DNA from: Scilla litardierei
Lineage: Eukaryota; Streptophyta; Magnoliopsida; Asparagales; Asparagaceae
DNA: 64,000 bases
Direction: 5' to 3'
Assembly (NCBI GenBank): GCA_030789695.1
Contig: CM061142.1
Span: 46,503,987-46,567,986, forward strand
Part shown: in pieces, positions 1 to 64,000 of the stretch
Numbering within the stretch: position 1 is the first letter of the stretch
Layout of the letters: each line of letters begins with the position of its first letter
Program-made: the position numbers and the translations under genes
Notes under the pieces: model-generated
What the model was told of the DNA's origin: nothing
The model's input: only the letters and a program-made list of their open reading frames with translations
Databases searched by the model: none

Positions 1-489
1 CAACAAGTTAGTGCTATTGTGCAACATAACACCACTCCTAAATACAAGGATCCCGGCTCACCTATAATCCCATGCATCATAGGAACCCAAAAGATAGGGC
101 AAGCCCTCCTTGATTTAGGCTCGAGTGTTAACATTTTGCCATATAACCTGTATGTGCAATTAGGACTTAGAGAATTGAAATCTACACATATTATTCTCCA
201 ATTGACCGATAGATCCATCAAGGTCCCCAAGGGTAGCATAGAGGACGTGCTCGTCAAAGTGGACAAATTTTACTACCCGGTGGACTTTGTCGTGTTGGAC
301 ATTCTTGGGTCTCAAACCAAAACATCAACCCCCATCATCTTAGGTAGACCATTCCTAGCCACACGCAATGCTATAATCAATTGTAGGGATGGTCAACTTA
401 AGATCTCTTTTGGCAACATGACTCTTGACTTAAACATTTTAATGCTTGTAAGTTGCCATCAGGGGATGGTGAGTTTGAGGATGCTTGCA
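1..489 (+). pseudogene. Athila-type (Ty3/gypsy) retropepsin fragment, ATH-0
   Basis: This is the aspartic protease of a Ty3/gypsy polyprotein, the enzyme that cuts Gag-Pol. The active-site motif DLGSS is encoded near 115-130, followed by the hydrophobic stretch PVDFVVLD and the C-terminal family motif ILGRPFLAT near 345-362. The layout matches the protease of Athila elements. The frame is open from the window edge, so the gag part lies outside. It closes with TGA at 490, and the linker to the RT at 610 is degenerate with further stops, so this is a dead fragment. The RT that follows is in the same frame. Confidence 0.85.
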
Positions 490-609
490 TGATTGAGACT
501 CTAGTTGAAGATTTGATGCGGAGTTTGTTGACACGCTTAATTTTGTTGAACATTTTTGTGAAAATATTTACACCGATTGTTTTTTACTGAAAGTTGGCGC
601 GGTGACTAA

Positions 610-1580
610 GTGGATACCATTTTTGAGCCGCTACCGTTGGACACGTCATACCAAAGGCCATCGAAGCTGGAGCACCCATCCTTGGATTTGAAGCCGTTGT
701 CGCCATATTTTCTTGGGGAATTCGGCACATTCTCCGTGGTAATATCATTTAAACTTTCTAATGAGCAAGAAATGCAATTGTTAGAAGTGCTTAAAACTCA
801 CAAGGGGGCAATTTGTTGGACAATTACCGACATTAAAGGTATTGACCCCCTAATTTGTAAGCACCACATCTACTTAGAGGATGGCACCAAACCCACTAGA
901 GAGATGCAACGTAGGTTAAATTCTAACCTAAAGGAAGTGGTGAAAGGTGAAATCCTTAAGCTTCTTGATGCGAGTATTATATACCCCATTGCTGACATTA
1001 GATGGGTTAGCCCCATTCAAGTTGTACCTAAGAAATCAGGGCTAATGGTAGTTAAAAATGAGAACAATGAGTTAGTCCCCATGCGAGCCACCACGGGATG
1101 TCGCATGTGCATTGACTATAGAAAGCTTAATTCTGAGACCCGTAAAGACCACTTCCCTCTCTCATTTCTAGATCAAATCCTAGAGAGAGTGGCCGGACAC
1201 GAGTATTATTGCTTCCTTGATGGCTACTCCGGATATTATCAAATAGAAATAGCACCCGAAGAACAAGAGAAGACCACCTTCACTTGTCCTTTTGGTACTT
1301 TTGCATTCCGGAGGATGCCATTTGGCTTATGTAATGCCCCCGCAACTTTTCAACGTTGTATGCTTAGCATTTTCCATGATATGGTTGAAAAGATTGTGGA
1401 GGTATTCATGGATGATTTCTCTGTGTATGGTAGCTCATTTAATAACTATTTATTAAACTTGGCTTTGGTGTTAGATCGATGCATCGAGAAAAACCTTCTC
1501 TTGAATTGGGAGAAATGCCATTTCATGACCACCGAAGGCTTAGTCCTCGATCATATTGTATCCAAAGAAGGTATGCAAGT
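610..1580 (+). pseudogene. Athila-type reverse transcriptase fragment, ATH-0
   Basis: This is part of the RT domain of a non-chromovirus Ty3/gypsy element. Visible landmarks are SPIQVVPKKSG, CIDYRKLN, FPLSFLDQILER, FLDGYSGYYQIEIAP, TFTCPFGTFAFRRMPFGLCN and the catalytic box VFMDDFSVYG (about 1405-1434). The FMDDFSVYG form is typical of the Athila lineage. Homology stops abruptly at about 1580 after the codons for EGMQVD, and RNase H and integrase are missing. The break coincides with TGATGACACG, which looks like the first bases of another LTR (X), so an insertion or recombination cut the gene here. Confidence 0.88.
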
Positions 1581-2008
1581 TGATGACACGTCCAAAACTT
1601 ATACCTAAAATCCACCTGGCGGTGTCACGGTCGCCAGGTGCGGTATGGTTCCTAGGTGTCGACTCTGGGTTCTATCCGCAAGCGTACGCTGTCAAATTAT
1701 AGTATAAAAGATCGTCAAATCCCACAGGGACATTGACAGTGTATTGAGGTCTCAGATTATTTCTAGATCTCAGAATGAGATAGCAGTCGGTTGGAGGATT
1801 GTTTGTCTGATGTTGTTGTTGGTTCAATATAAAGAAGCTAGGGCCTTAGGGATCACCGCTAGGACCGTTGGAGGTCGATGTTAGACTAGGATTCTTACGT
1901 TGCATTGTGTTTATGGGGATGGTCTCTCAGCTCGTACCACTCTCGTGGGTTAGAGCTTCGAGGTACTTCGGTGGCTCTCATTGACACAATGGCAGTAGCC
2001 GTCAATGT
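1581..2008 (-). repeat. Start of a Tat/Athila-like LTR (element X)
   Basis: There is no gene here. The stretch begins with TG and contains CCGCAAGCG, TATAGTATAAAAGATCG and CCCACAGGGAC (about 1674-1730). The same kind of block occurs near the start of the ATH-1 LTR as displayed (CCGCAAGCG then AACACAGGGA), so this reads as the U5 end of a minus-strand Tat/Athila-type LTR. A diverged second copy starts at 25526. The far end is lost in the assembly gap. That it is an LTR is inferred from the paired copies and the shared block; no target duplication can be shown. Confidence 0.6.
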
Positions 2009-2508
2009 NNNNNNNNNNNNNNNNNNNNNNNNNNNNNNNNNNNNNNNNNNNNNNNNNNNNNNNNNNNNNNNNNNNNNNNNNNNNNNNNNNNNNNNNNNNN
2101 NNNNNNNNNNNNNNNNNNNNNNNNNNNNNNNNNNNNNNNNNNNNNNNNNNNNNNNNNNNNNNNNNNNNNNNNNNNNNNNNNNNNNNNNNNNNNNNNNNNN
2201 NNNNNNNNNNNNNNNNNNNNNNNNNNNNNNNNNNNNNNNNNNNNNNNNNNNNNNNNNNNNNNNNNNNNNNNNNNNNNNNNNNNNNNNNNNNNNNNNNNNN
2301 NNNNNNNNNNNNNNNNNNNNNNNNNNNNNNNNNNNNNNNNNNNNNNNNNNNNNNNNNNNNNNNNNNNNNNNNNNNNNNNNNNNNNNNNNNNNNNNNNNNN
2401 NNNNNNNNNNNNNNNNNNNNNNNNNNNNNNNNNNNNNNNNNNNNNNNNNNNNNNNNNNNNNNNNNNNNNNNNNNNNNNNNNNNNNNNNNNNNNNNNNNNN
2501 NNNNNNNN
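2009..2508. other. Assembly gap of exactly 500 N
   Basis: Five hundred consecutive N. The round size suggests a placeholder for a gap of unknown length. It sits beside a short-unit tandem array, a usual cause of assembly collapse, so the true array may be longer than shown. Confidence 0.98.
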
Positions 2509-3052
2509 AAGACAAAGGGGCCACCCCTTCGCCACTGAACGACTCTCCTAAAACATCGTCAGTTGTAAGTCAAAGGGCCACCCCTTCGATACTGAACGAC
2601 TCCCTTAAAGGTCATTAGCTGTAAGTCAAAGGGCCACCCATTCGCCACTGAACGACTGCTCTAAAGGTCGTCAGCTGAAAGTCAAAGGGCCACCCCTTTG
2701 CCACTGAACGACTCTCCAAAAACATTGTCAGTTGTAATTCGAAGGGCTACCCCTTCGCCACTGAACGACTCCTCTAAAGGTCGTCAGCTATAAGTCGACG
2801 GGCCACCCCTTTTCCACTGAACGACTCTCCTAAAACGTCATCAGATGTAAGTCGAAGGGCCACCCCTTCACTACTGAACGACTCTCCTAAAGGTCGTCAG
2901 CTGTAAGTCAAAGGGCCACCCCTTCGGTACTGAACGAATCTCCCAAAACGTCTTCAGCTGTAAGTCGAAGGGCCACCCCTTTGCCACTGAACGACTCCTC
3001 TAAAGGTCATCAGATGTAATTCGAAGGGCTACCCCTTCACCACTAAAGGACT
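2509..3052. repeat. Satellite array, alternating 56- and 57-bp units
   Basis: About nine and a half diverged units. The anchor CTGAAC starts at 2535, 2592, 2648, 2704, 2761, 2817, 2874, 2930 and 2987, giving spacings of 57, 56, 56, 57, 56, 57, 56 and 57. Units of 57 carry an A-rich CTAAAACRTC segment and units of 56 carry CTAAAGGTCRTC. The real repeat is therefore mostly a 113-bp dimer, with one doubled 56-bp unit. All units share GGGCCACCCCTTCG. The array is interrupted by COP-A and resumes at 25352. It lies next to an X LTR, as expected for satellites in the 3' untranslated region of Tat-type elements. Confidence 0.9.
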
Positions 3053-3244
3053 TGTAATGCCCTACCAGCTACTGCACAAGTACTAGAGGGGGGGGGGGGG
3101 GTGAATAGTACTTTAAAATAATAAGGCGTATAATTCCAAATTAAATTGCAAACAACTACCAAATCAATTTGCGGAAGCTTAAATTGAATGACAACAATGA
3201 AATTAACAATGCTAACAAACGATGTTAATGGGTTCGGATCCACC

Positions 3245-3441
3245 CAAGTCTCCCCGACTTGTTCCCGGTGATCCTACGTCCCAACCACCCGGATCCCCTC
3301 CGGATACTTGAGTTAGAAACCCTAACTCAAGATTTCCACTATGAATATCTTGTGAAAAACCTTCACAAGATCAAATCATACATGCAATGGCAAAGTGAAT
3401 CCCACAACCCGGGATCACAAACTTCTCTCACAACCGAGAGA
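3245..3441 (-). promoter_or_regulatory. Hairpin array in COP-A leader (R/U5)
   Basis: Six inverted repeats lie in 197 bp. In displayed coordinates (stem, loop, stem) they are 3245-3261 (CAAGTC, TCCCC), 3289-3303 (CCGGA, TCCCC), 3307-3331 (CTTGAGTTAG, AAACC), 3347-3371 (ATCTTGTGAA, AAACC), 3399-3415 (ATCCC, ACAACCC) and 3424-3441 (TCTCTC, ACAACC). In element sense the loops are GGGGA twice, GGTTT twice and GGTTGT twice. The array lies about 360-560 nt downstream of the TATA box, so it should be in the RNA leader. A role in packaging, dimerisation or translation is inferred. The right LTR has the same array. Confidence 0.75.
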
Positions 3442-3798
3442 GCCAATAAGCAATATAAAAGAGTTTAGATGAAATAAATACTCTTACCACAAAATCCTAT
3501 ACCTTGAGTTTTTCTTACCCAATAGGTGGAATGAAGGATTTGAGGAAGATGAAGTCACCAAGCCCTAGCACCAAGGAAATGAGCAGCAATGGGTGCCTAG
3601 GGAAGAGTTGGAGACTTGGATCAAGCAATGGCTTGAAAAGCTCACCAAGAACAAGCTTCTCTCTAGATCTAGAAATGAGAGAGAATGGGTTTCTTGTGAG
3701 GAAGAGAGCTTTAGATTTGAGGGAGAATAGCTATCTCTTTTTATCTCAATGAATCTCTTAATGGAAGCTCTTTTTTTGATGGAAATGACCTAGGTTCG

Positions 3799-3806
3799 TA
3801 TTTATA
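3799..3806 (-). promoter_or_regulatory. TATA box of COP-A LTR
   Basis: TATAAATA on the minus strand, about 55 bp downstream of the last palindrome half-site of the U3 array. The same box is at 24350-24357 in the right LTR, which as the 5' LTR would drive the genomic RNA. Confidence 0.75.
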
Positions 3807-3860
3807 GGAACCCAAAAACACAAGTTAGGTCATTCTCCAACGGATAGAAATCTGGGAGAA

Positions 3861-4400
3861 TTAGTCGGTCAAAGAACAATCACTGACCGACTAGTTTATC
3901 AACTAGTCGGTCAGCCAAACAACGTGGACCGACTAAGAGTAGATCTGAGAAGAAATAGAATTTCAGACCTAGAAATCTAGTCGGTCCAAGAACACTTTCT
4001 GACCGACTAGTTTCACAACTAGTCGGTCAGTCAATGAACGTAGACCGACTAAGAGGCAAAATAACTTAGTCTGAATGCAAAGTGACTTAGTCGGTCCAAG
4101 AACAAAAGTTTACCGACTAGATTGTCAACTAGTCGGTCATCAAACGTTCTTAGACCGACTAACGGTAAACAGTAGCTCAGGAGAAATTTAGAGTGAACAG
4201 TAAGTCACAACTAGTCGGTCGGAGAAGCATCACTGACCGACTAGTTCACAAACTAGTCGGTCGGTGAGTCAACGTAGACCGACTAACTGTAAACAGTAAA
4301 GTCCAAGAAATTAAGGAATCAAACTAGTCGGTCCAAGAACAGTTGCCGACCGACTAGATCACCATCTAGTCGGTCAGTACTTGTTCTTGTACCAACTAAC
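3861..4400 (-). promoter_or_regulatory. U3 palindrome array, five modules (COP-A left LTR)
   Basis: Each module of about 75 bp has four half-sites: AGTCGGTC, about 15 bases, GACCGACTAG, about 8 bases, CTAGTCGGTC, about 14 bases, GACCGACTAA. Five modules follow one another, several separated by GTAAACAGTA. The array ends close to the TATA box, the position of an enhancer, and would also fold strongly if transcribed. Clustered LTR palindromes are known in Sireviruses. This particular motif is also present in TEK-1, a gypsy element. The copy in the right LTR is at 24412-24951. Confidence 0.85.
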
Positions 4401-4800
4401 TTGCACAACAAAGTCCGAATCGAAGCGCGACGCTTCGAGGAAGCTAGAATGAACTTGTGCAAGGATCCTAGAGCTACGAAATGAGCGTAATGAAGATAGA
4501 AACGTAAGATATACTCAAGGCTTAACATTCTATCAATCGAAACTAAAAGACTATAAATAAAACCTTAATAAACGGTCTTTGAGAGCTTCGATTGAATCTT
4601 CATAACTTCCAAAGCGTTGCAGGAGCTTCAACGAAGCTTTAGGCTTGAATACGAGCTTTTGGAAGTGTTGAGATGTCGCTTTGAATATTCTCGTGAAATT
4701 GGCGACGATCTCCAATACTGCGCTCACAAATTGTTAGTTCATGAATTATTTATGTTTGCTCATCATCCAAAACCAAATCCGGGGAGTCCAATATTCAACA

Positions 4801-5100
4801 TTCTCCCCCTTTTTGGTGATGACAAACCAACATAAATAATAATCAAAGATAATAATTCAAATGTAAAATACTTACTCCCCCTGCATTGATGACACGTTAA
4901 TTCCAAAATGAATATAAATGAATTGCATCAAGCAGACGAGTAAGATAAATAAAGTGAATTGATTTTTGAAATATCGGATTTTGAAAATCCTTATATGTAT
5001 CTTAACTCCCCCTGAATCTAACATATCAAACTAGATTCTTGGAAATTGAGTTAAATTTTTTTCATTTGCGCTATTTATTATCATTATCTCTCCCCCTTTG
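4801..5100 (-). promoter_or_regulatory. Cluster of four polypurine tracts (COP-A)
   Basis: On the minus strand the tract next to the 3' LTR is AAAAAGGGGGAGAA (4801-4814). Three more AGGGGGAG-type tracts read on the same strand lie at about 4874-4881, 5005-5012 and 5090-5097. The LTR-adjacent one should prime plus-strand DNA. Several tracts before the 3' LTR are a known Sirevirus hallmark, and COP-B and COP-C keep the same series. Confidence 0.85.
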
Positions 5101-5757
5101 GCATTATCCCAAAAATGGGGGGCATACAACGACAACAATTAGGAAATGTAAAATCCAACATCGGGAGTCGTAGACAAAGACAATGGACCAACTTGACACC
5201 AATGGAAAATTGTGGAAATCAAAACAAGGTGTGTCAAATTTTCCATTATCAATAAAAATAAATGATAATCCAATTCATCAAAAATACCAAATGTTTATTC
5301 ATTTCTTGAATAAAGAAACATACTCTTCAATATTCAATATTCTTGGTTAAATTGGTGCATGGAAAACAATTCTATACAATTATAGAATTTAAATCTATGA
5401 AACCAAGTTTTGAATCGTCGAGCGACAAAATAACATAGCACGGACATTGAATGAGAATGAATGTGCACGGCGAAATAAATATCACAACATGAACATCGAT
5501 GTATATATTGAAATGATAACAAGATGAGTACATCCAAAAAGATATCCAATATATATGAAGTATATCAACAGCATTGATACAACATACCCATCAAAAAGAA
5601 ATACATCATCATCATCATCATTCTCATCAAAATAAATACAACAGCAGCGACGTCATCCAAAATACATCAAAACATAATAACCCTCATACCCTATCCTAAC
5701 CCAAAATACTCTCGCTAAGATATCCAAAGCGTATATGGAGAGTCCTCGGAACAACGA
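5101..5757 (-). other. COP-A 3' untranslated region after the third ORF
   Basis: AT-rich sequence between the polypurine cluster and the stop of the third ORF. COP-B has a clearly related stretch at 29237-29880, including TTCTTGGTTAA and GTGCATGGAAAACAATTCTA. I see no coding region. Confidence 0.7.
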
Positions 5758-7413
5758 TCACGAGGAGGAGGCAGGATCTGCAGCGTCCGTGGGTCCAGTC
5801 GACGGAGTGGACTCAGGATCTGCAGGGAGTAGAGGCGTCTCAACAGATGGAATCGTCGGGGCAGGAGTCGAGATCTCAGGAACAGGCTCTACAGCAGCAT
5901 GGGTCTCGACAGCAGAAGTGTCAACTGGAATATCAGCAGGCTCAGCATCAGGGTCTACAGCAGGCTCAGAAGACTGAAGTGCTGAAGCAGAAGGCTCTGG
6001 AGCACCGGTAGTGGTGCCAACTCCAGGAGCAGAAGTGGTAGTACCAGCAACAGCAGCAGCAGTGGCCTCAGCGCCACGGGCAAAAGAAGTAGCAAGCTCG
6101 TCAAGCTCCTCATCGTCCATCTCCTCGGCCTCAGACACCGAAGGAGGAAGCTCAATCCCCATCATACGAGCCATACGACAGACTACCTCCTCAGTACGAG
6201 CCAAACGGGAGTCGTGCTGACGAAGTAGGCGTACGACATCGTCCAATGTAGCAGGGGAAGACGAGGCAGCAGCAGCTGACGGAGTAGACTGGGAAGCAGA
6301 TGCGGTAGACCTCTGCACGTGACGAAGTGCCGCTAAAGATTTCTTCACGGCCGTCGCGTTCAGAGGCGTACCCAAAGGACGCTCATCGTCAGGAGGGAGA
6401 GGAACTCGAAAATGACGAAATACGAGGGTCAACAAGCAGGGGTATGGAATGTGCGCAGACTTATTGGTCTTGCGTATACACTCGAAAGAATCCATCTTAT
6501 CGAGTATCACGCGAGCCCAATTTATCTCGCACCCCAAGAAAAGAGCGTAAATGAGCTTCAAAAACGGCTGAGAGGGAAGTGAAGAGGATCGATACTTCGG
6601 AAGAAGACAAGACTTCAAAATCAGGTTAAGAACCCACGCATTCGGCTTAAAGGATTTCGAAGGAACACCAATGAATGCGGAGGGGATAACCTGGAAGATA
6701 TCTGCAAGAATAGACTGATCCAAGGAAGAAATGTCGTCTACGGAAATGTCCGAGGGGAGGAGACCACACGACGCACAACCAAGGATCTCCCCCAAGATTT
6801 CTGCCGTGAGAACTATAGGAGTTCCCAAGACAGTCGTCTCAATGGAGTGGCTGGCGTCGTACTGGCCTCGAATACGGTTGGCATAGAACAATTTCACGAG
6901 GCGAGGGTATGGTTTGGGATTGGCCTTGGGGTCGTATCGGAGATAATCTAGAAGGCCACTATAAGACAGAAGATCAGCAAGGCCGAGAAAATCAGAGAAC
7001 TGAACGTAATGCTCTAACAACAGTGGACAGTGCTCTATACGGTTGTACGCGGCGAGACACTGAGGGTCATCGCGGCACAACGATATGTCTACACCGCCAA
7101 CTGGCATAGGAGCTTTACCCTTGGCCTTACGGGTCTTTGGAGGTGGGGTAGGTTCCCTAGTAGGCTCATCCTCTGGGATAAATTCAGAGTCGGAATCGGG
7201 AGGAGTAGCCGGAGTGTGAAGAATAGGCTTTTTGGTCTTGGATTTACGGGGTTTGACGGATGCAGTCCTAGGCTTCTTAAGAGGAGGCGACGAAGGAGAG
7301 GCTTGGGTAGACTTGGCACGACGCTTAGGCTTAGGGGGATTCCTAGGGTCGGAAGGCCCTACGGTCATAGGAGAGGCCCCGGAAGAGGCGATCGGAATGC
7401 GAGTCTTAGCCAT
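5758..7413 (-). CDS. Third ORF of COP-A (551 aa), 'env-position' protein of plant transposon type
   Basis: An intact ORF downstream of RT, in the place where some Sireviruses have an env-like gene. Residues 1-95 are proline- and lysine/arginine-rich (PPKPKRRAKS, KPRKSKTKK), like a nuclear localisation signal. About 100-360 form a conserved globular core with GKAPMPVGGVDISLCRDD, LVKLFYANRIRGQYD, FKPNAWVLNLILKSCLLP and FRHFRVPLPPDDERPLG. This resembles the 'putative plant transposon protein' family from memory of its pattern. About 385-425 could form a coiled coil, and the rest is Ala/Ser/Thr/Pro-rich. There is no signal peptide or membrane helix, so an envelope role is doubtful. ATG at 7413 matches the COP-B start. 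Its function is unknown. Confidence 0.8.
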   Translation of the reverse strand: MAKTRIPIASSGASPMTVGPSDPRNPPKPKRRAKSTQASPSSPPLKKPRTASVKPRKSKTKKPILHTPATPPDSDSEFIPEDEPTREPTPPPKTRKAKGKAPMPVGGVDISLCRDDPQCLAAYNRIEHCPLLLEHYVQFSDFLGLADLLSYSGLLDYLRYDPKANPKPYPRLVKLFYANRIRGQYDASHSIETTVLGTPIVLTAEILGEILGCASCGLLPSDISVDDISSLDQSILADIFQVIPSAFIGVPSKSFKPNAWVLNLILKSCLLPKYRSSSLPSQPFLKLIYALFLGCEINWARVILDKMDSFECIRKTNKSAHIPYPCLLTLVFRHFRVPLPPDDERPLGTPLNATAVKKSLAALRHVQRSTASASQSTPSAAAASSSPATLDDVVRLLRQHDSRLARTEEVVCRMARMMGIELPPSVSEAEEMDDEELDELATSFARGAEATAAAVAGTTTSAPGVGTTTGAPEPSASALQSSEPAVDPDAEPADIPVDTSAVETHAAVEPVPEISTPAPTIPSVETPLLPADPESTPSTGPTDAADPASSS

Positions 7414-7735
7414 AGCTCTACGAGCACAAGCAATCGATAAAGAAGATCAAATATCCTAGCACAAACCCTAGAAGCTAGTACAAACCCTAGAATACCAAAT
7501 GAAATCGAAAAGCACAAACCCTAGGTTAAAACTAGAATCCGAAACCCTAGAATACATAGGAGGAGAAATCGAACCCTAGGGCAAGAAATCGACCTAGGAG
7601 AGGGAGGAATATACCTAGGGGGTGGAGTCGACGGCGGAGGACGGTGGCGATGGCCGGAGATATGGCCGGAGACGACGGAATGCGAAGGGGCTCGACGGGG
7701 GGGTTTGGGGTTTTCGGGCTGGAGCAAAAGAGAAG

Positions 7736-8118
7736 ACCGACTAATAGAGAGATTAGTCGGATGAAGTAGAGTATAAGTCGGTCTGGAATCAAAAAGACGT
7801 AACTGCCCTAACACACTTAGTCGGTCACAGTTCAAGTACTGACCGACTAGATTACGATCTAGTCGGTCGGTCAATGAGCTTGAACCGACTAAGTCGAAAC
7901 AGAGGCACAGAGTGATTTTTAGGGCTAGATTTAGTCGGTCGCAGTATACTTACTGACCGACTAGTTTTCAATCTAGTCGGTCGGAAAGTGTACTATGACC
8001 GACTAACGAAAGAAAATAATAGGATATGGATATTTGCTTGATCTAGTCGGTCTGAGTTCATTTACTGACCGACTAGATGAGCATCTAGTAGGTTGACAAG
8101 TGAACTGAAACCGACTAG
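7736..8118 (-). promoter_or_regulatory. Internal palindrome array upstream of COP-A third ORF
   Basis: Three complete four-site modules of the LTR palindrome (7817-8118) plus degenerate half-sites at 7736-7766. On the minus strand the array ends about 400 bp before the ATG at 7413. CTTATACT (7770-7777) lies between, in the place of a TATA box, followed by a leader rich in CTAGGGTTT-like pieces. COP-B has the same arrangement. I infer an internal promoter for the third ORF; this is unproven. The remainder to 8362 is AT-rich spacer. Confidence 0.65.
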
Positions 8119-8362
8119 AAGAGTCCAAAAGTAGAAATTTGATTTCTCTTCACAAACCACTTGGATGAAACATCCTAACTCACTCATTAGTCATCTAAAT
8201 TACCCCATAAAACGTCAAAATCTTAAATACGACATTGAAATACGAATTCGATCATAAATTCAAATAAATCACATAAAATTCCCAAAAATTCAATTAATCT
8301 AGCATGAATAAAATATCGCGAAATATATTAGCATGCAAGATGATTGAATTTAAATATGAATC

Positions 8363-9804
8363 CTATATCTCGGATTCACCCATAATCCCCAATTCTCGAC
8401 GCAACCGCACAAAGGAGTCCTCCTTTAGGGGTTTCGTGAAAATATCGGCGATTTGCTTTTGGGTTTCAACGTACACTAAAATGATGTCCTTTTAGCAACA
8501 TGATCATCTAAGAAATGGTGTCGGACATCTATGTGTTTCGATCGGGAATGGTGCACCGGATTCTTTGAAAGACAAATAGCACTTTGGTTATCCACCATGA
8601 TAGGGCTAGTATCACAATGAATACCAAAATCCTTCAATGTGTGTCTCATCCAAAGAACCTGGGCACAAGCGGCACCGGCGGCAATGTATTCCGCCTCGGT
8701 GGTTGAAAGTGATACCGAATTTTGCTTCTTGGAAAACCAAGAGACAAGAGAATTTCCTAGAAAATGGCAAGTGCCACTAGTACTTTTCCTGTCGGATTTG
8801 CATCCCGCATAATCAGCGTCACTATATGAGACTAACTCATATGTGCTAGATCTCGGATAAAGTAATCCAAAATCTAAAGTGTAACTTAGATAGCGAAAAA
8901 TACGTTTTACCGCTACTAAGTGAGAATCCTTAGGTTGAGACTGATAACGAGCACATATACATACGGCAAACATAATATCGGGCCTACTCGCGGTAAGATA
9001 AAGTAAGCTACCTATCATACCTCGATATAGACGAATGTCTACATCTTTTCCGCCCGTATCTTTATCAAGATGCGTAGTCGTGCTCATTGGAGTCTTTTTC
9101 CCGGAGGCATTCTCCATTCCAAATCGCTTTAGCAACTCCACCGTGTACTTCGTTTGGTGGATGAAGATTGCATCGTTCAATTGGCGAATTTGGAGACCTA
9201 AGAAATATTTGAGTTCGCCCATGTGGCTCATCTCAAATTGTTCCTTCATCACATTAGAAAACTCTTCGCAAAGAGCGAAGTTAGTAGCACCGAAAATGAT
9301 ATCATCAACATAAATTTGAACTAATAAAATATCATTATTCGCATGCTTAATAAAAAGTGTTGAATCGGCTTCGCCCATTTTAAAATTCAAATCCAAAAGA
9401 AAATTCTTTAGGCGATCATACCAAGCTCGAGGAGCTTGTCTCAAACCATAAAGAGCTTTCTTTAGTTTAAAAACGTGATTTGGAAAATTTTCATTTATGA
9501 AGCCCGGAGGTTGAGAAACGTAAACTTCCTCAACGACATCTCCGTTTAGAAATGCACTTTTAACATCCATTTGAAATAATTTAAAATTCTTATGGCATGC
9601 AAAAGACAAAAGTAATCTAATTGATTCTAATCTTGCTACCAGAGCGAAAGATTCTTCGAAATCGATACCTTCCTCTTGACGATAGCCTTGAGCTACTAAC
9701 CTAGCTTTGTTCCGGACGACGACTTGGTTTTCGTCGGTTTTGTTCTTGAAGATCCACTTTGTCCCTATGACGGTGTGGTTCTTCGATGGCAATGGAACAA
9801 GCTC
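8363..9804 (-). pseudogene. COP-A reverse transcriptase / RNase H (C-terminal part of pol)
   Basis: Copia RT starting at the junction with TEK-1, where codons for ELVPLPSKN directly follow the insertion. Visible are [42 protein letters not shown], the catalytic [24 protein letters not shown], and RNase H signatures [17 protein letters not shown] and [12 protein letters not shown] missing from a T-run at about 8489 shifts the frame after DDHVAK, compared with COP-B. The ancestral stop would be at 8363. Together with the insertion of TEK-1 this makes COP-A pol inactive. The N-terminal continuation is at 19611. Confidence 0.92.
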
Positions 9805-12290
9805 TGTCACGACCCGCTTCCCTAAAATGGAGGCGAGACGTGAAAAGGTCCGCACGAGAGTGGAGCTGTGAAGCCCCAAACCCGATAAGCGTCCACAATA
9901 CATGAACAGGTCCCTGTAACCACAACAGAATAGCAATAATAACACACGGAGAGACTGAAATAAAATTCACATCTCACAAATATTGTCCAACATCACAAAT
10001 ATGTTCAACATCCAGAAAAGCCACCAGGCTAAAAGAAAAGAGTCTAAAGGCCCAGAACAAGGCCAACAAAAGCAACGACATAACAAAGTATGGGTGCCAC
10101 GCACCAATAACAAACAACTGTCTAACAAAAATAAAACGCAACGGAGACACTAGGACTGGTCCCCAGTGTCCACGTACACCCCGTCAAACACAAGCTCGGG
10201 CTCGGCGTCAGCAAACACCTCGTCCTCAACGAGGCACTCGGGCTCAGGATCTAACATGTGTCACCCAAAAGAGTAAAGGGGCACATGTCAGCAAGTCTAA
10301 AAGACTTGGGCAAGGAAACTGAAAGTAAGGCAACTAGCAACCTAGCAGTTATAGTATTAAGTAATGACATGGCAGTTAAGCATGATGCAACAGTTTAAAA
10401 AAAAAGAGAGGCAAGCATGCACAATGTAGCAAAAGCTACCAAATCACTAATCACTTATCACTTATCACTTATCATTTATCACTAATCACTTAGTGCATAG
10501 AGAGTCCACCTGCTGGCCAGCTCGTGGCTCAGGCCGCTTATCTCTACCACTATAATCACTTGTCACTGGTAAACACTTAGTGCATAGAGAGTCCACCTGC
10601 TGGCCAGCTCGTGGCTCAGGCCGCTTATCTCTATCACTATTAATCACTTGTGCACTAGAGAGTCCACCTGCTGGCCGGAGTGGCGGATCAGGCCAACTCG
10701 GGGCTCAGGCCGCTTATCTCTTACCCCACCCATATGTGTCGAGCGTTGGGGTTTCCAACTCACTAAGCTCGCTTCTGGAACACGAGCCAGGAATATAATA
10801 TTGTAGCGTGCGCTACGCAATCACGTTGAATAATCACTATGCAAAGACATGAACAGATATTTGCGTACCGTTAATTTAAATTAAACGTGACAGGCAAAAT
10901 GCAATGACATGGCAATTAAATTGCGTACCGTTAATGGAAGGTAAACATGACATGGTAATTGTGCAACATGCTAAATGTCGGAATTGGCTTCGTTGTCAAG
11001 CTAATTCCCCAATTTGCGCCTAGGCGAGTATCATTTCGTCGCCTAGCCTCTTTTACGCCTACAACATGCAAATGGCCTAAAACATGGCCTAAACCCTAAG
11101 TGGCAAGTTTCACTTGCCTAGCACCGGGGATGACGATCAACCTCGTCACACGGATGCTATCTACGAGGAAATCGCTGTTTTGGGGGAGACAAACATCAAC
11201 CACATGAAATTAATTAGGGTTTCACAAAAATTATAAATAAGTTATAAAAACAACGGTAGATCGATTTCTTACCGAGAGGAGACGGAAGGAACACTCCGGG
11301 GAACCCTAGGATCAAATCTGGAGAAGATTGGAGAAGATTGGGGAAACTAGGATTTTGGGGGATTCGGGGATTTGATGGGTTTTGGTGAGATTTTGGGGAA
11401 GATGAGAGGTAGATAGGGTAGATGGATGGTTTGGATGATGGATTTAGGGCTTGGAATGAAGCAATGGAGCTTGGAGGAAGGTGGGGAATCAATGGGGGCG
11501 ATTTTAGGGTTTAGGGTCGAGTTGGAGGGGAAGAAAACGTTTGGGTTGGGTATTTATAGGCTAGGCTGGCGGCTAGGGCAAACCTAGGGTTTACAGCACT
11601 AGTTAGTCGGTCAAAGAACAACCACTGACCGACTAGTTTGACAACTAGTCGGTCGGTCGACCAACGCAGACCGACTAAGTGTAAACAGTAGCTACAGGTG
11701 AAATTAGGATTCTAGAGTTAGTCGGTCCATGAACAAATACTGACCGACTAGTTTGGCATCTAGTCGGTCGATGAACGTTCTTAGACCGACTAAGAGTAAA
11801 CAGTAACTGATACAAAAATAAGATGATGAGTTAGTCGGTTCAAGAAGCATCGCCGACCGACTAGTTTGCAACCTAGTCGGTCAACCAATGTTCTTAGACC
11901 GACTAACGATAAACAGTAGCTTCCTCAGAAAATTAGAAAGCTCACTAGTCGGTCCAAGAAGGATTGCCGACCGACTGGATCGTCATCTAGTCGGTCGGTG
12001 GCCCTTCTTACACCGGCTAATGAGCACAGAAAAGTTCCGATACGGAGCGCGAGGCCCCGTGATCGAATCCTAAGACTCCTAGGCTTGATCTAATAGTTAG
12101 ATATGACCGTTATGAAGCCCGTCACGAGTGACAAACTTCGAAATCGACAATCCTAAGAAAGAAGCGAGAAAATACGACGAATCGATCGAAAATGAAAACT
12201 ACGGAGACGAAAACCACACAAGAGGAGAAAATCCACCAAAACATATATTATAATATATAAAATCCAGGTACATGAAAAGCAGTCGTTACA
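9805..12290 (-). repeat. TEK-1 left (3') LTR
   Basis: In element sense: U3 with palindrome array (12020-11603), TATA box TATAAATA (11558-11551), then a long R/U5. Within R/U5 are hairpins GAATTGGCTT/AAGCTAATTC (10981-11007) and GGCAAGT/ACTTGCC (11102-11118). There are three partial repeats of an 86-bp unit beginning AGAGAGTCCACC at about 10499, 10585 and 10659, and a CACTTAT-type microsatellite (10445-10495). There is no gene; frames such as 10580-10798 and 11214-11492 are chance frames in LTR DNA. Confidence 0.95.
11603..12020 (-). promoter_or_regulatory. U3 palindrome array, four modules (TEK-1 left LTR)
   Basis: Four modules with the same half-sites, spacing and GTAAACAGTA separators as in the copia LTRs, ending about 45 bp upstream of the TATA box. 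Similarity continues past the array: TTCCGATACGGAGCGCGAGG here against GTCCGAATCGAAGCGCGACG in COP-A, then a related ATGA-CGT-ATGAAG segment. The copy in the right LTR is 18918-19335. Chance convergence is unlikely. Confidence 0.88.
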
Positions 12291-12304
12291 TCCTCCCCAA
12301 CTTA
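12291..12304 (-). promoter_or_regulatory. TEK-1 polypurine tract
   Basis: Minus-strand AGTTGGGGAGGA directly before the 3' LTR start TGTAACGACTGC. It has the composition and position of the plus-strand primer. Confidence 0.8.
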
Positions 12305-12335
12305 AGAAAAATTCCGTCCTCGGAATTTCCAAAAC

Positions 12336-13238
12336 TCACGAGTCCGGAAACAAAAGTGGAAAACGCTCTCGCATCTCATCCTCATTCTCCCAAGTAGACT
12401 CTCCAGGTGAACCGTGTCGCCACATCACCCTCACAAGATTAACAATCTTGTTCCGAAGCGATTTCTGACGCCTGTCCAGAATCTGCACTGGATGCTGGTC
12501 ATACGTCATATCGGGGCGAACTGTAATCTCCGAAAAATCCACCGCATGAGACGGATCGCTAATGTATCGACGAAGCTGCGACACATGGAAAACATTGTGA
12601 ACTCCTTCCAAAGACGGTGGCAAGGCCAAGCGATAAGCTACCTCGCCAACCCTCTCCAAAACGTCAAACGGTCCAATGTATCGCGGGCTCAACTTTCCAT
12701 GCTTCCCAAAACGAATCACACCACGATTCGGGGAAATCTTCAAGAACACATGGTCACCTGGCTGAAACTCCAAAGGACGACGTTTAGCATCCGCCCAATG
12801 CTTAAAACGGTCCTGAGCAATTCTCAACCTCTCCCGAATATTCCTGACGATATCCACGGCCTCCACGATCATCTCAGGTCCCAACAACTCCCGATCACCA
12901 ACGTCATCCCAACTCAATGGCGATCGACATTTCCTCCCATAAAGAGCGGCGAAAGGCGCCATGCCAATACTCGCCTGGAAGCTGTTGTTGTAAGAGAACT
13001 CCACCAAATGTAGATGGTCCTCCCACGAACCCTTGAAATCCAACATGCACGCCCTCAGCATGTCTTCCAAAATCTGAATCGTCCTCTCGGACTGGCCATC
13101 CGTCTGCGGATGGTACGCCGTGCTGAAACTCAGACGCGTACCCAAGCTCTTCTGCAAACTCTGCCAGAACTGAGATGTGAATCTCGTGTCTCTGTCAGAC
13201 ACGATACTCACGGGGACTCCGTGAAGTCGCACAACCTC
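12336..13238 (-). CDS. TEK-1 integrase C-terminal part with chromodomain (third exon)
   Basis: It completes the integrase core that starts at 14006. Seen in order: [13 protein letters not shown] with the second catalytic Asp, [12 protein letters not shown] with the catalytic Glu, the GPY/F module ([30 protein letters not shown]) and a C-terminal chromodomain ([33 protein letters not shown]). Chromodomains steer chromoviruses to particular chromatin. It is in the same frame as the upstream segment. The only interruption is the 72-bp candidate intron at 13239-13310. The stop is just before the 3' LTR, as is usual. Confidence 0.9.
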
Positions 13239-13310
13239 CTGCACGATTCACGATACATCACTATCCAAACTAGGAAAAGGAAATAAAAACGGAGAGTAAA
13301 AGAATTTTAC
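13239..13310 (-). other. Candidate 72-nt spliceosomal intron in TEK-1 integrase
   Basis: On the minus strand: exon ATGGAG, intron GTAAAATTC...CGTGCAG, exon GAGGTTGTG. Removing it joins RYME to EVVRLHGVP, which is the normal uninterrupted integrase sequence of Tekay elements. Left in, it adds 24 codons including an in-frame TGA (13248-13250). It has GT-AG ends and a T-rich middle, and the length is near the plant minimum. The alternative is a 72-bp insertion that happens to have splice ends. Confidence 0.6.
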
Positions 13311-14006
13311 CTCCATATATCTCCTCGCTAGCGCCTCAGTGGACTGTCCCACTCGGAACGGAATAAAATGCGCAGATTTGGTCAATCGATCCACGATCAC
13401 CCAAATCGCGTTATTCTGCTTTGGACTCCGAGGTAGTCCAGTCACGAAATCCATAGTGATGTGCTGCCACTTCCACTCCGGAATCGGAAGCGGTTGTAGC
13501 AACCCGGCCGAACGCTGATGCTCCGCCTTCACTTGCTGGCAAACCAAGCACTTGGCTACACTCCGAGCCACACTCCTCTTCATACCATGCCACCAATAAT
13601 TCAGACGAAGATCCTGGTACATCTTGGTGCCACCAGGATGCACAGAATACGACGAGCTGTGTGCCTCCACCATCAGCTCCTCTCTGATATCCCCAGCAGG
13701 CACACACAACCTGGCTCCAAACCTCAGCGAGCCATCCTCATGAATCAAAAAGTCAGTCCGCAGACCGGCTTCCACCATCTCCCGAATCCTCACCAGCTTC
13801 GGATCCTCAGCCTGGCCAGCCTTAATCCGATCCACGATCGTCGACTGTACCTGCATGTACATCAACAAAGAAGCCTCCCCAGGAAGAACAATTTCCACTC
13901 CAGACTCGCAAAAATCCTGCTGCAATCTCCACTGCGAGGTCAAAATCATCACCGTTGGCAGCCTACTCAAAGCATCTGGAACCACATTCACCTTGCCAGG
14001 GTGATA
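13311..14006 (-). CDS. TEK-1 integrase N-terminal part (zinc-binding and core start)
   Basis: It begins after the TAG at 14007 with the RNase H/integrase connector YHPGK...NVVPDALSR. It continues to the HHCC zinc-binding domain (VEAHSSSYSVHPGGTKMYQD, CLVCQQVKAEH) and the first catalytic Asp in TMDFVTGLPRS. It ends at the splice-like junction after RRYME. The frame is the same as the RT segment, so a single stop separates them. Confidence 0.88.
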
Positions 14007-15730
14007 CTACAAATCAATATCATAATCCGCCATAAGCTCCAACCATCGACGCTGTCGCATGTTGAGCTCCTTCTGAGTGAAAATATACTTCAAGCTTTTG
14101 TGATCGGTGAAAATCTTCACTTTCTCACTCAGCAAGAAGTGCCTCCAAATCTTAAGAGCAAACACAACGGCAGCCAACTCCAAATCATGCGTCGGATAAT
14201 TCTTCTCATGAACCTTAAGCTGACGAGACGCATACGCCACAACGTGTCCGTGCTGATGCAGCACACAACCGAGACCCTTGCCAGAAGCATCGCAAAAGAT
14301 CTCAAATCCACCGCTGCGATCAGGCACAACAAGAATAGGGGCACTCGTCAACCTCTCCTTCAGAACACCAAAAGCACCCTCACAATCACCCGACCAAGCA
14401 TAAGCAACATCCTTCCGCGTCAACCTGGTCATCGGCTCAGCAATACGAGAAAAGTCCTTGATGAATCGCCGATAATAACCAGCAAGTCCGAGAAAACTCC
14501 GAATCTCAGACGCAGACGACGGAACAGGCCACTCCCTGATGGCCCTAATCTTCTCGGGATCCACAGAAATACCACCTCCAGACACCACATGCCCCAGAAA
14601 AGCAACTCGATCCAGCCAAAACTCGCACTTCGAAAACTTAGCATACAAACGATGCTTCCTCAAAATCTCCAACACCGTCCTCAAGTGCGAGGCATGCTCT
14701 TCCTCCGACTTTGAATATATCAGGATGTCGTCAATAAAGATAACGACAAACTTATCCAAAAAGTCGTAGAAAATCAGGTTCATCAGATTCATGAAAACTG
14801 CGGGCGCGTTAGTTACGCCGAAAGGCATAACCACAAACTCATAGTGTCCATACTTCGTCCTGAACGCTGTCTTCGTAACATCTCCCTTCTTCACCTTCAA
14901 CTGATGGTAACCACTCCTCAAATCCAACTTAGAAAACACCCTCGAACCTCCAAGCTGATCAAAGATATCATCGATGCGAGGCAACGGGTATTTATTCTTA
15001 ATGGTCACCGCATTCAACTCCCGATAGTCCACGCACATGCGACGCGAACCATCCTTCTTCTTAACCAACAACACCTGTGCTCCCCACGGAGACACACTAG
15101 GATTAATATAACCCTTCTGCAAAAGCTCATCCAACTGCTTCCGCAACTCTTCCAACTCTGCAGGTGCCATACGATACGGCGCCTTCGAAATCGGCTGCGC
15201 ACCTGGAACAAGATCGATAGAAAATTCCAAAGCTCGATCAGGCGGCAAACTAGACATCTCCTCGGGGAAGACGTCGCCAAAATCACGCACCACAGATGGC
15301 CACTCCAGCTCCATCTGCATAGCCACAGCCTCCACCGGCCTGGCCCGAAATCTGACAGGACCAAGCGAACTGCTACCACGACTGAACTCAAATACTGGAT
15401 GTCCGGGAATCTCGAACACCACCTTCTTCCTCCGACAGTCGATCGTAGCATAGAAGCTCGCAAGCCAGTCCATCCCAAGAACTGCATCATAGTTGATGAT
15501 GTCGTGGACAATGAAATCAGCAAAAAGCTCATGTCCACAGACCACCAACGAGCAAGAATTGCAACCACGATGCACCGAGACCACACCATTCCCTGTAACG
15601 ATATTCCAACTCTTGGGGAGAGGGGACGTCGACAAGGAATGCCTCTCCACGAAGCTCCGAGAAATAATGCACATCGATGCACCAGAGTCAAAGAGGACTC
15701 GTGCAGGAAATGTGCAAACCAAAATCACAC
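14007..15730 (-). CDS. TEK-1 protease-RT-RNase H (one premature stop at its end)
   Basis: The protease starts right after candidate intron 1 with [10 protein letters not shown] landmarks are [45 protein letters not shown], the catalytic [11 protein letters not shown] and [12 protein letters not shown]. RNase H shows [26 protein letters not shown] and [11 protein letters not shown]. The sequence stops at TAG (14007-14009) in DYDIDL-stop-YHPGK, where related elements have Gln, so one C-to-T change at a CAG explains it. There is no ATG at the start; the segment is reached by splicing from gag. The antisense frame 13518-14714 is a shadow. Confidence 0.92.
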
Positions 15731-15844
15731 CTAATCAATCAATTAACAATCAAACCCTAGTCTAGCAAACAAGCAAGTTCAAGTAAACAACATAATCTAG
15801 CAATCAAGACCAAATAGGAAAGTAATAGCTAGAATGAGGATTAC
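15731..15844 (-). other. Candidate 114-nt spliceosomal intron between TEK-1 gag and pol
   Basis: On the minus strand: exon ATCGCAG, intron GTAATCCTC...TTGATTGATTAG, exon GTGTGATTTTGG. Splicing joins VIAG to VILVC in frame through a split Gly codon, the usual continuous Gag-protease junction of Tekay elements. Unspliced RNA ends translation inside the intron at TGA 15804, giving Gag with a 12-residue tail. The intron is T-rich with TTAAT and TTGAT as possible branch sites. TEK-2 keeps the same donor (GTTGTC... GCAG|GTAAT on its minus strand, about 61255). Confidence 0.75.
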
Positions 15845-16976
15845 CTGCGATAACCTCATCCACAGCTTCGCTCTCCGCAGCGGTCATCAGAAAAGCCTGC
15901 CTCCTCGGCGGAGCAGCCTGCTGAAAAGCCTGCCTCTGCGGAACAAGAGCTGCTCCACGTCCAGCAGGAACAGACGCTCGCTGCTGCAACGGCTGGGCAG
16001 CAATAGGTGCCTTCCAAGGCTGCTTCAACCTCGGGCACTCCCTGAGAGCATGGGCGGGATCTCCGCAGGCGATACATTGCCCCAAGAACCTCCTACATGA
16101 TTCCTTGACATGGCCCTCCCTGCCACAAAAATGGCAAGTCCTCCGAGCAGGCCCTACTGGCCTCTTAAACCGAACAGGCTGGTTCGGCCTGAATCCAGGC
16201 CTAACCACAGCTCTCGCCTGTTCCACAGGCCTCTTCCCAGCACCAACCACAGATCCTCTCCTCTGGTTCACGAGCAGCTCCTGCCTCTTGGCAGCTACTA
16301 GAACCTTCTGATAAGATTCCCGGTCAGCGGAGGTCACAAAACTCTGGAGCTCCGAAGCAAGCCCCTGCAGGAACCTCTGAGCTCTCTCCTCAGCGTCCTG
16401 CACCATCTTTGGCGCAAACCGACTAAGCCTCATGAACTCCTGGTGGTACATGTCCACCGACGAGTTCCCCTGCTTCAGATCGATAAAACGCTGCAGCATC
16501 TCCTCCTTGGCAGCCTTCGGAAAGAACTCACCCTCAAATCTGGCTTTGAAGGTAGCCCAAGCTATCGGCTCCACCAACAACTTCTCTTCAGCATCCCACC
16601 AATTCCTGGCGTTATCCTTCAGCTGCCTCTTCGCCAAATCAACCCATCCAGCCGGGGTGATCTTGGCCATCTTTAGATTGTCCTCGACGTTCCGAATCCA
16701 CTCATCGGCCGCCAGAGGACCCTCAGAACCATCAAAATATGCGGGACCCAGCTCCCGAAATTGCTTCGCTCCTGGCTCAGAGCGAGGGGCATCCGGAAGA
16801 ACCCGGGCAGCTCGAGCAGGTGGAGCATTCTGGACTTGCAAAAGCACGCCCTGCTGCACTTGCATCATCTGGATCATCATCTGCATCATCTCACCGCTGG
16901 TGGGTTCCCGCTCAGGCTCCTCATCAGGAGGGAGCGCACCACTGCCCCCACCACGGGTGAAACGTCTTCCTGCCAT
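15845..16976 (-). CDS. TEK-1 Gag (390 aa if intron is retained, stop at 15804)
   Basis: This is the structural protein that packages element RNA. ATG at 16976 gives MAGRRFTRGGG. The retrotransposon Gag core is visible as FDGSEGPLAADEWIRNVEDN, WVDLAKRQLKDNARNWWD, FKARFEGEFFP and LAKRQEL-like helices. Two zinc knuckles follow: CHFCGREGHVKESC and CIACGDPAHALREC, both CX2CX4HX4C. A Gln/Ala/Pro-rich tail ends at the candidate splice donor. Without splicing the frame runs on to TGA at 15804. It is intact and probably translatable. Confidence 0.93.
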
Positions 16977-17093
16977 CTAGTGACACGGAAAACAAATCAG
17001 ATTAGATTCATAGCTTATGACTCGAACGTCGAACTTAGTTTATTGGACATTCTAATGTTATTATCGCTATTCCAAAAATCGCAGTTACAGAAG

Positions 17094-17121
17094 AGGACCT
17101 GCATGGGCCACCACTAAAACC
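17094..17121 (-). promoter_or_regulatory. Putative primer-binding region of TEK-1, tRNA not recognised
   Basis: On the minus strand the 5' LTR is followed by GGTTTTAGTGGTGGCCCATG and then CAGGTCCT. Displayed bases 17094-17120 are identical over 27 bases to 61880-61906 in TEK-2, although the two elements differ widely elsewhere. Position and conservation suggest the primer site, but I cannot match it to a tRNA 3' end; it is not the usual initiator-Met site. 16977-17093 holds no gene. Confidence 0.45.
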
Positions 17122-19605
17122 TGTCACGACCCGCTTCCCTAAAATGGAGGCGAGACGTGAAAAGGTCCACACGAGAGTGGAGCTGTGAAGCCCCAAACCC
17201 GATAAGCGTCCACAATACATGAACAGGTCCCTGTAACCACAACAGAATAGCAATAATAACACACGGATAGACTGAAATAAAATTCACATCTCACAAATAT
17301 TGTCCAACATCACAAATATGTTCAACATCCAGAAAAGCCACCAGGCTAAAAGAAAAGAGTCTAAAGGCCCAGAACAAGGCCAACAAAAGCAACGACATAA
17401 CAAAGTATGGGTGCCACGCACCAATAACAAACAACTGTCTAACAAAAATAAAACGCAACGGAGACACTAGGACTGGTCCCCAGTGTCCACGTACACCCCG
17501 TCAAACACAAGCTCGGGCTCGGCGTCAGCAAACACCTCGTCCTCAACGAGGCACTCGGGCTCAGGATCTAACATGTGTCACCCAAAAGAGTAAAGGGGCA
17601 CATGTCAGCAAGTCTAAAAGACTTGGGCAAGGAAACTGAAAGTAAGGCAACTAGCAACCTAGCAGTTATAGTATTAAGTAATGACATGGCAGTTAAGCAT
17701 GATGCAACAGTTTAAAAAAAGAGAGGCAAGCATGCACAATGTAGCAAAAGCTACCAAATCACTAATCACTTATCACTTATCACTTATCATTTATCACTAA
17801 TCACTTAGTGCATAGAGAGTCCACCTGCTGGCCAGCTCGTGGCTCAGGCCCCTTATCTCTACCACTATAATCACTTGTCACTGGTAAACACTTAGTGCAT
17901 AGAGAGTCCACCTGCTGGCCAGCTCGTGGCTCAGGCCGCTTATCTCTATCACTATTAATCACTTGTGCACTAGAGAGTCCACCTGCTGGCCGGAGTGGCG
18001 GATCAGGCCAACTCGGGGCTCAGGCCGCTTATCTCTTACCCCACCCATATGTGTCGAGCGTTGGGGTTTCCAACTCACTAAGCTCGCTTCTGGAACACGA
18101 GCCAGGAATATAATATTGTAGCGTGCGCTACACAATCACGTTGAATAATCACTATGCAAAGACATGAACAGATATTTGCGTACCGTTAATTTAAATTAAA
18201 CGTGACAGGCAAAATGCAATGACATGGCAATTAAATTGCGTACCGTTAATGGAAGGTAAACATGACATGGTAATTGTGCAACATGCTAAATGTCGGAATT
18301 AGCTTCGTTGTCAAGCTAATTCCCCAATTTGCGCCTAGGCGAGTATCATTTCGTCGCCTAGCCTCTTTTACGCCTACAACATGCAAATGGCCTAAAACAT
18401 GGCCTAAACCCTAAGTGGCAAGTTTCACTTGCCTAGCACCGGGGATGACGATCAACCTCGTCACACGGATGCTATCTACGAGGAAATCGCTGTTTTGGGG
18501 GAGACAAACATCAACCACATGAAATTAATTAGGGTTTCACCAAAATTATAAATAAGTTATAAAAACAACGGTAGATCGATTTCTTACCGAGAGGAGACGG
18601 AAGGAACACTCCGGGGAACCCTAGGATCAAATCTGGAGAAGATTGGAGAAGATTGGGGAAACTAGGATTTTGGGGGATTCGGGGATTTGATGGGTTTTGG
18701 TGAGATTTTGGGGAAGATGAGAGGTAGATAGGGTAGATGGATGGTTTGGATGATGGATTTAGGGCTTGGAATGAAGCAATGGAGCTTGGAGGAAGGTGGG
18801 GAATCAATGGGGGCGATTTTAGGGTTTAGGGTCGAGTTGGAGGGGAAGAAAACGTTTGGGTTGGGTATTTATAGGCTAGGCTGGCGGCTAGGGCAAAACT
18901 AGGGTTTACAGCACTAGTTAGTCGGTCAAAGAACAACCACTGACCGACTAGTTTGACAACTAGTCGGTCGGTCGACCAACGCAGACCGACTAAGTGTAAA
19001 CAGTAGCTACAGGTGAAATTAGGATTCTAGAGTTAGTCGGTCCATGAACAAATACTGACCGACTAGTTTGGCATCTAGTCGGTCGATGAACGTTCTTAGA
19101 CCGACTAAGAGTAAACAGTAACTGATACAAAAATAAGATGATGAGTTAGTCGGTTCAAGAAGCATCGCCGACCGACTAGTTTGCAACCTAGTCGGTCAAC
19201 CAACGTTCTTAGACCGACTAACGATAAACAGTAGCTTCCTCAGAAAATTAGAAAGCTCACTGGTCGGTCCAAGAAGGATTGCCGACCGACTGGATCGTCA
19301 TCTAGTCGGTCGGTGGCCCTTCTTACACCGGCTAATGAGCACAGAAAAGTTCCGATACGGAGCGCGAGGCCCCGTGATCGAATCCTAAGACTCCTAGGCT
19401 TGATCTAATAGTTAGATATGACCGTTATGAAGCCCGTCACGAGTGACAAACTTCGAAATCGACAATCCTAAGAAAGAAGCGAGAAAATACGACGAATCGA
19501 TCGAAAATGAAAACTACGGAGACGAAAACCACACAAGAGGAGAAAATCCACCAAAACATATATTATAATATATAAAATCCAGGTACATGAAAAGCAGTCG
19601 TTACA
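17122..19605 (-). repeat. TEK-1 right (5') LTR
   Basis: 2484 bp, almost identical to the left LTR. It contains the promoter of the genomic RNA: palindrome array 18918-19335 and TATAAATA on the minus strand at 18866-18873. The hairpin at 18296-18322 is perfectly paired here (GAATTAGCTT/AAGCTAATTC) but has one mismatch in the left LTR. Confidence 0.95.
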
Positions 19606-19610
19606 AGCTC

Positions 19611-20969
19611 CCAAACTTCATTCCTCTCGAATTGAATGAGCTCCTCCTCCATGGCTAAGATCCAAGCGCTATCTTCGCATGCTTCATTAATATTCTTTGG
19701 CTCTATCGATGAGGCAAATGCACAATTTGCGAAGTGGTGGACTTGTGATCTCGTCTTGACACTATCTTGAATATTGCCAATGACTTGCTCATGGGGATGG
19801 TCACGAACGGTATGAAGCCGTTTGGGAATACCTTGATCACTAGGAACATTCTCAACAACTTCATTAGTTGGGTTAGTCTCAATAGAATCAATAGAATCAT
19901 TAGACTTAGAATTATCAAATGAATCACATATAACATCCAAAGAATCATTATCATTTGAAATTCTAGTTGGAACAAATCCTTCATTAAATGAGACATGAAG
20001 CGACTCCTCGATCGTTGAGGTTCGTTTGTTGAATATCCGGTAGGCTTTGCTACGCGAAGAATATCCAACAAAAATCCCCTCATCGGATCTTGGATCGAAT
20101 TTGTCCAAACTACCATATGTGTTCTTAATAAAACATTTCGAACCAAAAACACGAAAATGTTTAACTTGAGGCAACCTACCAAACAACAATTCATAACAAG
20201 TTTGTTTAGTGCCGGGCCTCAAAAGTATTCTATTAAACACATAGCAAGCGGTGTGTACCGCTTCCGCCCAAAATTGATGGCCAAGTTGGCTATCATCAAG
20301 CATAGTGCGAGCACACTCCACTAGCGTCCTATTCTTTCTCTCAACTACACCATTTTGAGGAGGTGCACGAGGGAAAGAGAAGGTGTGAGTAATACCAACT
20401 TCATCACAAAATGTCTCAAAAGACTCATTCTCAAATTCACCTCCATGATCACTACGAATAGTGACAATGGTGGTTCCTAAGAGATTTTGTACTTTCTTAA
20501 CAAAAATTGTGAAGTTTTCAAAAGCTTCATTTTTATTACACAATGAAAATACCCAAGTAAATCTTGAATAGTCATCTACGATGACAAGTCCATACCTTGC
20601 ATTTCCTAAGGAAGCTACTCTAGTTGGCCCAAATAAATCTAGATGTAATAGCTCTAGTGGCCGTTTAGTAGAGATGCTTTTCTTAGGTTTAAATGAAGAT
20701 TTAGGAAGCTTGCCGCGTTGACAACAATCACAAAAACTTTTCTTTTCAAAAACAAGCTTCGGAAAACCTTTAATAGAATTCAATTTTGAAAGCTTATATA
20801 GTGTTCCAAAGTTCACATGTCCAAAGCGTCGATGCCATAAGTGTTGTTCACTTGTGTTGGCAACGAGACATTGTTCATATGACTTAGGAAGATCCAAAAT
20901 ATAAATGTCTTTACGACGAGTTCCGGAAAATAATAATTTTTCATTATCCTTTCTTAAAATATGACACAA
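19611..20969 (-). pseudogene. COP-A integrase and start of RT
   Basis: Copia integrase with the zinc-binding start HLWHRRFGHVN...CDCCQRGK, the core acids in LHLDLFGP, IRSDHGGEFEN and PPQNGVVERKNRT, and the C-terminal FGSKCFIKN and GIFVGYSS motifs. It then enters the RT at [22 protein letters not shown], where TEK-1 inserted (target duplication 19606-19610). It continues in the same frame from the protease segment across a TGA (20970-20972) where COP-B has Gly. The codons after 19610 belong to the TEK-1 LTR. Confidence 0.92.
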
Positions 20970-21284
20970 TCATTTCGCAAAGCTAACTTTGTAACCTTTG
21001 TCACAAAGCTGACTTATTGAAATAAGATTATGATTTAAACCACTAACAAGATAAACATCACTAATTAATGGTTTAGAAGGGTTACCGACTTTACCAACAC
21101 CTATGATGGTTCCGCTCTCGTTGCCTCCAAATACGACGCGGTTTCCATTCGCAATGGGAACCACTCCGGAGAGCAAACGAGCGTCACCCGTCATGTGTTT
21201 GGAGCACCCGCTATCGAGTATCCAATTCCCTTTGGAGCTAAATTTAAATTCGTTGCTCCTTTTCTTTTTCTTTTCCTTGAGTAC
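20970..21284 (-). pseudogene. COP-A protease
   Basis: Copia aspartic protease with WILDSGCSKHMTGD as the active-site region, then IANGNRVVFGG, DVYLVSGLNHNLISISQLCD. It is preceded by a Lys-rich link (KEKKKKRSN) and has no ATG near its start, so it is made as part of Gag-Pol. It is in a different frame from gag by +2. A TGA at 20970, against Gly in COP-B, breaks it from integrase. Confidence 0.88.
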
Positions 21285-21343
21285 CTAAAGATAGATAAGT
21301 TCATATCATGGTACCCAAGGTCATTGGGTCCAAGGGATTAGAC
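21285..21343 (-). other. Gag-pol junction of COP-A: frame change or candidate 59-nt intron
   Basis: The gag frame ends WTWLPKV-TAA and the pol frame opens 50 bases later. On the minus strand CCAAAG|GTCTAATCC...CTATCTTTAG|GTACTCAAGG has GT-AG ends, and removing 59 nt joins the two frames without a stop. COP-B keeps the same ends and the same length (42480-42538). 59 nt is shorter than most plant introns, so frameshifting is an equal or better explanation. Confidence 0.4.
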
Positions 21344-23581
21344 CTTTGGAAGCCAAGTCCAAGTGGACTTAGACTTCCCCACATAATTCTTACTATGCAC
21401 AACATCCGAAAAATAAGCATTCATATATATTTGTTTTTCGTCCATGCTTGTGTCCTTTGGGCTCCAAATAGTGAAAATTTTGGGAGCCATCATCCTATTG
21501 GGTGCATGCATACGACGTTGATTTCTACGTGATGCATGTTGTGGATAGGCATACGGGACATGATGGAATGGTGCACGATGAGAATTATTCATATGATGAG
21601 GTGGGTGTACATATGCATGTGTGGAAACACGTGCGTGAGGGTGTCTCACTTGGTGTGCACGTGCCCGGGAATGTGTTGCATAAAAATCATCATAAGTGTG
21701 AGACGGTGGAGTAGGACGTGTGTTCCTACGTGGCATGGTATTGGTGTACATGTAAGCATGCCCCTTCTTTGGAGGTCCACCCAAAGTGGGTTTCTTTCCG
21801 AAAGAGGGTGTGGATGAGGTGGAAGCACCATTGGAAGATGAACTTCCAATAGAGTGTTTGCTCCCACTCGTTGAGGCTTCGGAAGTTGGCCTAACAAAAG
21901 TAGTGACCGACTTGGATGAATTTCCCATCATATACCCCAAGCCAATGTGGTGTTTGGCCGGAAGTAAATCTTTTAGGATATTATCCAAATGGCCTTTACC
22001 CTTGTTGAATTCGTTGATTCGGCCCAATGTGTTCTCATATTTCTCTTTGAGAGAACGCAAAGAAGTATCCAAAGTGGATATTTGCGAAGTGAGCACATAA
22101 ACACGAGATTTAAGATTCTCGTTCTCAATACTCAAAGTCGAGTTTTGAGAAGTTAAATCCGCTATCTCATGTTCTTCCGCATCCTCAATGCTAGCATGTT
22201 CAAGTTTAGATTTGAGATTCACAATCTCATTTCTTAACTCTTCAACAACGGTGTCGTTGTTGGTGATGATAGTCTTAGGCGATGTTTGAATGCTAGCTAG
22301 GTCATCTTTTACCTTAGTATATCTATTTACTAACTTAGTGTATTTTGACCATAGTTGAGTGTTAGCATCCCTAAGATCATCCATCGTTACCTCATCGCTT
22401 TCTTCATCACTATCATCGGAAGAGGAGGATCCTTGATCGTGCTCCTCTCTTGCCATGAAGCACATGTGTGCTTGCTCCACTTGCTCATCATCCGACTCTC
22501 TGCTTGAGGAATCCTCGGAGTCGGTGAAGGTAGCTCCGACAAGTCCCTTCTTGTTTCCTTTCGTGTACTTCTTGGACTTGTTATACTTTGGCGCCTTCCA
22601 CTTCTCCTTGTGCTTATTGAGGGGACACTCCGCTTTCATGTGTCCCGGCTTATTACACTTGAAACACAAAGGAGAGGAAGAGGCGTTAGTAGAACCAAAT
22701 TTAGCTTTGTTCTTGAAGTTACCTTTTCGGAAGAAACGGTTGAACTTCTTGGCCATGAGTGCCATGGAATCCAAGTCCAACTCGTTTTCCGATTCTTCAT
22801 CATCGGTAGAGGTGGATGAAGCCGCCTTGAATGCAATCGCCTTTTTCTTAGGCGCATCTAGGTTCAAATATGACTTCATCTTTTCTTGTAGCTTCACCTT
22901 GCTATCTTTGCGTACCTCGTATGACATCAAGGTACCCATTAGTTGAACTACGGTATATTTGTCCATGTCATTACCTTCCTCGATGGCGAAGGTACGTTTT
23001 TCCCAAGAAGAGGGAAGTCCTTCAATAAGCTTTAAGCACTTCTCCTTTTGAGTGTGGGTCTTGCCGAGGGCCTCTAACTCGTTTATTATGTCAACGAAGC
23101 GAGCGTAATATTCTTTCATCTTCTCGCCCTGTTGCATATGAAACATTTCGTAATCTTTGGTTACGACTACGAGTTTAGAGTCTCTTACCCTACTCGTCCC
23201 TTCATGTAGAATGAGGAGGGAGTTCCAAATTTGATATGCACTCTTACATGTGCATATCTTATTGAAATCCTCGGGCTCCAATGCACATTGCAAGGTGTTC
23301 ATTGCCTTGGCATTGCTTACCTCCGCGGCGACCTCCGCGGTAGTCCATTTCTCAAAATCTTCTTCTTCGGGTTCAATATACTCCTTCATTGTAGTTCTCC
23401 ATAAAGATGCACTTCGGAGGAAGGTTTCCATCCGACACTTCCAGTACCCGTAGTTGGTACCGTTGAAGAGTGGAGGCCTCGTAGAGGAATGTCCTTCCAT
23501 CACGGAAGATGCTCCTTCACGGTTCCTGAAGGTGTTATAGTTGGAAGGTGGACGCACGGTCTTGTTGTCGTTGGCAGACAT
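21338..23581 (-). CDS. COP-A Gag (747 aa, Sirevirus type)
   Basis: An intact ORF with ATG at 23581, 12 bases inside the primer site. Residues 35-230 are the copia Gag core (FNGTNYGYWKCRMETFLRSA, YARFVDIINELEALGKT). A zinc knuckle CFKCNKPGHMKAEC is at 306-319, an acidic linker follows, and about 410-560 form a long heptad-rich coiled coil. The last 120 residues are rich in His, Arg and Pro (HPHARVSTHAYVHPPHH). The coiled-coil extension is typical of Sirevirus Gag. It is unbroken, so it could still supply Gag in trans. Confidence 0.93.
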   Translation of the reverse strand: MSANDNKTVRPPSNYNTFRNREGASSVMEGHSSTRPPLFNGTNYGYWKCRMETFLRSASLWRTTMKEYIEPEEEDFEKWTTAEVAAEVSNAKAMNTLQCALEPEDFNKICTCKSAYQIWNSLLILHEGTSRVRDSKLVVVTKDYEMFHMQQGEKMKEYYARFVDIINELEALGKTHTQKEKCLKLIEGLPSSWEKRTFAIEEGNDMDKYTVVQLMGTLMSYEVRKDSKVKLQEKMKSYLNLDAPKKKAIAFKAASSTSTDDEESENELDLDSMALMAKKFNRFFRKGNFKNKAKFGSTNASSSPLCFKCNKPGHMKAECPLNKHKEKWKAPKYNKSKKYTKGNKKGLVGATFTDSEDSSSRESDDEQVEQAHMCFMAREEHDQGSSSSDDSDEESDEVTMDDLRDANTQLWSKYTKLVNRYTKVKDDLASIQTSPKTIITNNDTVVEELRNEIVNLKSKLEHASIEDAEEHEIADLTSQNSTLSIENENLKSRVYVLTSQISTLDTSLRSLKEKYENTLGRINEFNKGKGHLDNILKDLLPAKHHIGLGYMMGNSSKSVTTFVRPTSEASTSGSKHSIGSSSSNGASTSSTPSFGKKPTLGGPPKKGHAYMYTNTMPRRNTRPTPPSHTYDDFYATHSRARAHQVRHPHARVSTHAYVHPPHHMNNSHRAPFHHVPYAYPQHASRRNQRRMHAPNRMMAPKIFTIWSPKDTSMDEKQIYMNAYFSDVVHSKNYVGKSKSTWTWLPKV

Positions 23582-23592
23582 AGCTGAGTATC

Positions 23593-23606
23593 TGGCTCTG
23601 ATACCA
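23593..23606 (-). promoter_or_regulatory. COP-A primer-binding site, initiator Met tRNA
   Basis: Minus-strand TGGTATCAGAGCCA, two bases inside the 5' LTR, complementary to the 3' end of plant initiator tRNA-Met. This is the standard primer of copia elements. Confidence 0.95.
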
Positions 23607-23608
23607 AA

Positions 23609-25351
23609 TGTAATGCCCTACCAGCTACTGCACAAGTACTAGAGGGGGGGTGAATAGTACTTTAAAATAATAAGGCGTATAATTCCAAATTAAATTGCAA
23701 ACAACTACCAAATCAATTTGCGGAAGCTTAAATTGAATGACAACAATGAAATTAACAATGCTAACAAACGATGTTAATGGGTTCGGATCCACCCAAGTCT
23801 CCCCGACTTGTTCCCGGTGATCCTACGTCCCAACCACCTGGATCCCCTCCGGATACTTGAGTTAGAAACCCTAACTCAAGATTTCCACTATGAATATCTT
23901 GTGAAAAACCTTCACAAGATCAAATCATACATGCAATGGCAAAGTGAATCCCACAACCCGGGATCACAAACTTCTCTCACAACCGAGAGAGCCAATAAGC
24001 AATATAAAAGAGTTTAGATGAAATAAATACTCTTACCACAAAATCCTATACCTTGAGTTTTTCTTACCCAATAGGTGGAATGAAGGATTTGAGGAAGATG
24101 AAGTCACCAAGCCCTAGCACAAAGGAAATGAGCAGCAATGGGTGCCTAGGGAAGAGTTGGAGACTTGGATCAAGCAATGGCTTGAAAAGCTCACCAAGAA
24201 CAAGCTTCTCTCTAGATCTAGAAATGAGAGAGAATGGGTTTCTTGTGAGGAAGAGAGCTTTAGATTTGAGGGAGAATAGCTATCTCTTTTTATCTCAATG
24301 AATCTCTTAATGGAAGCTCTTTTTTTTTGATGGAAATGACCTAGGTTCGTATTTATAGGAACCCAAAAACACAAGTTAGGTCATTCTCCAATGGATAGAA
24401 ATCTGGGAGAATTAGTCGGTCAAAGAACAATCACTGACCGACTAGTTTATCAACTAGTCGGTCAGCCAAACAACGTGGACCGACTAAGAGTAGATCTGAG
24501 AAGAAATATAATTTCAGACCTAGAAATCTAGTCGGTCTAAGAACACTTTCTGACCAACTAGTTTCACAACTAGTCGGTCAGTCAATGAACGTAGACCGAC
24601 TAAGAGGCAAAATAACTTAGTCTGAATGCAAAGTGACTTAGTCGGTCCAAGAACAAAAGTTGACCGACTAGATTGTCAACTAGTCGGTCATCAAACGTTC
24701 TTAGACCGACTAACGGTAAACAGTAGCTCAGGAGAAATTTAGAGTGAACAGTAAGTCACAACTAGTCGGTCGGAGAAGCATCACTGACCGACTAGTTCAC
24801 AAACTAGTCGGTCGGTGAGTCAACGTAGACCGACTAACTGTAAACAGTAAAGTCCAAGAAATTAAGGAATCAAACTAGTCGGTCCAAGAACAGTTGCCGA
24901 CCGACTAGATCACCATCTAGTCGGTCAGTACTTGTTCTTGTACTAACTAACATGCACAACAAAGTCCGAATCGAAGCGCGACGCTTCGAGGAAGCTAGAA
25001 TGAACTTGTGCAAGGATCCTAGAGCTACGAAATGAGCGTAATGAAGATAGAAACATAAGATATACTCAAGGCTTAACATTCTATCAATCGAAACTAAAAG
25101 ACTATAAATAAAACCTTAATAAACGGTCTTTGAGAGCTTCGATTGAATCTTCATAACTTCCAAAGCGTTGCAGGAGCTTCAACGAAGCTTTAGGCTTGAA
25201 TACGAGCTTTTGGAAGTGTTGAGATGTCGCTTTGAATATTCTCGTGAAATTGGCGACGATCTCCAATACTGCGCTCACAAATTGTTAGTTCATGAATTAT
25301 TTATGTTTGCTCATCATCCAAAACCAAATCTGGGGAGTCCAATATTCAACA
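23609..25351 (-). repeat. COP-A right (5') LTR
   Basis: 1743 bp, the partner of 3053-4800. It holds the palindrome array 24412-24951, TATAAATA on the minus strand at 24350-24357, and the leader hairpins at about 23801-23997. There is no gene in it. Confidence 0.95.
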
Positions 25352-25525
25352 GGACTCTCCTAAAACATCGTCCTGTGTAAGTCGAAGGGCTACCCCTTTG
25401 CTACTGAACGACTCTCCTAAAGGTCGTCAGTTGTAAGTCAAAGGGACACCCCTTCGCTACTGAACGCCTCTCCCAAAACTTCATCAGCCATAAGTCGAAG
25501 GGCAGTCCCTTCGTCACTGAATGAC
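25352..25525. repeat. Continuation of the 56/57-bp satellite
   Basis: About three more units (anchors CTGAAC near 25403 and 25459, a degenerate one near 25516), starting with GGACT, the second copy of the COP-A target site. This shows that COP-A landed inside the array. Confidence 0.88.
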
Positions 25526-25657
25526 TGATGCTCCCGAAACTTACACATATAAGCCACCTAGAAATGGCACAAATGCCAAGGGCTAGATGTATCCTAAATG
25601 CGAATTCTCGGCATTTTATGCAAGCGTACGATGTCAAGTAATAGTATAAAAGATTAT
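25526..25657 (-). repeat. Second start of the X-type LTR
   Basis: TGATGCTCCCGAAACTTACA... parallels TGATGACACGTCCAAAACTT at 1581, and GCAAGCGTACGATGTCAAG with TAGTATAAAAGAT parallels 1676-1705. There is no primer site between it and the satellite. It is cut by TEK-2 at 25658. Confidence 0.6.
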
Positions 25658-27037
25658 TGTCATGCCCCGCTTCCCAAAACGACGGAAACGAGACGTGACT
25701 AAGGTCCACATGGGCCGGAGCTGTGAGGCTCAGACCCAATAAGCGTTTGTAGGGATACCATTTAAAGATTTACAGGTTCTTGCATTTATAAAATTTGTAA
25801 CAATAATAATAAAATACTCGAAAGGAAATTTGCATTCATTTTATTCCATCAAGATATCCAGAAGTACAAGAGTCTAAAAATGAAAGTAAAGCCCAGCATA
25901 GGTATAACAACAGAAGGTAAACTAATGGTGCAAGCACCCAACCTAGGCAGAAAAAGTAATCGGTACTACGCACCCGAACTAGAAAGCGATAAAAACTTCT
26001 GAGGATCAGCAATAGGGTAGTAGCTCTAGGACTGGTCCTTGTCAGGAAAGTACTCCGGATCAACGTTCTCCGGCTCCACGTCCTCAGGTAGCTCTGGCTC
26101 GTTCATGTACTCTGGCTCGATACCTGACGTATAACACCCAAGAGAAAATGAGCTGTACGTCAGGTAAAGTCTACAAGGAAAGGTTAGACTCTACTGCAAG
26201 TGTGAAACAATTTACTAAACAATGTTTTACTGGTTGAATTACATGCAGTTGCGATGATATGGCATTTATACTATGCAAGAAGTAAAGCGATACAGGAAAG
26301 TAAATGGGACAGGCAGTAGCAGCAGCGTGTGCCACTGGCTATGGGACTAAAATAGACCGGACAGGACAAGACAAGAAGTACCGTGTGTGTCACGAGGGGT
26401 TCACGACTTATGGTTTAAGGGCGACCAGACCCTCTCTACATGTGACCACTCAACCCTACCCCAAACCCGAGTGCTCAAGACAAGACAACACAGAGATCAC
26501 TTTCGCTTGGAGAGCATCTGTAACGCCCGTAGGCATTTTCTAACACGGAGATCACTCTTGCTTGGAAAGCATCTGAAACACCCGTAGGCTTTTTGTAACA
26601 CAGAGATCACTCTCGCTTGGAGAGCATCTGAAAAGCCCGTAGGCTTTTTGTAACATTGCATGACATGACAATTTATAAGGAGTTGTTCATTCTAGGGGGT
26701 CCACACGCACGCACACACAGATAGAACTTAGGGTATCAGTTGTTGTTGTTTGTGTTTAGACTTCGTCGTCAAGTCTAAACTGTCAAGGGGGTCATGGACG
26801 CTATTATTTCACGTCCGGTTATCTTTAGTCGTACTTTTACAGTTTAAGAACAGATGGCCTAAACATGGCCGAAAGTACGCAAGTGAGAAACACTTGCCTG
26901 CGGTAGCGAGTGCGTCGTCGGTCTGGAGCGTCTCGTCACAGCGGCGCGCTGGCGAGGGCCCGTCTGAAACGGGACAACGGCGATGTCAGATCGCATTTTT
27001 CATCAATCCTATTATGGTAAGTTTCTAAGTTCAACGG
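25658..27037 (-). repeat. TEK-2 left LTR, first part
   Basis: It aligns with 61908-63340 and stops at AACGG (27033-27037), the COP-B target site. It contains three copies of a 55-bp repeat (26493-26656) and leader hairpins TTTAGACTT/AAGTCTAAA (26755-26779). It has no gene. Confidence 0.9.
26493..26656. repeat. 55-bp tandem repeat in TEK-2 left LTR (three copies)
   Basis: The unit is GAGATCACTCTCGCTTGGAG, then AGCATCTGAAACGCCCGTAG, then GCTTTTTGTAACACA. The right LTR has four copies (62739-62956), so copy number changed after insertion. Confidence 0.85.
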
Positions 27038-28911
27038 TGTAATGCCCTGCTAAGTTACTGCACAAGTACTAGAGGGGGGTGAATAGTACTTTAAAATAAA
27101 TAAGAGGCTAATTCCTAATTACTTGCAAACTCTACCAAACAAAGCGGAAAATGCGGAAATGTAAATGTTAGACAACAAAGAAAACAATCGCAAACAACGA
27201 TATTACTGGGTTCGGATCCACCCAAGTCTCCCCGACTTGTTCCCGGTGATCCTACGTCCCAACCACCCGGATCCCCTCCGGATACTTGAGTTAGAAACCC
27301 TAACCCAAGATTTCCACGATGAAATACTTGTGAAAAACCTTCACAAGTCAAATCATACACAAAGTAATTTATGACTCCCACAACCCGGGATCACAACCAC
27401 ACTCTCACAACCGAGAGTGAAACTTACAATAAGAATTGAAATGAAATAAGAAACTTCTTACCGACAAAATACCTATGCCTTGAGTAATGCTTACGAATTA
27501 GGGCAAGGATGATTTTGAGGAAGAAGAAGTGGCACCAAACCCTAGCTCCAAGATGTAGATCAGCGATGGAGAGCTATGGGGATGTTGGTGACCTAGAATC
27601 AAGCACTTGGCTTGGAAGGCTTCACACTCAATGAATCTCTCTTTGGAAGTAAGAGTGGGGAGAGATTATTGAATGGAATGAAAGAGCTTTGAATGAGCTT
27701 GGAATGATTTCTCTTGATCTCTAAACTTGCAATAATATCAGCCTTGACTGCAATGAATGCAGCCCATCAAGTATATATAGGTTAGAGGAGAGAGAGAAAG
27801 AAAAACGTTTCAATTAATGCTCCAACGGCTCTTTTCTGAACTCAACTAGTCGGTCAAAGAATAACTACCGACCGACTAGTTCATCAACTAGTCGATCGGT
27901 CAATCAACGTATACGGACTAATGAGTGAACAGAGAAAAGGTCAAAGCACAGACAAAAGGAACTAGTCGGTCCAAGAAGATTAGCTGACCGACTAGTTTCA
28001 CAACTAGTCGGTCGGTTACTCAACTGAGACCGACTAACAGCTAAAACAGAAGTCTGAGCACAAATTGACTCAGTCGGTCCAAGAACAAATGTTGACCGAC
28101 TAGTTCATCAACTAGTCGGTCGCCAAATGAGCATAGACCGACTAACGATAAACAGTAAGTCAAGTAAAAATTGGCATGTACAGTAAAACTCAACTAGTCG
28201 GTCCAAGAAGAAAAGTTGACCGACTAGTTCATCAACTAGTCGGTCGATCAATGAACACAGACCGACTAATGATAAACAGTAGCTCAGGCTCAAATGTGCA
28301 TGTACAGGGAAAGCTCAACTAGTCGGTCACAGAAGCATCACTGACCGACTAGTTCACAAACTAGTCGGTCGGTGAGTCAACTTAGACCGACTAACTGTAA
28401 ACAGCAAAGAGCTTGAAAATGACTGACTGAAACTAGTCGGTCCAAGAAGCTTTACCGACCGACTAGATCACCATCTAGTCGGTCAGTTCTTCTTCTTGAA
28501 CCAACTAACATGCACAAGAAGTCCCGAATCGAAGCGAGATGCTTCGGGAAAGATTGTATGGACTTCTACTAAGATCCTAGAGCTAAGATATGAGCGTTAT
28601 GAAGATTTAAACCGTAAGACCTACTCAAGGCTTAACATTCTACGAAAGAAGCTTAAAGACTATAAATTAAACTTGACGATACCGTCTTCAATAGCTTCAA
28701 TCGAATCTTCATGACTTCTAAAATGGTCCATACGCTTCAACGAAGCTTTAGGCATACGATCACGTGCTTTGAGAAGTCTTGAGACGTCGTAGTTGATATT
28801 CATATGAATTTGGCGACGATCTCCATAACTGCGCTCACAAAGTGTTAGTTCACGATATATTTATGTTTGTTCATCATCCAAAACCAAATCTGGGGAGTCC
28901 AATATCCAACA
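27038..28911 (-). repeat. COP-B left (3') LTR
   Basis: It has six palindrome modules at 27845-28508, minus-strand TATATATA at 27772-27779, and leader hairpins at about 27223-27420 with the same loops as COP-A. The hairpin at about 27289-27313 has one stem mismatch (CTAACCCAAG). There is no gene. Confidence 0.94.
27845..28508 (-). promoter_or_regulatory. U3 palindrome array, six modules (COP-B left LTR)
   Basis: The same four-site module as COP-A with one more copy; a few half-sites are mutated (CTAGTCGATC, GGACTAATG). The right LTR copy is 45613-46278. Confidence 0.85.
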
Positions 28912-29236
28912 TTCTCCCCCTTTTTGGTGATGACAAACCAACATAAATAATAATCAAAAATAATAATTCAAATGAAATTTACTTACTCCCCCTGCATTGA
29001 TGACACGTTAGTTCCAAATTAAACAATAAGAATACGCATCAAGCAGACGAGTAAAGTATTTAAATGAGAATCGATTATTGAAATTTCGAATACCAAAAGT
29101 TGGTTATTGAAATATCGGATTTGAAAATCCATTTATATATCTTAACTCCCCCTGAATCTAACATATCAAATTAGATTCTTGGAATAATGCTTTAAATTAT
29201 CATTTAGCACATCGTTATTATTATATCTCTCCCCCT
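28912..29236 (-). promoter_or_regulatory. Polypurine tract cluster (COP-B)
   Basis: Four minus-strand tracts at 28912-28925, about 28987-28992, 29146-29152 and 29230-29236, in the same order and with the same flanks as COP-A. 29237-29880 is the AT-rich 3' untranslated region. Confidence 0.85.
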
Positions 29237-29880
29237 TTGGCATTAGCAAAAAGAGCGGGAGGAGATCAACGACAACAACAATGGCTTCAAATAAAAGCAC
29301 GGGAGTCGTAGAAAACGACGACGGTTCAAGTGACACCAAAGAAAAAAATACGAATAAAATCAAGGCGTGTCAATGGTACCATAGTCTAAAATCGTAAAAC
29401 GAAATCATCAAAACTCAAATCAATTTTACGGATTGAGTTATGGAATATACTCTCCAATATCAACATTCTTGGTTAATTTAGTGCATGGAAAACAATTCTA
29501 TGTTTCCATAGAAGAAATTTCTATTAAACCAAGTTAATATCGTCGAGCGACGAAATCAAACATCAGAGACATAAAAAAATATAATGTGCACAATAGAATG
29601 AAATGTCAATGTCGATGTATATATAAAAAAAATATGAACCAGAGTACATCAAAAATATACATCACTGACATACAAAACATCGATCCAACGATCGGGGCAC
29701 AAAATACATCATCATATCAAACAGATATCAGAGTGTCACATAACATACAACATCATCAAAGTACATCAAAATACATCATCAAAATGATCCAAAAATCATA
29801 GCCACCCACACTAGCCTACCCAACATCTCTCACAACTAGATATGTCATCCAATGAGTATCGGGAGAGTCCTCAAAGAAGC

Positions 29881-31506
29881 TCAAGAGGAAGCGGCAGGAT
29901 CTGCAGCAGCAGCAGGCTCTGCAGGAGAAGTGGTGGTCACAGGAACATCTGGAATGTCAGTGGGGGCGACGGCAGAAGTGGCAATCTCTGGAGCACCAAC
30001 AGTAGTGGCCTCGGGAGCACCAGTCGGAGCATCCACTGCAGGAGCGGTGGCAATAGGTGTGCTCTCGGGGGCACCAGCAGACGAAGCAGCAGCATCATCA
30101 CCAGAAGTGCCCTCAGGGGCACGAGTGGAAACACGACAAAGCTCCTCAATATCCTCCTCATCCAACTCATCCTCGTCAGAAAAAGACGGAGGGACCTCAA
30201 TATCAAGGCGTCGAGCGATACGGCAGAGAATCTCCTCAGAACGAGCCTGACGAGACTCCAAACGACGGATCGAACGAACGACATCGGCAAGAGTGGTAGA
30301 GGGAGCAGCAGAGGCAGAGGCAGAGGCAGATGCTGAAGGTGTCGTCCTCTGAACGTGACGGAGCGCCGCAAGAGACTTCTTGACGGCCGTCGTGTTCAGG
30401 GGAGGACCAAGTGGACGCTCATCTTCACGAAGAAGTGTGACACGGAAGTGTCGAAAAACAAGGGTCAACACGCACGGGAAGGGGATGTGAGCCGATTTCA
30501 TGGTCTTGCGAATACACTCGAAAGAGTCCATCTTATCGAGTATAATGCGAGCCCAGTTAATCGAGCTCCCCATGAAAATAGCGTAGATCAACTTCAGAAA
30601 AGGCTGGGACGGTAGAGATGATGAGCCGTACTTGGGAAGCAAGCACGACTTCAGAATCAAATTAAGGACCCAGGCGTTAGGCTTGAAGGATTTTGAGGGT
30701 ACGCCAATCATGGCGGGAGGAATCTGATGGAAAATCTCAGAAAGGATGGTCTGATCAATGGAAGAAATATCATCTACAGAAATGTCAGAGGGGAGGAGGC
30801 CATACGAGGAGATACCCAAAATCTCTCCTAAGATTTCTGCCGTGAGGACTATAGGAGTCCCCAAAACAGTCGTCTCAATCGAGTGGGTCTCGTCGTACTG
30901 ACCCCGGATCCTATTGGCATAGAATAGTTTGACTAAACGAGGGTAGGGGTGAGGATTCGCCTTAGGATCATATCGAAGGTAATCGATAAGACCCGAAGAC
31001 GACAAAAGATCAGCTAGCCCTATGAAGTCACTAATCTGGACGAAATGCTCCAGAAGCAGCGGGCAATGTTCGATACGGTTGTAAGCCGCGAGACACATAG
31101 GGTCGTCGCGACACAACGAGATATCGACACCGCCTACCGGCATCGGAGCCTTTCCCTTAGGCTTACGGGTAGACGTACGTGGTCGGGAGCTAGACTCAGG
31201 ATGGGTAGGAGGAGTGGCTTCCCTATGAGTCTCAGGCTCGGCTCTATACTCGGAATCGGAATCGGTAGGATTATGGAAAGAGGAGGGAGAGGCAAGCACC
31301 TTGGTCTTGGGCTTAGGCTTGGGCTTGGGCTTGGGTTGAGCACGGGGCTTCGCTTTCGTCGTCCTCTTACGCTTAAGAGGATGCGAAGACGAAGAGGGTT
31401 CGGTAGGTTTTGAATGATGTTTCGGAGGAGGAGGGTCCGAGGGTGGAGAATCTATGGTCATTGGCGAAGGGCCAGAGGGAGTGATCGGGATACGTGTATG
31501 AGCCAT
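29881..31506 (-). CDS. Third ORF of COP-B (541 aa)
   Basis: An intact homologue of the COP-A third ORF. I chose ATG 31506 because MAHTRIPITPSG matches MAKTRIPIASSG of COP-A. The first 110 residues are Pro/Lys-rich (KRKRTTKAKPRAQPKPKPKP). The core keeps GKAPMPVGGVDISLCRDD, LVKLFYANRIRGQYDETHS, FKPNAWVLNLILKSCLLPKY and FRHFRVTLLREDERPLG. The tail is Ala/Thr/Pro-rich and poorly conserved. There is no membrane segment. Core conservation with a divergent tail suggests past selection on the core. Function is unknown; a nuclear role is inferred from the basic N-terminus. Confidence 0.8.
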   Translation of the reverse strand: MAHTRIPITPSGPSPMTIDSPPSDPPPPKHHSKPTEPSSSSHPLKRKRTTKAKPRAQPKPKPKPKPKTKVLASPSSFHNPTDSDSEYRAEPETHREATPPTHPESSSRPRTSTRKPKGKAPMPVGGVDISLCRDDPMCLAAYNRIEHCPLLLEHFVQISDFIGLADLLSSSGLIDYLRYDPKANPHPYPRLVKLFYANRIRGQYDETHSIETTVLGTPIVLTAEILGEILGISSYGLLPSDISVDDISSIDQTILSEIFHQIPPAMIGVPSKSFKPNAWVLNLILKSCLLPKYGSSSLPSQPFLKLIYAIFMGSSINWARIILDKMDSFECIRKTMKSAHIPFPCVLTLVFRHFRVTLLREDERPLGPPLNTTAVKKSLAALRHVQRTTPSASASASASAAPSTTLADVVRSIRRLESRQARSEEILCRIARRLDIEVPPSFSDEDELDEEDIEELCRVSTRAPEGTSGDDAAASSAGAPESTPIATAPAVDAPTGAPEATTVGAPEIATSAVAPTDIPDVPVTTTSPAEPAAAADPAASS

Positions 31507-31847
31507 AAGCACGACACGACACAAGAGATCGGAAACCCTAGCCGAAGTGATATAACCCTAGCCGAAATAGAAACCCTAGCCGAAATAGAATGATACCCTA
31601 ACCCTAAGCACAAGAAACTAACCCTAGACAGGAGATAGGAGAGAGAGAGGGGGGTTTACCCTAGGAGGAGGTCGACGGAAAACGGCCGGAGATGTGGTCG
31701 GAAAACGGCGACGGGAGAGGGAGGAAGACGAAGGGTCGGGGGGTTTTGAGCTGAGAAGGGGTTTTCGATCGACTAAAAGAGATAATAGTCGGTCGAGATG
31801 ACTAAATAAGTCGATTAGAAGCCAAAAGACGCAATTGCCCCCGTCAC

Positions 31848-32039
31848 AACTAGTCGGTCTCAGTTCAAGCACTGACCGACTAGATCACGATCTAGTCGAT
31901 CGGTCAATGAGCTTGAACCGACTAGTTGTAAACAGTGACTGAACCCAAGTTAACTGACAAGAATTAGTCGGTCTGTGTTCATTTACTGACCGACTAGATC
32001 TCAATCTAGTCGGTTGGTCACTGAACATGAACCGACTAA
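31848..32039 (-). promoter_or_regulatory. Internal palindrome array upstream of COP-B third ORF
   Basis: Two full modules, then degenerate half-sites (31770-31815) and CTTATTTAGT (minus strand, about 31802-31811) at the same place as CTTATACT in COP-A. It ends about 340 bp before the ATG. The rest of 31507-32288 is leader-like and AT-rich spacer. Confidence 0.65.
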
Positions 32040-32288
32040 AGAGGTCCAAAAATTGAAAATCTATGAACTTTGATTTCTCTCCTAATCACACTTGGATGAA
32101 ACATCAAAATACTCTCAATAATCATTATACTACCCCATTAAACATCGAAAATCTGAAATTTGACGATTACGCACAAATCGAGCGACAATTCCGAAAATTC
32201 AACAAAAATCCAGAAAATTTCAATACTTCAAGCATGAGCAAATATAACGAATAGAATAGCATGCAAGAATATTGAATCAAAACGAATC

Positions 32289-32504
32289 CTATATCTCGGA
32301 TTCGCCCATAATCCCCAATTCTCGACGTAACCGCACAAAGGAGTCCTCCTTTAGGGGTTTCGTGAAAATATCGGCGATTTGTTTCTGGGTTTCAACGTAC
32401 ACTAATATGATGTCCTTTTTAGCAACATGATCATCTAAGAAATGGTGTCGGACATCTATGTGTTTCGAACGGGAATGGTGTACCGGGTTCTTGGAAAGAC
32501 ATAT
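32289..32504 (-). pseudogene. COP-B RNase H C-terminal end
   Basis: The last part of pol ([41 protein letters not shown]) with its natural stop at 32289. COP-C sits directly upstream. CATAT (32500-32504) is its target duplication, and pol continues at 39580. Confidence 0.93.
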
Positions 32505-34234
32505 TGTTGAGTATTGGACTCCCCGGATTTGGTTTTGGATGATGAGCAAACATAAATATATCATGAACTAACAATTTGTGATCGCAGTTATGGAGATCGT
32601 CGCCAAATTCATGTGAACATCCAAAGCGACGTCTCAAGACTTCTCAAAGCGCGTGATCGCATGCCTAAAGCTTCGTTGAAGCTTTTGTGCCTTCCTTGAA
32701 GTCGAGAATGAAGATTGAAGCTTTGAAGACGGATCGTTAAGGTTTTTCTTATAGTCTTTTAGCTTCGATCTATAGAATGTTAAGCCTTGAGTAATTCTTA
32801 CATTCATATCTTCATATCGCTCATATCGTAGCTCTAGGATCTTAGTACAAGTTCATTCTAAACTCCTCGAAGCATCGCGCTTCGATTCGGACTTGTTTGT
32901 GTATGTTAGTTGGTACAAGAAGAAGTACTGACCGACTAGATGGCAATCTAGTCGGTCAGCAAAGCTTCTTGGACCGACTAGTTTACTTCCTTAATTTCTT
33001 GTCAGTACTGTTTACAGTTAGTCGGTCTACGTTGACTCACCGACCGACTAGTTTGTGAACTAGTCGGTCAGTGATCCTTCTTTGACCGACTAGTTGTGAC
33101 TTACTGTTCATACTAAATTTCTCCTAAGCTACTGTTTATCGTTAGTCGGTCTAAGAACGTTTGGTGACCGACTAGTTGACAATCTAGTCGGTCAACTTTT
33201 GCTCTTGGACCGACTAAGTCAACTTGTGTTCAGACTATTTCATTTTGCCTCTTAGTCGGTCTAAGTTCACTGACCGACCGACTAGTTGTGAAACTAGTCG
33301 GTCAGACAGTCTTCTTGAACCGACTAGATTTCTAGGTCTGAAATTCAATCTGTTCTCAGTTCACCTCTTAGTCGGTTCATGTTATTTCACCGACCGACTA
33401 GTTGATGAACTAGTCGGTCAGTGGTTGTTCTTTGACCGACTAGTCTGCTTCAGATTTAGATCCGTTGGAGTTTTGAAAGCGACGTTTCTCTCTCTCATTT
33501 CCCTTGATCCTTTAAATACCTGAAGGGGTTATTTCATAGGATCCAAGGCTGCCATTTCCAGAGCTCCATTGATTCAAAGAGAAAGCTTTCAACTCTCATC
33601 TTCAAGCTCTCCCATTCTCAAGAATCTCTCCATCACTCTTATTCTTCAAGAGAGATTCATTGGTTGTGAGCCTTCCAAGCCAAGGGCTTGATTCTAGGTC
33701 ATCCATATCTACCCTAGGCTTCCATTGCTGGTCATCTTCTTGAAGCTAGGGTTTGGTGCCATCTTCCTCCATCAAAATCCTCTTTGCCCTAATTTGGTAA
33801 GAAATCTCAAGGCATAGGTATTTTGTTGGTAAGCATTTCATTTCAGTTATATTTGAATTGTACACTCTCGGTTGTGAGAGGTTTTGCGTGATCCCGGGTT
33901 GTGGGAGTCACGGACATCGATTGTAGGTCGATTGCCTTGCGAGGTTTTCGCAAGTGGGCATATTGGAAATCTTGAGTTAGGGTTTCTAACTCAAGTATCC
34001 GGAGGGGATCCGGGTGGTTGGGACGTAGGATCACCGGGAACAAGTCGGGGAGACTTGGGTGGATCCGAACCCATTAAACCATTTGTTTGCGTTTGCATTT
34101 ATTCTTGTTGATCGTTGTTATTCCGCATTGTTGTTTGTTAATTGCACGATAATTAGGAATAACTCTCCCTATTATTTAAAAGTACTATTCACCCCCCCCT
34201 CTAGTACATGTGCAGTGGCTTCTAGGGCACTACA
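32505..34234 (+). repeat. COP-C left (5') LTR
   Basis: Starts TGTTGAGTATTGG and ends GGGCACTACA. It has five palindrome modules (32905-33444), a TATA-like TTTAAATA (33511-33518), and a hairpin leader about 33864-34066 with loops GGTTGT, GGGTTGT, GGTTT, GGTTT, GGGGA and GGGGA. There is no gene in it. Confidence 0.95.
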
Positions 34235-34236
34235 AT

Positions 34237-34250
34237 TGGTATCAGAGCCA
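34237..34250 (+). promoter_or_regulatory. COP-C primer-binding site, initiator Met tRNA
   Basis: TGGTATCAGAGCCA two bases after the 5' LTR, a full match to the initiator tRNA-Met 3' end. Confidence 0.95.
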
Positions 34251-34284
34251 AGTTCAAAGCTACACATAGCCAAAGTTGAGAGCT

Positions 34285-36585
34285 ATGACGAACAACGACT
34301 ACAACGTCTTCAAGAACCGCGATGGAGCTTCTTCAGTTATGGAAGGACTATCCTCCGTCAGGCCTCCTCACTTCAACGGTACCAACTACGGGTACTGGAA
34401 ATGCCGGATGCAAATTTTCCTCCGGAGCGCTTCACTATGGAGAGCCACCATGACGGAGTATGTCGAGCCTTCCGAAGAAGATTTCGCGAAGTGGACTCCC
34501 GCGGAGGTCGCCGCGGAAGTAGCCAATGCCAAGGCAATGAATGCCTTGAATTGTGCGTTGGAGCCCGAGGACTTCAACAAGATATGCACATGTAAGAGTG
34601 CATATCAAATATGGAACCAACTCCTCATATTGCACGAAGGATCGAGTACGGTAAAAGATTCTAAACTCGTCGTTGCTAATAAAGAATTTGAGTTGTTTCA
34701 TATGGAGCAGGGCGAAACCATGAAGGAATATTACGCTCGCTTCGTGGATATATCAAACGACTTGGAAGCTCTTGGGAAGGTCTATACCCAAAAGGAGAAA
34801 GTTGCAAAGATTATCGACGGTCTTCCATCACATTGGGAAAAGCGTACCTACGCCATCGAGGAAGGTAACGACATGAATAAATATACCGTCACACAACTAA
34901 TGGGTACCTTGTTGTCTTACGAGGTACGCAAGGATAGTAAGATCCGAATGAAGGAAAAGATGAAAGCGTACTTGAAGCAAGATGAGCCAAAGAAAAAGAC
35001 GATTGCCTTCAAGGCCGCTCCATCTACCGATGATGAAGAATCGGAAGACGATTTGGACATGGAATCCATTGCCTGTATGGCAAGGAATTTCGATCGATTC
35101 CTCCGAGAAGGTATATCTTTGAATAAATCTAAAGTTAGTTCGACTAATGCTTCTACTCCCGTGTGTTATAAATGCAACAAGCCAGGACACATCAAACCGG
35201 ATTGTCCTCTCTACAAACACAAGGAGAAAGGGAAAGCATCGAAGTACGACAAGTCGAGAAAGTACAAGAAAGGACTTGTTGGCACATTCACCGACTCCGA
35301 AGAGGATTCCTCAAGTGGAGAGTCGGATGATGGAAGAGTGGAGAAAGCAAAACTTTGCTTCATGGCGAATGCGACAAAAGTTCGAAAGTCCTCATTCGAT
35401 GATAGCGAGGATGAAAGCGAGGATGGTAGCGAGGATGGGAGCGGAGAACCTACTATTGATGAAATGAGGTTAGCAAACCAAGAAATTTGGTCTAAATTTA
35501 CTAAATTAGTAGATAGATATAATAAGACCAAAGATGAACTTGTTAGCCTCCAAACCTCTCCTAAGTCTACCATCACCAACAATGACACCATTGTTGAGAC
35601 ACTCGCCAATGAGAAAGCAAGTTTGCTTACTCATAATGGCTTGTTGAGAAATGAGGTGAAGTCCCTCAAATCTCAACTTGAGCATGTTCTTGTTGAGGAT
35701 TCGGATGAACATGTGATAGCGGATTTGACGTCTCAAAACTCAACTTTGAGTATTGAGAATAAGAATCTCAAATCACGTGTTTATGTGCTCACATCGCAAG
35801 TATCCACGTTGGATGCTTCTTTGCATTCTCTCAAAGAGAAGTATGAGTGCATGTTAGGCCGTATCAATGATTTCAATAAAGGTAAGGGCCATTTGGATAA
35901 TAGCCTAAATGACTTACTTCCGGCCAAACACCACATTGGCTTGGGGTATAAGATGGGAGACTCATCCAAATCGCCTACCACCTTTGTTAGGCCGACATCC
36001 GATGCCTCGACGAGTGGGAGCAAACACCACATTGGTAGTTCTCCTACCAATAGTGCTTCCACTTCGTACACACCCCCGATTGGAAAGAAACCCACTTTGG
36101 GTAGACCTCCAAAGAGGGGTCATGCATTTTTGTACTCACATGCTATGCCACGTAGGAACACACATCCTACTCCACCGGTGCATGCTATTAATGATTTTTA
36201 TGCTCCGCACCCACGAGCACGTGCAAACACTCATATGAGACACCCACATGCACGTAATCATGCTCATGCACATCCTCATGCTTATGTTCAAACATCTCAT
36301 CCACATGTGCATGCATACTCTCATAATCATCCTCATGCATACACACATCATAATGCTATTGCTAGACCTCATGCTCCTAGGCCACATGCACCACATAGAA
36401 ATCAACCTTTTGTGCATGCAACTACTAGGAAGAGGATTCCCAAAATGTACACTATTTGGGGTCCCAAGAACACTAGCGATGATGCTATGAATGTTTATGT
36501 GAAATCATATATTAATGATGTTATTTTGAATGATGATTATGTTGGGAAGTCAAGTTCCTCTTGGACTTGGTTGCCGAAGGGTTAG
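34285..36585 (+). CDS. COP-C Gag (766 aa)
   Basis: An intact Sirevirus-type Gag. ATG 34285 (MTNNDYNVFKNRDGASS) is the natural start; an upstream in-frame TTG is unlikely. It has the Gag core FNGTNYGYWKCRMQIFLRSA, zinc knuckle CYKCNKPGHIKPDC, acidic linker (DDSEDESEDGSEDGSGE) and a long coiled coil. The C-terminal region is extremely His-rich (HPHARNHAHAHPHAYVQTSH and on). It is the only protein of this element. A clean ORF in a young, mobile, pol-less element suggests that its Gag is useful for its own packaging. Confidence 0.93.
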   Translation: MTNNDYNVFKNRDGASSVMEGLSSVRPPHFNGTNYGYWKCRMQIFLRSASLWRATMTEYVEPSEEDFAKWTPAEVAAEVANAKAMNALNCALEPEDFNKICTCKSAYQIWNQLLILHEGSSTVKDSKLVVANKEFELFHMEQGETMKEYYARFVDISNDLEALGKVYTQKEKVAKIIDGLPSHWEKRTYAIEEGNDMNKYTVTQLMGTLLSYEVRKDSKIRMKEKMKAYLKQDEPKKKTIAFKAAPSTDDEESEDDLDMESIACMARNFDRFLREGISLNKSKVSSTNASTPVCYKCNKPGHIKPDCPLYKHKEKGKASKYDKSRKYKKGLVGTFTDSEEDSSSGESDDGRVEKAKLCFMANATKVRKSSFDDSEDESEDGSEDGSGEPTIDEMRLANQEIWSKFTKLVDRYNKTKDELVSLQTSPKSTITNNDTIVETLANEKASLLTHNGLLRNEVKSLKSQLEHVLVEDSDEHVIADLTSQNSTLSIENKNLKSRVYVLTSQVSTLDASLHSLKEKYECMLGRINDFNKGKGHLDNSLNDLLPAKHHIGLGYKMGDSSKSPTTFVRPTSDASTSGSKHHIGSSPTNSASTSYTPPIGKKPTLGRPPKRGHAFLYSHAMPRRNTHPTPPVHAINDFYAPHPRARANTHMRHPHARNHAHAHPHAYVQTSHPHVHAYSHNHPHAYTHHNAIARPHAPRPHAPHRNQPFVHATTRKRIPKMYTIWGPKNTSDDAMNVYVKSYINDVILNDDYVGKSSSSWTWLPKG

Positions 36586-37843
36586 TTCCTTTAACCCTTC
36601 AATGCTTGGTACCATGAGTTTATGATCATGTTATGGGTACCAAGGCATATGTTTATAAAATTGAGTTTGATTATATTAATTTATGGGTTACAATAATTTT
36701 TATTTCGTATTTCAAATTTGTTGTCTAACCCATTGGATCCAAAAGGGTTTTTGGATACCAAAATGAAGTTTTCTAGGTTCAATCCACCGTGGGATACCAA
36801 CCCTACCAACTCCTCAATTTGCGAAGACTTTCATTCAAACGGAGTTGATGGTGCTTAGGTAATGCACCAATGTAGGGGGAGCTGAATGGTGTAAGTATGT
36901 TATTATATTTGGTATCCATGAGGGTTGAATGCATGCTTGGTTAGAATCTATTTCTTTACATTGGTATCATTTTGTTTCTCCTAGCATGATAGAATTGTGA
37001 ATGCCATAAATGCTTTGAAATTCATATCTACTTTTGGCATGACATGTTTTAAAAATTATTTTGATGATTTTCGTATTACTTTTATCACCTTGTCACTTCT
37101 CATCGCACACTTCACTTAGTTTTGATGTGCTTTTACTTTATGTTCATTTTCGATCGATATTGTGACTTTTGATATTCTATGATGTGCACCACTCTTCTGA
37201 CGGTTCATTCCTTTGTGCACATTTTATGTATGTCTCTGATATTGATTTCGTCGCTTGACGATTTATTTTGATTCAATAGCTTTAGTTGTATGAAAACATA
37301 GAATTGTTTTCCATGCACTAAAATAGCTATAAATGTTGATATTGAAGAGTAAATTCATTTCATCAATAAGTGAATTTACATTTGATATTTTGATGATTTA
37401 AGTTTTCGATTTTCGACTATGGTCTCATTGACACGCTTTGACTTTATTCGAAGTTTATTTTGGTGTCATATGAAACGTGGTCGTATTCTTAGACTCCCAT
37501 GCTTAATGAATTATTTAGCCATTAATTATTGTCATTTGCTTCCTCCCGCTCTTTTTGGATTATGCCAAAGGGGGAGAGATATAATAATGGTATAATAATG
37601 GCATGTGCTAAATGATAATTTACCATGAATCTAATTTGATATGTTAGATTCAGGGGGAGTTAAGATATAAAATTTCAAATATTGGATTTGAATCTTTACT
37701 TTCATCGTCTGCTTGATGTATGTGCTTATTATTTCATATGGAACTAATGTGTCATCAATGCAGGGGGAGTAAGTATATTCCATTTAGTTCATTATTTTTG
37801 ATTATTATATATGTTGGTTTGTCATCACCAAAAAGGGGGAGAA
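36586..37843 (+). other. COP-C noncoding interior with five polypurine tracts
   Basis: There is no coding region. Tracts of the AGGGGGAG type lie at about 36874, 37569, 37652, 37762 and 37835, the last directly before the 3' LTR. The part from about 37200 matches the 3' untranslated regions of COP-A and COP-B. The first bases after gag resemble the gag-pol junction of COP-A (TTGGTACCATGA), so pol and the third ORF were removed as one block. Confidence 0.85.
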
Positions 37844-39574
37844 TGTTGAGTATTGGACTCCCCGGATTTGGTTTTGGATGATGAGCAAACATAAATATAT
37901 CATGAACTAACAATTTGTGATCGCAGTTATGGAGATCGTCGCCAAATTCATGTGAACATCCAAAGCGACGTCTCAAGACTTCTCAAAGCGCGTGATCGCA
38001 TGCCTAAAGCTTCGTTGAAGCTTTTGTGCCTTCCTTGAAGTCGAGAATGAAGATTGAAGCTTTGAAGACGGATCGTTAAGGTTTTTCTTATAGTCTTTTA
38101 GCTTCGATCTATAGAATGTTAAGCCTTGAGTAATTCTTACATTCATATCTTCATATCGCTCATATCGTAGCTCTAGGATCTTAGTACAAGTTCATTCTAA
38201 ACTCCTCGAAGCATCGCGCTTCGATTCGGACTTGTTTGTGTATGTTAGTTGGTACAAGAAGAAGTACTGACCGACTAGATGTCAATCTAGTCGGTCAGCA
38301 AAGCTTCTTGGACCGACTAGTTTACTTCCTTAATTTCTTGTTCAATACTGTTTACAGTTAGTCGGTCTACGTTGACTCACCGACCGACTAGTTTGTGAAC
38401 TAGTCGGTCAGTGATGCTTCTTTGACCGACTAGTTGTGACTTACTGTTCATACTAAATTTCTCCTAAGCTACTGTTTATCGTTAGTCGGTCTAAGAACGT
38501 TTGGTGATCGACTAGTTGACAATCTAGTCGGTCAACTTTTGCTCTTGGACCGACTAAGTCAACTTGTGTTCAGACTATTTCATTTTGCCTCTTAGTCGGT
38601 CTAAGTTCACTGACCGACCGACTAGTTGTGAAACTAGTCGGTCAGACAGTCTTCTTGAACCGACTAGATTTCTAGGTCTGAAATTCAATCTGTTCTCAGT
38701 TCACCTCTTAGTCGGTTCATGTTATTTCACCGACCGACTAGTTGATGAACTAGTCGGTCAGTGGTTGTTCTTTGACCGACTAGTCTGCTTCAGATTTAGA
38801 TCCGTTGGAGTTTTGAAAGCGACGTTTCTCTCTCTCATTTCCCTTGATCCTTTAAATACCTGAAGGGGTTATTTCATAGGATCCAAGGCTGCCATTTCCA
38901 GAGCTCCATTGATTCAAAGAGAAAGCTTTCAACTCTCATCTTCAAGCTCTCCCATTCTCAAGAATCTCTCCATCACTCTTATTCTTCAAGAGAGATTCAT
39001 TGGTTGTGAGCCTTCCAAGCCAAGGGCTTGATTCTAGGTCATCCATATCTACCCTAGGCTTCCATTGCTGGTCATCTTCTTGAAGCTAGGGTTTGGTGCC
39101 ATCTTCCTCCATCAAAATCCTCTTTGCCCTAATTTGGTAAGAAATCTCAAGGCATAGGTATTTTGTTGGTAAGCATTTCATTTCAGTTATATTTGAATTG
39201 TACACTCTCTGTTGTGAGAGGTTTTGCGTGATCCCGGGTTGTGGGAGTCACGGACATCGATTGTAGGTCGATTGCACTTGCGAGGTTTTCGCAAGTGGGC
39301 ATATTGGAAATCTTGAGTTAGGGTTTCTAACTCAAGTATCCGGAGGGGATCCGGGTGGTTGGGACGTAGGATCACCGGGAACAAGTCGGGGAGACTTGGG
39401 TGGATCCGAACCCATTAAACCATTTGTTTGCGTTTGCATTTATTCTTGTTGATCGTTGTTATTCCGCATTGTTGTTTGTTAATTGCACGATAATTAGGAA
39501 TAACTCTCCCTATTATTTAAAAGTACTATTCACCCCCCCTCTAGTACATGTGCAGTGGCTTCTAGGGCACTACA
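37844..39574 (+). repeat. COP-C right (3') LTR
   Basis: 1731 bp, the partner of the left LTR. It has the palindrome array 38245-38784 and TTTAAATA at 38851-38858. One hairpin has a longer intact stem here (CACTTGCGA, loop GGTTT, TCGCAAGTG) than in the left copy. Confidence 0.95.
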
Positions 39575-41217
39575 CATATTGCACTTTGGTTGTCCACCAT
39601 GATAGGGCAAGTATCACAGTTTATACCAAAGTCTTTAAGTGTGTGTCTCATCCAAAGAACTTGAGCACATGCGGCACCGGCGGCAATGTATTCCGCCTCG
39701 ATGGTTGAAAGTGATACGGAATTTTGCTTCTTGGAAAACCAAGAGACAAGGGAATTTCCTATAAAATGGCAAGTGCCACTAGTACTTTTCCGGTCAGATT
39801 TGCATCCCGCATAATCGGCATCACTATATGAGATTAACTCATACGTGCTAGATTTTAGATAAAGTAATCCAAAATCAAGTGTATAACTTAGATAACGGAA
39901 AATACGTTTTACCGCTACTAAGTGAGACTCCTTAGGTTGAGACTGATAACGAGCACATACGCATACGGCAAACATAATATCGGGCCTACTTGCGGTAAGA
40001 TAAAGTAAACTACCTATCATACCTCGATATAGACGAATGTCTACATCCTTACCGCCCGTATCCTTATCAAGATGCGTAGTCGTGCTCATTGGAGTCTTTT
40101 TCCCGGAGGCATTCTCCATTCCAAATCGCTTAAGCAACTCCACTGTATACTTCGTTTGGTGGATGAAGATTGCATCGTCCATTTGGCGAATTTGGAGACC
40201 TAAGAAATATTTGAGCTCACCCAGGTGGCTCATCTCAAATTGATCCTTCATCACATTAGAAAACTCTTCGCAAAGAGCAAAGTTAGTAGCATCGAAAATG
40301 ATATCATCAACATATATTTGAACTAAAATTATATCATTATTCGAATACTTAACAAATAATGTGGAATCAACTTCTCCCATTTTAAAACCCAAATCCAAAA
40401 GAAAATTCTTTAAACGATCATACCAAGCTCGAGGAGCTTGTCTCAAACCGTAAAGCGCTTTCTTTAGTTTAAAAACATGATTTGAAAATTTTTCATTAAT
40501 AAAACCCGGAGGTTGAGAAACGTAAACTTTCTCAACAACATCTCCATTTAAAAATGCACTTTTAACATCCATTTGAAATAATTTAAAATCCTTATGGCAT
40601 GCAAAAGACAATAATAATCTAATTGATTCTAATCTAGCTACCGGAGCGAAGGATTCTTCGAAATCAATACCTTCCTCTTGACGGTAGCCTTGAGCAACTA
40701 ACCGAGCTTTGTTCCGGACGACGACTTGGTTTTCATCGGTTTTGTTCTTGAAAATCCACTTTGTCCCTATGACGGTGTGGTTCTTTGATGGCAATGGAAC
40801 AAGCTCCCAAACTTCATTCCTCTCGAATTGAATGAGTTCCTCCTCCATGGCTAAGATCCAAGCGCTATCTTCGCATGCTTTATTAACATTCTTTGGCTCT
40901 ATCGAGGAGGCAAAGGCACAATGAGCGAAGTAGTTCACTTGTGATCTCGTCTTGACACTATCATTGATATTGCCAATGACTTGCTCATGAGGATGGTCAC
41001 GAATGGTATGAAGCCGTTTGGGAATACCTTGATCACTAGGAACATTCTCAACAACTTCATTAGACGGGTTAGTCTCAATAGAATCAATAGAATCATTAGA
41101 GTTAGAATTACCAATTGAATCACATAAGACATCTATAGAGTCATCATCATTAGTAATTCTAGTTGGAACAAATCCTTCATTAAATGACACATGAAGCGAT
41201 TCCTCGATCGTTGAGGT
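39575..41217 (-). pseudogene. COP-B RT / RNase H
   Basis: Copia RT with [41 protein letters not shown], the catalytic [23 protein letters not shown] and RNase [18 protein letters not shown]. It is open from the TGA at 41218 to the COP-C insertion. The last 70 codons lie beyond COP-C at 32289-32504. Confidence 0.93.
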
Positions 41218-42050
41218 TCATTTGTTGAATATCCGGTAGGCTTTGCTACGCGAAGAATATCCAACAAAAATCCCCTCATCGGATCTTGGATTGAATTTGT
41301 CCAAACTACCATACGTGTTCTTAATAAAACATTTCGAACCAAAAACACGAAAATGTTTAACTTGAGGCAACCAACCAAACAACAATTCATAACAAGTTTG
41401 TTTAGTGCCGGGCCTTAAAAGTATTCTATTAAACACATAGCAAGCGGTATGTACCGCTTCCGCCCAAAATTGATGGCCAAGTTGGCTATCATCAAGCATA
41501 GTGCGAGCACATTCCACTAGCATCCTATTCTTTCTCTCAACAACACCATTTTGAGGAGGTGTATGAGGGAATGAAAAGGTGTGTGTAATACCAACTTCAT
41601 CACAAAATGTCTCAAAAGACTCATTCTCAAATTCACCTCCATGATCACTACGAATAGTGACAATGGTGGTTCCTAAGAGATTTTGTACTTTCTTAACAAA
41701 AATTGTGAAGTTTTCATAAGCTTTATTTTTATTACACAATGAAAATACCCAAGTAAACCTAGAAAAGTCATCAACGATGACAAGCCCATATCTAGCATTA
41801 CCTAATGAAGCAACTCTAATTGGCCCAAATAAATCTAGATGTAATAGCTCTAGTGGCCGTTTAGAAGAAATGCTTTTCTTAGGTTTAAATGAAGATTTTG
41901 GAAGCTTGCCTCGTTGGCACGAGTCACAAAAGCTTTTATTTTGAAAGACAAGCTTAGGGAAGCCTCTAATAGAATTTAACTTGGAAAGCTTAAATAGTGT
42001 TCCAAAGTTCACATGACCAAAACGTCTATGCCATACGTGTTGTTCACTGT
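41218..42050 (-). pseudogene. COP-B integrase
   Basis: It has HVWHRRFGHVN, CDSCQRGK, LHLDLFGP, IRSDHGGEFEN and PPQNGVVERKNR. A base is missing near 42050 compared with COP-A (CTGTG for CTTGTG), shifting the frame at the integrase start. A CGA-to-TGA change ends it at 41218 after AYRIFNK. Otherwise it is close to the COP-A copy. Confidence 0.92.
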
Positions 42051-42479
42051 GTTGGCAATGAGACATTGTTCATGTGTACTTGGAAGATCTAGGATATATA
42101 TATCATTATGGCGTGTACCGGAAAACAATAATTCATTATTATCTTTTCTTAAAATATGGCACATTCCTTTCGCAAAGTTAACTTTGTAACCTTTGTCACA
42201 AAGTTGACTTATTGAAATGAGATTGTGGTTTAATCCTTTAACAAGGTAAACATCACATATAAGGGGTTTAGAAGGATTACCCACTTTACCAACACCTATG
42301 ATGGTTCCGCTCTTGTTGCCTCCAAATACGACGCGGTTTCCATTTGCAATGGGAACCACTCCGGAGAGCAATGGAGCGTCACCCGTCATGTGTTTTAAAC
42401 AACCGCTATCAAGTATCCAATTCCCCTTGGAGCTAAATTTAAATTTGTTGCTCCTTTTCTTTTTCTTTTCCTTGAGTAC
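42051..42479 (-). pseudogene. COP-B protease and integrase start
   Basis: Copia protease (DSGCLKHMTGD active site, IANGNRVVFGG, LNHNLISISQLCDKGY), with the Gly codon that COP-A has lost. It enters the pre-integrase region (DIYILDLP) and runs out of frame near 42050. It starts at the same splice-like AG as COP-A (42479 is the first base after it). 42480-42538 is the 59-nt junction. Confidence 0.88.
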
Positions 42480-42532
42480 CTAAAGATAGAAAATTTCATA
42501 TCATGGTACCCAAGGTCATTGGGTCCAAAAGA

Positions 42533-44779
42533 TTAGACCTTTGGAAGCCAAGTCCAATTGGACTTAGACTTCCCCACATAATTTCTACTATGCACAACAT
42601 TCGAAAAATAAGCATTCATGTAAACTTGTTTTTCATCCATGCTTGTGTCCTTTGGGCTCCAAATAGTGAAAATCTTGGGAGCCCTCATCCTATTGGGTGC
42701 ATGCATGCGTTGTTGGTTTCTACGTGATGCATGTCGTGGATAGGCATAAGGAACATGATGGAATGGTGCATGTGGATAGTTATTCATACGATGATGTGGG
42801 TGAACATATGCATGTGGAGAAACACGTGCGTGAGGGTGTCTCACATGGTGTGCACGTGCCCATGAACGTGTAGCATAGAAATCATCATATGTGTGAGCCG
42901 GTGGAGTAGGACGTGTGTTCCTACGTGGCATAGTATTGGTGTACATATAAGCATGCCCCTTCTTTGGAGGTCCACCCAAAGTGGGTTTCTTTCCGAAAGA
43001 GGGTGTGGACGAGGTGAAAGCACCATTGGTAGAAGAACTACCAATAGAGTGTTTGCTACCAATCGTTGAGTCACCGGAAGTTGGCCTAACAAAAGTAGTG
43101 GCCGATTTGGATGAACTTCCCATCGTATACCCCAAGCCAATGTGGTGATTGGCCGGAAGTAAGTCACTTAGGATTTTATCCAAATGGTCCTTACCCTTAT
43201 TGAATTTCTTAATTCGGCCTAATGTGTTCTCATATTTCTCGGTGAGAGAACGCATAGAAGTATCCAAATTGGATACTTGCGATGTGAGCACATAAACAAG
43301 AGATTTAAGATTCTCATTCTCAATACTCAAAGTCGAGTTTTGAGAAGTCAAATCCGCTATCTTGTGTTCCTGCGGATCTTCAATGCTAACATGTTCAAGT
43401 TGAGTCTTGAGATTAACAATCTCATTCTTCAACCCTTCAACAACGGTGTCGTTGTTGGTGATGATAGTTTTAGGCGAGGTTTGAATGCTAGCTAAGTCAT
43501 CTTTTACTTTAGTATACCTATTTACTAATTTAGTATACTTAGACCATAATTGAGAATTAGCATTCCTAAGGTCATTCATAGTTACCTCATCGCCTTCGTT
43601 GTCGCTATCATCAGAAGAGGAAGATCATTGATCATGCTCCTCTCTTGCCATGAAGCACATGTGTGCTTGCTCCACTTGCTCATCGTCCGACTCTCCGCTT
43701 GAGGAATCCTCGGAGTCGGTGAATGTTGCCCCGACAAGCCCCTTTTTGTTCCCTTTCTTGTACTTCTTGGACTTGTCGTACTTTGGCGCCTTCCACTTCT
43801 CCTTTTGTTTGTTTAGAGGACACTCCGCTTTCATGTGTCCTGGCTTGTTGCATTTAAAGCACAAAGAAGAAGAAGAGTTAGATGAATTGAACTTCGATTT
43901 GTTTTTGAAGTTACCTTTCCGGAAGAACCGGTTGAACTTCTTGGCCATGAGTGCCATGGACTCCAAGTCCAACTCGTTTTCCGAGTTCTCATCATCGGTT
44001 GATGTGGAAGTAGATGGAGCCGCCTTGAAAGCAATAGCTTTCTTCTTTGGCTCTTCTTGTTGTAGGTAAGACTTCATCTTTTCCTGCAACTTCAACTTGC
44101 TATCCTTGCGTACCTCATAAGACATCAAGGTACCCATTAGTTGAACAACGGTATATTTATTCATATCATTACCTTCCTCGATGGCGAAGGTACGCTTTTC
44201 CCAACTCGAAGGAAGTCCTTCGATAAGCTTCGAACATTTCTCCTTTTGGGTGTAGGATTAGCCGAGAGCCTCTAACTCGTTTATGATGTCGACGAAGCGA
44301 GCATAATACTCCTTCATCTTCTCACCCTGTAGCATATGAAACATCTCGTAATCTTTATTAAATACAACGAGTTTAGAGTCTCTTACCCTACTCGTCCCTT
44401 CATGTAATATGAGGAGGGAGCTCCATATTTGATATGCACTCTTACATGTGCATATCTTGTTGAAATCCTCGGACTCCAAAGCGCATTGCAAGGCATTCAT
44501 AGCCTTGGCATTGCTTACCTCCGCGGCGACCTCCGTGGGAGTCCATTTCTCGAAATCTTCTTCGGTTGGCTCGACATATTCCTTCATTGTGGTCCTCCAT
44601 AGTGAAGCACTCCGGAGGAAAGTCTCCATCCGGCATTTCCAGTACCCGTAGTTGGTACCGTTGAAGAATGGAGGCCTCGTTGAGGAATGTCTTTCCATTA
44701 CCGAAGACGCTCCTTCACGGTTCTTGAAGGTGCTATAGTCGGAAGGTGGACGAACGGTCTTGTTGTCGTTGGCAGACAT
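42533..44779 (-). pseudogene. COP-B Gag with two premature stops
   Basis: Sirevirus-type Gag, start ATG 44779 (MSANDNKTVRPPSDYSTF). TAA at 44258-44260 replaces the Lys codon after ELEALG, and TGA at 43625-43627 follows EEHDQ. The frame is otherwise kept throughout. It has zinc knuckle CFKCNKPGHMKAEC, coiled coil and His/Arg-rich tail as in COP-A. Confidence 0.92.
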
Positions 44780-44790
44780 AACTATAGACT

Positions 44791-44804
44791 TGGCTCTGAT
44801 ACCA
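44791..44804 (-). promoter_or_regulatory. COP-B primer-binding site, initiator Met tRNA
   Basis: Minus-strand TGGTATCAGAGCCA two bases inside the 5' LTR. Confidence 0.95.
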
Positions 44805-44806
44805 AA

Positions 44807-46388
44807 TGTAATGCCCTGCTAAGCTACTGCACAAGTACTAGAGGGGGGTGAATAGTACTTTAAAATAATTAAGGGGCTAATTCCTAATTACTTGCAAACT
44901 CTACCAAACAATGCGGAAAATGCGGAAATGTAAATGTTAGACAACAAAGAAAACAATCGCAAACAACGATATTACTGGGTTCGGATCCACCCAAGTCTCC
45001 CCGACTTGTTCCCGGTGATCCTACGTCCCAACCACCCGGATCCCCTCCGGATACTTGAGTTAGAAACCCTAACTCAAGATTTCCACGATGAAATACTTGT
45101 GAAAAACCTTCACAAGTCAAATCATACACAAAGTAATTTATCACTCCCACAACCCGGGATCACAACCACACTCTCACAACCGAGAGTGAAACTTACAATA
45201 AGAATTGAAATGAAATAAGAAACTTCTTACCGACAAAATACCTATGCCTTGAGTAATGCTTACGAATTAGGGCAAGGATGATTTTGAGGAAGAAGAAGTG
45301 GCACCAAACCCCAGCTCCAAGATGTAGATCAGCGATGGAGAGCTATGGGGATGTTGGTGACCTAGAATCAAGCACTTGGCTTGGAAGGCTTCACACTCAA
45401 TGAATCTCTCTTTGGAAGTAAGAGTGGGGAGAGATTATTGAATGGAATGAAAGAGCTTTGAATGAGCTTGAAATGATTTCTCTTGATCTCTAAACTTGCA
45501 ATAATATCAGCCTTGACTGCAATGAATGCAGCCCATCAAGTATATATAGGTTAGAGGAGAGAGAGAAAGAAAAACGTTTCAATTAATGCTCCAACGGCTC
45601 TTTTCTGAACTCAACTAGTCGGTCAAAGAACAACTACCGACCGACTAGTTCATCAACTAGTCAGTCGGTCAATCAACGTATACCGACTAATGAGTGAACA
45701 GAGAAAAGGTCAAAGCACAGACAAAAGGAACTAGTCGGTCCAAGAAGAGTAGCTGACCGACTAGTTTCACAACTAGTCGGTCAGTTACTCAACTGAGACC
45801 GACTAACAGCTAAAACAGAAGTCTGAGCACAAATTGACTTAGTCGGTCCAAGAACAAATGTTGACCGACTAGTTCATCAACTAGTCGGTCGCTAAATGAG
45901 CATAGACCGACTAACGATAAACAGTAAGTCAAGTGAAAATTGGCATGTACAGTAAAACTCAACTAGTCGGTCCAAGAAGGAAAGTTGACCGACTAGTTCA
46001 TCAACTAGTCGGTCGATCAATGAACACAGACCGACTAATGATAAACAGTAGCTCAGGCTCAAATGTGCATGTACAGGGAAAGCTCAACTAGTCGTTCACA
46101 GAAGCATCACTGACCGACTAGTTCACAAACTAGTCGGTCGGTGAGTCAACTTAGACCGACTAACTGTAAACAATAAAGAGCTTGGAAATGACTGACTGAA
46201 ACTAGTCGGTCCAAGAAGGTTTGCCGACCGACTAGATCACCATCTAGTCGGTCAGTTCTTCTTCTTGAACAAACTAACATGCACAAGAAGTCCCGAATCG
46301 AAGCGCGATGCTTCGGGAAATATTGTATGGACTTCTACTAAGATCCTAGAGCTAAGATATGAGCGTTATGAAGATTTAAACCGTAAGA
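44807..46388 (-). repeat. COP-B right (5') LTR, first part
   Basis: It carries palindrome array 45613-46278, minus-strand TATATATA at 45541-45548 and leader hairpins around 44990-45190. It is interrupted at TAAGA (46384-46388) by ATH-1; the last 291 bp are at 58242-58532. Confidence 0.94.
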
Positions 46389-46750
46389 TGATCGCTCCGG
46401 GATGTGACCCAAAGAACGGTTGTAGTTTTACCGCAAGCGCACGGTATAGCGGCGAGCGGGTTATCGAACACAGGGATGACGAATGACCGTGCTTGTTCCA
46501 ATCAACCTGGCTATTTAAGAAGAGAGAAATTTGCCTTTGGCGATCCTGTCACAATCGTCAGACAAAGTACGGAAATATCAAATCAAATAAAAGCCGTCTA
46601 GGGAATGGGGAATCCCCGCTACTCACCGTATCTCGTCAATGTGGTTCATTGGTATCAAAATTGCTAGGGTAGAGATTCGGATGAACTAGTTGCAACTGAA
46701 TGTAGAACCAAGCTCACGCTCTCGCGCTGTTGCCGGTCTATAGCTATCCA

Positions 46751-47050
46751 AGGTTCGGGTCCAATCTCTTGCAAACCCTAGCCTAGGAAAGCTAGCATTA
46801 GGATCAACATCATCGTTCAATCGCGCCCCGAGCCCACTCTCGTGCAAACTCGGGCCACGACCTAGGTTAGGATAGTTCCTACCCGTCCAATCTCTTGCAA
46901 ACGGGTATCGGCACGGAATTGCAACCGAAAACCCTAATATCGGTCCAATCTCTTGTAAACCGATACTTCGGAAATTCGATTCCAACCCAATTCGGATTTC
47001 TAGGGTTTCCTATCGAATTGGGATCCAATCTCTTGCAAATCCCAATCGAT
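46751..47050 (-). promoter_or_regulatory. Constant-loop hairpin array in ATH-1 leader
   Basis: Five hairpins share one loop while stems differ. Displayed loop CCAATCTCTTGCAA is at 46761-46774, 46887-46900, 47025-47038, with variants at 46835-46848 (CACTCTCGTGCAA type) and 46945-46958 (one change). Flanking stems are GGGT/ACCC, CCCGAG/CTCGGG, TACCCGT/ACGGGTA, TATCGGT/ACCGATA and ATTGGGAT/ATCCCAAT, the last extended by ATCG/CGAT. In element sense the loop is TTGCAAGAGATTGG and begins with the self-complementary TTGCAA. The array is about 390-690 nt downstream of the TATA-like box, so it should be in the RNA leader. The right LTR copy is 56782-57081. Confidence 0.82.
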
Positions 47051-47528
47051 ATGAATACCTAGCCATCAGTAGTAAATCGATCCCAATCTAATCCCTAATA
47101 ACAATTCTAGCACAATTTCTACCAATTCATCACAAATATGAAATAGGGCTTGTAGGGTTCATCCCCACGCCCCAAAACGTGGAGACTACTCACAAATCAT
47201 AGCACAATCACAGAAATAATCAATGAAATAAGCAATAGAATTCATCACAATATTGAGATATGCAATAAAAATAGAATTTTTAGGGGAGAGAGACACAAAC
47301 CAATGGAGTTCTTCAATTAATCCAACAAAAATCACCTTTTGTCTCCTCTCCAATCAAAAGAATAAAGCTAAAAAGTTGATCTAAAAATCTGCAAAAAAAT
47401 CTAAGAAAAGCTCTCTAAACTAGGGTAAAAACAGGGTTTAAATACCCCCAAAAATCGTCCAAAAACTGTGACCAAAATACCCCTGCACAGCCTGTTTTCC
47501 GCAATTTTCGCTACAGGCAGTGCATCGC

Positions 47529-47909
47529 ACTCGGCCGAGTGACAAAAGTCGCTCGGCCGAGTGAGAAACCATGTAATTTTCCAGTAAGTCTCGATCTTCA
47601 GGGGTCTTCACTTCGGGGGCCGCTCGGCCGAGTGAGTTGTCGTCACTCGGCCGATGGCTTCTTGGCACTCGGGCGGTCGGGATTATCCACTCGGCCGAGT
47701 GGGTCTTCTGAAGCTCAGGCAGCCGAAAAACAGTAACATGGCGATTCTTGAATGGCTTCGTCTGGGCGCCACTCGGGCGGATGGGGTCTCGTCACTCGGC
47801 CGATGTGGTTTCCGTCGCTCGGCCGAGTGCACGTATGAATCGTGTCTGTTCTGGTCGGCCGAGAGGTGTCTCGCTGGTCGGCCGAGTGACTCCTTCACTC
47901 GGCCGAGTG
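47529..47909 (-). promoter_or_regulatory. U3 palindrome cluster CACTCGGCCGAGTG (ATH-1 left LTR)
   Basis: About ten full or near-full copies of the 14-bp perfect palindrome CACTCGGCCGAGTG or its core TCGGCCGA, ending about 85 bp upstream of the TATA-like box. The copy in the right LTR is 57559-57940. Confidence 0.85.
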
Positions 47910-48205
47910 AGACACAAAAAATGCCCAGATTGCTTGTTTTGGCCTCCTCGTCGCTCCTGCGACGTCCGTTCTTCTTCCGCTCTTCTCCAACAGCAAAATA
48001 CCCCTCGGGGAGGTCGTCGGTGACACTCTGGAGTAGGCGTATCTCGAGATCACTCCAAATCGCTCCAAATCACCTGAAATGCGACAAAAACAACAAATCG
48101 TGAAAAGTATCGCAATATCGTCGATATATCGTGAAAAACACGATTTGGGCGATCCAAATGGCATGCAAATATGCGTAAAAAAAGGTGTAAAATAAGGAGT
48201 GATCA

Positions 48206-48219
48206 AAATCCCCCAAGCT
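48206..48219 (-). promoter_or_regulatory. ATH-1 polypurine tract
   Basis: Minus-strand AAGCTTGGGGGATTT directly before the 3' LTR start TGATCACTCC. AGCTTGGGGGA recurs at about 48808-48819 and 49815-49826. Confidence 0.85.
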
Positions 48220-50173
48220 TACCTCTGACTCGTCCTCGAGGAAGTAAGTAAAAGGCGAACCCGGTGGATTCGGAAAACGAAAACGGCGAAAAATGGAAAA
48301 AAATGAAAAACGGAGAAGAATGGAAAAACGAAATAAAAATAAAAATAAAGAAGAAAGAAAGAAGCGAAGAGGTAAGCTGCTAGATCATTTTCTCAGGACG
48401 TGGGTTTCACTTACTCATATAGCATGCACCGAATGAAAAACACATGTCAAAGAGTTTTATTTTGATATCATAGTATAATAGTGCAAATAGAAATAGAAAA
48501 CCCACGAACAATGATATAATCATGAAAAACGGAATATTTTTATAATTAACATCGTCTGAATCATCTAAAGCGGTATACAAATCACAGATTGCACACTTTT
48601 CAATTGAATGCTTTCTATCGGGAGTATAAGAGTATCACACAATAGAATAGGGAGAATAGAAAAGTATGGATTTCATGAAATGAACGCTAGGCTTAGATTT
48701 CTGGATTTCGTAAAGCTAGAAATAATCTTACCGAGTATAGAATATTACTTAGCCTAGGTTGTCGTGCAATGTCGAGTAGTCACTCTCTCACACATCAATG
48801 GATTCTCTCCCCCAAGCTTATCTATAAGCGTGGTGGCATAAAAAAATATTTACATCCACATTTCTATAAAGCTCCCAAAGTAAATGAAAATAAACACGAA
48901 AAGAGAGAAGAAGGGAGAAAGTGAGATGGGATCTCTTATTGAGGATTTTTTTCTCTTTTTCTTTTGTTTTTCTCTCTCTTTTTTTTGACATAGCATATAT
49001 TCACAATGGTCCCAACTCAAAGAGATATAATGATTTACGAGAATATTTTCTCTCTTTTTTTTCTTGGGAATTTTGGAGCTAGGAATTAGTAGCGGGGGAA
49101 ATGCCATATAATAGAATCGCTAAGGGGAGATTCACCAATGATTTTAAAATAGAGAAATGATGTTCAAGATTTTGTGGAGAAAGAAATAAATATATCTCTC
49201 GGTTCACTCTATAAGACATGCACGACAACTTCAGCAGGGTAATTTAATCTACTCAGTTTCGATCACAAAAAAGCTAACTAATCCAGATTTATCATAGCTA
49301 ACATCATTCAATCATCCTGAAGTGAAATGTACAAATCATGCATATAGAAGTGATATAGGAAAAGAAATCGGTACTCCAGACATAGGCATTCAATGCGTGA
49401 ATCTTGGTGTGTTCTCTGTGATAGCATACATATGAATATTCAGACTCAGCTAATAATAAAACTTCATCCATTTTCATGTGGAAAAGTGTGGGTTACTATT
49501 CCTAAATGCAAGGCAATGTCATAGCATATGATATCAGAAACAAAATCTAAGACATGACAAATATAGCATGCATGTAGAGAAAGCTAATGCCACGTAATCA
49601 TCATCACAGAAAAGTCATCTCTAGCATGAGATGAAAAAGAAATAAAGATAAAAGGAAAAATAAAACTATTTACAATGCGGCACACAAAGAAAATAAGGAA
49701 AACGTGATGCATGGTAAAATAAAAGAAAAATGATGAAAATAAGTGCAAAAGGGAAAAAATGGGGTGAAAAACTAAAAACAAAGGTGACAAATCGAAAAAA
49801 ACGTGAGAACTCACTCCCCCAAGCTAAATGGCACAGTGTCCTCAATGTGCAAAGTGTGGCACACCGAGAGACAAGTAATGGGAGGGGCAAGTGAGGATGC
49901 ATGCATGATGAAAAATAAAGAAAATGCAAGAAAAAAAAGAAAAAATAATAAAGGAAAATATGATGCGGACATGATGCATGCAAATAAAAGGAGTGAGACG
50001 GATATAAGGATGTGACACCAAAAACTCTCCCTCTCTCCCAAAAAGATATAAATAGATACGATCAGAATGAGAATCCCAAAATAAGTGAGGGGAGGGGGGT
50101 GGACAAAAATGCATCAGGACCCAGCAGAAACGGGCAGCACAACGGCAAAAATAGTCGATGGCATCAAGGGTGC
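48220..50173 (-). other. ATH-1 3' untranslated region
   Basis: About 2 kb of A/T-rich sequence between the third ORF and the polypurine tract, with two further AGCTTGGGGGAG copies on the minus strand. I see no conserved coding region; the frames here are low-complexity Phe/Ser/Leu or Lys-rich and differ in no way from chance. Confidence 0.75.
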
Positions 50174-52267
50174 CTAAGAAGGTGGGAATGCATCGTCTCT
50201 GTCTTGAGGCGGAGGAGGAGGAGGTGGTGGTGGTGGTGGCTGCTGAGCTGGGGTGGGTGTGGGAGTGGAGACAGGCTGAGTGTGTGTGGGGGTGTGGGTG
50301 GGAACCTGCCGGGTGGGTACGGGCTGGGTGGGTACGGGTACGCGGGGGAGACGCTCTAGGACCTGGGTAAGACAGTAGTGAATCTGTGGGAGCAGGTCAA
50401 AGCGGCCAGCCATCATGGAGACGGTGGTGGAAAGGGTCCTAAGGTCGCCTCTGAGGCCACTCACCGCCACCTCAAGAGCACGAATGCTCTGAAGTACAGT
50501 GTCGGGGGGCGGTGGTGCAGAGGGACAAACCGGTCTGTGCTGTGCGGGTCGTGGCTGGCGAACTCGGGTCGCGTAGGTGATGGGCTCAGCAGGGAAGGGA
50601 ACGAAAGGTGCTACGCCCGCAAATGTGGGCCTGGCCTCAGTGTGAGGCCGGGGCACTGGCTGGTGAGAAGTGGAGGCAGCAGCAACGAAAGAAGAATACA
50701 AAAGAGGCAGCGAGGCGGCCAGAGAGGTCAATGGCACAGAAGTGTGGACAGACGCCACGACACTCTCGGAAAATACAGCAGTAGTGGAGACAGAGGGCTC
50801 TCCGCACTCAACTACGGTCGGCGGGCGCTCGGGTGGGGCAGAAGAAACAGGCTCAGCAGAAAGAGGGCCAGTGGTGATGGTGACAGCCTCGGAAGCAGTG
50901 GAGGTGGGCTCAGCTAAGGTACTCCCGACACCGTCAGAGGTGTCAGGAGCAGCAGAAGTATCAGGGGTAGGCTGAGGGGCCACGGGGTCAACAGGGGCAG
51001 CAGGCTCGGCAGGGTGTGCAACAGGGTCTGCAGGAGCAGCCTGGGCAGCGTGGGCAGCGTGGGCCTGCTCAGCCTCCTCGGCCTCGAGCACGTAGGCAGC
51101 TGGGATAAGAACATCCATCGTAGGGAGCCAGTCTACCTGGGCCGGTGCAATCTGAGTCCGAGCTGGGCTCGGAAGAATCATGTAATCGGCCCCGTAAGGG
51201 CCGTGCAACCAGACCCAGTGACGCTCACCGTGCAGACGAAGCATCTTCATCCGGGCCATAACATCAATCGACAGAGAAGTGGGGCTCGGTGCTCGTCACA
51301 GGTCGTCAGGAAAGTCCTCGCCGGTCATAAGGGCAAGCAAGGTGATCAGGCCGCCGCAGCATATCAGTGAGCGAGCGCCCACCGATACAATGATGCAGTC
51401 CAAAAACCAAGCCGCAACATCAATCACAACGGCGGGGACAAGCTCATCGCCATCCCTAGATAGAGCTCTGGGCCGTGTCATCGCGTAGAGCATGTAGAGC
51501 TCCGGCGTCGACATCGTGCCCGGCTCATATCTGGCCAAAAAGGTCGTCGCCATAAGGCGCTGAGCTATACAGAGGTAGGGGTGGACAATGGCCGAGGCCT
51601 TGTCCCTACTAGGGTCAAAGGCAGCGTGAAGACCCGTAATCCGGGCCCAGAAGGCACCGGCGTCGAAGGAAGGTGGGGGGATATGGGTGGGGGCGTAACC
51701 TCGGTCGGCCCCGGGGACGTCGGGCCACGAGAAGAAAGCTCTCATCATACCGAGAGTGACCTGGCACTCCCGGTCCATGAACCGAAACGAGCATCCCTCG
51801 TCGGTCCGGGCGATCAAACTAAGCACCTCAAGTGTCGGGCGGGTAAACGTGTCCGCCGACACCTGAAAGAAATCTCGCCAGCCCACGTTGTCGTACAACG
51901 TGAGCATCCCCTCGAGTACCCCCAGGCGTCCTAGGTCAGCGAGGTGTGCAAACCTGGAGGGTACGATCGAGCGCTGGGAGATACGCTCGAAGACGGCGCG
52001 GTGTGCGTCGTCTCGGAACGTAATCCCGAGCGGCCCGACCAGTGGAGCCGGAGGTGGTGGCTGTGCAGCGGCAGGGAGCGGCTGTGCGGGCTGTGGGTGC
52101 GCTGCAGGCTGTGCGGGGTGTGCGGGGCCTGCAGGCTGTGCTGGGTGGATGGGGTGTGCGGGAGAAGGAGGAGGAGAGTCCTCCACCTCGTGGGAGGGGC
52201 CGGGCTCGTCCGGCCGCTTCCTCTTGGCGGAAGCTCTTCTCGACCTCGGCCGTGTCCGGGGCGGCAT
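50174..52267 (-). pseudogene. ATH-1 third ORF (Athila ORF-1 type), one in-frame TGA
   Basis: ATG 52267 begins MPPRTRPRSRRASAKRKRPD, a strongly basic, nuclear-targeting-like start. A Pro/Ala/Gln linker follows, then the conserved core PLGITFRDDAHRAVFERISQ, FRFMDRECQVTLGMMRAFF, HPYLCIAQRLMATTFLARY and STPELYMLYAMTRPRAL. From memory this matches the ATHILA ORF-1 family. TGA at 51296 ends the first 323 residues. The frame then stays open to 50174 (MKMLRLHGERHWVWLHGP, then a Pro/Ala-rich tail), so the intact form would be near 700 residues. No membrane segment is evident. A GTG 27 codons upstream is not a likely start. Confidence 0.8.
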
Positions 52268-52814
52268 ATCGGCCCCGAGCGCGCGCCGAAAAACGTGAAA
52301 AGTGCGGCGTGTGCAAAATAATGGAAGGAGTATACCCCGACACGCCACGAGTGCAAAATAATGGAAGCGTGCGAAGACAGCGCCTCTGCGAAGCCCGAAT
52401 CAGTCCCTAGAAGCTCCCTGGGGCTCCCCTAAGCTCCCAAAAACAACCTGCGCATGAAATGAAGATATCAGCGGGTAATATTCAAAACGTATGGAGAATT
52501 AGGGGTATAATAGATAGATATAGAAATTAATTTGGGTTTGGGGTTCGTTTAATACATGGATCCTCGAAAAATACACAAAAAGAGGAGAAAAAGGCGAAAT
52601 AAGCGATACCGGAGGTGGCCTGAGACACGGCGGCCGGCGGCGACTCGGGCGAAGCGCGGCGGTTGCTCGGCCGGCGGTGGCTGGCCGAGCGCCGGCGCTG
52701 CGGTGGTCGGCCGGGCGAGTGAGGGCGCGAGCGAGCGAGGGTCAGGCGAGGGAGCTGAGAGGTCTGGCGCGATTTGGGTTTTTGCGTTTCGAAAAACGTG
52801 CCCCCCTCGGCTCC

Positions 52815-53180
52815 TATATAATAAAAGTTACGACTCGGCCGAGTGGCTATGTCACTCGGCCGAGCGATATCAATGGAAAATTCCTCCTCGCTTACGCTTC
52901 GGCCGAGTGGCCTTGCCAGCCTCGGCCGAGTGGAGTAAGTCCATTCGGCCGAGTGGCTTAAGCTACTCGGCAAGACTCGCCCTAGGAGCGTATCCGTTTT
53001 ACTCGGCCGAGTGAATTTATATACTCGGCCGAGTGGCAATTATACTGAAATCAGGAAAATAAACAGAGAGTTGGGTACAGCAGACTTCCCTCGTTCGTGA
53101 GCGGCTCGGCCGGACGAACTTGTGTACTCGGCTGAGTGACTAGTGTACTCGGCCGAGTGACTAGTATACTCGGCCAAGTG
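52815..53180 (-). promoter_or_regulatory. Internal promoter candidate upstream of ATH-1 third ORF
   Basis: About eleven full or partial CACTCGGCCGAGTG palindromes (52833-53180) are followed on the minus strand by TATTATATAGG (52814-52824), about 10 bases after the last palindrome. The ATG at 52267 lies about 550 bases downstream. The same palindrome is in the LTR U3, also just before a TATA-like box. I infer separate transcription of the third ORF. 53181-53508 holds nothing recognisable, and 52268-52814 is a GC-rich leader. Confidence 0.7.
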
Positions 53181-53508
53181 AGCCTTGTATTCTGCTGTTT
53201 GTCTTCGTTTTGGCTCTAAACTCCGTCTTTCTTCCTCCAGTTGATTTCATCTTACTCCTAAGCATCGAGCGTCTTCCTGGGGCGTTCCTCGTCGTCTCGT
53301 TCATCCTCCTCATGATGGATTTACCTATCTCCTCTCCTGTCAAGAAAAATCGGACCCGTTATCACAAAATTTTTGGACGAACGACTCAAAACACTAAAAA
53401 TTTCTAAAACAAAAATAAAGAAAAAGTAAAAATAAAGCAATAACCGTCGGGTTGCCTCCCGACAAGCGCTTGTTTAAGGTCGTGAGCTCGACCCCCTATA
53501 ATTTTCAA

Positions 53509-54331
53509 TCAATGCGGGATGTTTGGTGCATATGAGATGCACCCATAAAACTTTCCGGGGAGAACGCTTGGATTCGAAAGTTGCGGCGGCGTGTTCTCCC
53601 TCGGTGGTCTCCCATCTCGAATAGTGTTGGGGGGAGGCTCTCCCAAGCTAGCATTTGCCCCGGTCAACGGCTTTACCGGTGATGCCGATCTCCGTGCCGG
53701 CGGAGCTTTCTTCGGAGACTTTAATTTCGAGAGCTTGCAGAGCTCTCGAATCCTTGCGACATCAGTGTCGCCTTCATTATCTTCAGCGGAGAAGTCGGGT
53801 GAATCATTTGTCTTCTCTTCTTGGCCTAAATCCGGGCCTTCCTCGAAATCCTCATCAAATAGAGCACCAATCGAGTGGGGGATCGCCTCCTCAATTACCT
53901 CATCAAGGAGGTCCATGTAGTCAAGCTCCTCGTGGTAAGGCATGTGCTTCATAGCCTTTGGAATGTGAAGCTCCACCTCGATGTTTCCGACGTTCAAAGT
54001 TAGGGTACCTTCTCGCACGTCGACGATCACACCGGCGGTGGCGAGGAACGGGCGTCCGAGTATCAATGAAGTATCTCCCTCCTCCTTAACGTCCATGATC
54101 ACGAAATCACATGGCAAGCATATTCCCCCCCGGGACTTGAAGCGGGATATCTTCGGCGATCCCTACCGGCCTTGTTATTCGCCAATCGGCCAACTGTATC
54201 CTCATGTCGGTAGGTTTCAACTTCGTCCCGGTGTTTAGCCTTAAGAACATGGAGAGAGGCATTAGGCTTACACTAGCCCCTAAATCCACCAACGCCTTTT
54301 GGAGAGGGACGCCGCCCAAGGTGCAAGGAAT
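53509..54331 (-). pseudogene. ATH-1 protease, frameshifted
   Basis: Athila retropepsin in two frames. 54331-54107 encodes the active-site part (VPLQKALVDLGASVSLMPLS), and 54117-53509 the C-terminal part (PCDFVIMDVKEE, SLILGRPFLATAGVIVDV) followed by an acidic tail. The frame changes in a run of seven C (54125-54131), so it may be a real indel or a base-call error. The tail ends CISYAPNIPH at 53509 and no RT follows. Confidence 0.87.
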
Positions 54332-56281
54332 TCAAAAACTCCCCGGATCTTTGAATTTGGCCGGCTCTTTTTCTCTCTTGGTAAACCAAGAGCCCTCCTC
54401 GGCTAGCATGATCTTTTCCTTCCTCTTTTTCCCCGAAATCAAATCCTTTAAAAATTTAGCATATGTGGGGATTTCCACGATGGCGTCGAGGAAAGGAATG
54501 TTGAGGCTAACTCCCCTCAGATACTCGAGAAACTTTGCTAGTCTTTTCTCCATTTTCGCTCTAGCGAGCCTTTGGGGGAATGGGACCGGCGGCATGAAGC
54601 GCCTCTCCTCCATCAATTGCTCCGCTCTAGATTTCTCCTTCTCTTGCGGCTCTTTTTCCTTCTCAACTTCAACTACCGGCTCAATTGGCTCTAAACTTTC
54701 CTCCACGGGCTCCTCGGTAGGAATCATGGCGGGGGTGGTGTCCTTCCCGCCTCTAGTAGTGACGGCAACCACGGCATTGATGTGTCCGGTGTTGCCCCGT
54801 GGGTTTTGCTCGGGTTGCGCCGGCAAATGTTGAGTGTTCCGATTGAGCAAAGCCAATTGTTCCGATACTTGAGCCACAACGGTTGTAAGGGAGTCTTGCC
54901 CCGCTTTTAAGGTAGCATTGACCTTCTTTTGCTCAACCATAAACGCCTCCACTATAGCTTCGAAGTCGGATTGTTGTTGAGCTTGTGGAGGGTTTTGATT
55001 TTGATTTCTCCACCCTTGGTTGTATCCGGGCGGCCTATAAGGTGGAACGTGTTTCTTCGGTTGGAAATTTTGTTGTGGAGGCCCCCTCGGCGGATAGTAT
55101 TGTTGTTGGGGTGGTGGTGGTCGAGCTTGTTGAGGTGGTTGTTGTGGCGGGTTCAAAGCTCCTTCATTGTTGGCGTAAGAGAAACCGGGATGGTTTCTTG
55201 TGGCCGGATTGGCCCAATACCCTTGGTTCCCCGTAACATATTGTACTTGCTCCAAGGATCCTTCTCCTTGCTCTCCTCCCGAGTACATGGCTTGAGATTG
55301 GTCTTGCCAATCACTCATTTGGTTCGTCGGTGCGGAGGTTGAAGGGGTTCCTTGGGGCTCCGTGATAAACTTCTCCAATCTCTCCTCTACCTTGTGGAGA
55401 GAATCAAACTTGCTTGTGAGCTCCGCTACGGCCTTCGCCTCATAGATACTAGTCGGCTTCAAGGAGGACGTAGAGTGTCCTCGCTCATCGCCCCATTGTT
55501 GATTATTGGAGGCCATCTCCTCGATTAGGGCCGTAGCTTCTTCGGGAGTCTTTGACAAAATAGCACCATTTGCCGCGGCATCAATAATTTGCTTGGTCCC
55601 TGGTTGGAGACCATTGTAGAAGCTATGAACTAGCTCCCAATCTTCAATGCTATGGTGCGGGCATTGATGCTGTAGATCCTTAAATCGCTCCCAAGCCTCA
55701 TAAAGCATCTCTTGGGGTCCTCGCTTGAAGGACATAAGAGCGCTCCGGATCTTCACCGTCTTGGAGGGCGGATAGAATTTGTCAATGAATGCATCCGCCA
55801 ACCCGTCCCAAGAGGTAAAGACTCCATCAGCTTGCGTCCTCAACCAATAGAGTGCCTTGTCTTTTAGCATGAAGGGGAAGAGGCGCAGTCTGATGGCATC
55901 AATGGGGACCCCCGGCATCTGAAATGTGGCGCACTTCGACAAGAATAGTTGAATGTGGTAGTGGGGGTTCTCATGGGCGTTCCCATGAAATGGGTCTTGT
56001 TGCATCAGAACCACTAATCCAGTCTTCAGCTCAAAGTTCTTGTCAGCCGCCAACTCCGGAACGGCAATGGATGAGGTCGTAGAAGAGGTCTTAGGCCGGA
56101 GCCTATCACGAATAGAAATTATCCTTGTCATTCTTGCCGCTAATTGTTCCGCATTTTCCGGGTTGGTCATAAACCTCCCTTCCCGATCTTGTCTCCTCTC
56201 CGCTCTAATTCTCCTCGCGGTACGCTCGATCTCGGGATCAAATAATATAGCTTCAGGGTCCGTCGTAGATCTCGTGTGCAT
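54332..56281 (-). CDS. ATH-1 Gag (649 aa)
   Basis: ATG 56281 (MHTRSTTDPEAIL). The Athila Gag core is visible: DPFHGNAHENPHYHIQLFLS, AIRLRLFPFMLKDKALYWLR, FIDKFYPPSKTVKIRSALMS and LVHSFYNGLQPGTKQIIDAA. A Gln/Pro-rich stretch and a charged C-terminal region follow. I see no CCHC knuckle. The ORF is intact. It ends with TGA after KFKDPGSF, and the protease continues in the same frame directly after this stop. Confidence 0.92.
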   Translation of the reverse strand: MHTRSTTDPEAILFDPEIERTARRIRAERRQDREGRFMTNPENAEQLAARMTRIISIRDRLRPKTSSTTSSIAVPELAADKNFELKTGLVVLMQQDPFHGNAHENPHYHIQLFLSKCATFQMPGVPIDAIRLRLFPFMLKDKALYWLRTQADGVFTSWDGLADAFIDKFYPPSKTVKIRSALMSFKRGPQEMLYEAWERFKDLQHQCPHHSIEDWELVHSFYNGLQPGTKQIIDAAANGAILSKTPEEATALIEEMASNNQQWGDERGHSTSSLKPTSIYEAKAVAELTSKFDSLHKVEERLEKFITEPQGTPSTSAPTNQMSDWQDQSQAMYSGGEQGEGSLEQVQYVTGNQGYWANPATRNHPGFSYANNEGALNPPQQPPQQARPPPPQQQYYPPRGPPQQNFQPKKHVPPYRPPGYNQGWRNQNQNPPQAQQQSDFEAIVEAFMVEQKKVNATLKAGQDSLTTVVAQVSEQLALLNRNTQHLPAQPEQNPRGNTGHINAVVAVTTRGGKDTTPAMIPTEEPVEESLEPIEPVVEVEKEKEPQEKEKSRAEQLMEERRFMPPVPFPQRLARAKMEKRLAKFLEYLRGVSLNIPFLDAIVEIPTYAKFLKDLISGKKRKEKIMLAEEGSWFTKREKEPAKFKDPGSF

Positions 56282-56395
56282 GCAATGAGAAAACAGAGTT
56301 TCAAAGAAATGGTTAGCACGATGGAAGGGTTAGGTAAGGAAATAAAAAAATAAAAAGAAAGAAATAGCTAGGATGGTAGATCAAACGCAATCGCC

Positions 56396-56413
56396 TCCCT
56401 GGCAACGGCGCCA
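56396..56413 (-). promoter_or_regulatory. ATH-1 primer-binding site, tRNA-Asp
   Basis: Minus-strand TGGCGCCGTTGCCAGGGA, six bases inside the 5' LTR. It matches the plant tRNA-Asp 3' end with one mismatch; tRNA-Asp is the usual primer of Athila elements. Confidence 0.93.
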
Positions 56414-56419
56414 AAAACT

Positions 56420-58236
56420 TGATCGCTCTGGGATGTGACCCAAAGAACGGTTGTAGTTTTACCGCAAGCGCACGGTATGGCGGCGAGCGGGTTATCGAAC
56501 ACAGGGAGGACGAATGACCGTGCTTGTTCCAATCAACCTGGCTATTAAAGAAGAGAGAAATTTGTCTTTGGCGATCCTGTCACAATCGTCAGACAAAGTA
56601 CGGAAATATCAAATCAAATAAAAGCCATCTAGGGAATGGGGAATCCCCGCTACTCACCGTATCTCGTCAATGTGGTTCATTGGTATCAAAATTACTAAGG
56701 TAGAGATTCGGATGAACTAGTTGCAACTGAATGTAGAACCAAGCTCACGCTCTCGCGCTGTTGCCGGTCTATAGCTATCCTAGGTTCGGGTCCAATCTCT
56801 TGCAAACCCTAGCCTAGGGAAGCTAGCATTAGGATCAACATCATCGTTCAATCGCGCCCCGAGTCCACTCTCGTGCAAACTCGGGCCACGACCTAGGTTG
56901 GGATAGTTCCTACCCGTCCAATCTCTTGCAAACGGGTATCGGCACGGAATTGCAACCGAAAACCCTAATATCGGTCCAATCTCTTGCAAACCGATACTTC
57001 GAAAATTCGATTCCAACCCAATTCGGATTTCTAGGGTTTCCTATCGAATTGGGATCCAATCTCTTGCAAATCCCAATCGATATGAATACCTAGCCATCCG
57101 TAGTAAATCGATCCCAATCTAATCCCTAATAACAATTCTAGCACAATTTCTACCAATTCATCACAAATATGAAATTGGGCTTGTAGGGTTCATCCCCACG
57201 CCCCAAGACGTGGAGACTACTCACAAATCATAGCACAATCACAGAAATAATCAATGAAATAAGCAATAGAATTCATCACAATATTGAGATATGCAATAAA
57301 AATAGAATTTTTAGGGGAGAGAGACACAAACCAATGGAGTTCTTCAATTAATCCAACAAAAATCACCTTTTGTCTCCTCTCCAATCAAAATAATAAAGCT
57401 AAAAAGTTGATCTAAAAATCTGCAAAAAAATCTAAGAAAAGCTCTCTAAACTAGGGTAAAAACAGGGTTTAAATACCCCCAAAAATCGTCCAAAAACTGT
57501 GACCAAAATACCCCTGCACAGCCTGTTTTCCGCAATTTTCGCTACAGGCAGCGCATTGCACTCGGCCGAGTGACAAAAGTCGCTCGGCCGAGTGAGAAAC
57601 CATGTAATTTTCCAGTAAGTCTCGATCTTCAGGGGTCTTCACTTCGGGGGCCGCTCGGCCGAGTGAGTTGTCGTCACTCGGCCGATGGCTTCTTGGCACT
57701 CGGGCGGTCGGGATTATCCACTCGGCCGAGTGGGTCTTCTGAAGCTCAGGCAGCCGAAAAACAGTAACATGGCGATTCTTGAATGGCTTCGTCTGGGCGC
57801 CACTCGGGCGGATGGGGTCTCGTCACTCGGCCGATGTGGTATCCGTCGCTCGGCCGAGTGCACGTATGAATCGTGTCTGTTCTGGTCGGCCGAGCGGTGT
57901 CTCGCTGGTCGGCCGAGTGACTCCTTCACTCGGCCGAGTGAGACACAAAAAATGCCCAGATTGCTTGTTTTGGCCTCCTCGTCTCTCCTGCGACGTCCGT
58001 TCTTCTTCCGCTCTTCTCCAACAGCAAAATACCCCTCGGGGAGGTCGTCGGTGACACTCTGGAGTAGGCGTATCTCGAGATCACTCCAAATCGCTCTAAA
58101 TCACCTGAAATGCGACAAAAACAACAAATCGTGAAAAGTATCGCAATATCGTCGATATATCGTGAAAAACACGATTTGGGCGATCCAAATGGCATGCAAA
58201 TATGCGTTTAAAAAGGTGTAAAATAAGAAGTGATCA
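56420..58236 (-). repeat. ATH-1 right (5') LTR
   Basis: 1817 bp, the same length as the left LTR. It has palindromes 57559-57940, minus-strand TATTTAAA at 57468-57475 and hairpin array 56782-57081. The first hairpin has a longer outer stem here (CTAGG/CCTAG) and the second has an extra pair (CCGAGT/ACTCGG) compared with the left LTR. Confidence 0.95.
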
Positions 58237-58241
58237 TAAGA

Positions 58242-58532
58242 CCTACTCAAGGCTTAACATTCTACGAAAGAAGCTTAAAGACTATAAATAAAACTTGACG
58301 ATACCTTCTTCAATAGCTTCAATCGAATCTTCATGACTTCTAAAATGGTCCATAAGCTTCAACGAAGCTTTAGGCATACGATCACGTGCTTTGAGAAGTC
58401 TTGAGACGTCGTAATTGATATTCATATGAATTTGGCGACGATCTCCATAACTGCGCTCACAAAGTGTAGTTCACGATATATTTATGTTTGTTCATCATCC
58501 ATAACCAAATCCGGGGAGTCCAATATCCAACA
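58242..58532 (-). repeat. COP-B right LTR, last part
   Basis: It continues the LTR broken at 46388 and ends CCAACA at 58532, followed by the target copy AACGG. It aligns with 28621-28911. Confidence 0.94.
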
Positions 58533-58537
58533 AACGG

Positions 58538-60209
58538 GGCTACCATAATAGTTTGAAGTCACGATTTTTGATTCGTTTCGCCTAATCGACGACTATCCTA
58601 TGTGCACAGATATTCAAGTCCGTTCGTCGATGTCTAATATTGAACAACGTTTTAAAGGAGCAGAAATATAAACTTAGTTATCGTTGATGACTTTTACATT
58701 AGGTTTTAGATTCGCTATGATGTGGGTTCTTACTACGCGTTAGGGGGCTAACCTTTTCGGCGTTTGAATGTAGATCGGACATCAGGTCTGAATGGCGATA
58801 GATCTGCATCGTCAATAATGTATCGACCATGGGTAGTGCAGCGAGACATGCACGGATAGCGAGTGGAATGTGAGAACAGCGAGTAAGGCGTCAGATCTCT
58901 CCGGTTGCAGGTAGCGCAACGGAGCTACACTGTGGCGGCAATGTCGGGGAAAACACGCGAGATCAACGACGTGTGTGCACTCCTAGAAGCAAGAGGGTCT
59001 ATCGGGGATTGAAGGAGGTCAATGAGGTGTTTGCTCGACATGAGGGATGGCAGGAGCAATGGCCGGTGGCAATGAACATGCTGTTTTGCGGAGAAGAGGA
59101 CAGATTTGAATATATCTGGTGTTTGGGTTCGCTACGAAGATACGGCAGCTTGAGGAGGTAGCAAAGGGGGGTGCAGTAGGTAGAGGGGTCGAAGGGGAGT
59201 CGGAAGGTGGTAGGGTGGTCGCCGGCGGTGGCTGGACGGCGGCGGGCGTGGGCGTTTTCCGGCGGCGGGTGTGGGCGTTTTCCGGTGGTGGATAGATCTG
59301 TCCAAATCTGGATTTTGATGGGTTTGAGAGGTGTTTTGAGATGATAGAGGGGAAAGAGGGGAAAGGAGAAAGGTTGCAGGTGATAGAGTGGATCAAGGGG
59401 AGTCGGATGGCAGTGGGGATGGCCGCCGGCAGTGGCCGGAGGGGCGGCAGCGCCGACGCAAAGACAGGCGCAGCTGCTGGGAAAATCTGGCGGCCTGGCT
59501 CTTTTTGTGGGGTTTCTATGGGATTTTGAGGAGATGGAGAGAGAAGAGTGGAAGGAGAGGGGAGGTGGCCGGACCTTGGGGTGGCCAGTCGTGTCGCCGG
59601 CGGCGACAATGCAGCAGGCGCAATGAAGGGAAATTGCAGCTGAGTGGGTTACAATTGTGACCTAGAGTGAGGGTTTTGGGTTTGTTTAAAAGAGAAGAGT
59701 ATTTGTTATTTGGGTGTTAAAAGGAGTGAACTTAGGTGACTAGGAGAGAGGGTATGTAAGAGGAGGGGGTGTAGTTTTGGGTACCAAATAGAGAGAGAAT
59801 AAAATCTCATGATACGCATGAGATTTCCCTAAGATTTGATTAGCATTTGAAATTCAAAATGATTAAGGATTAATTAGGGAATGAAAATGATTAGGGGATA
59901 AGTCTAACCGTGGTTATCGGAAAATTTATCCGAAAATACCGGGACGATCGTAGCGACGAGAGGTTCCGAAAATAAAAACTAAGCATTGAAGTCTAGAGGC
60001 TAAAACACCCCTTCATTCAAAGCTGATTTGTGGGAGAACGACCCGTGAAATGACGTTCATTAAAAATCTCAGAAATAACTACTCTTCCATACGGTCACAA
60101 CGACATATAACATTACGTATTTCGGATAGAAGAAAGGGCAAAGAAAAATACGCGTATGAAAGAGGAAAGTACGCACAAAAATACGAACGGTCTAAAAGCG
60201 GCCGTTACA
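58538..60209 (-). repeat. TEK-2 left LTR, second part
   Basis: It continues the LTR broken at 27037 and ends GCCGTTACA at 60209. It aligns with 63340-64000 for its first 660 bp. A TATA-like or palindrome array comparable to TEK-1 is not evident. Pro/Ser-rich frames such as 59019-59609 are low-complexity LTR frames, not genes. AAGGTGGGTAGAA on the minus strand at 60210-60222 is the likely polypurine tract. Confidence 0.88.
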
Positions 60210-60222
60210 TTCTACCCACCTT

Positions 60223-61215
60223 AGAAATGATTCCGGCCTCGAAATCACTTATACTAATAATAATATCTATAAGCACCTATGCCTACAACTCCCATATACC
60301 ACATCATGATCGCTAATCCTATAACTTTTAATCAGTGTTCCTCAACAATTCATCATAACTCGTCTCTCCACTGAATAAGCTACAACTAGAATCACATCCT
60401 AGCACCTGACTATAGATCCACATTACCGTGTACAAATCAACAATCATCTCGTCCCCAATATATCCTCCATCATATTGACTCATAAATCTATTCTCCATAA
60501 TTAATGAACCATCAAGCCACATCTATCCTTACCCCTATTATCTAATCTCCTAATCATATTAAATCTATAATCATAACTATCCATTCATCCCAACATGTCA
60601 TGTTATTTCCAATGTCTTCTCACCCCAACTTAATAATCAAGTCTTGATGCTTTAAATGCTCTACTCATTTCATGATCACTCTAAATCATACTATATCTTC
60701 ATAGCTACTCCTATTTACCACTCGCCTATGTTTCAGATCTGATAAGTTCTCATCTCTCTGTGTATAATTTCATTCATCCAGAATTCCCATTGAGTCCGTT
60801 ACACATTGGTATCATTAATAAGTCTTCGACACCTCATTCTTTTCATCCAAAAAAATCTAATCTAATATCCTGGTGTTCAAAATCAACTAATCACCGCTAC
60901 CTCATATCTCGCCTCACACTATGCCAACCCGCAACCATAATCTTACAGCAATAATAACCAGTTCTGATAATATAACCACAATGAAAATAACACTCCGAAG
61001 AGGGAAAGAAAAGAAAAGAATGTTTATGGCCAAAGACATATTTTAAAAACATGTGGGAAAATAACATGTGGGAAAATAACGTGTGGAGTTGTGGTATTGG
61101 ATGAGGGAGGATGAGGGGTTGTGATCTTTGTGGGCTAGTTTCAAAACTTTAAAGATTTTACTTAAAAGAAAACAAAAAGAATTTGATACAATCACATGCA
61201 GCCAAAAAAAATAAG
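60223..61215 (-). other. TEK-2 residual interior, noncoding
   Basis: AT-rich sequence in place of pol and the 3' untranslated region. I find no protease, RT or integrase motifs in any frame. It begins, in element sense, right after the conserved splice donor that follows the gag remnant. Confidence 0.7.
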
Positions 61216-61787
61216 CTAAACTATAATATGAAAAACTAAGTCTATGGAATTACCTGCAATGACGACATCCACGGCCGTCATGGTATAAGCTCCACAAACA
61301 ATAGCTCCTCTCTGGGCAGGCGCTCTACTCTGTAGTGGAGCTGGTGCTCCACCCTCAGTATGGCGATACCTCGGGCAATCTATAACAGCGTGTGTGGCAG
61401 CTCCACATGCCAGACACAAACCCAGCTTCTTCCTACAAGTGTTCTGCTGATGCACTGGCTTGCCACAAGAATGACATCGATCTCTGGCCTGTTACTGTGT
61501 AGGTTCTCCTAACCTCTTGAAAGGCACCGACTGAACGGGTTCCACTGCAGGCCTAGCTGCTGGTCTGTACTGTTCCACTGGTCGTTTCCCTCGCGACGGC
61601 AGTGGTGGTGCATCTGGAGCAGCATGGGCAGCATGGGCAACTCGATGTGCCCTTTCAACCAATCGATATTGAACATCCAACATCTCTCTCATAACGTCCA
61701 GAAATTTGTGAAACTTGTGATCTTGGCCATCATGGTCCCGTCAGCTGAAGATCCGGCTCGGGTATTGCGTCCTCCTGCCATCCTATT
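61216..61787 (-). pseudogene. TEK-2 Gag remnant
   Basis: It has an N-terminus like TEK-1 Gag (MAGGRNTRAGSS, about 61780), then lacks the Gag core, which is deleted with a frame break near 61700. The C-terminal part keeps both zinc knuckles (CHSCGKPVHQQNTC and CLACGAATHAVIDC, CX2CX4HX4C), with a TAA at 61492 before the first. It ends VVIAG followed by GTAAT, the same position as the TEK-1 candidate splice donor; the frame then runs to a stop at 61216. Confidence 0.82.
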
Positions 61788-61879
61788 GACAAGGAAGACC
61801 TAAATTAAACTCGTACAAGATAAACTGGAGGTTAAAAATGAATGCGAGTAATACTATTGCTACGAACTTTTATAATTGT

Positions 61880-61907
61880 AGGACCTGCATGGGCCACCAC
61901 TAAAACT
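61880..61907 (-). promoter_or_regulatory. Putative primer-binding region of TEK-2
   Basis: 27 bases (61880-61906) identical to 17094-17120 next to the 5' LTR of TEK-1. tRNA not recognised. Confidence 0.45.
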
Positions 61908-64000
61908 TGTCACGCCCCGCTTCCCAAAACGACGAAAACGAGACGTGACTAAGGTCCGCATGGGTCGGAGCTGTGAGGCTCAGACCCAATAAGCGTCTGT
62001 ATGGATACCATTTAAAGATTTACATGTTCTTGCATTTATAAAATTCGTAACAATAATAATAAAGTACTCGAAAGGATATTTGCATTCATTTTATTCCATC
62101 AAGATATCCAGAAGTACAAGAGTCGAAAAAGGAAAGTAAAGCCCAGCATGGCTACAATAGCAGAAGATAAACTAATGGTGCAAGCACCCAACCTCGGCAG
62201 AAAATTAAACGGTACTACGCAGCCGAACTAGAAAGCGATAAAAACTTCTGAGGTTTAGCAACAGGGTAGTAGCTCTAGGACTAGTACTCGTCAGGAAAGT
62301 ACTCCGAGTCAACGTTCTCCGTCTCCACGTCCTCAGGTAGTCTGGCTCATCCACGTACTCTGGCTCAGTACCTGACGTACAACACCCAAGTGAAAATGAG
62401 CTGTACGTCAGGTAAAGTCTACAAGGAAAGGTTAGACTCTACTGCAAGTGTGAAACAATTTACTAAACAACATTTACTGGTTGAATTACATGCTGTTACG
62501 ATGATATGGCATTTATACTATGCAAGAAGTAAAGCGGTGCAGGAAAGTAAACGGGACAGGCAGTAGCCGCATCGTGTGCCATTGGCTACGGGACTAGACT
62601 AGACAGGACAGGACAAGACAAGAAGTACCGTGTGTGTCACGAAGGGTTCACGCCTTACGGTGTGAGGGCGGCAGACCCTCTCCCCGTGCGACTGCTCAAC
62701 CCTACCCTAAACCCGAGTGCTCAAGACAAAACAACATAGAGATCACTCTCGCTTGGAGAGCATCTGAAACGCACGGAGGCTTTTTGCAACACAGAGATCA
62801 CTCTCGCTTGGAGAGCATCTGAAACGCCCATAGGTTTTTTGTAACACAGAGATCACTATCGCTTGGAGAGCATCTGAAATGCCCGTAGGCTTTTTGTAAC
62901 ACAAAGATCACTCTCGCTTGGAGAGCATCTGAAACGCCCGTTGGCTTTTTGTAACATTGCATGACATGACAATTTGTAAGGAGTTGTTCATTATAGGGGT
63001 CCACATGCACGCACCCACAGATAGAACTTAGGGTGTCAGTTGTTATTGTTGTTTGTGCGTAGACTTCGTCGTCACGTCTAAGCTGTCAATGGGGGTCCCG
63101 AACGCTATCATTTCACATCTGGTTCTCTTTAGTTGTACTTTTACATTTTAAGGAAAGATGGCCTAAACGTGGCCGAAAGTACGCAAGTGAAACACTTGCC
63201 TGCGGTAGCGAGTGCGTCGTCGGTCTGGAGCGTCTCGTCGAATCGGCACGTCGATGAGGGTCCGTCTGAAATGGGACAACGACGATGTCAGATCGTGTTT
63301 TTCATCAATCCTATTATGGTAAGTTTCTAAGTTCAACAGGGCTACCCTAATAGTTTGAAGTCACGATATTTGATTCGTTTCGCCTAATCGACGACTATCC
63401 TATGTGCACAGATATGCAAGTCCGTTCGTCGATGTCTAAGGTTGAACAACATTTTAAAGGAGCAGAAATGTAAAATTAGTTATCGTTGATGACTTTTAGA
63501 TTAGGTTTTAGATTCGCTACGATGTGGGTTCTTACTACGCATTAGGGGGCTAACCTTTTCGGCTTTTGAACGTAGATCGGACGTCAGGTCTGAACATCGA
63601 TAGATCTGCATCATCAGTAACGTCTGGGCCACGGGTAGCGTAGCTAGACATGCACAGATAGCGAGTAGAAGGCGCAAACAGCGAGTAAGGCATCAGATCT
63701 CTCCGGTTGCGGGTAGCGCAACGGATCTACACGGTGGAGGCAACGTCGGGGGAAAACACGCGAGATCGGCGATGTGAGTGCACTCCTAATAACAAGGAGG
63801 GCTTCCGGGGATTGAAGGAGGTCGATGGGGGGTTTCTCGGCATGAGGGATGGCCAGAGCAATGGCCGACGACGATGAACCGGCTGTTTTGCAAAGAAGAG
63901 GACAGATTTGAATATATCGGGTGTTTGGGTTAGCTACAAAGATACCGTGGCTTGAGGAGGTGGCAAAGGGGGGTGCAGTATGTAGAGGGGTCGAAGGGGA
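61908..64000 (-). repeat. TEK-2 right (5') LTR, cut by the window end
   Basis: Starts TGTCACGCCCCGCTTCCC. It corresponds to 25658-27037 plus about 58538-59200 of the left LTR, so roughly 950 bp lie outside the window. It is diverged from the left LTR at many sites. No gene is seen. Confidence 0.9.
62739..62956. repeat. 55-bp tandem repeat in TEK-2 right LTR (four copies)
   Basis: Unit starts GAGATCACTCTCGCTTGG at 62739, 62794 and at 55-bp steps after that. One copy more than in the left LTR. Confidence 0.85.

What the first reader, a model, noticed from the sequence alone, without database searches (positions are those of the whole stretch)
46751..47050. ATH-1 leader: five hairpins with one constant loop and different stems
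The loop (element sense TTGCAAGAGATTGG, with two variants) recurs five times. Each copy is enclosed by a different perfectly complementary stem: GGGT, CCCGAG, TACCCGT, TATCGGT, ATTGGGAT in displayed sense. Constant loop with covarying stems is a strong sign of selected RNA structure. The loop starts with self-complementary TTGCAA, as in kissing-loop dimerisation signals of retroviruses. Five in a row in the 5' leader could promote RNA dimerisation, Gag binding or phase-like clustering of element RNA. I know of no description of such an array in plant retrotransposons.
Basis: partly seen in the sequence, partly recalled or inferred. Interest (0 to 1): 0.88.

Follow-up and report, generated by a model that had tools for sequence, protein, structure and literature searches.

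The report
Five-hairpin packaging tag in Athila elements
An abundant jumping gene, by its kind a plant one, carries, in a stretch predicted to start its RNA, five predicted hairpins whose stems differ while the tip stays nearly the same, and they likely let one element's shell protein package the RNA of relatives that lack shell or copying genes.

Summary
The array sits in both LTRs of an Athila-type Ty3/gypsy element (5' LTR 56420-58236, 3' LTR 46389-48205, minus strand). The genome (3.68 Gb) holds 167,774 exact copies of the 14-base core, against 5 for the reversed pattern. Of 84 arrays scanned, 75 have exactly five hairpins. In 39 pooled hairpins 96% of cells pair, against 75% shuffled and about 50% slid by one base. 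One-sided changes on internal tree branches give G·U 16 times and A·C once, pointing to the sense RNA.

The 'loop' is predicted to be a small hairpin: UG bulge, three pairs, GAGA tetraloop. Its top pair is A-U or C-G (single mismatches only 247 and 304 genome-wide). The C-G form breaks the TTGCAA palindrome, so kissing dimerisation is not the general rule.

The array is shared by elements with gag-protease but no reverse transcriptase (the window copy), elements with reverse transcriptase-integrase but no gag, and elements with neither. I infer a repeated Gag-binding packaging signal that lets these partners share particles. Gag binding and the transcription start are untested.

The parts
46736..47063 (-). 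hairpin array, 3' LTR copy (the finding)
   Evidence: aligned in A1
56767..57094 (-). hairpin array, 5' LTR copy, the one predicted to lie in the RNA leader
   Evidence: fold z-score -6.2
57047..57078 (-). hairpin 1 (5' LTR); 47016-47047 in the 3' LTR
   Evidence: R1, 46.5 bits each
56967..56998 (-). hairpin 2 (5' LTR); 46936-46967 in the 3' LTR (core TTACAAGAGATTGG)
   Evidence: R1, 47.5 and 39.4 bits
56909..56940 (-). hairpin 3 (5' LTR); 46878-46909 in the 3' LTR
   Evidence: R1, 45.5 bits each
56856..56887 (-). hairpin 4 (5' LTR) with the C-G inner pair, core TTGCACGAGAGTGG; 46825-46856 in the 3' LTR
   Evidence: R1, 44.6 and 43.6 bits
56783..56814 (-). hairpin 5 (5' LTR); 46752-46783 in the 3' LTR
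   Evidence: R1, 43.7 bits each
56420..58236 (-). 5' LTR, TG...CA, 1817 bp
   Evidence: 98.5% identical to the 3' LTR; sequence
46389..48205 (-). 3' LTR
58237..58241 (.). target-site duplication TCTTA; partner at 46384-46388
   Evidence: identical 5-mers
57467..57475 (-). TATA-like box TATTTAAAC, 406 nt before the core of hairpin 1; start of transcription guessed near 57443
   Evidence: inferred, no RNA data
56394..56413 (-). primer binding site TGGCGCCGTTGCC..., 392 nt from the start of the hairpin 5 core
   Evidence: complementarity to tRNA-Asp recalled
54335..56329 (-). gag open frame (665 codons, stop to stop)
   Evidence: PF03732, E 5e-18
51299..52399 (-). part of the ATHILA ORF
   Evidence: PF03078, E 1.6e-7

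Best explanation
The array is five predicted hairpins with one nearly constant tip and covarying stems, predicted to lie in the leader of Athila retrotransposon RNA, and it likely works as a repeated Gag-binding packaging signal shared by elements that depend on each other's proteins. Shown: the array, covarying outer stems, a compensated inner pair, an excess of G·U over A·C on internal branches, conserved number, order and spacing, and presence in gag-bearing, pol-bearing and protein-poor elements. Predicted: transcription starts about 30 nt after a TATA-like box 361-409 nt before the core of hairpin 1 (box seen in 17 of 34 loci), so the array lies in R/U5 before the primer binding site; each tip folds as a UG bulge, three pairs and a GAGA tetraloop. 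Inferred: Gag from gag elements binds the bulged GAGA tips, five sites raise avidity, and RNAs of gag-less elements with the same array enter the same particles. Any stem that pairs would present the tip, which would explain why the stems differ.
For: Pooled hairpins (39 from 8 arrays, 30 distinct): 96.1% of cells paired against 74.5% shuffled (0 of 500 as high), 68 double-change cells against 19.5 (0 of 500); slid by one base 49-52%. Arrays (33 of 34 then in hand): 95.3% against 90.9%, 93 against 35.1 double-change cells; 20 of 106 RNAalifold pairs compensated. Inner pair genome-wide: A..T 167,774; both sides changed 35,241, and of the places listed (first ones, contig C1) all but four read C..G, those four T..G; single C..T 247, single A..G 304. 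Tree events on outer pairs (75 of 84 arrays): internal branches 31 kept and 6 lost, tips 55 and 43, Fisher p 0.0027; one-sided changes on internal branches G·U 16, A·C 1, other 3; tips 39, 20, 19. The array block stays alignable between A and B LTRs (72-79%), as do the LTR ends and part of U3, while four B interiors share only about the last 60 nt with the window element in blastn. Coding types: gag-protease without RT in five of five interiors read, pol without gag in two of two, neither in four of four; arrays flank all of them. Array clades and coding types are mixed, as recombination between co-packaged RNAs would give. Precedent, from passages read: BARE2, which lacks Gag, is packaged in BARE1 particles (PMC3735527).
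Against: No binding, packaging or expression data. Transcription start and R/U5 borders are inferred; two loci that reach far enough (L016, L036) show none of the three TATA forms sought. The antisense strand folds as well for its composition (z -7.07 against -6.20). Hairpin 5 is unpaired at outer position 5 in 16 of 33 and at position 7 in 19 of 33 arrays, hairpin 2 at positions 6 and 7 in 11 and 15. Slid by -1, the internal-versus-tip test also gives p 0.005 (16/2 against 27/27); slid by +1, -2 and +2 it does not (p 0.38, 0.71, 0.63), so that test alone is weak, and tips lean to G·U too. Two of five measures do not clearly beat shuffles: pairs with a double change 13 against 10.5 (35 of 500) and further types 42 against 42.7 (377 of 500) for the arrays; 7 against 6.3 (212 of 500) and 23 against 19.9 (28 of 500) for the pooled hairpins. 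For the C-G variant the program slightly prefers another tip fold (-17.6 against -17.2). The A-U/C-G switches may partly be conversion between hairpins. The array is not the only shared non-coding block: the first 450 nt of the LTR align at 72-76%. One genome only.
Confidence: 0.5

Rival explanations
1. The array is a repeated binding site for a host protein, for nuclear export of unspliced RNA or for translation of gag from a long leader, not for Gag.
For: The predicted leader is about 1.1 kb with ten AUGs before the gag frame. Structured RNA export elements exist in mouse LTR elements (passages of PMC12786077).
Against: Elements without gag, or with no recognised protein at all, keep the array; a gag-translation element would not be needed there. 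An export role fits them as well as packaging does.
Confidence: 0.25
2. The hairpins are kissing-loop dimerisation signals through the palindrome UUGCAA.
For: TTGCAA is intact in hairpins 1, 2, 3 and 5 of most copies (36, 34, 36 and 32 of 39).
Against: Three of the six bases are predicted to pair inside the tip. A6 to C goes with U11 to G, not with U1 to G (103 of 104 keep T1). Hairpin 4 lacks the palindrome in 34 of the 39 arrays, 8 of the 39 having been found through the changed pair.
Confidence: 0.1
3. The conserved unit is DNA: a palindromic protein-binding site or cruciform in the LTR.
For: The same LTR has ten CGGCCG palindromes upstream of the TATA-like box, and LTRs of Sireviruses have palindromic motifs there (passages of PMC2829016). 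The antisense strand folds as well.
Against: On internal branches one-sided changes are G·U 16 and A·C 1, which DNA does not explain; the array is downstream of the box; stems differ between hairpins while the core is nearly fixed.
Confidence: 0.07
4. The array is no longer functional and persists because the family copied itself massively from a few sources.
For: Tip branches lose pairing freely (55 kept, 43 lost), as dead copies would.
Against: Internal branches keep it (31 and 6), and array groups down to 70% identity keep five hairpins with changed stems.
Confidence: 0.08

Closest known systems
Retroviral packaging (Psi) hairpins
   Same: Several hairpins in the leader upstream of gag (recalled); for MMTV the title names a purine loop and the PBS as critical for packaging by Gag (title and abstract start of PMC8096270 in the listings).
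   Different: Here one tip is repeated five times on different stems inside the LTR, about 390 nt before the PBS; Gag binding is untested.
Dispersed packaging signals of HBV and small RNA viruses
   Same: Many stem-loops with one loop motif; for HBV core protein the motif is RGAG (abstract start of PMC7612645 in the listing), close to GAGA.
   Different: Here clustered in one 330-nt array, in an LTR retrotransposon.
BARE1/BARE2 of barley
   Same: A gag-less element whose RNA is packaged by a partner; the paper speaks of conserved dimerisation and packaging signals (passages of PMC3735527).
   Different: Ty1/copia; no repeated hairpin array in the passages read ('loop' and 'palindrom' do not occur in its main text); here gag and pol are on different elements.
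Sirevirus LTR palindromes
   Same: Arrays of inverted repeats in plant LTRs (passages of PMC2829016, and PMC10760457).
   Different: Those lie upstream of the TATA box and conserve the stem (CGG-CCG; CACCGGACNNNGTCCGGTG). Here the tip is conserved and the stems vary.
TR-GAG non-autonomous elements
   Same: LTR elements that carry gag but no pol and can transpose (passages of PMC8704663).
   Different: Here an ATHILA ORF is also present and pol elements without gag share the array.

Membership tests
Athila (Ty3/gypsy LTR retrotransposon) | two LTRs with TG...CA ends and a 5-bp target duplication | tested here: met
   TCTTA on both sides
Athila (Ty3/gypsy LTR retrotransposon) | gag and ATHILA ORF | tested here: met
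   PF03732 and PF03078
Athila (Ty3/gypsy LTR retrotransposon) | reverse transcriptase and integrase in the element | tested here: not met
   no RT in the window copy by tblastn with two gypsy RTs and none in the six open frames scanned; RT and integrase are present in related elements L119 and L120 (RT, RNase H, integrase zinc domain in both; integrase core in L120). The copy is a non-autonomous relative.
Athila (Ty3/gypsy LTR retrotransposon) | primer binding site for tRNA-Asp | tested here: inconclusive
   TGGCGCCGTTGCC found after the LTR; the match to tRNA-Asp is recalled
Retroviral kissing-loop dimerisation signal | self-complementary hexamer exposed in the loop and conserved | tested here: not met
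   half of it is predicted to pair inside the tip; hairpin 4 lacks it in 34 of 39; hairpins 1-3 and 5 mostly keep it, so the test fails for the array as a whole, not for each hairpin
Retroviral-type packaging signal | structured RNA in the leader before gag | tested here: inconclusive
   covariation met; leader position rests on a TATA-like box seen in 17 of 34 loci
Retroviral-type packaging signal | kept by elements that lack their own Gag | tested here: met
   arrays flank gag-less pol elements L119 and L120 and protein-poor elements L071-L074
Retroviral-type packaging signal | specific binding by Gag and enrichment in particles | not testable with these tools
   needs protein and RNA experiments
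Sirevirus palindromic repeated motifs | conserved CGG-CCG stem upstream of the TATA box | tested here: not met
   array lies downstream of the TATA-like box and its stems vary
Known Rfam families | match at the curated score | tested here: not met
   window 46300-48300, E up to 5: five matches, best E 0.42 and 21.9 bits, all far below their gathering scores

The most novel reading that the evidence does not exclude
The array is the common packaging ticket of a split retrotransposon: one Athila element encodes Gag and protease, a second encodes reverse transcriptase and integrase, others encode neither, and the five-hairpin array makes them one replicating community whose RNAs are packed together and recombine.
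Probability: 0.35. Interest if true: 0.9.

Novelty: new variant of a known kind. Interest (0 to 1): 0.78.

Why it matters
Packaging signals of plant LTR retrotransposons are little known, although these elements make up much of plant genomes. This array gives a compact, repeated and conserved candidate with a clear prediction for its protein partner. It also offers a way to ask how elements that lack gag or pol keep spreading. With 167,774 exact core copies in one genome, it may be among the most abundant selected RNA structures in a plant genome (inference).

Tried and rejected
Kissing loops through TTGCAA: rejected as the general rule. DNA palindrome only: disfavoured by G·U against A·C. Complementarity of the core to another part of the element: no 9-mer found in the window copy. 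A similar core in another LTR family (TTGCAAGTAATTAG at 27115 and 44884): no matching stem seen around it. Rfam: nothing at gathering score. Phage records by blastn, and viral contigs and prokaryote genomes by a pattern of two exact cores 30-60 bases apart: no match, as expected for a plant element. A poly(A) signal that would divide R from U5: no AATAAA in the 5' LTR, so left open. My first branch count was biased because loci L078-L117 were chosen for a mismatch in the inner pair; I repeated it without that pair. Literature: ten searches of the PMC library; no title or abstract start in the lists shown describes a constant-tip hairpin array in a plant LTR leader. Lists were capped and subscription papers are mostly not in that library.

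Not obtained: counts for changes of the second inner pair, a genome search with gag, and 12 further arrays of pol-type elements; the genome server did not answer.

Full report
What was checked. They lie in the 3' LTR (46389-48205) of an element on the minus strand whose 5' LTR is 56420-58236, 98.5% identical, with the duplicated target TCTTA on both sides. The 5' LTR has its own array (56767-57094). The interior has gag (PF03732) and an ATHILA ORF (PF03078), so this is an Athila-type Ty3/gypsy element, and the genome by that is a plant's (the record is unnamed). It is nested in another element's LTR.

How common it is. The genome has 3.68 Gb in 7,266 contigs. The exact 14-base core occurs 84,400 times forward and 83,374 times reverse, against 1 and 4 for the pattern read backwards. 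I fetched 32 arrays from the first 2.2 Mb of contig C1 and 40 more from C1-C8, these 40 chosen because one hairpin had a single mismatch in the inner pair. With ten further loci (found through the changed inner pair) and the two window LTRs, 84 arrays were scanned: 75 have exactly five hairpins, 6 have a sixth match (the four of these that were printed are weak) and 3 have four. Spacing is nearly constant (about 80, 58, 53, 73).

What the tip is. The 14 bases are not an open loop in the predicted fold. Read in sense, UUG-CAA-GAGA-UUG-G folds as three pairs closed by a GAGA tetraloop (GNRA type, recalled), with a two-base UG bulge and a U·G pair below. For hairpin 1 this is worth -11.6 against -8.3 kcal/mol with the loop open; for the C-G variant -17.2 against -12.3, though another tip fold scores -17.6. 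The strongest support is the top inner pair. A..T gives 167,774 copies. The pattern with both sides changed gives 35,241 (control 53); of the places listed, which are only the first ones on C1, all but four read C..G and those four T..G. Single changes give 247 (C..T) and 304 (A..G). These are counts of copies, not of events; on the tree I infer six A-U/C-G switches, three each in hairpins 4 and 5, some of which could be conversion between hairpins.

Stems. Across copies the outer stems covary, for example hairpin 2 CG 18/UA 15, hairpin 3 CG 18/UA 13 and CG 20/UA 13, hairpin 4 CG 16/UA 16 (33 of 34 arrays then in hand). For the array 95.3% of cells pair against 90.9% shuffled and 50-51% slid by one; double-change cells 93 against 35.1. 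Two of the five measures do not clearly exceed shuffles (pairs with a double change, 35 of 500 shuffles as high; further pair types, 377 of 500). Pooling 39 single hairpins from 8 arrays (30 distinct), 96.1% against 74.5%; 7 of 11 pairs change on both sides, but 212 of 500 shuffles do so too, and further pair types 23 against 19.9 (28 of 500). RNAalifold gives 106 pairs, 20 with compensation, and extends hairpins 1, 2 and 4.

Which strand and when. On a tree built from the spacers only (75 of 84 arrays), outer-pair changes on internal branches keep pairing 31 times and lose it 6 times; on tip branches 55 and 43 (Fisher p 0.0027). This is what selection in active lineages and decay after insertion would give. 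The slid controls are not all flat: slid by -1 the same contrast gives 16/2 against 27/27, p 0.005; slid by +1, -2 and +2 p is 0.38, 0.71 and 0.63. One-sided changes on internal branches give G·U 16, A·C 1, other 3; on tips 39, 20, 19. G·U pairs only in the sense RNA, so the sense RNA is the likely target; tips lean the same way, less strongly. Folding energy does not decide the strand, since both strands fold well (z -6.20 and -7.07).

Position. A TATA-like box lies 361 to 409 nt before the core of hairpin 1 in 17 of 34 loci, with members from all four array groups; most of the other 17 begin too close to the array, but L016 and L036 reach far enough and show none of the three forms sought. 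The primer binding site was found in 17 of 34, 384 to 432 nt from the start of the hairpin 5 core. With a start about 30 nt after the box (rule recalled), the array falls in R or U5 of the leader. No RNA data were available.

Who carries it. The first 34 arrays form groups A, B, C and D, with L016 (counted with B) apart at a 12% cut, down to 70% identity. Between the window's A-type LTR and seven B-group copies, the array block aligns at 75-79% in four; in three the alignment runs on beyond it at 72-73%. The first 450 nt or so of the LTR (72-76%, in most) and the last 100 (about 81-85%) also align, while much of U3 in between does not. The interiors of four short elements (L071-L074) share only about the last 60 nt with the window element in blastn, and no Pfam family was found in the open frames scanned. 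The window copy, L075-L077 and L118 carry gag-protease relatives but no reverse transcriptase by tblastn with two gypsy enzymes; the one faint hit, in L076, has E 0.055-0.085. L119 and L120, between array pairs L017/L018 and L030/L031, carry reverse transcriptase, RNase H and integrase domains and of the gag-protease frame only its last 137 residues, so both types look like deletions of one ancestor (inference). A genome search with the reverse transcriptase of L120 scored 150 of 75,670 candidates: all 150 lie in open frames of at most 1,388 codons, most often 1,337 or 1,338, too short for a gag-pol fusion in one frame. That list holds only the nearest relatives of L120, and I did not read what lies upstream of each; a gag in another frame or a more distant complete element is not excluded. 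Of 13 elements with about 1 kb of interior in hand, five begin with gag, three with pol, four with the B-type frame and one with a distant protease-like stretch; 1 kb cannot show whether pol follows gag. Among these, gag occurs with A, B and C arrays, the B-type frame with A and B arrays, pol with A arrays.

How it likely works. The non-coding pieces shared by gag, pol and protein-poor elements are the LTR ends, part of U3, the primer site, the 3' end of the interior and the array. Of these the array is the best candidate for what lets one Gag collect all these RNAs, since it is the structured part predicted to be transcribed. The repeated tip on different stems is the design known from dispersed packaging signals, where HBV uses RGAG in the loop (abstract start of PMC7612645, listing). 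The BARE pair shows that a gag-less plant element can be packaged by a partner (passages of PMC3735527). Gag binding, avidity and co-packaging are inferred; host-protein export or translation roles remain possible.

Verdict. The kissing-loop reading is not supported as a general rule. In a 2025 review of host factors for plant LTR elements the words hairpin, stem-loop and Athila do not occur in the main text (PMC12786077). I rate it a new variant of a known kind, because leader hairpins for packaging are known while a five-fold constant-tip array shared by gag and pol elements was not found in my searches.

Noticed in passing
window 46384-58241; L118-L120, L075-L077: Coding looks split: gag-protease elements without reverse transcriptase (five of five interiors read) and pol elements without gag (two of two) share LTR type, array and the 3' ATHILA ORF; 150 of 150 scored pol matches lie in frames of at most 1,388 codons.
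   Followed up: partly
window 57560-57940 and the same part of the 3' LTR (about 47530-47910): Ten CGGCCG palindromes (CTCGGCCGAG type) in U3 of the 5' LTR upstream of the TATA-like box, like the CGG-CCG repeated motifs of Sireviruses (passages of PMC2829016).
   Followed up: no
window 3053-46388: Copia-type elements with a long gag and zinc knuckle (21341-23617, 34270-36582) and copia reverse transcriptases, Sirevirus-like by recall; the LTR end at 46001-46260 holds repeated CTAGTCGGTC/GACCGACTAG inverted repeats.
   Followed up: partly
L041 (array L009): An A-type array joined to a B-type interior, which looks like recombination between co-packaged RNAs.
   Followed up: partly
L071-L074: The short B-type interior has a frame of up to 442 codons with weak similarity (34-41%) to the N-terminal part of the pol frame, and no Pfam match.
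   Followed up: no
window 5761-7446 and 29884-31557 (minus): Two frames matching PF20167, a putative plant transposon protein.
   Followed up: no
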